NCBI GenBank assembly: GCA_002840985.1
Contig: PHDM01000008.1
Coordinates: 1-45,785, forward strand
DNA: 45,785 nucleotides
Direction of reading: 5' to 3'
Source: Bacteroidetes bacterium HGW-Bacteroidetes-17
GTDB lineage: Bacteria > Bacteroidota > Bacteroidia > Bacteroidales > GCA-2711565
Part shown: one piece after another, positions 1 to 45,785 of the stretch
Position numbering within the stretch: the stretch's first letter is position 1
How the letters are laid out: each line of letters begins with the position of its first letter
Notes under the pieces: generated by a model
The model's input: the letters and a program-made list of their open reading frames with translations, nothing else
What the model was told of the DNA's origin: nothing
The model's database searches: none
Made by a program: the position numbers and the translations under genes

Positions 1-1
1 G

Positions 2-409
2 CTGCTTTTATTAGGAAAAGAATTGAAGGAATCAGGGGCAGAAATTAACTACCTACTTGGCGGCAGAACTTCCGCAGACATTCACCTGATTGAAGATTTC
101 AAAAAATATGGATCAGTTTATTTTACAACTGAAGATGGCAGCATTGGTGAAAAAGGAAGGGTTACGGATCATAGCATTTTCTATCAAATTTCTGAATTTT
201 CAAAAATTTATACCTGTGGCCCTGATCCTATGATGAAAGCCATTGGGAAAATTGCTCAAAAAAATCAAATTCCTTGCGAAGTTTCTTTGGAAAACATGAT
301 GGCTTGCGGATTTGGAGCATGCCTTTGTTGTGTCACTGAGACTAAGGAAGGCAATAAATGTGTTTGTACCGAAGGCCCTGTTTTCAACGTAGATGATTTG
401 AAATGGTAG
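2..409 (+). CDS. pyrK: Dihydroorotate dehydrogenase B electron-transfer subunit (5' truncated by window edge)
   Basis: Frame is open from base 2 ([22 protein letters not shown]...). C-terminal CGxGACLCC...C cluster-binding motif ([30 protein letters not shown]). Overlaps pyrD by a few bases. Confidence 0.9.
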
Positions 410-1314
410 ATTTATCTGTTAAAATACACGATTTAGAACTTAAAAATCCTGTGACAACGGCATCCGGGACTTTTGGTTTTGGAGAAGAGTTTGAGGAATT
501 TATTAACTTAAACCTTTTAGGTGGAATTTTTGTCAAAGGTTTGACCTTAAAAAACCGCGAAGGAAACCCTTACCCCCGCATGGCAGAAACTCCTTCCGGG
601 ATGCTTAATGCCGTAGGTCTTCAAAATAAAGGCATAGATTATTTCATCAACACAATTTATCCACGAATAAAAAAATATGATACCCAGATCATTCCCAATA
701 TTAATGGTTCAATCGTTGAGGATTATATTGAAGTTGCTGAAAAACTAAATGAAATTGACGGGATCAAAGCCATCGAATTAAATATTTCCTGCCCCAATGT
801 GAAAGAAGGCGGAATGGCATTTGGGATTAGTTGCCCTTCGGCCATTGCAGTTACCAAGGCAATTCGTGATGCCTACAAAAGAACTTTAATTGTTAAACTC
901 TCTCCAAACGTAACAGATATTACTGAGATTGCCAAAGGAGTTGAAGGTGCCGGTGCTGATTCAATCTCTTTAATAAATACCCTTCTGGGAATGGCCATCA
1001 ACCCTAAAACGCGAAGGCCCATTCTTTCAACCATAACAGGTGGATTGTCTGGGCCAGCCATTAAACCTATTGCAATTCGCATGGTTTGGCAGGTTTATAA
1101 TGCTGTTAAGATTCCAATCATAGGCATGGGCGGAATCATGAATACGGATGATGCGATTGAATTTTTCCTGGCCGGATCATCAGCTATACAAATCGGAACC
1201 GCAAATTTTATTGACCCACAAATCTCCATCAAAATTCTTGAAGGCATAGAAAAATACTGCGTTGAAAACAAAATTGCTGATTTCAAAGAATTAATCGGGG
1301 CAATGGAAATTTAG
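403..1314 (+). CDS. pyrD: Dihydroorotate dehydrogenase B, catalytic subunit
   Basis: 303 aa; [48 protein letters not shown] motifs; directly follows pyrK. Confidence 0.95.
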
Positions 1315-1320
1315 CAACGC

Positions 1321-1339
1321 GCAGGGACGTTGTCCCTGC
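1321..1339. terminator. Perfect hairpin between convergent genes (possible bidirectional terminator)
   Basis: GCAGGGAC-gtt-GTCCCTGC, 8-bp arms, in the 30-bp gap between the pyrD stop and the convergent TM2 gene. No clear T-run. Confidence 0.45.
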
Positions 1340-1344
1340 AACTA

Positions 1345-1689
1345 TCAATTCATATACATCTTGACCTCATTGGCCATCCTTTGATTATACTGAAATGCCA
1401 AATCCTGATAGTTCACCAAATCAACAATTGTTCCAATCAAACAAAGTCCTCCGGTAAATAAATAAAGGATGCCCATTCCTATTTGCCCTAGGATGAATCG
1501 CTGTATACCAGCTAAAACTACAAATCCGAGTAAAGTGGTTAATAAAATTAATTGAGGATCTTTACGACGGGAACGATAAATATTGGCAAAATTTAAAAGT
1601 TTTGCTTCGTCATAATCGGCGGTCATTGATTGAACATACTGGAGTTCATATCCGGTAAGTTCGGGCATAAATTGAAGAATATTAGCCAT
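1345..1689 (-). CDS. TM2-domain membrane protein
   Basis: 114 aa; LGFVVLAGIQRFILGQIGMGILYLFTGGLCLIGTIVDL matches TM2 domain layout. Confidence 0.8.
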   Translation of the reverse strand: MANILQFMPELTGYELQYVQSMTADYDEAKLLNFANIYRSRRKDPQLILLTTLLGFVVLAGIQRFILGQIGMGILYLFTGGLCLIGTIVDLVNYQDLAFQYNQRMANEVKMYMN

Positions 1690-1993
1690 AGTTTGAAATT
1701 TTATAAGGGTTAGTTTTTTTAAGAATTGTCAACTGAAAAATCCGATAAAGAATGATTAGAGTAGCAATCATCCCTAATGGATGTGCCTGAAAAGATGCGC
1801 TTATTTTTCCATGAAAAAAATATGAAATTGAATGCCCAATGCCACATCCGGGACAATATGGAAATCCCATCTGATCAAATAAACATAAGCTGTAATGTTT
1901 TTCATGGGGATTAGAAAATGCAAGCAAAATGATAGCAAGGATCCAAAAACTTACTTCCAGGTTATTTCGGATGAATAAATAGATGTTTCTCAT
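1682..1993 (-). CDS. DUF2752 family membrane protein
   Basis: 103 aa; CLFDQMGFPYCPGCGIGHSISYFFHGKISASFQAHPLG is the typical CPGCG...HP pattern; overlaps the TM2 gene. Confidence 0.8.
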   Translation of the reverse strand: MRNIYLFIRNNLEVSFWILAIILLAFSNPHEKHYSLCLFDQMGFPYCPGCGIGHSISYFFHGKISASFQAHPLGMIATLIILYRIFQLTILKKTNPYKISNYG

Positions 1994-2066
1994 ATTGCTA
2001 AACCCATTATTGCTGTCAATAACAAATATAAGCTAAACCGTCCTGATTTCAAAAGGGGTGCCATTA

Positions 2067-3083
2067 TTAGAGGATATTTACTTCGGGCTCAAGTTGAATT
2101 TCAAATTTTTGAATTACGCTTTCAATGATTTGATTTGACAATGAAAGAATTTGACTTCCGTTACCTCCACCATGATTTACTAAAACCAATGCCTGTTTAT
2201 CGTGTACCCCGACTTGCCCAATCCTTTTTCCCTTCCAACCGCACGATTCAATCAGCCATGCCGCAGCTAATTTTACTACACCTTTTGCTTGCGGGAAATA
2301 TTTTATTTCCGGAAATTGAGATTTCAATTCGGCAAATTTATCATGTTCAACAACCGGATTTTTAAAAAAACTACCAACATTGCCAATTTGTTTTGGATCG
2401 GGTAATTTTGAACCACGAATGTTAATAATGGCTCTGTATACATTTTCAAGACCAGGTTTAAGATGCGCATTTTCAAGGAACATACTGAGTGCTTCGTATT
2501 CAATATTTGATTCTGCATTTTTATTTAAACGTAGACAAACAGTTGTAATTATGTATCTGTTTTTAAATTCAGTTTTAAAAATACTATTTCTATAATCGAA
2601 GTTACAGTCTTGTTTTTGAAAAATTTTTCTGGTTCCATTGTGCAAATCAATCGCCGTTAACGAATGAAAAACATCTTTTAATTCAACCCCATAAGCCCCT
2701 ATATTCTGAATAGGAGCCGCTCCCACACTTCCGGGAATGGCAGCTAAATTTTCAATGCCCGACCAACCATTTTTTACTGTAAAATCAACCAGTTCTTCCC
2801 AAATTTCTCCGGCTCCGATTTTCAAGATAATGTGTTCTGAGCTTTCAACATCAACTTCAATCCCTTTAATATCAGGATGAATAATCAATCCTTCAAAATC
2901 CTTTGTAAATAATACATTGCTTCCTCCTCCAAGAATAAAAACCTGATTGTTGAAAACTTCTGAAGCAATTAGCTTTTGAATCTCAGCTTCTGATTTTACC
3001 TCCACGTAATATTTTGCTCTACAATCAACTTGAAAGGTATTTAAGCTTTTTAAAGAAAAGTCGGATAAAATATTCATGGTCAA
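2067..3083 (-). CDS. murB: UDP-N-acetylenolpyruvoylglucosamine reductase
   Basis: 338 aa; FILGGGSNVLFTKDFEG, AAIPGSVGAAPIQNIGAYG, IGNVGSFFKNPV motifs. Start could be 3077 (second Met). Confidence 0.95.
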   Translation of the reverse strand: MTMNILSDFSLKSLNTFQVDCRAKYYVEVKSEAEIQKLIASEVFNNQVFILGGGSNVLFTKDFEGLIIHPDIKGIEVDVESSEHIILKIGAGEIWEELVDFTVKNGWSGIENLAAIPGSVGAAPIQNIGAYGVELKDVFHSLTAIDLHNGTRKIFQKQDCNFDYRNSIFKTEFKNRYIITTVCLRLNKNAESNIEYEALSMFLENAHLKPGLENVYRAIINIRGSKLPDPKQIGNVGSFFKNPVVEHDKFAELKSQFPEIKYFPQAKGVVKLAAAWLIESCGWKGKRIGQVGVHDKQALVLVNHGGGNGSQILSLSNQIIESVIQKFEIQLEPEVNIL

Positions 3084-3094
3084 TTTTATTAAGT

Positions 3095-3102
3095 CAAAGA
3101 TA
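3095..3102 (-). promoter_or_regulatory. Candidate Bacteroidetes -7 box (TATCTTTG) upstream of murB
   Basis: Minus strand TATCTTTG fits TAnnTTTG; about 12-18 nt before the murB start. Confidence 0.45.
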
Positions 3103-3146
3103 AATCATTTGGATTGAAATTCGGCTACATAATCGATTCAAATACA

Positions 3147-3189
3147 TGAAGGGATGGCGTCCCTAAAATTTTGGGACGCCATCCCTTCG
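3147..3189. repeat. Long intergenic palindrome
   Basis: GAAGGGATGGCGTCCC-taaaatttt-GGGACGCCATCCCTTC, 16-bp perfect arms with an A4/T4 centre. Confidence 0.85.
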
Positions 3190-3199
3190 TTTCACTTAG

Positions 3200-3238
3200 A
3201 TTTTTTATTGCTCCGCCAACTGGCGGATTATAAAAAAT
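3200..3238. repeat. Second intergenic palindrome
   Basis: ATTTTTTAT-tgc-TCCGCCA-ac-TGGCGGA-tt-ATAAAAAAT; nested inverted arms. Confidence 0.75.
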
Positions 3239-3282
3239 TAGTTTCACGAATAAATCTTAAATTAGCGTGTCAAACCCAGGGA

Positions 3283-4401
3283 ATGAAAAAAATAATCGTT
3301 TCAGTGATTAATGATTTGGTTAGCGATCAGCGTGTGCACCGCAGTTGCCAAACATTACATGAAATGGGGTTTGAAGTCATTTTAGTTGGTCGTCATAAAA
3401 GCAACAGCTTAAGACTAACCCCAAGAGATTACAAAACCCATCAAATGAGATTGCTTTTTGAAAAGGGCCCGTTTTTTTATGCAGAATATAATCTCCGGCT
3501 TTTTATTCTTTTGTTGTTTCGTTCGGCTGACGTGCTTTTTTCAAACGATCTGGATACCCTCCTTCCCAATTTCATTATCCATAAACTTAAACGAATTCCA
3601 ATTGTTTTCGACAGTCACGAATATTTTACTGAGACCCCTGAACTTGCTGATAGAAAAAATGTAAAAAGAATTTGGAAAAGCATAGAGCGATTTATAATGC
3701 CCAAATTAACTGAAATAATTACGGTTAATTCATCCATAGCCCTATTGTTTGAAAAAGAATATGGGATCAAAGTTGCTGTTATTCGAAATGTTCCCATGAA
3801 CCATAAAACCTCCTTCCATCTTTCAAAAAAGGAATTGGGACTGCCCGAAAATCAAAAAATAATTTTAATTCAGGGATCGGGTTTAAACATCGACCGTGGA
3901 CTTGAAGAACTTACCGAAGCAATGGTTTTTGTTGATAATGCAATACTTGTTATCCTCGGTGATGGAGATGTTATTCCTTTGATAAAACAAAAGGTAAATA
4001 CCCTTAATCTACATGAAAAAATCAAATTCATCCCCAAACAATCGCTCGAAAAACTGCAACTGTTCACCCGACATGCAGATTTAGGAATCAGCATTGATAA
4101 AAACACCAATTTAAATTACCAGCTCAGTTTACCAAATAAGATTTTTGATTATATTCATGCTGGAATCCCTGTTCTATGTTCACCATTGGTCGAAATTAAA
4201 AGCATCATCGATAAATATGAAATCGGAGAATACATCGGGAATCATGACCCAAAACATATCGCGGACCGAATAAATTCAATACTTAAAGATGAAGCCATAC
4301 TGAAAAAATATAAAGCCAATACCTTAAAAGCTTCAAAAGAACTTAATTGGGAAAATGAAAAATCACAATTGATTCGTATATTTGACAAATATGCCGGATA
4401 A
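3283..4401 (+). CDS. Glycosyltransferase (GT-B / GT4-like)
   Basis: ORF opens at 3154, but MKKIIVSVINDLVSDQRVHRSCQTLHEMGF (start 3283) is the plausible N-terminus because 3154-3238 is palindromic DNA. Contains LIQGSGLNIDRGLEELTEAM and SLPNKIFDYIHAGIPVLCSP. Confidence 0.85.
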   Translation: MKKIIVSVINDLVSDQRVHRSCQTLHEMGFEVILVGRHKSNSLRLTPRDYKTHQMRLLFEKGPFFYAEYNLRLFILLLFRSADVLFSNDLDTLLPNFIIHKLKRIPIVFDSHEYFTETPELADRKNVKRIWKSIERFIMPKLTEIITVNSSIALLFEKEYGIKVAVIRNVPMNHKTSFHLSKKELGLPENQKIILIQGSGLNIDRGLEELTEAMVFVDNAILVILGDGDVIPLIKQKVNTLNLHEKIKFIPKQSLEKLQLFTRHADLGISIDKNTNLNYQLSLPNKIFDYIHAGIPVLCSPLVEIKSIIDKYEIGEYIGNHDPKHIADRINSILKDEAILKKYKANTLKASKELNWENEKSQLIRIFDKYAG

Positions 4402-5518
4402 ACACCTAAATATCATTTCGTTTGATATCCCGTTTCCAGCAAATTATGGGGGCGTAATCGATGTGTTTTATAAAATTAAAGCCCTTCATGATCGGGATGT
4501 TAAAATCCATTTGCATTGCTTCTATAAATATGAATTAACTCCTGATGATGAATTGAATAAGCTTTGCACAACAATAAATTATTATCCCAGAACAACAGGT
4601 TGGAACTCATTTTTTAGTTTAAAACCCTATATCGTAAAAAGTCGTGAATCACAGCTACTGCTTGAGAATCTGTTAAAAAATGATTATCCCATTTTATTTG
4701 AAGGAATACATACCACTTCACTCTTAAGCCATCCTCAACTTGCGAAAAGATTAAAGATATTCCGTCCTTGCAACATTGAGCATCAATATTATTTTCAACT
4801 ATTTTGGGCAAGCCGGAAATTAGTTGAAAAGCCTTATTTCCTTTGTGAAAGTATTAAGTTAAAATTTTACCAGCCAATTATCAGGCACGCGAATATTATT
4901 CTCGCGATTACCGATAAGGATAAATATTATTTACAGGATTTTTTTCTCAATCAAAAGGTAATTTTATTGCCTGGCTTTTATCCCGGAGATGAACCCGGAA
5001 TTATTCACGGTAAAGGTGATTATGCTTTATATCATGGGAATTTGAGCGTTGCAGAAAATGCAAAAGCCGTTAGATTTTTGATAAAGAAAGTTTTTAGCAA
5101 AACGGATTATCCATTGAAAATTGCCGGGTTTAATCCCGACAAACAATTGATCCACTTGGTCTCGAAATATCCGCATATCAGCATGATCAAAAACCCGGAC
5201 AACCAGGAACTGATAAAGTTGATCCAAGATGCACAAATGAATTTAATGTTCACCTTTCAATCGACCGGCCTTAAATTGAAGCTTTTGTACGCCCTTAATT
5301 ATGGCAGGTTTTGCATTGCAAATGAAAAAATGCTTGATGGGAGTCGGCTTCATATCCTCTGCCTTACGGCTGAAAAACCTAATGAAATCTTAGCCTTGGT
5401 TAAGAAGGTAAAGGATCAGGAATTTTCTAAACTTCTTATAGATGAGCGGATGAAACACCTCCCAATCATATATTCGAACAAAAAAAATGCTGAAATAATT
5501 ATTGGCCTTTTAGGTTGA
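4391..5518 (+). CDS. Glycosyltransferase (GT-B-like)
   Basis: ORF 4382-5518; start likely MPDKHLNII. FPANYGGVIDVFYKIKAL and ALYHGNLSVAENAKAVRFLIKKVF patterns; coupled to the upstream GT. Confidence 0.75.
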   Translation: MPDKHLNIISFDIPFPANYGGVIDVFYKIKALHDRDVKIHLHCFYKYELTPDDELNKLCTTINYYPRTTGWNSFFSLKPYIVKSRESQLLLENLLKNDYPILFEGIHTTSLLSHPQLAKRLKIFRPCNIEHQYYFQLFWASRKLVEKPYFLCESIKLKFYQPIIRHANIILAITDKDKYYLQDFFLNQKVILLPGFYPGDEPGIIHGKGDYALYHGNLSVAENAKAVRFLIKKVFSKTDYPLKIAGFNPDKQLIHLVSKYPHISMIKNPDNQELIKLIQDAQMNLMFTFQSTGLKLKLLYALNYGRFCIANEKMLDGSRLHILCLTAEKPNEILALVKKVKDQEFSKLLIDERMKHLPIIYSNKKNAEIIIGLLG

Positions 5519-6181
5519 GGAATAAACTCTCCCATCTTCACACTTCAAAATGCGTGAAGGATATTTTTCGATCAAAGAATAATTATGGGTTGCCATTAAA
5601 ACCGATTTTCCGGATTCACTGATTTCCTTAAGCAATCGAACAATTCCGAATGAGGTTTCCGGATCGAGATTTCCGGTGGGTTCATCGGCCAGGATCACCT
5701 CAGGATTATTGATTAGAGCCCTTGCTATTGCAACTCGTTGCTGCTCTCCGCCCGACAACTGATTTGGCATTTTAAAGCCTTTGGTCCCCAATCCAACTTT
5801 CACTAACACATCTTGCAATTGATCCTGCATTTCCCGTTTATCCTTCCAGCCACTGGCTTTCATCAGAAAGATGAGATTTTCGTTTACCGAACGATCCATC
5901 AGGAGTTGAAAATCCTGAAAAATAATTCCCAATTTCCTTCGCAAATACGGAACTTCTTTATCTTTTAGTCTTCGCAAATTATATCCGGCAACAACCGCAT
6001 GGCCGTCCATAACAGGAATGTCGGCATACAAAGTTTTCAACAAACTACTTTTCCCACTTCCTGTTCGCCCAATCAGATATACATGCTCCCCGGGAAAAAT
6101 CTGAAAACTTACATTGCTCAAAATCAGAATGTTTTTCTGGTAAACGGGTATGTTATTGATTTCGATGATGGGCTGATGCAT
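5510..6181 (-). CDS. ftsE: FtsE-like cell-division ABC transporter ATP-binding protein
   Basis: 223 aa; Walker A GRTGSGKSS, LSGGEQQRVAIARAL signature, VILADEPTGNLD Walker B. Confidence 0.85.
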   Translation of the reverse strand: MHQPIIEINNIPVYQKNILILSNVSFQIFPGEHVYLIGRTGSGKSSLLKTLYADIPVMDGHAVVAGYNLRRLKDKEVPYLRRKLGIIFQDFQLLMDRSVNENLIFLMKASGWKDKREMQDQLQDVLVKVGLGTKGFKMPNQLSGGEQQRVAIARALINNPEVILADEPTGNLDPETSFGIVRLLKEISESGKSVLMATHNYSLIEKYPSRILKCEDGRVYSST

Positions 6182-6310
6182 TGGTGAATGATTATTTTTG
6201 AATGTTTATTTTTGATTGATAAATGATTATTGTTTCTTTAATAATGCATGTTAACCAAGAATTTGATAAAGCCAGTTTTACTAAACACTGATCGTCATCA
6301 CAAACTTAAC

Positions 6311-6340
6311 CAAAAAAAGATTCTGATCTGACCTCAGAAT
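6311..6340 (-). terminator. Rho-independent terminator of the rnf operon
   Basis: Minus strand ATTCTGA-ggtcaga-TCAGAAT followed by CTTTTTTTGG; lies about 48 bp downstream of rnfA, the last rnf gene. Confidence 0.65.
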
Positions 6341-6387
6341 GAAAAACTTTCTTCAATCAAAAATCGAAAATTGAAAATCGAAAATTA

Positions 6388-6960
6388 TTATACCAAACCG
6401 GAAAAGCCCATAAATGCCATTGCAAGAATTCCAGCTGTTACCAAGGCAATAGGCACGCCTTTCATTCCGGCAGGAACTTTCATCAATACCAAATGCTCAC
6501 GGATACCGGCAAAAATGATCATGGCCAGTGAAAATCCAATTGCATTGGCAATGGCAAAAACGACTCCCGGAAGCAAAGCAAAGTCTTTTGCAACGGTTTG
6601 AATGGCTATCCCTAAAACAGCACAATTAGTGGTAATCAATGGCAGGAATATTCCCAAAGCCTGATATAAAGGAGGGCTTACTTTCTTCAAAATAAGTTCA
6701 ACCATTTGCACCAAAGCAGCAATGACGAGAATAAAGAATATGGTTTGTAAAAAGGTGATCCCAAATGGAATGAGGATATAATGCTGGATCAGCCAGGTGA
6801 CCATTGTAGCAATAGTCATTACGAACAATACGGCCGCGCCCATTCCAACAGAAGTGGATACTTTGCCTGAAACACCTAAAAACGGGCAGATGCCCAGAAA
6901 CTGGCTCAGTACAATATTACTTACGAATATGGCACTTATTAATATGAGAATATATTCCAT
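6388..6960 (-). CDS. rnfA: Electron transport complex subunit RnfA/RsxA
   Basis: 190 aa; YILILISAIFVSNIVLSQFLGICPFLGVS and LPLITTNCAVLG motifs. Confidence 0.95.
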   Translation of the reverse strand: MEYILILISAIFVSNIVLSQFLGICPFLGVSGKVSTSVGMGAAVLFVMTIATMVTWLIQHYILIPFGITFLQTIFFILVIAALVQMVELILKKVSPPLYQALGIFLPLITTNCAVLGIAIQTVAKDFALLPGVVFAIANAIGFSLAMIIFAGIREHLVLMKVPAGMKGVPIALVTAGILAMAFMGFSGLV

Positions 6961-6970
6961 AATGAATAGA

Positions 6971-7555
6971 TTAAGCTGTTTTTCTTAATTTATTAATAAG
7001 GGCTATCAGATAACCCAAAACGATGAATGCACCCGGTGCCAGTACAAAAATCAAAATAGCATCCCCTTCCATAAATCTCATTCCGAAAAAAGACCCATTT
7101 CCAAGTACTTCACGAACCGATCCCAGAATTGTCAATGCCAAAGCAAAACCCAATCCCATTCCCAATCCGTCTAGTGCTGATGAAAACACATTGTTTTTTG
7201 AAGCAAAACCCTCAGCTCTTCCTAATACAATACAGTTTACAACAATCAAAGGAATAAATAAACCCAATGACTCAAACAAAGCCGGAACGAACGCTTGCAT
7301 ACTTAGCTCAACGATGGTTACGAAAGAAGCAATGATTACGATAAATGCCGGGATCCGTACTTTATCAGGAATTTGATTTTTAACCAACGACACCACAATA
7401 TTTGAACAAACCAGAACAAAGGTGGTTGCCAAACCCATTCCAAGTCCGTTCACCGCTGTTGAAGTAACCCCTAAAGTCGGGCACATCCCCAAAAGTAAAA
7501 CAAATACTGGATTTTCTTTAAGAAGCCCTTTTGTAAAATTAGCTACATGATTCAT
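6971..7555 (-). CDS. rnfE: Electron transport complex subunit RnfE/RsxE
   Basis: 194 aa; FTKGLLKENPVFVLLLGMCPTLGVT, FIPLIVVNCIVLGRAE motifs. Confidence 0.95.
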   Translation of the reverse strand: MNHVANFTKGLLKENPVFVLLLGMCPTLGVTSTAVNGLGMGLATTFVLVCSNIVVSLVKNQIPDKVRIPAFIVIIASFVTIVELSMQAFVPALFESLGLFIPLIVVNCIVLGRAEGFASKNNVFSSALDGLGMGLGFALALTILGSVREVLGNGSFFGMRFMEGDAILIFVLAPGAFIVLGYLIALINKLRKTA

Positions 7556-8133
7556 TATTTCGATCCTCCATCTTTAAGATAAGTACTATGAGCCTTTTGA
7601 AGTGCCTCGCAATATGCCCTTGAACTAATGGTTGCAGCAGTGATGGCATCAACATTTCCACCATCCTTTTTAACTTTAAGCATAAAGTCGGCCGGATTTT
7701 TACCGTTGAACTGATTTTTAAACTTATCCGATGCCATTTTGCTGCCCAATCCGGGAGTTTCTTTTTGCTCAATTACCTCTGAATTAATGATTTCACCAGT
7801 AGCAGAAAATCCAACCATAATTCTTACAGGTGTTGGGTCGTACCCATTTTTTGAGAAAGTCTCAATGGCCGTTCCAACCAACTGTCCATCTTTGTAGCCC
7901 TGATTAAAAACCAACGAGTCGGTTCCATCTTCCAGTGCAACTTTATAAACCTGAAGGGTATCAAATTCCGGAATTACAGCTTTAATAGCTGCTTCGGCTT
8001 TAGCCTTTTTTGCAAGCGCAATTGGTTCCTTTGTAACATTGTATACTCCTCCAAGCGCTAATCCGGCAACAACAGTGATTACAAGCAATGTAATCAGCAT
8101 ATTTTTAAATGAAGATTCTTTTTTATTAGCCAT
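7555..8133 (-). CDS. rnfG: Electron transport complex subunit RnfG (FMN-binding)
   Basis: 192 aa; N-terminal TM helix; DAITAATISSRAYCEAL flavinylation-type motif; start overlaps rnfE region. Confidence 0.92.
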   Translation of the reverse strand: MANKKESSFKNMLITLLVITVVAGLALGGVYNVTKEPIALAKKAKAEAAIKAVIPEFDTLQVYKVALEDGTDSLVFNQGYKDGQLVGTAIETFSKNGYDPTPVRIMVGFSATGEIINSEVIEQKETPGLGSKMASDKFKNQFNGKNPADFMLKVKKDGGNVDAITAATISSRAYCEALQKAHSTYLKDGGSK

Positions 8134-8221
8134 TTCTTTAAATGATTATTTTATAATGTCTAATGATTATTTCTAAATGTTTAATGACTATTTTTTATTG
8201 TTGATTTTTTATCGCCTATTT

Positions 8222-8617
8222 TTAATCGTCTTCTTTTCTTTTTTCATAATTAACGATATCCTCAGATAGAATATTTTTTTCAGCAGTCTTTCTGGAAGAA
8301 ATAAAGATACGAGTAAGTTCATCCGATTCATTTATAAGCATACCCACTTTTGTCGAATCAATAACTTTTTCTTCTTTTAAAAACTCAAGCCAAAAATTTG
8401 ACTCATCTATTTCTTCGATAACGATACTCAACTTAGAGATAAAGCTCCTTTTTGTTTGAGCGATACAGGTTGCCCGATAATTTGCAGCAACTGAAGTAGC
8501 ACTCCTAATTAATTGACGGCCAATATGTCTGCCTAAATCTGTTGAAGGAAGTACAATTGCTAATTTGACACAATCATGTGCGAAATTCTTGGTCCTGACT
8601 TTTAATTGAGCTTCCAC
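8222..8617 (-). CDS. Four-helix-bundle protein (S23 / 23S-rRNA-IVS-protein-like)
   Basis: 131 aa; LPSTDLGRHIGRQLIRSATSVAANYRAT...KLSIVIEEIDESNFWLEFL is the family signature. Located between rnfG and rnfD. Confidence 0.85.
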   Translation of the reverse strand: MEAQLKVRTKNFAHDCVKLAIVLPSTDLGRHIGRQLIRSATSVAANYRATCIAQTKRSFISKLSIVIEEIDESNFWLEFLKEEKVIDSTKVGMLINESDELTRIFISSRKTAEKNILSEDIVNYEKRKEDD

Positions 8618-8692
8618 TATATTTATTTTTTATTGATTATTTTTAATTCCTGATTTTTACATAATCAAAAATTATCATTTGAAAATTGTCAT

Positions 8693-9727
8693 TCATTTCG
8701 CGGTTTCTCCAAATCGCTTTGGCTTAAGGCCTCTGTTAATTAGCGGAACGAAAGCATTCATGATCAGGATCGCAAAGGAAACGCCTTCGGGATATGCTCC
8801 CCAAATCCGGATGATAACGGTGAGTACTCCACAACCTAGCCCAAAAATTAATTGCCCTTTCCACGACATGGGCGACGATACCATATCCGTTGCCATGAAA
8901 ATCGCACCTAACATTAATCCTCCGGCTACCAGATGAAATCCTGGGTTCACATAAATATCAGGATTAATCATCCAAAGGATCCCGCTAAATACCACTACTG
9001 ATCCGATGTAAGCTACAGGGATGTGCCAGGTTATAATTTTACGGTAAAGCATATAAATACCCCCTAATATTAGCGCAATGGCCGATACCTCACCGAGAGA
9101 ACCACCCATATTGCCCATCAACTGATCAACATATCCCGGAATTTGATAGGAATAATTAACCCCATCCATCACCCAACTTGACCCATTCTCTAAAACATCT
9201 TGTACGGTTCGACCAGCTTTCACAGCCTCCTTTAAATGCCCCAACGGGGTTGGCCCGGTAACAGCATCGGTTAATCCACTGAATAATGCGGCAGGTTTTG
9301 GCCAGGTTGTCATTTGAACCGGAAAAGAAATAAGCAAGAAAACACGACCCACTAAAGCCGGATTAAATGGATTTTTTCCCAAACCGCCAAACGACATTTT
9401 TGCAATACCGATTGAAACAATGGCACCGATGATGATGATTACAATCGGTAAATTGCTCGGAACGTTAAATGCAAGCAAAACACCCGTTACGATGGCCGAA
9501 CCATCTGTGATGGTAACAGGACCCTTAATCAAATATTTCTGGATCGCCCACTCAACGATGAGACAGGCTATAACCGAAATTAATGTAACCCGAATTGCAT
9601 CCAGTCCAAAGAAATAAATGGAAACAAGCATTGCAGGAATCATGGCGATAACCACACCATACATGATTTTTTTTGTTGAACTATCCCCGTGTACGTGCGG
9701 AGATCCTGATAACGTCAGTAAATTCAT
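8693..9727 (-). CDS. rnfD: Electron transport complex subunit RnfD
   Basis: 344 aa; SPHVHGDSSTKKIMYGVVIAMIPA, GGLGKNPFNPALVGRVFLLISFP, TDAVTGPTPLG. Confidence 0.95.
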   Translation of the reverse strand: MNLLTLSGSPHVHGDSSTKKIMYGVVIAMIPAMLVSIYFFGLDAIRVTLISVIACLIVEWAIQKYLIKGPVTITDGSAIVTGVLLAFNVPSNLPIVIIIIGAIVSIGIAKMSFGGLGKNPFNPALVGRVFLLISFPVQMTTWPKPAALFSGLTDAVTGPTPLGHLKEAVKAGRTVQDVLENGSSWVMDGVNYSYQIPGYVDQLMGNMGGSLGEVSAIALILGGIYMLYRKIITWHIPVAYIGSVVVFSGILWMINPDIYVNPGFHLVAGGLMLGAIFMATDMVSSPMSWKGQLIFGLGCGVLTVIIRIWGAYPEGVSFAILIMNAFVPLINRGLKPKRFGETAK

Positions 9728-9730
9728 ATC

Positions 9731-11062
9731 TTATTTTTTACTTCTGTTTCTAATGATTTGACCTACCCTGAATTTTCCAAGCCTGATATAATCAAGTAAT
9801 GGCCGGCCTGCCGGACAAGTGTACTGGCATGATCCACACTCGATACAATCTAAAGCACGCTCAGCTTCCACGTTTTCCCACATTTCAAGCTCTGCATATT
9901 GAGCAAGTAATACGGGCTCCAATCCCATCGGACAAACAGTAATACATTTTCCACAACGAATACAATTGGTTGGGTCAACGCGACGGGCCTCTTTTTCCTT
10001 AAATAATAGAATGCCTGAAGTTCCTTTTACTACAGGAACATCAACAGAATTAAGTGCTTTACCCATCATAGGCCCGCCACTTACAATTTTTCCCGTATCT
10101 TCGGGCAAGCCACCGGCTTTTTCGATTAATTCGTTTATGGAAGTACCAACACGTACCATAAAATTGCCCGGATTCTTCACATTTTTACCGGTCACGGTAA
10201 CAACTCTTTCGAATAAAGGTTTGTTTTTTTGAACAGCTTCGTAAACGGCAAAGGCCGTTCCAACATTATGAACCACTGCTCCTACTTCAATTGGAAGTTT
10301 ACCGGATGGTACTTGTCGGCGAAGAACCGCATCAATCAACTGTTTTTCACCACCTTGAGGATATTGTACTTTTAGAGCTTCAACTTCTATCCCGTCAAAA
10401 TCTTTCGCTATATTTTTGAGATGCCCGATGGCATCCAATTTATTATTTTCAATACCAATAACTGCTCTTTTTACGTCCAAGCCCTTCATCAGGATTTTAA
10501 TCCCAACCATCAACTCCTCCCCTTTCTCCAGCATCAGGCGATGATCGGCTGTAAGATAAGGTTCACATTCAACACCGTTTAAAATCAAGACTTCAGCTTT
10601 CTTTCCGGTTGGAACCATCAACTTAACATGTGATGGGAAAGTTGCCCCGCCAAGGCCAACGATTCCAAGTTCTTTAACTTTGCTTACGATTTCTTCTTTT
10701 GTAAGCGTAATTTCCTTTTTGAGTTCAGCTGACCGATCGATATCTTCCATCCATTCGTCACCTTCAACGGTAATAAATATGGCTTGTCTTCGGTATCCGC
10801 TCTGATCCATGGCTTCATCAATCTTAAGCACTTTTCCGGAAACGGAAGAATGAATATTTGATGAAATAAAGGCTTCCCCTTTGGCAATTAACTGACCCAC
10901 TTTAACGGCATCCCCTTTATTCACAACAGGAACAGAAGGAGCACCAAGGCTTTGCGATAATGGGATGATCACCTGAGCAGGAATCGCTAAAACTTCGATC
11001 GGCCTGTCAGTTGATAATTTATTTTCGGGCGGATGAACGCCCCCAATTTTAAATGTTTTCAA
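9731..11062 (-). CDS. rnfC: Electron transport complex subunit RnfC
   Basis: 443 aa; GGVHPPENK, GLGGATFPSHVK, two 4Fe-4S motifs CIRCGKCITVCP and CIECGSCQYTCPAGRPL. Confidence 0.95.
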   Translation of the reverse strand: MKTFKIGGVHPPENKLSTDRPIEVLAIPAQVIIPLSQSLGAPSVPVVNKGDAVKVGQLIAKGEAFISSNIHSSVSGKVLKIDEAMDQSGYRRQAIFITVEGDEWMEDIDRSAELKKEITLTKEEIVSKVKELGIVGLGGATFPSHVKLMVPTGKKAEVLILNGVECEPYLTADHRLMLEKGEELMVGIKILMKGLDVKRAVIGIENNKLDAIGHLKNIAKDFDGIEVEALKVQYPQGGEKQLIDAVLRRQVPSGKLPIEVGAVVHNVGTAFAVYEAVQKNKPLFERVVTVTGKNVKNPGNFMVRVGTSINELIEKAGGLPEDTGKIVSGGPMMGKALNSVDVPVVKGTSGILLFKEKEARRVDPTNCIRCGKCITVCPMGLEPVLLAQYAELEMWENVEAERALDCIECGSCQYTCPAGRPLLDYIRLGKFRVGQIIRNRSKK

Positions 11063-11097
11063 AATCTTTATCCTCCAGTATTTTCAAGTTAAGAGAA

Positions 11098-12012
11098 TTA
11101 CTCTTTTGTATCTAGTGATTGATCTTTGTTAACTTCAATTTTTGGCTCAACATTACTTTCAACCTCAGCAACTTTTTCTTTACGAGGTGGAAAGTTAAGT
11201 TCATGTATTGCACCCGTAGGACATTCGAGTACACATTTTCTGCATAGCTTACATTTTTCATAATCGATATAAGCTAAATTATTGTTCATGGTGATGGCTT
11301 CGAAAGGACAAACCTTAAAACATTTGCTACATCCGATGCAGGCAACACTGCAATTCTTTTTAGCAATACCGCCTTTTTCTTCGTTCATACATGAAACAAA
11401 AATCCTACGGTCCTTTTTACCTTTATTTCGTAACTCGATAATATCACGAGGACATGCAATAACGCAAGCCCCACAGGCAACACAATTGTCTTTAACAACG
11501 GGCAAACCGGTTACCTCATCCATATAAATGGCATCAAATTTACAGGCCGCTACACAATCGCCACAACCTAAGCATCCGTAAGGGCATCCACTTTCACCCG
11601 ATGATAAATTATGGGCGAATGCACAAGTGGCAGGACCATCATAATTGATCTTTTTTGGTGCATTTTCCTTTGAACCGGAGCATCTGATAACCGCGATTTG
11701 AGGTTCTTTTTCTTCGGCAACAATTCCTAAAATTGCGGCAACCTTAGCCATTACATCATTTCCTCCTACCGGGCAACTTAAACCTTCGATCGATTGTTTT
11801 TCATTAACCGATTTAACCAGGGCCTCGGAAAAACCACGACAACCCGGAAAACCGCAACCACCGCAATTTGCGGCAGGTAACGCACCTTCTACTTCATCAA
11901 TTTTGGGATCCTCGATTACTTTGAATTTCTGTGCGATGAAATATAAAATTACTGCAGATGCAGCACCTACAACACCGAGGAATATGACTGCATAAATGAT
12001 AATATCGTTCAC
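11098..12012 (-). CDS. rnfB: Electron transport complex subunit RnfB
   Basis: 304 aa; N-terminal TM plus CGGCGFPGCRGF and multiple ferredoxin clusters (CLGCGDCVAAC, CVACGACVIACP, CIGCSKCFKVCP, CKLCRKCVLECP). Confidence 0.95.
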   Translation of the reverse strand: MNDIIIYAVIFLGVVGAASAVILYFIAQKFKVIEDPKIDEVEGALPAANCGGCGFPGCRGFSEALVKSVNEKQSIEGLSCPVGGNDVMAKVAAILGIVAEEKEPQIAVIRCSGSKENAPKKINYDGPATCAFAHNLSSGESGCPYGCLGCGDCVAACKFDAIYMDEVTGLPVVKDNCVACGACVIACPRDIIELRNKGKKDRRIFVSCMNEEKGGIAKKNCSVACIGCSKCFKVCPFEAITMNNNLAYIDYEKCKLCRKCVLECPTGAIHELNFPPRKEKVAEVESNVEPKIEVNKDQSLDTKE

Positions 12013-12070
12013 GTTTGCTCCTTTTTTATTAATTTGATTCTGGTCAATCAGGTTGAATCTTAACGCGATG

Positions 12071-12078
12071 CAAAATTA
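12071..12078 (-). promoter_or_regulatory. Candidate -7 box (TAATTTTG) for the rnf operon
   Basis: Minus strand TAATTTTG fits TAnnTTTG, about 60 nt upstream of rnfB; RBS-like AAGGAG near the start codon. Confidence 0.5.
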
Positions 12079-12116
12079 GAAACAAATACGAAACAATGAT
12101 GTGTTTTTGGATTTTT

Positions 12117-12275
12117 TGAAACCACGCCCATGTTACTGACTGTCTGTTATTTACGGCTAAACACGATTATCATATTGAATTTAGATCGTTGAAAGATACT
12201 GATATTGATGATCTTCTGAATTTGTTTAGAAAACTTCTAAATTGTCCTAAAATCAGTAATTTAGAAAGTGTTTAA
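12117..12275 (+). pseudogene. Possible coding remnant without start codon
   Basis: After an in-frame TGA at 12117, the frame NHAHVTDCLLFTAKHDYHIEFRSLKDTDIDDLLNLFRKLLNCPKISNLESV* reads with protein-like composition but has no ATG. Confidence 0.2.
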
Positions 12276-12335
12276 GAAAAGATGCTTGTTCCAGCATGAA
12301 TTAGGGTAAGAATCCTATCGCTTAAACTGAAAATG

Positions 12336-12443
12336 GATGTTAGATGCTTGATATTAGATTTTAGACAACTCAAGACACGAGACAGACAAGCCACGAGCAA
12401 TAACACATGAAGGTCTAGAATCTAACGTCTAATATCTAACGTC
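12336..12443. repeat. Large imperfect inverted repeat with TTAGAT-type arms
   Basis: gatgttagatgcttgatattagattttaga (12336-12365) against tctagaatctaacgtctaatatctaacgtc (12414-12443); 23/30 complementary by eye. Confidence 0.7.
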
Positions 12444-12521
12444 AAATTAGCTCAAAGGGCTAAAACTTCAGACATACTCAACCAGTTTCATAAGAAATGT
12501 TTAAATCGAACTGAGGTTAAA

Positions 12522-12944
12522 TTAAGGTTTCAGGCTAAACTCGAAGGTACGGCTAAACTTATCTTTTAACTTGTGAAGCGCAAAATAATAAGGAAGTAAA
12601 AGCCCTAGAGATATTAAGCCTGATAATCCTTCATTACCGGTGATCAAGATGAGGGTAATTAATGAAACAATCACAAGCAAAAATGGGAAAAAATAACCAA
12701 ACATAACGGCCCAGGTCCCTAATGATTTTTTCATGTAGACCGTAATTTGTTCGCCCACCTTATACTCTAATTCTTCATGATTTTTAATTTCAATGGTTTT
12801 CTCTTCCATTTCGGAAACAGTACACATCGATTTTGAATGACAGGTTGAGCATGCCGATTGTGATAGAATCGTCACCGTGATCTTATCGTTCTCAATTTTA
12901 TCTATCCTACCCGGATGTTCTATTATATTTTTAATAGTACTCAT
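12522..12944 (-). CDS. rseC: SoxR-reducing system protein RseC family
   Basis: 140 aa; CSTCHSKSMCTVSEMEEK Cys motif plus two TM helices (GTWAVMFGYFFPFLLVIVSL); next to rnfB. Confidence 0.8.
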   Translation of the reverse strand: MSTIKNIIEHPGRIDKIENDKITVTILSQSACSTCHSKSMCTVSEMEEKTIEIKNHEELEYKVGEQITVYMKKSLGTWAVMFGYFFPFLLVIVSLITLILITGNEGLSGLISLGLLLPYYFALHKLKDKFSRTFEFSLKP

Positions 12945-12954
12945 TCAATAAAAT

Positions 12955-13653
12955 TTAAGGAGTTGTTAAGGCTACGGGCAGAATTTTCCCATTAAAATAT
13001 TTATGACCCGATATCGCAAAGTCTGCAACATACTTGCCCATATCTGCAGCCATTACAGGAGCTGTGTACCCTGGAAACGCTTCAGCCAGCATTTCTGTTT
13101 GGGTTGCTCCCAAAGCAAGGCAATTTGATTTGATCTCCTTATCCTTAAGCTCTTCCGCCAGGCATTCAGTTAAAACCGCCGAAGCGGCCTTACTAGAACT
13201 ATAGGCTGAAAGTCCGGTGAATTTAGCACTCCCCTGAACACCACCCATGCTGCTTATATTTAGCACATGCGCGTTCGGATTAAAATAAGGAAGAAGTAAT
13301 TGGGTAAGCATAAAAGGTACTTTAAAATTAATTTCCATCTGAAGATTAAAATCTTCTTCATTCTGGGTTTCAAAACTTTTATTAATTAAAAGACCTGCAT
13401 TGTTAATCAATACATCCACATTTTTGATTGTTCGTAGGATGTTTTTCAATAATTCTGATTTATATCGAAAGAAATCCTTCAAATCGAACGGAATAGGATG
13501 AATGTTTTCAGGATATTTACCCGATTTTTTCAAATCGGTTAAAAGGTCACTGTTACGGGCAATTGCAACCAGTTTATTCCGGGGATTGTCATTCAATCTT
13601 AATACCGTCTGAAATCCGATACCCTTGCTGGCCCCGGTGACTATAATATTCAT
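12955..13653 (-). CDS. Short-chain dehydrogenase/reductase
   Basis: 232 aa; IIVTGASKGIG, NVDVLINNAG, YSSSKAA motifs. Confidence 0.9.
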   Translation of the reverse strand: MNIIVTGASKGIGFQTVLRLNDNPRNKLVAIARNSDLLTDLKKSGKYPENIHPIPFDLKDFFRYKSELLKNILRTIKNVDVLINNAGLLINKSFETQNEEDFNLQMEINFKVPFMLTQLLLPYFNPNAHVLNISSMGGVQGSAKFTGLSAYSSSKAASAVLTECLAEELKDKEIKSNCLALGATQTEMLAEAFPGYTAPVMAADMGKYVADFAISGHKYFNGKILPVALTTP

Positions 13654-13661
13654 TTTATTAT

Positions 13662-14432
13662 TTAATATTTAGGTAATCCGGTTGCTTCTTTACGGGCATT
13701 CTTCATTTTCTCGTCAACCACATGCATGGTAAGCTTACCCGATTTATCAACACTTAAGGAAATTTTATACTTTCCATCAAAGCTTCCATCTCCAAATTTA
13801 TAATTTAGATAAGTCACCCCTTCAATTCCTTCGATTTCTTTACCTAACTTATCAGCTAAATCTTTTGCTTTTTGATACGACTCGCTTAATGGAATATTTG
13901 CCTGTTCAGCAATTCTCTTAGCTTCGGCCATTGCTTGCTGATATGTACCGGTATAAATAAACAACGCCGAATTATACCCGTCCTGCAGATTCTCTTCTTT
14001 GGTAAGATATGAATCAGAGGTATTAAAGGTCAATCCTTGGGGTTCTGTAATATTCATGTCGGTAAGCCAGGTTGGAAAAACCCCGATTGAGTATTCATCC
14101 TCTTCCCCGGTTGCTTTTGAATATCTTTGATTAAGGTCATTTATTAACTGATCGGCTTTTTCACGGTTAATCTGTCCGGTTTCAAATTGTTTTTCTACAA
14201 TCTGAATTTTTTCATTCAGGACCCTTGCTAAATCCATGGCATCGTTAATATTATCCATTGATTTATCAAAACTCTCCGATTGTTCTTTCAAGTCAACATC
14301 CTTAGGTGCCTCTTTTGATGCTTCCTCTGTAGTTTTTTTATCGTTTTTTTGAGACACGGTATTATTACAGGCGGCGATCGTTAAACCCGCGACTAACAAG
14401 CTAATGATTGTAATATAATTCAGGTGTTTCAT
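13662..14432 (-). CDS. Hypothetical lipoprotein
   Basis: 256 aa; lipobox LLVAGLTIAACNN; highly charged Lys/Glu-rich segment after Cys. Confidence 0.7.
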   Translation of the reverse strand: MKHLNYITIISLLVAGLTIAACNNTVSQKNDKKTTEEASKEAPKDVDLKEQSESFDKSMDNINDAMDLARVLNEKIQIVEKQFETGQINREKADQLINDLNQRYSKATGEEDEYSIGVFPTWLTDMNITEPQGLTFNTSDSYLTKEENLQDGYNSALFIYTGTYQQAMAEAKRIAEQANIPLSESYQKAKDLADKLGKEIEGIEGVTYLNYKFGDGSFDGKYKISLSVDKSGKLTMHVVDEKMKNARKEATGLPKY

Positions 14433-14452
14433 GATCGGAAATTTCTATTTGA

Positions 14453-14460
14453 CAAAAATA
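14453..14460 (-). promoter_or_regulatory. Candidate -7 box (TATTTTTG) for the lipoprotein gene
   Basis: Minus strand TAnnTTTG match about 20 nt upstream of the start at 14432. Confidence 0.4.
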
Positions 14461-14607
14461 CAAAACCATAGCTACCAAAATAGCAATTATTTTTAGTAAT
14501 TTGTTAATTTTGTTCAAAGTTTTGTTTTTAACAAATAACGGTATCATTCTTGGATTAGAATGGGCCTGATTATTTTTAATCAATTCATTAAAATAATATT
14601 CATTATT

Positions 14608-15009
14608 ATGCAAACGATTAAATCCTTCTTGTTAATCATTATCTTATTATTGGTGGTTCCTGGTCTTTATAGTCAGACGAGCGAGCTCAATGCAATAAGC
14701 GATGCGATCAAAACTACCGACACCAAAACCATCTATGACTATTGCGAAAATTCAATTATTTTGAACATTCCCGGTGCGAATGGTAAATACAGCAAAACAC
14801 AGTCACGAAAAATCCTTGACCAATTTTTTAAAGATCAACCGGCAAAAGAAATTAAATTAGTTAAAAGTCAATCGAAAAATCAAAACGAATTCTATTCAAT
14901 TATCGAGTATAAATCAGAAAAACAATCCTTTAATTTTTTTGTAGAAATAAAGAAAGGAGGAGCATCTTTCTTGATTCAGAAAATTCAGATCCAAGAAATC
15001 AAACCATAG
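14608..15009 (+). CDS. DUF4783-like secreted protein
   Basis: ORF opens at 14560 but signal peptide MQTIKSFLLIIILLLVVPGLYSQ suggests start 14608. SIILNIPGANGKYSKTQSRKILDQFFKDQP. Confidence 0.75.
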   Translation: MQTIKSFLLIIILLLVVPGLYSQTSELNAISDAIKTTDTKTIYDYCENSIILNIPGANGKYSKTQSRKILDQFFKDQPAKEIKLVKSQSKNQNEFYSIIEYKSEKQSFNFFVEIKKGGASFLIQKIQIQEIKP

Positions 15010-15010
15010 C

Positions 15011-15850
15011 ATGACTATTGATACAATTATAAAAAACGCCTTAATTGAAGATATCCGGGAAGGAGATCATACTTCTTTGGCTACAATCCCTGCTCAAGCC
15101 TTGGGAAAGGCAGTCTTGATCGCCAAAGAAGCAGGAATTATTGCGGGAATATCAGTTGCCGAAAAAGTTTTTAAAACGGTTGATGAACATCTCGTGTTCA
15201 TTCCTGAAAAAAAAGATGGAGATGTCATTAATGTTGGAGACAAAATTTTTACCGTAACCGGAAAGTCAATTTCAATTTTATCAGCGGAACGCTTGGCTTT
15301 AAATTTTATGCAACGCATGAGTGGGATCGCGACTGCTACACACAAAATTGTTCAACTAACTCAAGGAACAAATACCCGGATACTTGATACACGAAAAACC
15401 ACTCCGAATTTAAGGATTTTAGAGAAGGAAGCAGTTCGCTTAGGCGGTGGAGAGAATCACCGCATGGGCCTCTACGACATGATCATGATTAAGGATAATC
15501 ACATCGATTTTGCAGGTGGAATTGATAAAGCAATTGAAGCTTGTCACAAATATCTAAAAGACAAATCGAAAGATTTAAAAATTGAAATTGAGGTTCGTGA
15601 TTTTAACGAACTGCAACAGGTTCTTAGCCATGGGGGCATTGATCGGATCATGCTTGATAATTTCACTCCCCAAGATATGAAAAAGGCATTAGCACAAATA
15701 AATGGTCGATTTGAGACTGAGGCATCGGGAGGAATAACCAGTGAAAACATAAGATCATATGCTGAAACCGGCGTTGATTTTATTTCTGTCGGGGCCTTAA
15801 CCCATCACATAAAAAGTCTGGATTTGAGCCTGAAAGCTATCAAAGAATGA
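15011..15850 (+). CDS. nadC: Nicotinate-nucleotide pyrophosphorylase (carboxylating)
   Basis: 279 aa; EDIREGDHTSLATIP, NFMQRMSGIAT, LDTRKTTPNLR, HRMGLYDMIMIKDNH, EASGGI motifs. Confidence 0.95.
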   Translation: MTIDTIIKNALIEDIREGDHTSLATIPAQALGKAVLIAKEAGIIAGISVAEKVFKTVDEHLVFIPEKKDGDVINVGDKIFTVTGKSISILSAERLALNFMQRMSGIATATHKIVQLTQGTNTRILDTRKTTPNLRILEKEAVRLGGGENHRMGLYDMIMIKDNHIDFAGGIDKAIEACHKYLKDKSKDLKIEIEVRDFNELQQVLSHGGIDRIMLDNFTPQDMKKALAQINGRFETEASGGITSENIRSYAETGVDFISVGALTHHIKSLDLSLKAIKE

Positions 15851-16752
15851 AATTAACCGATCAGATTTATAAACTACGTGATTTAGCCCTGGAGTTTGTG
15901 CTTCCGGGCTTTGATGGCATCCCATTTAGTCGGGTACTTGGCTTCTATTTTAAGGGTTTAATTAAAGGGAGTATTAATCTCAGAGCTTCTGCAGTAGCTT
16001 TTAACTTTTTTATTGCATTATTCCCCTCTATTCTATTTTTTTTCACGATCATACCTTACTTACCTATCCCCCATTTTGATGACACTTTGTTCGCCTTGCT
16101 GGAAGATATCCTTCCCACTTCAACACATGAATTGGTAATTGGTACTGCCAATGACATTATCACACGACCAAGAGGTGGTTTGCTTTCATTTGGATTTTTT
16201 ATGGCCCTGTTTTTTTCAACAACAGGTATCAACAGCCTCATCGATGCATTTAATCAAACTTATCATACCATTGCCACCCGTTCATTTTTTAAGCAACAAC
16301 TGATCTCTGTTTTTCTGGTATTGATCCTATCATCTCTGGTTATAATAGGAATTGCGTTTCTGATCGGAGGAGATTCGCTCATCACTTATTTTGTTGAATT
16401 AGATTGGATTAAGAGTGGATTTAAATTACTGACTTTACAATTCACCAAATGGTTTATTACTATTATTGTATTCTTTTTTGCCATTTCATTCTTATATTAT
16501 TTAGGGCCGTCAAAAAAACAAAAATTTAGGTTCATTTCAGCCGGTGCAACACTTTCAACACTCCTGATTATCTTATTGGCATTCGGGTTTAATTATTATA
16601 TCGAAAACTTTTCAAAATACAATACACTCTATGGATCGATCGGAACCCTGATTATAATAATGCTCTGGATCTACTTTGTGGCAATGGTCATCCTGATTGG
16701 TTTTGATTTAAATGCGAGTATTTCTAATTTGAAAAAGATTAAAAAAGGTTAA
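15847..16752 (+). CDS. YihY/virulence factor BrkB family membrane protein
   Basis: 301 aa; RASAVAFNFFIALFPSILFFFTIIPYLP; multi-TM; 4-bp overlap with nadC. Confidence 0.88.
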   Translation: MKLTDQIYKLRDLALEFVLPGFDGIPFSRVLGFYFKGLIKGSINLRASAVAFNFFIALFPSILFFFTIIPYLPIPHFDDTLFALLEDILPTSTHELVIGTANDIITRPRGGLLSFGFFMALFFSTTGINSLIDAFNQTYHTIATRSFFKQQLISVFLVLILSSLVIIGIAFLIGGDSLITYFVELDWIKSGFKLLTLQFTKWFITIIVFFFAISFLYYLGPSKKQKFRFISAGATLSTLLIILLAFGFNYYIENFSKYNTLYGSIGTLIIIMLWIYFVAMVILIGFDLNASISNLKKIKKG

Positions 16753-16850
16753 GATTTGATTACTTTCGCAAAAAGAATGTTCTTTGTATTTTTTAGATGG
16801 GATAAAACCCTCTACACACATTATTATTGACTAAGCTTTTAATGATGTTC

Positions 16851-17080
16851 AAAGTACCTTGGTGCAACTCTGTATAATTTTTGTTCCACAAAGGACCTCA
16901 AAGTAAACGCAAAGTTTCACAGAGAAAATTGGTTTATTAACCCTTTTAAATACTAATTCATCGTGATTTGAATATCTTGAGTTTATTTTACCTTTGAGCA
17001 ACTTGGTGTCTTCTTAGTGTAACTTTGTGTAATTTTTATTCCACGAAGAATCACAAAATGAACACAAAGTTCCAAAGAAT
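16851..17080 (+). repeat. Degenerate direct repeat upstream of GxxExxY
   Basis: Copy A about 16851-16928 (cttggtgcaactctgtataatttttgttccacaaagga...aaagtttcacagag) resembles copy B about 17000-17080 (cttggtgtcttcttagtgtaactttgtgtaatttttattccacgaagaa...aaagttccaaagaa). Confidence 0.7.
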
Positions 17081-17090
17081 AGAACTTATT

Positions 17091-17462
17091 ATGACTGAGA
17101 ATGAATTATCGAAAATTATAATTGGTTGCGCCATCGAGGTTCATAAACATTTGGGCCCGGGCTTATTGGAATCAGCTTATCAGGAATGTTTGTACTATGA
17201 ATTAAAACAATCAGGATTAAAGGTTCAAAAAGAGAAACCGATGCCTATCATTTATAAAGAGGTTAAACTTGACCATGGATATAGAATAGATTTGTTGGTT
17301 GAAGAAAAAGTAGTTGTTGAGATAAAAACTGTTGAAATCCTCAATGATGTTCATACTGCACAAATGTTGACTTATTTGAAATTGGGAAATTACAAACTTG
17401 GATTACTGCTTAATTTTCATGTCGCGATTCTAAAAAATGGCATTAAGAGATTGATAAATTGA
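17091..17462 (+). CDS. GxxExxY protein
   Basis: LSKIIIGCAIEVHKHLGPGLLESAYQECLYYEL and GYRIDLLVEEKVVVEIK. Start 17091 preferred to 17025 because the longer N-terminus lies in the upstream repeat. Confidence 0.9.
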   Translation: MTENELSKIIIGCAIEVHKHLGPGLLESAYQECLYYELKQSGLKVQKEKPMPIIYKEVKLDHGYRIDLLVEEKVVVEIKTVEILNDVHTAQMLTYLKLGNYKLGLLLNFHVAILKNGIKRLIN

Positions 17463-17504
17463 AATGATTGCTTTAAAATAAAAATTAGCCTAAAAACCAC
17501 AAAC

Positions 17505-18482
17505 ATGAATTCGAATAAAATTACCTTTATTGGCTCAGGATCTATTGCTACTGCACTGGCAAATTCTGTCTCCTCAAAAATACCGGATAAAATCTATTTA
17601 TTATCCATTGAAGAAGAGGTTATTGAATCCATAAACACAGTCCACCGAAACAATAAATATTTCCCATTTATTCCTCTTAATCATAATATTGTTGCCACTT
17701 CAGATGTTAAAGTGCTTAAAGATAGCGATCTCATTTTTATCGCCCTGCCTTCCTCGGTAGTATTAAATTATATTCAAAAAAACAAAGACTCAATCAATGA
17801 AAAGGCGATTTTAATTAATCTGGCCAAAGGATTTGGCGACGATAGAAGAACAATAATACAAGGTCTCGAAGATATCACTAACAATCCACTTGCAACCTTA
17901 AAGGGACCAAGCTTTGCCAGAGACATTATTAATAACTTCCATACCGGTTTAACACTAGGCATGAACGATATCGACCTCGCACCACCCATCAAAGAATTAT
18001 TTAAAGGGACCAACATACACCTTGATTATTCTCAGGATATTCTTGGCGTTGAACTCATCAGCATACTTAAAAATATTTATGCCATTGTGATGGGGATTGT
18101 GGATGCACATTATAATTCGCCCAACCTGCGGTTTATGGTATTAACCAATGCTTTTCAGGAAATGCGCGGGATTTTGAAACAATTTGGCGGTAAAGAAGAA
18201 ACCCTATTCAACTATTGCGGTTTTGGTGATTTTGGCTTAACCGCTTTAAACGACCTTTCCAGAAACCGAACGATGGGATTATTGATAGGTAAAGGCTTTT
18301 TAACCAAAGACATTTCAGATCAGGTATTGCTGGAGGGCCGAATTGCCGTGAATGTTTTTTGTGAAGAAATCTCTAAAAAACATGCATTGGATAATTTCCA
18401 TATCATTTCCGAACTTTATAATGTTTTCTATAAAGAACAAAAGGTTACGACTTTTGTGAATTCGATTTTGAATAATAATTAA
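17505..18482 (+). CDS. gpsA: NAD(P)H-dependent glycerol-3-phosphate dehydrogenase
   Basis: 325 aa; ITFIGSGSIATALAN, LINLAKGFG, LKGPSFARDI, ILKNIYAIVMGI, GFGDFGLTA. Confidence 0.85.
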   Translation: MNSNKITFIGSGSIATALANSVSSKIPDKIYLLSIEEEVIESINTVHRNNKYFPFIPLNHNIVATSDVKVLKDSDLIFIALPSSVVLNYIQKNKDSINEKAILINLAKGFGDDRRTIIQGLEDITNNPLATLKGPSFARDIINNFHTGLTLGMNDIDLAPPIKELFKGTNIHLDYSQDILGVELISILKNIYAIVMGIVDAHYNSPNLRFMVLTNAFQEMRGILKQFGGKEETLFNYCGFGDFGLTALNDLSRNRTMGLLIGKGFLTKDISDQVLLEGRIAVNVFCEEISKKHALDNFHIISELYNVFYKEQKVTTFVNSILNNN

Positions 18483-18505
18483 GCTAATAAACCCATAGTA
18501 CAAAT

Positions 18506-19978
18506 ATGGATGAATTAATATCGAACAATCTTAAGCATAAGGCGGCTACAGGCATCATTTGGAAATTTCTTGATCAGGGAGGTAGGCAATTATTGCAGTT
18601 TATATCCCTGATTTATATTGCCCGGATTTTATTGCCCGATGACTATGGTTTAATTGGATTGATGACCATATTTATTGGAATTTCAATGGCCTTTATTGAT
18701 AGTGGATTTAGAGCGGCACTTATTCAAAAAGGGACCGGGGTGACACAGAATGATTATAATACTGTTTTTTACTTTAATATTGGGGTTAGTATTGTTTTTT
18801 ACTTATTAATTTTTTGGGGAGCCCCTTACATTTCCGAATTTTATAACGAACCCAGGCTCACGCTCATAGCCCGAGTTTTAGGACTCAACCTGATTTTATC
18901 GGCGATGGGAATGATCCATCTCGTTATTTTTGAAAAGCGCATCAATTTCAAAACCATTACCAAGCTAAATTTCATTTCCATTTTCATCTCCATTGTTATT
19001 GGGATAGGAATGGCGGCAAATGGGTTTGGAGTCTGGGCACTTGTTTCCATGCCCTTATCCGAAAATCTGATTAGAACCTTATTATTATGGATCATTAACA
19101 AATGGCGTCCTAATTTAAGTTTTAGCATTCAATCTTTTAAAGAATTATATTCAGTTGGATCTAAATTATTATTTGTTGGGATTCTTACGCTTGTAAATCA
19201 AAATTTCATTCCAATAGTTATTGGTAAACTCTTTACGATTTCAGATGTTGGATTTTTTACCCAGGCCCAAAGATTTCAAGGAAAGATAACCGAATTCATT
19301 TCCACTCCAATTCAAGGTGTTACGCTTTCTGTACAATCTATCATTAAAGATGATTTTCCACGATTAAAAAATGCAGTACGCACCAATGTAAAAATAACTG
19401 CTCTTTTTTCTTTTCCTGCCATCCTTGGCTTTATGATTATTGGAGAACCCTTTATTAAAATTTTCCTGACTGAAAAATGGATGCCAAGTCTGTTTTATCT
19501 TCATATGATTTCGCTAGCTGCATTGTTTTTGGTGCTTAGAGGTGCAACCAGCAGCTATGTTTTTCCGATTGGGAAAATAAATTTTATGGTTAGAATGACC
19601 ATTTTTTCTAATGTAGTTTTTTTGGCATTTTTAGGTGCGGCTATACTATTTCACTTAAGTCTCAAAATACTGGTAGCCTCAACCGTTCTTCACGAACTGA
19701 TTGTTTTTGTGGTATATTTCTATTTTTCCCGGCCTTTTATCGGATATAAGTTTAGGGAGGTTTTCATGGATGTGTTGCCTGCAACCGGGTTTTCAATAAT
19801 AATGGGAATATTGGTATATCTCATTCAAATTCAATTTGGCATTAATCTCCTTATATTTTTTATTCAAATATTCGTAGGCGCAATTGCCTATTTGCTATTA
19901 AACTACCTTTTTAATAAAAAAATGTTTAACGAAATATTGTCATTCGGGATGTCATTGGTATGGAAAAATAAAAATTAA
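18506..19978 (+). CDS. Wzx-like polysaccharide flippase (MOP superfamily)
   Basis: 490 aa multi-TM; ATGIIWKFLDQGGRQLLQFISLIYIARILLPDDYGLIGLM. Confidence 0.9.
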   Translation: MDELISNNLKHKAATGIIWKFLDQGGRQLLQFISLIYIARILLPDDYGLIGLMTIFIGISMAFIDSGFRAALIQKGTGVTQNDYNTVFYFNIGVSIVFYLLIFWGAPYISEFYNEPRLTLIARVLGLNLILSAMGMIHLVIFEKRINFKTITKLNFISIFISIVIGIGMAANGFGVWALVSMPLSENLIRTLLLWIINKWRPNLSFSIQSFKELYSVGSKLLFVGILTLVNQNFIPIVIGKLFTISDVGFFTQAQRFQGKITEFISTPIQGVTLSVQSIIKDDFPRLKNAVRTNVKITALFSFPAILGFMIIGEPFIKIFLTEKWMPSLFYLHMISLAALFLVLRGATSSYVFPIGKINFMVRMTIFSNVVFLAFLGAAILFHLSLKILVASTVLHELIVFVVYFYFSRPFIGYKFREVFMDVLPATGFSIIMGILVYLIQIQFGINLLIFFIQIFVGAIAYLLLNYLFNKKMFNEILSFGMSLVWKNKN

Positions 19979-20127
19979 ACAAGGTTAACGCCTAAATTAA
20001 ACATTACTAAAAAAAATAATTCAATATTAGCATAATATACATTCATTAATGTTATTTGCCGAATTTACATGAAGGCTTAATGGCTTTTGATACTAAAATA
20101 TTACTATTTTTGCTCATCATTAATTAG

Positions 20128-20152
20128 AAATGGATAGTAAAAAGATCCATTT
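20128..20152. repeat. Hairpin downstream of the flippase gene
   Basis: AAATGGAT-agtaaaaag-ATCCATTT, 8-bp perfect arms followed by TTT-rich sequence. Confidence 0.5.
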
Positions 20153-20331
20153 TTAGATATTTTTTAATTTCAAATAATAACTTATTATTACGACTTCGTA
20201 TTATAGCAAGCTTTTAAATAAGTCAGGAAATAGGAAAGAAAAAAATTAATTTATTATATAATTAAGTATAAGTACTAAATTCCACTTACGAATATTTTTT
20301 CGATAAAAAGAATTTATAGTCATGCAATTCT

Positions 20332-21021
20332 ATGATAACAAACAAAGCGGTAATAATACTTTCTAGGTTAGATTCGACAAGATTTCCAAATAAAGCATTA
20401 AAGAAACTTGGAAATAAAACACTGATAGAATGGTGCATTACTTCCTTGATGCCCCAAAAGCATTACAAAATTGTATTGGCAACAACTAACAGAGAAGTTG
20501 ATGATCCATTAATTGAAATTGCAAATAAATATGGAATTCAATTTTATCGCGGAGATTGTGATAATGTTGCACTAAGGGTAAAAAATTGTTTAGAACAATT
20601 TAAGATTGATATTTTTGCTAGGGTTAATGGTGATAGTCCTTTCCCTCAAAGAGAATTAATCGAAGAGGGATTTAAAAGATTAGAAATTGATAATCTCGAA
20701 TTTGTCACCAATTTAGCTGTAAGATCGTTCCCGTATGGTATTAGTGTTGAAATATTAAGGGCTCAAACATATTTGGATCATTATAAATATTTTCATTCAA
20801 ACACTCAAAAGGAACATATCACTTCTTATTTTTATGAAAACCTGAAAACATTTAATTTTCTTAATATCGATTATGGGAATTCAAATGATCATAATGTTAG
20901 GCTAGTGGTAGATACTCCAGAAGATTACCTTATAATCACACAAATTGCAGATGCATTAAGCCAAATAAACAATCCAACAACAGAAGATTTAGTCAAACTA
21001 TATAAAAAGATTACTGCATGA
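20332..21021 (+). CDS. SpsF-like cytidylyltransferase / NTP transferase
   Basis: 229 aa; AVIILSRLDSTRFPNKALKKLGNKTLIEW; RVNGDSPFPQREL; linked to NeuB-like and SpsG-like genes. Confidence 0.82.
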   Translation: MITNKAVIILSRLDSTRFPNKALKKLGNKTLIEWCITSLMPQKHYKIVLATTNREVDDPLIEIANKYGIQFYRGDCDNVALRVKNCLEQFKIDIFARVNGDSPFPQRELIEEGFKRLEIDNLEFVTNLAVRSFPYGISVEILRAQTYLDHYKYFHSNTQKEHITSYFYENLKTFNFLNIDYGNSNDHNVRLVVDTPEDYLIITQIADALSQINNPTTEDLVKLYKKITA

Positions 21022-22097
21022 TAAATATATATTGTATTCGACCTAAAGGTTTTAATATTGGAAATGATGTTATTTTTTTAGCATTAAAGCATTTTATTAG
21101 AAAATCGTTTCAACAGAATGTAAACCTAATTTCGCTTCCTGCCACCGGGAAATACGAGAGCCAAAGAAAATCAGGATTAACTTCGCAAACAGTATATGAA
21201 ATTAACCAATTTGGCCACGGTTTGATTATTGGTGGTGGTAATTTATATGAAAATGGCGAATTAGATGTTAACCCCACAGCTCTAAAAGCACTTGATGTGC
21301 CAATTATGGTATTTAGTTTGGCCCGTGGAAAAATTTACAACAAAAACTTAGAACTTGTTGACAGAACTGATGTAATGACAGATGACAAAATCAGCATGCT
21401 TAACAAGAAAGCATTTATTTCTCTTTCAAGAGATAAAGCTACAAAAGAATATATCGATAAATTAGGTTGCGAAAACATTCTTGGAGGCTGTCCAACCCTT
21501 TTTATGAATGAAATTCCTCAACACAATGTGCCAGTTAATGACTCTGATAAGACAGATGCACTTATTTCAATAAGAACTCCATCATTAATGAGTATTCCTG
21601 TTGTGAACCAATATGAAGTCAGAGGATTGATTCTTCAAATGATAGAAATATTAAAGCAAAAAGGTTATAATAAAATCAAACTCCTTTGCCATGATCATCG
21701 TGACATTCCGTTTGCTGCTACCTTTGAAGGTATCGACTATTTCTTTACCGAAGATGTATATACCTACTTATCATATTTAAAGAATACCCGATTAAATCTT
21801 ACTTTCAGGTTACATTCTTTTCTCCCCTGCCTTGCATATGATATCCCAGCCATTAAAATCAGTTATGATCAAAGAGCAATTAGTATGCTTGAAACTATTG
21901 GGATGCAGGATTGGAACATCAATCTTCTTAAAGATGATGTGCTCATGGAACTCACAAAAAGATTGGAATCACTTGATAAATTATCTGAGATGAAAGATAA
22001 ATTAATCTCCAATGAATGGCAAATACTCAAAAACACGATGGAAAAAAATTGCGCAAAGTTTGCAAATCAAATAATAGAAGATCAAAATTCTAAATAA
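21018..22097 (+). CDS. Polysaccharide pyruvyl transferase family protein
   Basis: 359 aa; FGHGLIIGGGNLYENGEL, TRLNLTFRLHSFLPCLAYDIPAIKISYDQRAISML; ATGA overlap with upstream gene. Confidence 0.8.
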   Translation: MINIYCIRPKGFNIGNDVIFLALKHFIRKSFQQNVNLISLPATGKYESQRKSGLTSQTVYEINQFGHGLIIGGGNLYENGELDVNPTALKALDVPIMVFSLARGKIYNKNLELVDRTDVMTDDKISMLNKKAFISLSRDKATKEYIDKLGCENILGGCPTLFMNEIPQHNVPVNDSDKTDALISIRTPSLMSIPVVNQYEVRGLILQMIEILKQKGYNKIKLLCHDHRDIPFAATFEGIDYFFTEDVYTYLSYLKNTRLNLTFRLHSFLPCLAYDIPAIKISYDQRAISMLETIGMQDWNINLLKDDVLMELTKRLESLDKLSEMKDKLISNEWQILKNTMEKNCAKFANQIIEDQNSK

Positions 22098-22098
22098 T

Positions 22099-23094
22099 AT
22101 GATAGAGCCTCAAATTATCGCAGAAATTGGGACAAACCATAATGGGAATTTGGATACTGCTATTAAACTCATTGATGTTGCGGTGAGTGCAAATGCAGAT
22201 TCAGTAAAACTGCAAATAATTAACACTGAAGGATTATACCTGCCAGGTATTTACGAATTTGGAAATTACGATATCAGAGAAGTCAGGGCCATGCGGGATC
22301 GATATAAATTGTTGGATAGTGATTATCAAAATTTGGCAAACTATTCATTAACAAAAAATATTTCCTTTTCTGCTTCTGTATTTGATTTAAAAGGATTAGC
22401 CTTGTTGATGAAGTTTAACCCCCCATATATTAAAATTGCGTCAACAGATCTTAATAATATTTCTTTTCTTCGAAAAGTTGCAGAAAAAGGAAAAAAAATT
22501 ATCATTTCTACAGGGATGTCAGAATTATCGGAAATTGAAAACACCATAAATGAAATCACCAAGACGGGCTTTAGTGACCTTGTTTTGATGCATTGTGTTT
22601 CAGCCTATCCAGCAAAATTAGAAAATATGAACCTAGGGTTTATTGGTATCCTCAAGTCACAATTCGGATTTCCTGTTGCATTATCAGATCATACTCAATC
22701 AAGTATTGCTGCTTGTTTAGCACTAACCAAAGAGGTTGTTTTTATTGAAAAACATATTACGTTAGATGTTAACCAGCATGGTTTTGATCATAAATATGCG
22801 GCTGAGCCAGAAGTTTTCAAACAATACGTTTATGATATAAAAAGAGCATACCAGGCGTTACAAGAACCAACTTCAAAACTGGCAGAAGATGAACAATATG
22901 TAAAAAAAAGAGCCAGACGTTCAATTTATGCTGCCAGAGATATTTTAATTGATGAGATCATTCAGGAAAAGGACCTTTTGATTGTTAGACCCTCAAACAT
23001 ATTAACCGCAGACAAATGTGATTTGGTTATAGGTAAAAAAGCAAAAACAAAAATTCAGCAATTTCAACCGTTATCTCTAGAACTGATCTACTAA
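22099..23094 (+). CDS. neuB: N-acetylneuraminate synthase family protein (NeuB/PseI/LegI-like)
   Basis: 331 aa; IIAEIGTNHNGNLDTAIKLI, KIASTDLNN, HCVSAYPA, ALSDHTQSS, FIEKHITLD, plus C-terminal SAF-like segment. Confidence 0.92.
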   Translation: MIEPQIIAEIGTNHNGNLDTAIKLIDVAVSANADSVKLQIINTEGLYLPGIYEFGNYDIREVRAMRDRYKLLDSDYQNLANYSLTKNISFSASVFDLKGLALLMKFNPPYIKIASTDLNNISFLRKVAEKGKKIIISTGMSELSEIENTINEITKTGFSDLVLMHCVSAYPAKLENMNLGFIGILKSQFGFPVALSDHTQSSIAACLALTKEVVFIEKHITLDVNQHGFDHKYAAEPEVFKQYVYDIKRAYQALQEPTSKLAEDEQYVKKRARRSIYAARDILIDEIIQEKDLLIVRPSNILTADKCDLVIGKKAKTKIQQFQPLSLELIY

Positions 23095-24107
23095 TGAATC
23101 TATTAGTTATTTGTAAGGCATCAACTCAAATTGGTTTCGGTCATTTAATTCGATCTCGAACATTTGTTGAAAATGCCATAGAGGGAAATATGAATCTTGA
23201 CATAACCTTATGTATTATTGGTGATTCCTCATTAAAACTTCTACTAAAAAATCCAGCAATTACATTTTTATTTTACGAAGATGAGAATCAAATATTATTA
23301 ACAAAAAGTTATGATGCTATCATTTTCGATACCATTAATTTCAATAAATCCGTATTCGATAAGATAAGATTTAATGCAAAAAAAATAATTTCGTTATCAC
23401 CAGTATTTAATCTAATGCCTTTTGTTGATATATGTTTTAATAGGACTCAATACTGGGCAGAAGATATAGAGAAGTTAACTTTAAAAAAATATGGAGGATT
23501 TGAATATGCACTCATTCAAAGAAATTGCAATAGAATTCATTCAATAATATATAAATACGGGCTAGAAAAAAGATATTTTAATATAGCCATATCAATGGGG
23601 GGCGGAGATGCAGCAAATAAAACTTTAGAGGTAATCAAACAGATCAAAAACATCATTGAACCTTTCACATTCTGGATAATGCTTGGTGAAGGTTATTCTC
23701 ATTCATTTGATGAAATTGTAAATGAAATACGAAAAGTTAAAAAACACGAAATTATTCTTGCAAAAACCAACCATTCAATGTGGAATGTTTTAAGTAATAC
23801 TAGCCTTTTAATTACGACAAGTGGGATAACATCATATGAAGCTGCTTATGCGGGCTTGCCAACCATTACTTTTTATGACTATGACAATCAATGGTTCTTA
23901 TTAAAAGAACTTGTTGATACAAAACTTACCATTAATGGTGGCAAATTCTCAGATAATAGTATAAATAATCTAAGAAACATTTTAACTGATCTTTATCATG
24001 ACAGATCAGTATTATATGATATGCATAAGAGATCAAAAAAACAATTTGACAATGAGGCTGCAAATAGAATTATAAATATTATTAAAGAAGAGGTATTTAA
24101 AACATGA
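23094..24107 (+). CDS. PseG/SpsG-like nucleotide-sugar hydrolase
   Basis: 337 aa; QIGFGHLIRSR motif, SMGGGDAANKTLEVI, LITTSGITSYEAAYAGLPTI; next to NeuB-like. Confidence 0.8.
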   Translation: MNLLVICKASTQIGFGHLIRSRTFVENAIEGNMNLDITLCIIGDSSLKLLLKNPAITFLFYEDENQILLTKSYDAIIFDTINFNKSVFDKIRFNAKKIISLSPVFNLMPFVDICFNRTQYWAEDIEKLTLKKYGGFEYALIQRNCNRIHSIIYKYGLEKRYFNIAISMGGGDAANKTLEVIKQIKNIIEPFTFWIMLGEGYSHSFDEIVNEIRKVKKHEIILAKTNHSMWNVLSNTSLLITTSGITSYEAAYAGLPTITFYDYDNQWFLLKELVDTKLTINGGKFSDNSINNLRNILTDLYHDRSVLYDMHKRSKKQFDNEAANRIINIIKEEVFKT

Positions 24108-24721
24108 AAATTGGCATAATTGATTATGGATCGGGCAACTTCACATCTGTATGGAATGCCGTTGGATCTCTTTCAAAAGAAATTACAAGAATCACAAAAA
24201 AGGAAGACTTTAATGGTTGCTCGCATATTATATTACCTGGAGTTGGTGCATATGGTGCGGCAGCAAATAAAATTTTTTCGCTTGACTTGTACGACACTTT
24301 GCATAATCATGTTTTAAATAAAAAGGTGCCTTTTCTTGGAATTTGTGTTGGAATGCAATTATTATCAGAAAAAGGCTTTGAACATGGCGAGCACTCTGGT
24401 TTTGGATGGGTTAAAGGAAACGTAAAGGTTATCGAATTCCCTAATATGGAATTGCCTCTGCCTCATATGGGATGGAATAGCTTGACAAACATGAACAATT
24501 CACCTTTATTTAAGGACATTGAGAATGATGCAACTTTTTATTTTGTTCACAGTTATTTCTTACAGTTAGAAACAACGGAAATTAAAACGGTAAATGTAGA
24601 ATATGGAATAACATTTCCTGCTGCTCTTTCTCTCGAAAATATTCATGGAGTTCAATTTCATCCTGAAAAAAGTCAATTTTATGGAATGAAACTTCTGAAA
24701 AACTTTATTAAATTATGTTAA
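24104..24721 (+). CDS. hisH: HisH-like glutamine amidotransferase subunit
   Basis: 205 aa; IIDYGSGNFTSVWNAV, catalytic FLGICVGMQLL, HGVQFHPEKSQFYGMKLL; embedded in polysaccharide operon. Confidence 0.92.
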   Translation: MKIGIIDYGSGNFTSVWNAVGSLSKEITRITKKEDFNGCSHIILPGVGAYGAAANKIFSLDLYDTLHNHVLNKKVPFLGICVGMQLLSEKGFEHGEHSGFGWVKGNVKVIEFPNMELPLPHMGWNSLTNMNNSPLFKDIENDATFYFVHSYFLQLETTEIKTVNVEYGITFPAALSLENIHGVQFHPEKSQFYGMKLLKNFIKLC

Positions 24722-25533
24722 AAAAAAGAATTATTCCGGTAATTTTATTACGCAATGGAGTTATTGTTCAGAGTAGGAAATTTAGACGGTATCAGCTATT
24801 AGGAACCCCAACAGCTGCAGTTCAAAGATTAAGTAATTGGGCAAGTGACGAACTAATTTACCTTGATATTTCACCGATCCCCTATTATGATTTGAACAGA
24901 GATGACTTAAACCATGAGTCTTTTAATGATATTATTGATATTATTAAATTAGTTTCGGGAAAATGCTTTATGCCTCTCACTTTCGGAGGGGGAATTAGAA
25001 CCATAGAAGATGTTCGAATCAGATTAAAACTTGGGGCAGATAAAATCAGCTTAAATACTGCTGCAATTGAGAGTCCTGAACTTATTAAACAATGCTCCGA
25101 AGAATTTGGAAAACAATGTGTAGTTGTAAGTATTGATTCTAAGAAAAATGAAGATGGTACTTACATTGTATATAAAGGTGGGAGAACTGAGACTAATTTA
25201 AATCCTTTTGACTGGGCTAAAGAAATTGAAAAATTAGGAGCTGGTGAGATTTTAATAAACTCCATGGACTTGGATGGTTCTGGTCTTGGATTCGATTTAG
25301 ATCTTATAGAAAATATCAGTAATAGCATAAATATTCCAACCATTGCCCTTGGAGGTGCTGGAAATTGGGATCATTTTGCAGAAGTGCTCAAAACAAGCGC
25401 CAGTGCTGTTGCTGCAGCAAATATCTTTCAACACACCGAAAACAGTGTATATAATTGTAAAAAATATTTATTTGAAAAAGATTTGAACGTACGAAAACCA
25501 TTAGAATTATTAAATACAAGCTTAAATTTATAG
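24715..25533 (+). CDS. hisF: HisF-like cyclase subunit paralog
   Basis: 272 aa; KKRIIPVILLRNGVIVQSRKF, TFGGGIRTIEDVRIRLKLGADKISLNTAA, INSMDLDGSGLGFDLDLI. Confidence 0.92.
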   Translation: MLKKRIIPVILLRNGVIVQSRKFRRYQLLGTPTAAVQRLSNWASDELIYLDISPIPYYDLNRDDLNHESFNDIIDIIKLVSGKCFMPLTFGGGIRTIEDVRIRLKLGADKISLNTAAIESPELIKQCSEEFGKQCVVVSIDSKKNEDGTYIVYKGGRTETNLNPFDWAKEIEKLGAGEILINSMDLDGSGLGFDLDLIENISNSINIPTIALGGAGNWDHFAEVLKTSASAVAAANIFQHTENSVYNCKKYLFEKDLNVRKPLELLNTSLNL

Positions 25534-25534
25534 T

Positions 25535-26755
25535 ATGGAAAGTAAAAGGAAAGAATTTTCAGAGATGCATTATTGTTCGAAATGTACTTATCCACAAGTT
25601 TCAGTTAATCTTATTTTAGATGACGAAGGAGTATGTAGTGCCTGTAGAATGCAAGAAGATTTTGATGAACTAACGACAGAATTTTGGAAAATTAAAGAAA
25701 ATAAATTTAATGAACTTGTTGAATGGGCAAAAAAAACTGCAACTGGAAATTACGATTGCATCATTCCTGTTAGTGGAGGCAAAGATAGTTACTATCAAGT
25801 CCATAAAGCCATTGAACATGGGATGAAACCATTATTGGTTACTTATCATGGAAACAACTATCTCCCTGTGGGGCAGAGAAATCTAGACAAGATGAGGCAC
25901 GTATTTAACGCAGATCATATGATTTTCGGACCAAGTGAAGAAACGCTAATAAAGTTAAATCGACTTGGCTTTAAGATGATGGGTGATATGAACTGGCATG
26001 CCCATGCTGGAATTAAAACCTATCCTATGCATATTGCTGTTAAACTAAAAATCCCACTCGTTATATGGGGGGAAATAACATGGTCTATTTCAGGAATGTT
26101 TTCACCGAATGATTATATTCAGTATAATAAACGAACAGTATTTGAGCATGACATGAGAGGATTCACCTTAAATGACATGATTGAGAAGAAAGAAGGGCTC
26201 ATCGAAAAAGATCTTGTTTGGTTGAGAATGCCTTCCGATAAAGAATTTGAAGATGCAGGATCGTTGGGGATATATATAGGCAATTTCTTTAAATGGGATC
26301 CCAATGAACATGCTCATAAGATGAAAACTGAGTATGGGTTTGAATTTGCCGAAGAGCCTTTTGAAAGAACTTATAGAACAATGTCAAACCTTGATGATAT
26401 GCATGAAAATGGGATTCATGATTATATGAAGTTTATTAAATTTGGCTATGGCCGAGCAACAGATCATGCCTCCAAGGATATCAGATCAGGTTATATGACA
26501 CGTGAAGAAGGTGTAAATATGGTTAAAAAGTATGATCATGTAAAACCTAGGAAAGATTTAGAACGATGGCTGAAATATGTAGATATGACTGAAGCAGAAT
26601 TTGATACTATTGCCGATGGATTCAGAGATCCTAGAGTTTGGTGGATTCAGGATGACCAATGGTGGAAGCAGAATATTTGGGGAGAACCATCTTCATTTGG
26701 AAAAGTAAACTTACCAAAATCTAAACAAGATAAATACAGAAGAAATGAAATTTAA
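25535..26755 (+). CDS. N-acetyl sugar amidotransferase (WbpG/PseA-like)
   Basis: 406 aa; HYCSKCTYPQVSVNLILDDEGVCSAC, PP-loop IPVSGGKDSYYQ, WGEITWSISGMFS; directly follows hisH-hisF. Confidence 0.92.
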   Translation: MESKRKEFSEMHYCSKCTYPQVSVNLILDDEGVCSACRMQEDFDELTTEFWKIKENKFNELVEWAKKTATGNYDCIIPVSGGKDSYYQVHKAIEHGMKPLLVTYHGNNYLPVGQRNLDKMRHVFNADHMIFGPSEETLIKLNRLGFKMMGDMNWHAHAGIKTYPMHIAVKLKIPLVIWGEITWSISGMFSPNDYIQYNKRTVFEHDMRGFTLNDMIEKKEGLIEKDLVWLRMPSDKEFEDAGSLGIYIGNFFKWDPNEHAHKMKTEYGFEFAEEPFERTYRTMSNLDDMHENGIHDYMKFIKFGYGRATDHASKDIRSGYMTREEGVNMVKKYDHVKPRKDLERWLKYVDMTEAEFDTIADGFRDPRVWWIQDDQWWKQNIWGEPSSFGKVNLPKSKQDKYRRNEI

Positions 26756-27740
26756 AGAAATCGACATACGACCTAGTGATTTAATGAAACTGAAAGAACC
26801 AGCATTAGAGCACGACAAACAATTCCTGCTTGCTAGAAAAGATGAATTTATTAAAGTGAATTGCCCGGCCTGTTGTTCAGATGATCATTCCGAATGGGCT
26901 ATTAAAGACAATTTTGATTATACAATCTGTAATCAATGTAATACAGTCTTCATGAACCCCAGAGCAAACGAACTATTATTAGCAGACTTCTATAAGCAGT
27001 CAAAGAATTATGAGTTCTGGAATAAATATATTTTCCCTGCATCAGATGAGATAAGAAAAGAACGGATTTTTAAACCCAGAGCTCAAAAGGTAATAGATTT
27101 TTGCAATAAACATGAAATTAATGGTACTATATTAGAGGTTGGGGCAGCATATGGAACATTTTGCGAAGCGATTAAGGGCTTTAATTATTTCCAGAGAATT
27201 ATTGCGGTAGAGCCAACACCAGATTTAGCTGAAACATGCAGAAAGAAAGATCTTGAGGTATTTCAAGAACCAATTGAAAATGTAAAATTACCAAATGATT
27301 CAATTGATGTAGTGGTCAGTTTTGAAGTTATGGAACATTTGTTTAATCCCAAAGATTTTATTCTCAATTGTACATCAATGTTAAAAAAGGGTGGACTATT
27401 CATCTGTACATGCCCAAGTATAGATGGATTAGGTACACTTGTTCTTAAAGAAAAAGCCAAAGTCATTGACCATGAACATTTGAACTATTTTTCACCATCA
27501 TCTTTGGCGTTACTATTCCAAGATTGTTCTTTGGAAATCGTAGAAGTTTCAACCCCAGGGGAACTTGACGTTGATTTATTAAAAAATGCTTTTCTGGAAA
27601 ACCCAGAAGACTTTTCAGATCAACAATTCATAAGTAAAATATTGAGTTCTGAAGAAGAAAACATTAGAAACAATTTTCAGGATTTCTTGAAGAAAAATTT
27701 ATTATCATCACATTTATGGATTATAGGCAGAAAAAAATAA
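26745..27740 (+). CDS. Class I SAM-dependent methyltransferase with N-terminal Zn-binding segment
   Basis: 331 aa; CPACC...CNQCNTVFMNPRA; ILEVGAAYGTFCEAI; VVSFEVMEHLFNPKDFI. Confidence 0.88.
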   Translation: MKFKEIDIRPSDLMKLKEPALEHDKQFLLARKDEFIKVNCPACCSDDHSEWAIKDNFDYTICNQCNTVFMNPRANELLLADFYKQSKNYEFWNKYIFPASDEIRKERIFKPRAQKVIDFCNKHEINGTILEVGAAYGTFCEAIKGFNYFQRIIAVEPTPDLAETCRKKDLEVFQEPIENVKLPNDSIDVVVSFEVMEHLFNPKDFILNCTSMLKKGGLFICTCPSIDGLGTLVLKEKAKVIDHEHLNYFSPSSLALLFQDCSLEIVEVSTPGELDVDLLKNAFLENPEDFSDQQFISKILSSEEENIRNNFQDFLKKNLLSSHLWIIGRKK

Positions 27741-27787
27741 TACCACATATATATAACTACTAACTAAGGCAATAAATTCTTAATCTT

Positions 27788-29614
27788 ATGAGTAAAGTCC
27801 TGTTTTTTTCTCCTAACACATCGATACTGTATTGGACCTACCCAGAAGCACTTTTAGCAGAAGCCCTGCAGATTGAAAAATCTGAAATTGTTTACATTAA
27901 TTGCGGAGGTGTTTTTGATAAATACTGTGTATCTATGTCCGCTTTTGGTTTGAATAAAGATTCTAGCTATAAACGCAAAAAAGAAATTTGTGCACTATGC
28001 GATCACAATAAGAATAAAATAAAATCTACATTTGGCTTAAAGGGTTATGATTTAAAAAGTTACTATGTAACAGAAGATGAACAAATAATAAATCAAACTA
28101 TTCAGGATACAACCAAAGAGACTTATCTGGATTTTCAAATTGATAATATCTATTTAGGTCGTTTGGCATTATTTGAAGTTTTAATTACTCATAAAAAAAA
28201 CAATCTTGAATTTAATGATGATGAATGGAGGGAATATTTAATAGCGTTTAAAAATACCCTGATATCATTTTATTGCGCTAAAAGGATTCTTGCTAAAGAA
28301 AAGCCAACCTCCATCGTAACATATTCATCTGATTACTCAGTCAATCATGCATTTTGTTTGGTTGGGTCATCGCTTGGAATCCCATTTTATGATATTCACG
28401 CAGGAGGTAATATTTCCGACGCAAAAAATAACTTAATCATTTCTAAAAATTATGCATCCTTCTTTTTTAAAGAACTAATTAGATTCTGGCCGAATTATAG
28501 GAATATAGCTTCGAATAAAGAAGCGTTGAATCATATAACAAATCATTTCATTGAATTATTCAAAGGGCTTCATCATGATGCATATTCAACCAGAAAATCA
28601 ACTAAAAAGTTAAATATCAGAGAGAAATTCGGTATCAAACCTTCTCAAAAAGTATTAGTAGCAACAATGAGCAGTTATGATGAAAGATTTGCAGGAGAAG
28701 CCAATGGAAGATATCGTTCCGATTTACCATTACTATTTAAAACACAAGTAGAATGGATTAAAGAACTAATTGAAATTTCGAGAAAGAGAGATGATTTGTT
28801 CTTACTTATTCGAGTCCATCCTCGTGAGTTTCCAAATAAAAGAGAATCTGTCCGTTCAGACCATTCCAAATTACTTGAGCAGTTGTTTATTAATTTACCG
28901 AACAATGTAAAAATAAACTGGCCTACAGATAATATCTCCCTTTATGATATTGCTTGCGAAGCGAATGTTTTTTTGAATGCTTGGTCAAGTGTTGGGAAAG
29001 AAATGAGTTTGTTTGGAATCCCAGTAGTTATATATTCAGCCGATCTGGTAAATTATCCAGCAAGTTTAAATTACATCGGTTCTACACATGATGAATACAT
29101 TAATAAAATAGATCAAGCAATTGACAAAGGTTGGTCATTTGAACGTATCAGGAATACCTATCGCTGGTATTCGCTTGAGCATAATTATGCACTCCTTGAT
29201 ATTTCAGAGGGATATCCTGATTCAATTAAGAAGGCTAATAAAATTAGAAGGATTTTCTTGAAAGTTATTAAAAAAATGGCACCTTACAATTGGTTTGCTT
29301 TTGTTGATATAGATAAGACATATTTTAAAAAGAAAGGAACCCCTTTACATGCACGTAAATTGATTCATGAATTAATAGTTGGTCAGAAAAATACACTCTT
29401 AGATCTAATTGAACCCGAAAGTTTCAATAATTCTAGTTTAGAAGAAGAAACAGAACTATTAAAAGTAGAAATACAAAGATTATTAAAAACACTTGACCCA
29501 GATAATATCATAGAAGGTATATCATCAAAAACATTAATTGATAATTTAAGGGCTAGTATCAATTATAAAGACACTTTAGAAACAAAAAAGGAGTTTGAAC
29601 AACTACACTTGTAA
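27788..29614 (+). CDS. Putative capsule/surface-carbohydrate glycosyltransferase (GT-B, KpsS-like)
   Basis: 608 aa; LLIRVHPREFPNKRES and NAWSSVGKEMSLFGIPVVIYS patterns; cysteine-rich N-terminal CALCDHNKNK. Confidence 0.6.
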   Translation: MSKVLFFSPNTSILYWTYPEALLAEALQIEKSEIVYINCGGVFDKYCVSMSAFGLNKDSSYKRKKEICALCDHNKNKIKSTFGLKGYDLKSYYVTEDEQIINQTIQDTTKETYLDFQIDNIYLGRLALFEVLITHKKNNLEFNDDEWREYLIAFKNTLISFYCAKRILAKEKPTSIVTYSSDYSVNHAFCLVGSSLGIPFYDIHAGGNISDAKNNLIISKNYASFFFKELIRFWPNYRNIASNKEALNHITNHFIELFKGLHHDAYSTRKSTKKLNIREKFGIKPSQKVLVATMSSYDERFAGEANGRYRSDLPLLFKTQVEWIKELIEISRKRDDLFLLIRVHPREFPNKRESVRSDHSKLLEQLFINLPNNVKINWPTDNISLYDIACEANVFLNAWSSVGKEMSLFGIPVVIYSADLVNYPASLNYIGSTHDEYINKIDQAIDKGWSFERIRNTYRWYSLEHNYALLDISEGYPDSIKKANKIRRIFLKVIKKMAPYNWFAFVDIDKTYFKKKGTPLHARKLIHELIVGQKNTLLDLIEPESFNNSSLEEETELLKVEIQRLLKTLDPDNIIEGISSKTLIDNLRASINYKDTLETKKEFEQLHL

Positions 29615-29698
29615 ATGTAAATATTGAAGGTTTTAATATTTACAAAACTACTTGACAAGAATTTGATTTCGTTGGATTTTCTTAAATTAAAAAAAATT

Positions 29699-30418
29699 AT
29701 GACACATTTTTTAAAAACAATCTTATCTAAAACACAGTATTTGAAAATTGTGGATTTTAAAAATAATCATATTGATGGATATTCGGTTAAGTCGTACTCT
29801 CAGGAAGGAGAAGATATGATTTTAAGAAGAATGTTTAATGATAAGAAGGACGGTTTTTTTATTGACATTGGCGCACATCACCCAAAAAGGTTTTCGAATA
29901 CTTATCTTTTTTATAAACAAGGATGGAATGGAATTAATATTGATGCCATGCCCGGCAGTATGAAAGCCTTTAACAAAATCAGGCCCAAGGATATAAACAT
30001 TGAATGCCCCATCTCCGATACCCGGGAAGAACTTACTTATTATAGCTTTAATGAACCAGCAATCAATACCTTTTCGAAATTAGAAGCTGAGAAAAAAGAC
30101 GGATTAAATAACTATAAAATCATTGAAAAGAAAAAACTTACAACCAGTACCTTGTCGGATATTTTGGATAAGAACTTAAAAGTTGGTCAGCAGATAGATT
30201 TTTTGACCATTGATGTTGAAGGGCTTGACTTTAAAGTTTTAAAATCAGCTAATCTTACCAAGTATAAACCTAAAGTTATTTTAATTGAAACGCTTGAAAG
30301 TAGTTTAAACAGCATAGTAAATAACGAAATATCAACGTATTTGGCATCGTTTGGGTACTCCATTTATGCCAAATCGGTCAATACTGTATTCTACGTTGAT
30401 CAAGGATTTGAAATTTAA
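29699..30418 (+). CDS. FkbM family methyltransferase
   Basis: ORF 29624-30418; SQEGEDMILRRMFNDKKDGFFIDIGAHHPKRFSNTYLFYKQGWNGINIDAMP, DFLTIDVEGLDFKVLKS. Start 29699 or 29624 uncertain. Confidence 0.88.
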   Translation: MTHFLKTILSKTQYLKIVDFKNNHIDGYSVKSYSQEGEDMILRRMFNDKKDGFFIDIGAHHPKRFSNTYLFYKQGWNGINIDAMPGSMKAFNKIRPKDINIECPISDTREELTYYSFNEPAINTFSKLEAEKKDGLNNYKIIEKKKLTTSTLSDILDKNLKVGQQIDFLTIDVEGLDFKVLKSANLTKYKPKVILIETLESSLNSIVNNEISTYLASFGYSIYAKSVNTVFYVDQGFEI

Positions 30419-30451
30419 ATACCAATAAAGAAAATTCTTAAAGTTGACTAT

Positions 30452-30472
30452 CCCCGTGGCAGAGCCAAGGGG
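30452..30472. repeat. Intergenic palindrome
   Basis: CCCC-g-TGGC-aga-GCCA-a-GGGG. Confidence 0.75.
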
Positions 30473-30822
30473 TACTTGTCTGCGGCAGTGTCATACTTCA
30501 TAATTCTGGTAACAAATCGGCATTTGTGATCATTTGTTTAATCGTCTTATTTTTATTATTAAACCATACTTGTAAATGTAGATCATAGTGTCTTTTTCAT
30601 TTCTTTGTGACCAAAGAAACGAAACAAAGAAAGTCTTGTGAATATCAGCTATGCTCAGCTTGTTTCAATTTATAGATTAAGGTGAAATTGACTTTTTATG
30701 AACTAACAAACTTCATGGCCTGCACCATATTCACGCCGCCCTGTAGCTGCGCCAATGAATTATCTTTTATTCAATAAAGATTATTAACAAAACTTATAAT
30801 GTCCTTTGGACATAAAAATTAC

Positions 30823-31050
30823 AAGCTCTTTCCGAAGTATTATTGGGAAGGCTAATCAAGCGATCCAGAAGATTTAACAAAAATTCGACTTTAAATAATT
30901 GACAAATTAAAAAAACCAAGAATTCTAAAAGACAATGCTCAAACGGCTTGGATCGCGACAAGCAATACAAGGAATAGAGCTTGTTTTTTAGGTCTGGAAG
31001 ACTTGATTTTTGGTGCTTGGAATTTATACTGAGCTTTTTTCGAAGTATCA
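30823..31050 (+). repeat. Pair of imperfect direct repeats in convergent spacer
   Basis: aagctctttccgaagtatta (30823-30842) and gagcttttttcgaagtatca (31031-31050), 16/20 by eye. Confidence 0.5.
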
Positions 31051-31244
31051 AGGAAAAGCACAGAACATAAAACAAAATAAATTCTAAAATTTTTCTTGCA
31101 GCCTTATTGTAAAGGACTTCTTATTTTTAACCCTACTTGGGGTGAAAAGGATAAATAATCTTAATTTCTTCGCAATAAAAATTTTCAAATAATTGTTACC
31201 CAAATTGTGAAGAAATACACGGCGGGCAGGTTTCGCCAACTTTA

Positions 31245-31374
31245 TTTCAGCAAAAAGCTGAAAACCGAATTTTTATTTAGTAACCCCTCTGCCTTCGGCA
31301 TCCCTGCCATCCGGCAAGGCAGGTCCCCTATAAATAGGGGAGAAAATTTGGAAACCTCGCGGCAAGCCACGAGG
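31245..31374. repeat. Cluster of four short palindromes
   Basis: TTTCAGC-aaaaa-GCTGAAA (31245-31263); CCTGCC-N9-GGCAGG (31303-31323); TCCCCTAT-aa-ATAGGGGA (31324-31341); CCTCGcGGCaaGCCaCGAGG (31355-31374). Confidence 0.8.
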
Positions 31375-31388
31375 ATTTGTTTGATTAA

Positions 31389-32474
31389 CTATCCTTTATA
31401 CTTATTTAATGCCGTTATTACTTGCATGATGTCTTCTTCGGTATGAAAATAAGAAATGGGTAAACTCAGTGTAGTTTCATGAATTTCCTCACTGATGGGA
31501 TAATCACCTTCTAAAATGCCTGCCATGGCTTTTTGTTTATGAGGTGCCAAGGGATAATGGATTTCCGTTTTAATTTCATTTTTCAATAAATAAGCCCTTA
31601 ATTCGTCTCTTTTTTGATGTCGGATATTGTAAATATGGTAAACATCAAAATAATCCTGATCAACAACAGGTTTAATAAAACGATCATCTAAATTTGCATG
31701 ATAGCATGCTGCCAATGCTCTTTTATGATTGGTGATATCCTCAAGTACTTCCAATTTTACGGATAGTAAACCGGCCTGGATTTCATCGAGTCTTGAATTA
31801 TAGCCAATTCTATCATTATAATATTTCTTACTGCTCCCATAATTCCTGAGAGAAAATATTTTATCGGCGAAATCTTTGCTGTTTGTAGTAATGGCCCCGG
31901 CATCACCTAATGCTCCCAGATTTTTAGTCGGATAAAAACTGAAACATCCGATGCCAAAAGAACCAATCTTCCGGCCCTTATACAAAGCACCATGAGCTTG
32001 CGCGCAATCCTCGATCACTTCCAATTGATATTTCTTCGCGATGGCCATAATGGGGTCCATGTCGCAACTTTTTCCATACAGATGAACCGGTAAAATCGCT
32101 TTCGTGTTGGCTGTGATTTTAGCTTCTATTTTTGCAGGGTTGATATTATATGTACTGATGTCGGGCTCAACCAAAACCGGTTTAAACCCATTGCGAAGTA
32201 TTGCCAAAATGGTAGCAATGTAGGTATTGGACGGGACGATGATTTCACTGTTTTCGGGAAAATCCAATGCATCGATGGCAAGCACCAATGCATCCAGCCC
32301 TGAAGCCAAACCAATGCAGTAATCAGTAGTGCAAAAAGCTGCAAAATCCTTTTCAAAGCCGGATACATTTTTACCTAAAATATACCACCCGCTTTTTAAA
32401 ATTTCATCAAATTTTTCCTGATACTTTGTGAAAAGCTTTTCATTTACTTTTCCCAGATTTTCATATTCTATCAT
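31389..32474 (-). CDS. DegT/DnrJ/EryC1/StrS aminotransferase (FdtB/QdtB-like)
   Basis: 361 aa; [43 protein letters not shown]; coupled to FdtA-like gene. Confidence 0.92.
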
Positions 32475-32845
32475 AAGTATTTATCATAAATATAATCATT
32501 GGCATCGAACGATTCGGAGGCAAATACCAGCAACACGGAATTTTCACTAAAATCGCTCATTACATGCCAATCTTTTGGTTCCAGTATTAAACATTTGCCC
32601 GGATCATCAAGTAAAAATATTTCATTGTTAATTCCATCATTATTAGAGATCTTACAACTTCCATTGAGGCAAATTGCAGCCTGATAAGTAATTTTATGAC
32701 GATGCCCACCCCTTAATGATCGATCAACACCATAGATATAAAACACCCTTTTTACTTTGAAAGGTAACTCTTTTTCAATATCATTGATTACCGTTAGGTT
32801 ACCACGGGCATCATGATGCGTTTTCAGATTTAATAAATGTGCCAT
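32471..32845 (-). CDS. Sugar 3,4-ketoisomerase (FdtA/QdtA, WxcM-like cupin)
   Basis: 124 aa; [45 protein letters not shown]. Confidence 0.88.
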
Positions 32846-32943
32846 ATTATCTTTCTAATGCAATTTTGATTTTAAAAACTTATTCTCGATACGATTTTTC
32901 TTTGAAAAATCACTCGAATAGACGTTTTTTCAAAAATAACTTT

Positions 32944-33918
32944 TTAGTCAAACTCAGTTAATAATTCTTTAATATCGTAAACATTATAGGCTCCTTCGAT
33001 TTTTCTTTTGATCAGTTTTAAAGGAGTTTTCCATGAAAACGGTTTCTTCCGTGCAATCCCGTTAAAATCATTTTCCCCAAGATTTACCAATCTTTCGGTA
33101 ATTTTTTTAAGATGTTTGATGTAGGGAACATAGAGAATTTGAATGTCGTGCTCCTTCAATTTATAAATGCCTAATTCAACCTGGTTATTTTCCATTAAAA
33201 TGAAGTAATGAAAATGGTAAAAAATGAGCTTGCAGTTTTTATCCGATAAATCGTATTGTTGAATATTCCAGGGGGCCACTCCCCCGCCTCTGTTTTCAAG
33301 TACATGAACAATTCCTTTAAATCGTTCGGTCCAGTCGTCCAGATATTTTTGATCGCCAAATTTACCATCTTCATGCCTTGCATAGCACCAATCAATGCAC
33401 GCATTTCGCCACCAATTAAGCACTTTCATGCCATCCGGATTATTTTTAAAAGTCATGAATTGTACACAATAAATCCCGCTTTTCGCACTTTGATCATACC
33501 TTTTGGTGTATCGATGCTCGGTAATCAAAACCGATTTTTCTCCCATTTCTTCAATTAATACAGAAGGATCAGAAAAGAAATACAAATCGGCATCTAAATA
33601 AGTGCAGCTATCCAGTTTATAAGTTTCAATGGCATATTTAATAATTGAGGAGGTTGAGGTCCAGCAATATTCGGCTGCTGTTCTATCACTTTTTACTTTC
33701 AATAATTCCTCGTCTTCAAATTCGATTAATGAAATAACCGTAATCGATTCAAGATTTAATTTTTTCAGTAGAGAAAAACTTTGATCATCAAAAGCAAAAA
33801 TATATAAATGAAAATTCGCGCTGTGTTTTTTCAACGACTCATACATTGCCAGCCCGCGGGTCAGATAATTGCGATCGAACAAAGTGCAGTAACTATACAT
33901 CTTTAACTTTTTTGGCAA
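32944..33918 (-). CDS. Glycosyltransferase (GT-A, GT8-like)
   Basis: 324 aa; MYSYCTLFDRNYLTRGLAMYESLKKHS, DxD in SCTYLDADLYFFSDP; start may be 33900. Confidence 0.65.
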   Translation of the reverse strand: MPKKLKMYSYCTLFDRNYLTRGLAMYESLKKHSANFHLYIFAFDDQSFSLLKKLNLESITVISLIEFEDEELLKVKSDRTAAEYCWTSTSSIIKYAIETYKLDSCTYLDADLYFFSDPSVLIEEMGEKSVLITEHRYTKRYDQSAKSGIYCVQFMTFKNNPDGMKVLNWWRNACIDWCYARHEDGKFGDQKYLDDWTERFKGIVHVLENRGGGVAPWNIQQYDLSDKNCKLIFYHFHYFILMENNQVELGIYKLKEHDIQILYVPYIKHLKKITERLVNLGENDFNGIARKKPFSWKTPLKLIKRKIEGAYNVYDIKELLTEFD

Positions 33919-34621
33919 GAATGATATTATCCAGATACAAGTCGTTGTTTTTAGGCAAAATTACAGAGAAAATGAGTCCCAAAATATTTATTGGTGCCAT
34001 TAATAAAATCGTAAATAGCAAATTCAGGAACACATATTTTGTCAAGGTAATTTTATAAATATAAGCATTGAGCAATTGAAATATAACGGTGATTCCATTA
34101 TTGCTTTTTCGCTGCTCTACAGTCTCAAATCCCTCTTCGGACAAAATATGTTTTAAGCCAAAGGATGAATATCTTGCATAATCGAAGGGTTGTTCGTGCT
34201 CGTCCCAAACAAACGGAACAGTCATAAGCATTAGCCCTTCTATTTTAGTTACCCTGTTAATTTCTTTTAAAAAAGCGTGTGGGTTAAATACATGTTCAAA
34301 AACCTGATTTGTTATGATACTATCAAAATGCTTATCCTCAAATGGCAAGCTCTTTCCGTTATAAAAAAAATCTACTTTTGGATTATCCCTATTGGCTTCA
34401 TTTTCAATTTCAACGCCTATATATTCATCAACATTGCAGGCTCGTTCATAGGGCTTGCTCCCGCATCCAACATCCAAAAGTTTACCCTTTAAATTTTTAG
34501 CCAGGGCAACTACATTTTTATTTAACCCTTTCCGGGCAAAATAAAATGGGTTGATAAAGAGCCCAATAAATTTAGGTGCAAATTGTTCTTTTTTATATAT
34601 TTTTTTCAGCTGATTAATCAT
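33893..34621 (-). CDS. Class I SAM-dependent methyltransferase
   Basis: 242 aa; KLLDVGCGSKPYERAC, DSIITNQVFEHVFNPHAFLKEINRVTKIEGLMLMTVPF. Confidence 0.85.
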   Translation of the reverse strand: MINQLKKIYKKEQFAPKFIGLFINPFYFARKGLNKNVVALAKNLKGKLLDVGCGSKPYERACNVDEYIGVEIENEANRDNPKVDFFYNGKSLPFEDKHFDSIITNQVFEHVFNPHAFLKEINRVTKIEGLMLMTVPFVWDEHEQPFDYARYSSFGLKHILSEEGFETVEQRKSNNGITVIFQLLNAYIYKITLTKYVFLNLLFTILLMAPINILGLIFSVILPKNNDLYLDNIILAKKVKDV

Positions 34622-36302
34622 TCCTTTTTAGTATCATACCTTTAAATATACAATCTTTTCTTTTCCCATCGTTTGCTTCGAATTCTTCAATCAACTGATA
34701 ATTTTTCGATATAAAAAACCGGATAAAAAATTGTTTGTTGAAGAACCAGCATGGATAACTGGCATCATATATACCAGGTGGTACCACTTGAAGCTTAATT
34801 TTATCCTGATTATCAAAACTAAAAGGAGTCCGATCGATCAATATATATTCAAAATCATGATTTAATAAACCATCAAGTATTTCATAAGGTTTTTCAATAT
34901 ATTGAAGTACGCTTGATAATACAAGCACTGAAGGATTTTCTTTAATCAAACACTCTTCAACGGTATGATAAAAATGCAGGTACTCATCCTCAAAATCTTT
35001 CTTCCCAATGTCAACAAAATGTTTTTGCTCAACAATATTCCATGAAATATGAGGAAGTGCATCCAGAAATTTTTTATTTTGATAATACGTACTCCCAAGG
35101 CTGCCTCCAAAGTCGAGAACGCTTAATCCTTTAGGTTTATTGGCAGATGCAAGCATTAACCCTGCTAATAATGGCCAGGAATATTCAATTTCGTTAAAAA
35201 CTACACTGTCCCTCTCAAAGGCCACTTCTCCATTCTTTACTTTTAAGAGCGACTCTTTTACTTTATGAATAATTACGTCATCATCGTAGCCTTTAGCTTC
35301 AGAATTTGCATCATCCCATGTAACATAATCCCCTTTCCATCCAAATTTTCGATTTTTAAAATGTTCTAAAAACGTTGTAAATATAGGTGGAAGGAGCCCT
35401 TTTATAAAATTTTTTATGGAACTTTCCTTTATTTTCGAATTTGATTTTTGAACCAGATTTTGTTTAATTGAATTGAAAAATACTTCGAATTTTCTTCTGG
35501 CATCCATGTCTTCGATCAGGTCAACCCTTGAAATGTTTGAAGCAGGATTCAGTTGGACCCGATATATATCAGAAGTACCACAATGGGTTCCACTGCTATC
35601 ATCACCAATATTTTGAATATATGACACTGAAGGATAAAGTGTTAACATTTCCTTTAAGAACACACTCATCGACCACCTTATGGCCCAAGAACTATTTTTA
35701 CCCCGAATTTGATTTTTCAACATTCTGACATATCCATAACTATGGTTAAAATCAGCTTCTTTTTTTAAATTTTTCCTTTTGATTTCCTTAAGCAGTTTCT
35801 TTCCATCCGGCTCAAAATATCTCCATGCACGATCCCATGTTGCCCAGCCCCAACAATCGGCTCCTTTGATAAAAAAGGTATCCGGAAGATTTTTAATCGG
35901 ATAAACATATCCATGTATTGAAGCGACTTTAGCATCATTTTTATAGATCTCTAATGCCTCATTCATAAATTTCAAAAACACAGGGCTGGTCACCAGATCA
36001 TCCTCCAGTACAATTATTTTTCCATATTTATTTACAATATCTGTAACCCCATCGATGATCGAATTTGCGAGTCCCCAATTTTTTTCTCTTTCAATGATTG
36101 TAATTTTCCTGAACCCCTCAATGGTATGAATATAATTTCTAACCTCATTTACCTTTTTTACACTATTTTCGTTAGCAGGGGCATCTGAATAAATAAAAAG
36201 GTCACTCTCGTTTGCCAGTTCATTTTGCTGCAATGCCTTCACCGTTTGCATTGTGTGCAAAGGACGGTTATATACAAAAAGAACAATTGGAGCCAACTTC
36301 AT
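34614..36302 (-). CDS. Fusion: N-terminal GT-A glycosyltransferase plus C-terminal TIGR04325-like methyltransferase
   Basis: 562 aa; N-term PIVLFVYNRPLHTMQTVKALQQN, IIVLEDDLVTSP, CWGWATWDRAW; C-term WKGDYVTWDDANSEAKGYDDDVI, GLSVLDFGGSLGSTYYQNK. Confidence 0.8.
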   Translation of the reverse strand: MKLAPIVLFVYNRPLHTMQTVKALQQNELANESDLFIYSDAPANENSVKKVNEVRNYIHTIEGFRKITIIEREKNWGLANSIIDGVTDIVNKYGKIIVLEDDLVTSPVFLKFMNEALEIYKNDAKVASIHGYVYPIKNLPDTFFIKGADCWGWATWDRAWRYFEPDGKKLLKEIKRKNLKKEADFNHSYGYVRMLKNQIRGKNSSWAIRWSMSVFLKEMLTLYPSVSYIQNIGDDSSGTHCGTSDIYRVQLNPASNISRVDLIEDMDARRKFEVFFNSIKQNLVQKSNSKIKESSIKNFIKGLLPPIFTTFLEHFKNRKFGWKGDYVTWDDANSEAKGYDDDVIIHKVKESLLKVKNGEVAFERDSVVFNEIEYSWPLLAGLMLASANKPKGLSVLDFGGSLGSTYYQNKKFLDALPHISWNIVEQKHFVDIGKKDFEDEYLHFYHTVEECLIKENPSVLVLSSVLQYIEKPYEILDGLLNHDFEYILIDRTPFSFDNQDKIKLQVVPPGIYDASYPCWFFNKQFFIRFFISKNYQLIEEFEANDGKRKDCIFKGMILKRND

Positions 36303-36367
36303 GCTAAATAATTAAAGTTTTTATACGACAATTTTTGATTTTAAATGCCTGACATTCATAATTATTT

Positions 36368-38983
36368 CTATATAATCGTATCTTCTTTCATGCCCGTAAC
36401 TTTAGAAGCTGAAATAAATTTCCATATATTATAAGCAAGTAAAGAAAAAACTGACAAGAGTAATAAGTAAGATGAATATTTATTAATTGCATTACCTAGA
36501 ATATAGGATCTGGGTTCAAACTTAAACACAATGGTATGATTACCTGGAGGAACAACTAACGCACGGAATAAATAGTTAGCCCTTAAATAATCCACAGGTT
36601 TATCATCAATATATACATGCCATCCTTTAGGATAGTATATCTCTGAAAATACTGCCAGCATATTGGCATTTGAGTTTGATTTATAGGTTAAGATATGAGG
36701 TTTATAATTTTCCAGGCTGATTGACGCTTCAGGGTCAAATCCTAAATTTTCTAATTCCATCCCTTTAAACTCAACATTTACGACTGCATCTTCTCGTGGG
36801 TTTACGCTTGTCATAGCCTCAAATTCATCATCTGCACTCTCAACCCATTTTATATTTTTGACAAACCATGCATTACCCATTGCATCCCTATTATAGAAAG
36901 CGGGTTCATTAGGATTTGTTATAATATACTTTGTGTTTAACATATTTAGTAAACTATAAGAGTCAGGAATTTGTCCGGATTGAACATTTCTGGCAAAATT
37001 CTGGATTTGTTGAACAAGAACTCCACGATCAAGTAAATCCTGATAACGCCTTAACTTTGCAGGGCTGTAACCACTTAATGATTTATGATAATAAGAAGTT
37101 AATGCATCTGAAAAATTAATCCCTCCAGCAAGGTTTAATACCCTATAATCAGTGTTTAAATTCAGTGCGATGAGATCAGGACTTTCTGTATTCTTAAGAA
37201 ATGAGTTATCCTTATATTTAGTTAGAAATGATTCAACTTTTGATTTAACATCCGGTGATAACATTTCACTGTTATAAATTGACAAATCGGCATTTGTCGG
37301 AGCAAAATATGCTTCGGTATTGCGCACTGTTTTAAAATCCTCGTGTGAAACATATCGTGTATCCACTAAAGCTAAATCCAGCAAAATTAGAATTAACATA
37401 GAAGCGCCCATTAATATTTTATTGAGTTTTTTGATATGATAGAACCACAATACACCAGTACCGGCAATTATGAAGAAAAAAGAACGGATTGCATCCATTC
37501 TCAATATTGATTTACGATCAATCATCAGTGCATTAATAAACTCAGAATTGTTCGCATAAATAGCATCGTTCGGGCCAGTAAAACTCCCGGCTAATCCGGG
37601 AAACAATGCGAAAAATAAGGCTATACCGCCAACAACAGCAAATGCCCACTTAATTGCAAACAGAAATTTCTGTCTATTATAATCTTTAAATAATTCATTC
37701 AAGGCAAGTACCCCGAAAAAAGGAATCGTATATTGAATAATGACAAGAATGGTAGTTACTGCCCTAAATTTATTATACAATGGAAAATAGTTAAAAATAA
37801 ACCGATTAAAAATTTCAAAATGATAACCCCAAGCTAACATCAATGCAAATAAAGAAATACTTAGGATCCACCATTTTTCTTTGTTTTTGAGGAAAAACAT
37901 TGCAAACACAAATAAGAAAAAGGCCAATGCACCCATATATGCAGGGCCTTCAGTATTTGGCTGTGTCCCCCAATATAAAGGTAATTGATTTATTACCTGG
38001 TTGGCTTGAGCCCGATTACCCTTGCTATAAAGTTTATAAACTTCTGATTTTTCAGAAAGCTTTCCAGCAGAACTGCCCCCTCTAAAATTGGGAATCAATA
38101 AATTAAATGACTCTCCAAGTCCATAACTCCATTGTGTGGCATATTCAAAGTCCAATCCATCTGTAGATTCAGCCTGTTCAGTAGCCGCACTTGCCGATAG
38201 AATCGTATTGCCCCGAGCAGAAAACTGGGTATATTCACGGGTTGTCCAAATTGAACTAATATTTGTTAATCCTGCTAATAATGCAGCAACAATTAAGATA
38301 GCTGTTTTTTTCAGAAAGGCGATGAAAGTTTTAGTCTTAAAAGCCATTACTAAAAAATATATTCCAAGTGCTATTACAATAAGTATGTTATAATAAACTA
38401 TCTGATAATGCCCCGATGCAAGTTCTAACGCAAGAAATAATGCCATCACAATTGCACCTGTAATCACTTTACTCCTTTTGTAAGCAAGGTAAATCCCAGC
38501 GATAACTCCCGGCATATAAGCCAACCCTATTACCTTTGTTACATGGCCCGCACCGATAATTATTATAAAATAGGATGAGAAAGCATATACTACACTACCA
38601 ATGATACTAATCCATGGATTAACTCCATAACAAATCAATAAAAGATAAAACGATATCATCGCAATAAAAAGATAAGCTATGGGTCCACCTGAGGTAAAAA
38701 AGTTAATGATTTGTGTTATAACATACAAGGGTGCCTCGCTTTTAATCCATATTGTATAAGTCGGCATTCCTCCAAAAGCCGCATTTGTCCATGCACAAAA
38801 ATCACCGGTAAGAGACACATAGGGTATGATTTCACCCTGTTGGCTCTTGGCGGTAATATTATCGGTTCCATGCAATACTTTCCCCTGACTTGCAGGCAGA
38901 AAATAAATGTATGAAATCAACAAAAAAGCAACGATTGCAAATATGTGAGGTAGAACTTTTTTTAATGTGTTATTTTTCTGCAT
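36368..38983 (-). CDS. YfhO-like large membrane protein (copy 1)
   Basis: 871 aa; SPASQGKVLHGTD-type N-term, many TM segments, C-terminal IYYPKGWHVYIDDKPVDYLRANYLFRALVVPPGNHTIVFKFEP. Confidence 0.85.
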   Translation of the reverse strand: MQKNNTLKKVLPHIFAIVAFLLISYIYFLPASQGKVLHGTDNITAKSQQGEIIPYVSLTGDFCAWTNAAFGGMPTYTIWIKSEAPLYVITQIINFFTSGGPIAYLFIAMISFYLLLICYGVNPWISIIGSVVYAFSSYFIIIIGAGHVTKVIGLAYMPGVIAGIYLAYKRSKVITGAIVMALFLALELASGHYQIVYYNILIVIALGIYFLVMAFKTKTFIAFLKKTAILIVAALLAGLTNISSIWTTREYTQFSARGNTILSASAATEQAESTDGLDFEYATQWSYGLGESFNLLIPNFRGGSSAGKLSEKSEVYKLYSKGNRAQANQVINQLPLYWGTQPNTEGPAYMGALAFFLFVFAMFFLKNKEKWWILSISLFALMLAWGYHFEIFNRFIFNYFPLYNKFRAVTTILVIIQYTIPFFGVLALNELFKDYNRQKFLFAIKWAFAVVGGIALFFALFPGLAGSFTGPNDAIYANNSEFINALMIDRKSILRMDAIRSFFFIIAGTGVLWFYHIKKLNKILMGASMLILILLDLALVDTRYVSHEDFKTVRNTEAYFAPTNADLSIYNSEMLSPDVKSKVESFLTKYKDNSFLKNTESPDLIALNLNTDYRVLNLAGGINFSDALTSYYHKSLSGYSPAKLRRYQDLLDRGVLVQQIQNFARNVQSGQIPDSYSLLNMLNTKYIITNPNEPAFYNRDAMGNAWFVKNIKWVESADDEFEAMTSVNPREDAVVNVEFKGMELENLGFDPEASISLENYKPHILTYKSNSNANMLAVFSEIYYPKGWHVYIDDKPVDYLRANYLFRALVVPPGNHTIVFKFEPRSYILGNAINKYSSYLLLLSVFSLLAYNIWKFISASKVTGMKEDTII

Positions 38984-38985
38984 TG

Positions 38986-39750
38986 CTATAAATATTTCAT
39001 TCTGAATAGTGGAACAATTTTTAATTTAAGTAAAAAATTATCAATGACAAAGTACAGGTGAGCAAATAAACTTTGAAATATTCCAAAATGCGTGTTAATG
39101 ATCTGGAATCTGTCGAGCCAGCTCTTTTTCAGATTTTGGTTCGAAAACCCACCTTCAGCGAAATTTGAGATGATTGTTTTTGTAAAGATAATTTGTTCTG
39201 AAGCTTTCAAAGATTTTATTAGCCAGTCAACATCGGCTGCAAATTTATATTGCAAGTCATAATAAGGTGCGATTTCTTTCTTTACAAGTATAGACTGGTG
39301 GCAAACAACCATTCCTTTTCTGAAATTTTTCCATGTTAAATTTTGGGGTAATTTTTTACGTCGAAGCCCTAACACTTCTCCATCATTACCAAGGATCAAT
39401 GTTTCTCCATAAAATATTTCAGCTAAAGGATACTGTTCGAATGGAATTTTTTCAAGTGTTCTATTCTCATGGAATGAATCTCCGGCATTTAAAAATAACA
39501 AATAATCGCCATTAGCAAAACCTAACCCTTTATTCATGGCATCATAGATTCCTTGATCGGGTTCACTAATCCAATGTGTAATTAAATTTTCATATTTTTT
39601 AATTATGCTAATTGTAGAATCTGTTGAACCACCATCAATGATGATAAGTTCATAAATTTTGGCAGACTGTTCAAAAATACTCTTGAGCGTTCCTTCAAGG
39701 ATTTCTCCGCAGTTATATGTCACAGTAATTATACTAACTTTTGGATTCAT
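38986..39750 (-). CDS. GT2 family glycosyltransferase
   Basis: 254 aa; VSIITVTYNCGEILEGTLKSIFEQS, ELIIIDGGSTDST, ISEPDQGIYDAMNKGLGFANGDYLLFLNAGD. Confidence 0.92.
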   Translation of the reverse strand: MNPKVSIITVTYNCGEILEGTLKSIFEQSAKIYELIIIDGGSTDSTISIIKKYENLITHWISEPDQGIYDAMNKGLGFANGDYLLFLNAGDSFHENRTLEKIPFEQYPLAEIFYGETLILGNDGEVLGLRRKKLPQNLTWKNFRKGMVVCHQSILVKKEIAPYYDLQYKFAADVDWLIKSLKASEQIIFTKTIISNFAEGGFSNQNLKKSWLDRFQIINTHFGIFQSLFAHLYFVIDNFLLKLKIVPLFRMKYL

Positions 39751-39758
39751 CTATTCGA

Positions 39759-40859
39759 CTATCTTTTATATTGTAAACCAATAAGCATTTTAATTCCTTC
39801 TTCTAAACTAATTTCATGTGTCCACCCCAGCTTATGTAATTTTGAAATATTTGTTACTTTACGCATTGTTCCATCGGGTTTTCCGGGATTGAACTGAAAA
39901 TCCCCCTTAAAACCTATTAGTTTTTTTATTAGTTCTACCAATTCACTAATAGAGATTTCTTCACCTGTTCCGATATTTATATGGGTATTTCTAATTTCTG
40001 AATTTTGGGTGCTTTTGACTGAGTATAGATCATTAAAATTAACTTTCTCCATGATATGTACACATGCATCGGCCATTTCCTCACTCCACATAAACTCTCG
40101 TTTTGGGGTACCTGTACCCCAAATTTCAACGTTCACTTCCTTTTTCTCCTGATCGAATTTGATCCCATATTTAGTAAGGATAGCAACGATATCATTCTGG
40201 CTAGATGCTCCATCAATACCTTCGATGGGATTATTATGTAAATCCTTCCGAATGGAGTTCCATTCATCATTTTCAAGGAATTTTCCAAGCATAACCTTAC
40301 GAACCAATGCAGGTAACACGTGCGATTTTTCAAGGTCAAAATTGTCATTCGGCCCATATAAATTCGTAGGCATCACCGAAATAAAATTTGTGCCATATTG
40401 CAAATTATAACTCTCGCACATCTTGATCCCTGCAATTTTAGCAATGGCATAAGGTTCATTGGTGTATTCAAGGGGGCCTGTTAAAAGTTCAGTTTCCTTC
40501 ATTGGTTGAGTTGCCTCTTTAGGATAAATGCACGTACTTCCTAAAAAAAGTAATTTTTTAACACCAAACTTCCATGCGTTATGAATCACGTTATTCTGAA
40601 TCATCAGGTTTTCATAAATAAAATCGGCACGATACGTATTGTTTGCAACGATCCCACCAACTTTTGCGGCAGCCAGGAAAACATATTCTGGCTTTTCATC
40701 TTTAAAAAAATTAGCTGTTGCATTTTGATCAATCAGATTTAATTCGCTAGAATCCCTTACAATAATATTGAAGTAACCTTTTTCATGCAGGTTCTTTAAG
40801 ATAGCTGACCCAACCAATCCATTATGTCCGGCAATATATATTTTAGCATCCTTATGCAT
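39759..40859 (-). CDS. fcl: GDP-L-fucose synthase
   Basis: 366 aa; IYIAGHNGLVGSAI, AAAKVGGIVANNTY, LLFLGSTCIYPKEA, YAIAKIAGIKMCESYN; insertion relative to short forms around residues 196-240. Confidence 0.93.
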   Translation of the reverse strand: MHKDAKIYIAGHNGLVGSAILKNLHEKGYFNIIVRDSSELNLIDQNATANFFKDEKPEYVFLAAAKVGGIVANNTYRADFIYENLMIQNNVIHNAWKFGVKKLLFLGSTCIYPKEATQPMKETELLTGPLEYTNEPYAIAKIAGIKMCESYNLQYGTNFISVMPTNLYGPNDNFDLEKSHVLPALVRKVMLGKFLENDEWNSIRKDLHNNPIEGIDGASSQNDIVAILTKYGIKFDQEKKEVNVEIWGTGTPKREFMWSEEMADACVHIMEKVNFNDLYSVKSTQNSEIRNTHINIGTGEEISISELVELIKKLIGFKGDFQFNPGKPDGTMRKVTNISKLHKLGWTHEISLEEGIKMLIGLQYKR

Positions 40860-41974
40860 TATTCATACTGGTTTAAAGTTTTATATCCGCCTTCTGATAT
40901 GTATTTTTCCCGTTTCATTAACGCGAGATCTGATAGTGCCATATCTTTTATTAGATCTTCCAAACTATATTTTGGCTTCCAGCCAAGTTTAGTATTGGCT
41001 TTAGTTGGGTCGCCTAATAATAATTCAACTTCTGTAGGTCTGAAATATTTAGCATCTACTTCAATTACTTTTGCGCCAACTTTTATTTTGAATTCATTGT
41101 TTATGACTTTTTTAACAAAGCCACACTCTTTTTCATTTTTACCAACAAAATCAATTTCAATGCCTAATTGTTCAAATGCCAAATAAACGAACTTCCTGAC
41201 TTCGGTTGTCACTCCTGTTGCAATTACATAGTCGTCGGGTTGATCTTGCTGAAGCATCAAATACATTGCTTCGACGAAGTCCTTTGCATGACCCCAGTCT
41301 CTTTTTGCAGAAAGATTTCCAAGATAAAGTTTTTCTTGCAAGCCGAGTGCAATTCTTGCAGCTGCCATCGTAATTTTTCTGGTAACAAAAGTTTCGCCTC
41401 TGATAGGTGACTCATGATTAAATAAAATCCCATTACTTGCATGTAATCCATATGCTTCACGATAGTTTACCGTGATCCAATAGGCATAAAGTTTTGCTGC
41501 TGCATAAGGTGATCTGGGATAAAATGGCGTATTTTCAGTTTGAGGAATTTCATGGACCTTACCGAAAAGTTCGGAAGTAGATGCCTGATAAAATCTGGTT
41601 TTTTGGGATAAATCCAACAATTTAATTGCTTCTAAAATTCGAAGAGTTCCTAATCCATCAGCATTTGCGGTATACTCCGGTGTTTCAAAGCTAACCTGTA
41701 CATGCGATTGTGCCGCCAAATTATAAATTTCATCAGGATGCACCTCCTGTATAATCCTGATTAAATTGGCAGCATCTGTCATATCCCCATAATGCAAAAT
41801 AAAATTTTGATTCTTTGTATGAGGATCTTGATAAAGATGGTCAATCCGCTGTGTATTAAATAATGAACTTCTTCTTTTTATTCCATGAACAATATAACCT
41901 TTGCTGAGAAGCAGCTCCGCCAGATAAGCCCCATCCTGACCTGTTATTCCCGTAATTAGTGCAATCTTATTCAT
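40859..41974 (-). CDS. gmd: GDP-mannose 4,6-dehydratase
   Basis: 371 aa; [84 protein letters not shown]. Confidence 0.97.
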
Positions 41975-42013
41975 CTGTTTATTTTTTTATAATTTATTAA
42001 ACCGGTCAGATGC

Positions 42014-42032
42014 CTGCCTGTCGGCAGACAGG
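42014..42032. repeat. Intergenic palindrome with two alternative pairings
   Basis: CTGCC-tgtc-GGCAG (42014-42027) overlapping CCTGTC-ggca-GACAGG (42017-42032). Confidence 0.65.
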
Positions 42033-42390
42033 GAATACGCCATGAAATAATCATTCTAGGTTTGTGTAAAAATTTGTTTCTCATGGCTATTTCATATTTC
42101 GAATTCTTTCATTAATTATATCAACATTCATTATTCCAGCCTATTTACAAGAAGACTTTTTTGGCTGTTAACAACTATATAATTTACAAATCCTTAATAA
42201 GCTTTGCTTTCAAATGATGCTTTTCCCAGATACTACTTCTAACATAAAAACCTGCTATGTTAATTTCAGGTATGGGACTAGTCATAGATTTAATTATTTA
42301 ACAGCACTTTCGAGACTAACTATTATAAATACGCCAGGCATATTAAGCACATCAAAGTTAAAAAAAACTACAAACTTATATCATTACATT

Positions 42391-44880
42391 TTAGGATGTT
42401 TCTTCTTTATTTTTCACTTGCTTCCAATGCTTAATTTCGAAATAGCAATATCCTAAAAAAATCAAAATCATGAGAGAAGAACTGACATAGGAAATTTTAT
42501 TACCAATGGTGTATGACTTTGGTTCAAATTTGAATTCTACAACATGTTCTCCTTCTGGAATTACCATGGCTCGTAATACATAGTTTGCCCTGAAATATTC
42601 TGCCTTCTTCCCATCAATATATGCATTCCACCCTTTATTATAGTATATTTCAGAAAAAACCGTAAACTGTTCTGAACTAGCATTATAAGAATATTTCAGA
42701 AAGTTTGGTTGGTTTTCGACTAGTTCAATTCTGTCCTTTAACTCACTTGAAAATGATCTATCAACTATGTAATCTTTAAAATCTTTGTCTACTACGGCAT
42801 CAGTCTTCGGATCAACTAGTCTCAAAGAGGTTAATTCCTCATCAGGATTATTCACAATATGATAGTTATTTACAAACCAAGCATTCCCCATTGCATATTT
42901 ATTTTTAATAGGGGGAATGTTTAGGTCATTAATAAGATATCTGGTGTTTAACATATTTAAAACGCTCATTTTCATAAGAATTGAGTCAGATAAATAACCA
43001 ATTCTTAGCCCATTATTTATTTGCATTAATTCTCGGTTGATACAATAATCAATAAGTTCCTGGTATCGTCCTAATTTTGCAGCGTGATAACCTCCAACAT
43101 TCTGGTGATAATATGATGCACGTGCATCCACAAATGGATTGTTTATTGGAATCACCCTAAAACTTATGTCTGTATCTTTTAAGATAACCTCATCTGCAAT
43201 TGTCAAAGGAAAAGGCTTCCTGCTTTCACTCACCGAAACAAAGTTATCATTGTTGAAGTATCTTTTGTCGACACCCCAAAGATCAAATAAAATAAGTGTA
43301 CCTAATAAAAATATTAAAATATTAACCTTAATCTTTTTTAAATACCATAAATAAATGGCACCGGTTGATAACGCAATTAAAATAAATGATCGATAAGCAT
43401 CTGCTTGGAGCATGTTTCTACGTTCAATTATGATACTATCAAATAACCAATCGGGGATGATTGCAAAATCATTTATTCCTGTAAAATTTCCGGCTATTGA
43501 AGGGAATACCGCAAATAATAAAGAGAAACCACCTGTAATTATAAATGAGGAAATTAATCCTTCATATATATTTTTCTTGTCTACCTGACCTGTTAAGATT
43601 CTATTCAGCCCAATAAATCCGATTAAAGGTATTGTAAAACCTGCAATCACTAATATCATTTCGGGTGCCCTAAATTTACTGTAAAGGGGAAGGTAATCGA
43701 GTAAAAGATTAGTTAAACCCATTACATTTTTACCCCAGGATAAAACAATAGATACAACCGTTGCCAATAAGAGCCACCAAAAAAATCGTTCACGAAGCAC
43801 AAATAATCCAAGGACAAATAAATACAAAACGATTGCCCCAACATAAACCGGTCCTGACGTAGATGGTTTATCACCAAAATATAAGGGAACACTACCACCG
43901 TTTACCTGAAACTGACTTGCTTTTTCAATATTTTGCCTGACGGCTTTTGCTACTTCAGAATTTAAATCCGGCTTGATTGTACTGGATCCTCCTTTAAAAT
44001 TTGGAATCAATAGTGTTAATGTTTCATCAATGCCCTGACTATACTGAACTATATAATCTCTATCAAGACCGGAGGTTTTATTTTCATCTTTGGACGTTAA
44101 ATCTGACTTTCCACGAATAGTTTGCTTTGAGTATTCCCAGGTGGTGTATAATATGGAAAAATTCATACCGATGGCGAGTACAACCCCAAGGAGCAAAATC
44201 GCAACATTAGCAGCGAAATTTAAAATCCTTTTATTTTTAATCGAATATATAATTTCTACTAATCCGAAAAGGAGCACTAAAATTAGAGTATAATATGTTA
44301 TTTGATAATGATTTGAATACAACTGAAGGGATAAAGCAAGGGTAAATAAGAGTGAACCAGAAATTTTCCTGCCTTTAAAAGTCATGATTATCCCTGCAAT
44401 AACGGGAGCCATATACCCAATCGCATAAGCTTTCGTATTATGCCCGGCACCAATAATAATTAATAGGTAAGTAGAAAATCCATATGCAATGGCACCTGCC
44501 AGACTCTGCCATTTATTAATCCCAAGTGTTAGTAATAAAAGATAATAACCAATTATATATAAGATTAAGATTCCAACGGGATGAAATACACGATGGTACA
44601 TCCTGTCAATTTGAGCACTTAAATTTCCAGGATATATTGCAGAGATTAAATAAGCAGGCATCCCTCCGAACATACTATTTGTCCACAATGCTTCTTCTCC
44701 TGTTTCTGCTCTGAAATCTGCTATCTCCTTCGACATCGCTCTCCATTGGGTGATATCATCCTGCTGAATTTTTTTACCTTGAAAAATCGGAGAAAAATAA
44801 ATGGCTGATAAAACAATGATGAATAGCAAAATAAAAATTTGCATCCAATTGATCCTTATTTTCAAGCTCCTATTCTGCAT
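42391..44880 (-). CDS. YfhO-like large membrane protein (copy 2)
   Basis: 829 aa; SPIFQGKKIQQDDITQWRAMSKEI, C-terminal IYYNKGWNAYIDGKKAEYFRANYVLRAMVIPEGEHVVEFKFEP, paralogous to 36368-38983. Confidence 0.85.
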   Translation of the reverse strand: MQNRSLKIRINWMQIFILLFIIVLSAIYFSPIFQGKKIQQDDITQWRAMSKEIADFRAETGEEALWTNSMFGGMPAYLISAIYPGNLSAQIDRMYHRVFHPVGILILYIIGYYLLLLTLGINKWQSLAGAIAYGFSTYLLIIIGAGHNTKAYAIGYMAPVIAGIIMTFKGRKISGSLLFTLALSLQLYSNHYQITYYTLILVLLFGLVEIIYSIKNKRILNFAANVAILLLGVVLAIGMNFSILYTTWEYSKQTIRGKSDLTSKDENKTSGLDRDYIVQYSQGIDETLTLLIPNFKGGSSTIKPDLNSEVAKAVRQNIEKASQFQVNGGSVPLYFGDKPSTSGPVYVGAIVLYLFVLGLFVLRERFFWWLLLATVVSIVLSWGKNVMGLTNLLLDYLPLYSKFRAPEMILVIAGFTIPLIGFIGLNRILTGQVDKKNIYEGLISSFIITGGFSLLFAVFPSIAGNFTGINDFAIIPDWLFDSIIIERRNMLQADAYRSFILIALSTGAIYLWYLKKIKVNILIFLLGTLILFDLWGVDKRYFNNDNFVSVSESRKPFPLTIADEVILKDTDISFRVIPINNPFVDARASYYHQNVGGYHAAKLGRYQELIDYCINRELMQINNGLRIGYLSDSILMKMSVLNMLNTRYLINDLNIPPIKNKYAMGNAWFVNNYHIVNNPDEELTSLRLVDPKTDAVVDKDFKDYIVDRSFSSELKDRIELVENQPNFLKYSYNASSEQFTVFSEIYYNKGWNAYIDGKKAEYFRANYVLRAMVIPEGEHVVEFKFEPKSYTIGNKISYVSSSLMILIFLGYCYFEIKHWKQVKNKEETS

Positions 44881-44979
44881 TTTTCAAAACTTAAAATAAC
44901 ATTTGATTAAACGAAGATAAAAATTTCTTACCGCTTATGCATATCAAAACATATTTATAGTTAGATTCTTAAGAATTAT

Positions 44980-44987
44980 TACTTTTG
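44980..44987 (+). promoter_or_regulatory. Candidate -7 box (TACTTTTG) immediately upstream of the flippase start
   Basis: TAnnTTTG match ending 5 nt before the ATG at 44993. Confidence 0.45.
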
Positions 44988-44992
44988 ACCCA

Positions 44993-45785
44993 ATGGGAAT
45001 AATAATCAAACAATCATTCAAAGGAAGCATATATTCTTACATAGGGTTGGTATTGGGGTATGTCAATGTTGGAATAATCATGCCGAAAATTTTCGGTCCT
45101 GAACAAATTGGACTGGTCCAGATTTTCGCATCACTTTCCTTGATTTTTGCTCAATTCTCAGCGCTTGGATTTACCAGTGTTATTTTTAGACTATTCCCAA
45201 AATTTCGCAACAAAGATAAAGGACATAAGGGATTTTTATTCTTAGTGCTAGCTACCGGGGCCATAGGGTTCTTAATCAGTTCAGGTGCTTTTTTGATTTT
45301 TAAGCCCTTCACTATTGATGCCAATATTGACAAATCACCATTGCTAACCGAGTATCTTTATCTTCTTATTCCACTCGTATTTTTCAGGCTACTATTCAAT
45401 CTTCTGGATGCCTATAATAGAGTTCTATTTGATGCTGTAACAGGTATCTTATGGCAGGACTTCGGGCACAAAGCGATTAATCTGTTATTAATTATCTTTT
45501 TTGCTTTTGGATGGGTCGATTTTCAACAATTCTTTTTTGGATATATTATTTCACTAAGTTTTCCTGTCATTCCTATCATCTTCAAACTGATAAAAAGAGG
45601 CAACTTTAATTTAGTACCCAATTTCAAATTCATTGACAAATCTCTAGGGAGAGGAATTATTGCTGTAGCATCGTTTGGATTTATCAACAGCTTTAGTTCG
45701 GTATTAGTCCTAAACATGGATAAAATCCTTGTTATCAAATATCTTTCATTGGAGCAGGTTGGAATCTTTAGCGTTTGTGCTTTAT
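44993..45785 (+). CDS. Oligosaccharide flippase / MOP-family exporter (3' truncated by window edge)
   Basis: Not in the ORF track (no stop in window). Reads MGIIIKQSFKGSIYSYIGLVLGYVNVGIIMPKIFGPEQIGLVQIFASLSLIFAQFSALGFTSVIFRLFPKFRNKDKGHKGF..., open to the window end. Confidence 0.88.
   Translation, partial: MGIIIKQSFKGSIYSYIGLVLGYVNVGIIMPKIFGPEQIGLVQIFASLSLIFAQFSALGFTSVIFRLFPKFRNKDKGHKGFLFLVLATGAIGFLISSGAFLIFKPFTIDANIDKSPLLTEYLYLLIPLVFFRLLFNLLDAYNRVLFDAVTGILWQDFGHKAINLLLIIFFAFGWVDFQQFFFGYIISLSFPVIPIIFKLIKRGNFNLVPNFKFIDKSLGRGIIAVASFGFINSFSSVLVLNMDKILVIKYLSLEQVGIFSVCAL

Follow-up and report, generated by a model that had tools for sequence, protein, structure and literature searches.

Nonulosonic acids (NulOs) are key surface antigens, and amidination converts a neutral N-acetyl group into a cationic one. 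Several described systems resemble the locus analyzed here. Legionaminic acids that are both amidinated and N-methylated occur in Legionella and Campylobacter (PMC3766260, PMC13306086), where PtmG/PtmH of Campylobacter and ORF28/ORF8 of Legionella pneumophila act alongside a NeuB-type synthase. The O-antigen cluster of L. pneumophila Sg6/Sg12 (Lp6_762-782) includes, in its listed part, genes for PseG, a cytidylyltransferase, HisF, HisH, an LPS protein, NeuB, and a methyltransferase (PMC3694923). In Pseudomonas aeruginosa, the three proteins WbpG, HisH2, and HisF2 act in the pathway of ManNAc3NAmA. Finally, the sps genes of Bacillus subtilis (SpsM-C-D-G-E-F) make CMP-legionaminate.

The window studied in this work, a stretch of 45,785 nucleotides from a Bacteroidetes genome, contains eight adjacent genes that we interpret, with a probability of roughly 0.75, as a cassette for the biosynthesis of a CMP-activated NulO carrying an acetamidino group. 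Like the Campylobacter and Legionella pairs, it combines an amidotransferase of the WbuX/PtmG family and a methyltransferase with a NeuB-type synthase. In contrast to these legionaminic acid (Leg) systems, its NeuB falls outside the Leg clade, equivalents of LegB and LegC are unlinked, and a pyruvyltransferase-family protein is present, which the cited sections do not describe for Leg amidination. The Sg6/Sg12 cluster also lacks a pyruvyltransferase in its listed part, has a looser gene order, and encodes a DegT aminotransferase, CapD, and an aldo/keto reductase, unlike the cassette. The cassette shares SpsF-, SpsE-, and SpsG-type enzymes with the sps locus but has no equivalents of SpsM, SpsC, or SpsD, whereas the described sps pathway has no amidination module. 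It shares the three-protein amidination chemistry of P. aeruginosa, but that system uses a UDP-hexuronic acid as substrate and has no NeuB. A pseudaminic acid (Pse) cluster of another member of the Bacteroidota (locus L087, genome G493) has the same HisH-HisF-WbuX-methyltransferase order, with proteins 42-54% identical, but differs by its complete PseB/C/F/G-H/I pathway, a PseI in the Pse clade, and the lack of a pyruvyltransferase.

Table. Genes of the cassette and of its two edges (positions in the window)
Feature	Position	Strand	Basis
SpsF-like CTP-sugar cytidylyltransferase (predicted CMP-nonulosonate synthetase)	20332..21021	+	CTP_transf_3
Polysaccharide pyruvyltransferase family protein	21018..22097	+	PF04230
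NeuB-family nonulosonate synthase, separate clade	22099..23094	+	PF03102, SAF domain
PseG/SpsG-like NDP-sugar hydrolase	23094..24107	+	TIGR03590, below cut-off
HisH-type glutaminase	24104..24721	+	TIGR01855, above cut-off
HisF paralogue (WbuZ/HisF2 type), ammonia-channel partner lacking the cyclase Asp11	24715..25533	+	WbuZ score above HisF score
WbuX/WbpG/PtmG-type N-acetyl sugar amidotransferase	25535..26755	+	TIGR03573, above cut-off
SAM methyltransferase with N-terminal Cys4 zinc-finger-like segment	26745..27740	+	Methyltransf_23
Wzx-like flippase, on the 5' side of the cassette	18506..19978	+	ORF, identity by inspection
608-aa protein (ORF608), family unassigned, directly outside the cassette edge	27788..29614	+	ORF; possible glycosyltransferase

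The eight ORFs (20332-27740, forward strand) are intact, and neighbors overlap by at most 11 bases or are separated by a single base. This tight packing, already described in the first-pass annotation, is conserved: the same eight genes are syntenic in the sister species (G731), where they are 95-98% identical with dN/dS values of 0.04-0.11, and they are under purifying selection. Nucleotide identity between the two species is around 95% from 20.2 to 27.75 kb and drops to 60-83% in the Wzx gene and ORF608, on either side. The flanking genes are only 75% (Wzx, dS about 3) and 71% (ORF608) identical, as opposed to 95-98% for the eight genes, which therefore belong to a single cassette whose borders are sharp. 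The synteny, the low dN/dS, and the drop of identity at the edges rule out a chance packing of ORFs. The transcription unit may extend past the cassette, into 27788-29614 and 29624-30418; scans for promoters and terminators gave results no better than shuffled sequences. ORF608 had no match among Pfam and NCBIfam profiles and no credible match in the PDB, and its predicted structure was unusable.

Profile searches back the family assignments that had been proposed for the eight ORFs, even if several scores are below equivalog cut-offs, and all the motifs reported earlier (NeuB-like catalytic motifs, SGGKDS, HisH Cys/His) are present. In the amidination module, the HisH protein exceeds the cut-off of TIGR01855 (212.3 bits) and has intact Cys and His/Glu motifs (GICVGMQ, QFHPEKS). 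The HisF paralogue scores 257.9 bits with WbuZ, 234.7 with HisF, and 215.8 with AglZ, all below the cut-offs (299.7 for WbuZ and 310 for AglZ), with WbuZ still the best match. It has IIPVILLRNG where the cyclase has IIPCLDVKDG and thus misses the catalytic Asp11. The pair is not the only HisH/HisF copy in the genome, as contig C53 encodes a separate hisF/hisA/hisH set; together with the missing Asp11, this rules out histidine biosynthesis as the role of the cassette genes. WbuX scores 318.9 bits with TIGR03573 (cut-off 203.2), and its active-site motifs are preserved: the PP-loop SGGKDS and the zinc tetracysteine CxxC...CxxC align with those of relatives, as in the L. pneumophila enzyme LpNASAT (8WEX), which belongs to the same clade.

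The WbuX tree has two clades. That of the cassette is associated with NulOs: neuB is nearby in 28 of the 32 non-reference rows, and the other four correspond to three loci (L073, L075, L084) with LegC- or PseB/C-like genes. The second clade gathers loci with WbpB/E/I-like or FnlA/2-epimerase-type genes; WbpG itself is absent from the tree. The subclade closest to the cassette (L087, with support 100/99, L078, and L093) is located in PseB-PseC clusters, and in L087 the genes of PseB, PseC, PseF, and PseI, all above cut-offs, are followed by HisH, HisF, WbuX, and the methyltransferase, in the order of the cassette. The data set apart two WbuX lineages, with a gene context that distinguishes amidination of NulOs from that of other sugars, which should help annotation. 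Because the genome has its own histidine genes elsewhere, the HisF lacks Asp11, and WbuX has this clade and this gene order in L087, an amidinated NulO, as suggested by the first-pass annotation, is well supported as the predicted product. The rarity that this annotation implied for the gene combination did not stand: NeuB, HisH, HisF, and WbuX occur together in 17 of 40 sampled WbuX loci of Bacteroidota, and the combination is common and already known. The methyltransferase (Methyltransf_23, 70.4 bits) is 46% and 49% identical to its counterparts in the Pse clusters of L087 and L078, and synteny together with the precedent of PtmH/ORF8 makes methylation, predicted on the amidino nitrogen, plausible.

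One could argue that the substrate of the HisH-HisF-WbuX module is UDP-ManNAc3NAcA, the sugar amidinated by WbpG in P. aeruginosa, and that the module merely adjoins NulO genes. There are Wbp-like genes elsewhere in the genome (contig C146 carries a DegT aminotransferase and a hexapeptide acetyltransferase, and contig C95 has genes for a Gfo/Idh protein and a 2-epimerase), and in the sister species a set of Gfo/Idh, acetyltransferase, and DegT genes adjoins the operon. Nevertheless, we regard this explanation as very unlikely, given that WbuX belongs to the NulO clade and not to that of the loci with WbpB/E/I-like or FnlA/2-epimerase-type genes, that its nearest relative is directly behind a complete Pse pathway, and that four NulO-type genes and the amidination module are kept together as one cassette.

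The synthase of the presumed NulO is divergent. It belongs to the NeuB family (PF03102, 201.7 bits, and the SAF domain PF08666, both above cut-offs) and keeps the catalytic residues, with the motifs VKLQ, KIAS, SDHT, and EKH, but scores below the cut-offs of TIGR03569 (NeuB/NnaB N-acetylneuraminate synthase, 254.4 of 399.65 bits) and TIGR03586 (PseI, 227.8 of 340.25 bits). In the tree it groups with the proteins of L010 and G027 (support 100/100) and with none of the Neu, Leg, or Pse clades. Hence, its earlier placement among nonulosonate synthases stands at the level of the family, not at that of the known clades, from which it is separate by sequence. The core could still make ordinary legionaminic or pseudaminic acid, subsequently amidinated, with precursor genes located at other loci or not captured in the assembly. 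The nearest reference is SpsE of B. subtilis, an enzyme of a legionaminate pathway (PMC7439481), although the grouping is weak (93/90), and a placement with the Pse clade is not rejected (p 0.073). In contrast, the Leg clade is rejected (p-AU 0.011), the Neu clade marginally so (p-AU 0.040), and the position associated with specificity, Gly in Neu and Leg enzymes and Phe in Pse enzymes (PMC7371886), is here a Thr.

The supply of precursors bears on the same question. The cassette lacks genes for the upstream sugar-nucleotide steps, a point that the earlier annotation overlooked. The source genome (G000, 87% complete) revealed no PseB/PglF-type dehydratase (best score 57 bits) and no PseC or LegC above cut-off, so that the precursor of the sugar is unaccounted for. 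The sister species, 99% complete, has PseB-like dehydratases but no aminotransferase above the LegC cut-off, and searches for PseC, LegC, Epimerase_2, and Polysacc_synt_2 in both genomes found no linked precursor set. While the incompleteness of the source genome and these dehydratases favor an ordinary Leg or Pse product, the lack of an aminotransferase above the LegC cut-off in the nearly complete sister, the clade tests, and the Thr argue against it, and we find it somewhat unlikely. The NeuB, SpsG, and SpsF proteins are all below equivalog cut-offs: the PseG/SpsG-like protein, which carries GFGHLIRS with His17, scores 70.4 bits with TIGR03590 (cut-off 153.55), and the SpsF-like protein scores 85.7 bits with CTP_transf_3, has weak KdsB and PseF matches below cut-offs, and is 48% and 35% identical to its counterparts in L010 and L013.

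The four genes SpsF-PyrT-NeuB-SpsG, where PyrT is the pyruvyltransferase-like protein, form a core common to the cassette and two distant Bacteroidota. The PyrT gene directly adjoins neuB in all three distant loci, and its product (PF04230, 51.4 bits, gathering score 25.3) is the most conserved of the four, 67-69% identical in L010 and L013. It is rare: among 392 genomes of the class, it is found only in the source genome and G027 (the order-level search around the latter spanned 8 genomes), among 98 relatives it was found in G731, and plasmids gave no match. Its place in the conserved core had escaped the first-pass annotation. By its Pfam name (PS_pyruv_trans), the protein may pyruvylate the product. 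It could instead be a glycosyltransferase attaching the NulO, which would fit its conservation and its position beside NeuB; its structure model resembles GT-B proteins, but with low confidence (mean pLDDT 52.7), and such a look is also expected of true pyruvyltransferases. With the Pfam assignment on the other side, we consider a glycosyltransferase rather doubtful.

In the pathway that we propose for the amidinated NulO, the SpsG-like hydrolase would act on an NDP-sugar that other genes provide and free a 2-acetamido hexose. Condensation of this hexose with PEP by the NeuB-like enzyme would give a nine-carbon acid, to which the SpsF-like enzyme would add CMP. HisH would release ammonia from glutamine, to be channeled via the HisF paralogue to WbuX for the ATP-driven conversion of N-acetyl to acetamidino. 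Like PtmH, the methyltransferase probably N-methylates this group. The pyruvyltransferase-like protein may add a pyruvate ketal or transfer the sugar, and Wzx would export the sugar into a surface glycan. The gene content, the intact active-site motifs, the unity of the cassette, and the clades of NeuB and WbuX are direct observations, whereas we infer the order of reactions, the substrate, the methylation site, the role of PyrT, and the export. Relative to known systems, the novelty is a small, separate NeuB clade, the co-conserved pyruvyltransferase-like gene in a four-gene core, and the absence of linked precursor genes. The exact product is probably undescribed, because of the divergent synthase and the co-conserved pyruvyltransferase-family protein. 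More tentatively, SpsF-PyrT-NeuB-SpsG might be a fourth NulO pathway core beside Neu, Leg, and Pse, with an obligate PyrT step, joined in this genus by the amidination and N-methylation module, and making an undescribed sugar. Three other contigs (C65 and C30 of the sister species G731, C54 of G822) resemble other sugar pathways when inspected by eye, and C30 bears a separate NeuB-like cluster.

The reading proposed in the first-pass annotation, an amidinated nonulosonic acid as the product of the cassette, is well supported by the clade of its WbuX (a WbuX/WbpG/PtmG-type N-acetyl sugar amidotransferase), by the gene order of a Pse cluster in another Bacteroidota genome (L087), and by the catalytic residues of NeuB. 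The operon is intact and real: all eight ORFs are present with the tight spacing described, and their family assignments hold broadly on Pfam or NCBIfam profile matches. Of the eight proteins, HisH and WbuX alone score above curated NCBIfam cut-offs. Four others (cytidylyltransferase, NeuB, PseG-like and HisF-like) have diverged, each matching a Pfam or NCBIfam family and failing every tested named equivalog. The genome (3.62 Mb, 87% complete), of which the window is one entire 45.8-kb contig, was placed among Bacteroidota genomes in our searches.

As a kind of system, the operon is already known. WbuX is common, being above the cut-off in 54 of 398 Bacteroidota genomes; NeuB occurs in 21 of 40 WbuX neighbourhoods, together with HisH and HisF in 17, and annotated records of Azospirillum and Rhodobacterales plasmids show the same NeuB/HisH/HisF/WbuX combination. 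The WbuX tree (54 rows) has two clades, the first mostly lacking NeuB, at loci with WbpB/E/I-like or FnlA/2-epimerase-type genes, and the second mostly with NeuB plus PseB/PseC or LegC. The window enzyme falls in the second, sister to L087 (100/99), where PseB, PseC, PseF and PseI exceed their cut-offs and are directly followed by HisH, HisF, WbuX and methyltransferase, these four in the order seen in the window. The crystallised Legionella pneumophila enzyme (8WEX; PMC10607449) belongs to the same clade. These placements argue for a nonulosonate as the much likelier target of the module than UDP-ManNAc3NAcA, for which the Wbp-like genes found elsewhere in the genome would speak. Two other clusters, L078 and L093, carry second WbuX-like genes whose degenerate PP-loops read SGARDS and SGSQDS.

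A role of the cassette HisH/HisF pair in histidine biosynthesis is ruled out. Another contig carries a HisH and two further His_biosynth genes, one of hisF and one of hisA type, and the cassette HisF has IIPVILLRNG in place of the IIPCLDVKDG of HisF, so that the cyclase Asp11, retained in the other hisF-type copy, is gone. In the cassette HisH, the Cys and His/Glu motifs are intact. Sequence identity of the methyltransferase to its counterparts in the Pse clusters L087 and L078 is 46% and 49%, respectively. Two studies (PMC3766260, PMC13306086) describe N-methylation of the amidino group by PtmH (Campylobacter) and ORF8 (Legionella), and from synteny alone we propose that the cassette enzyme may do the same.

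What is new here is a divergent clade of NeuB, accompanied by a pyruvyltransferase-like protein that is conserved with it; the product is probably undescribed. The nonulosonate synthase assignment of NeuB stood as to the catalytic residues, which are kept, but not as to a known group. The 31-row tree joins it to the proteins of a Bacteroidales MAG (L010) and a distant Bacteroidota genome (G027) in a long-stemmed clade of their own (100/100), with Bacillus subtilis SpsE as a weak neighbour (93/90). Grouping with Leg was rejected (p 0.011), with Neu marginally rejected (p 0.040), and with Pse not rejected (p 0.073). At the position for which PMC7371886 reports Gly in Neu/Leg enzymes and Phe in those of the Pse type, the window and L010 carry Thr, and G027 carries Cys.

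Both of these genomes have the core of SpsF, pyruvyltransferase-like (PS_pyruv_trans), NeuB and SpsG genes, with one extra ORF between SpsF and the pyruvyltransferase-like gene in G027, and neither has the amidination module at that locus. The 3' genes of L010 look as if another sugar modification stood in for amidination. Identities to the window are highest for the pyruvyltransferase-like protein (67-69%); those of NeuB are 50-63%, of SpsF 32-48% and of SpsG 37-45%. Away from these loci the pyruvyltransferase-like protein is seldom met: among 392 genomes of the class it turned up in G027 only, and the phylum search (398 genomes) gave only weak matches, all without the core.

No linked 4,6-dehydratase, 4-aminotransferase or acetyltransferase for a hexose precursor occurs at the cassette, nor did searches of the 87%-complete genome find PseC, LegC or any strong PseB-type gene, the best PseB-type match being 57 bits. 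The sister species has PseB-like dehydratases elsewhere in its genome and no aminotransferase above the LegC cut-off.

This sister species, of the same genus, has the same eight genes in identical order. The proteins are 95-98% identical (dS 0.11-0.26, dN/dS 0.04-0.11), whereas the flippase directly 5' is 75% identical (dS about 3) and the 608-aa protein directly 3' 71% (dS about 1.9). Nucleotide identity is about 95% over 20.2-27.75 kb and mostly 60-83% in flanking genes. The cassette therefore behaves as one unit, either in movement or under constraint, and its exchange through recombination would be the simplest reading.

Positions of the cassette and of other features in the window and at related loci
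Locus	Position	Feature	Context
Window	20332-27740 (+)	SpsF-like, pyruvyltransferase-like, NeuB, PseG/SpsG-like, HisH, HisF-like, WbuX, methyltransferase	Ahead: glycerol-3-phosphate-dehydrogenase-like gene, then Wzx-like flippase; behind: 608-aa protein (no family match), then FkbM methyltransferase
L111 (sister species)	12987-15757	Gfo/Idh, acetyltransferase, DegT set	Behind the 608-aa gene; FkbM takes this place in the window
L078	9684-10940	Second WbuX-like gene	Directly after HisF; another WbuX in same cluster
L093	near 10688	Second WbuX-like gene	Directly after HisF; another WbuX in same cluster
L108 (genome G202)	8165-12254	676-aa ORF matching cassette methyltransferase, with weak pyruvyltransferase-like match	Adjoins shortened divergent NeuB-like gene and cytidylyltransferase-like ORF
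L010	12012-18281	Aminopeptidase-like, aldolase-like, AMP-ligase, VOC, cyclase, AAC(3)-like ORFs (by inspection)	After core
Window	6388-12012 (-)	rnf operon	Insertion between rnfG-like (FMN_bind) and rnfD
Window	8222-8617	131-aa ORF, 23S_rRNA_IVP family	Inserted in rnf operon
Window	31389-32845	FdtA (WxcM-like) paired with DegT aminotransferase, of dTDP-3-amino-sugar type	Conserved in sister species
Window	36368-38983; 42391-44880	Two large YfhO-family membrane proteins	GDP-mannose/fucose-type gene pair and glycosyltransferase between them
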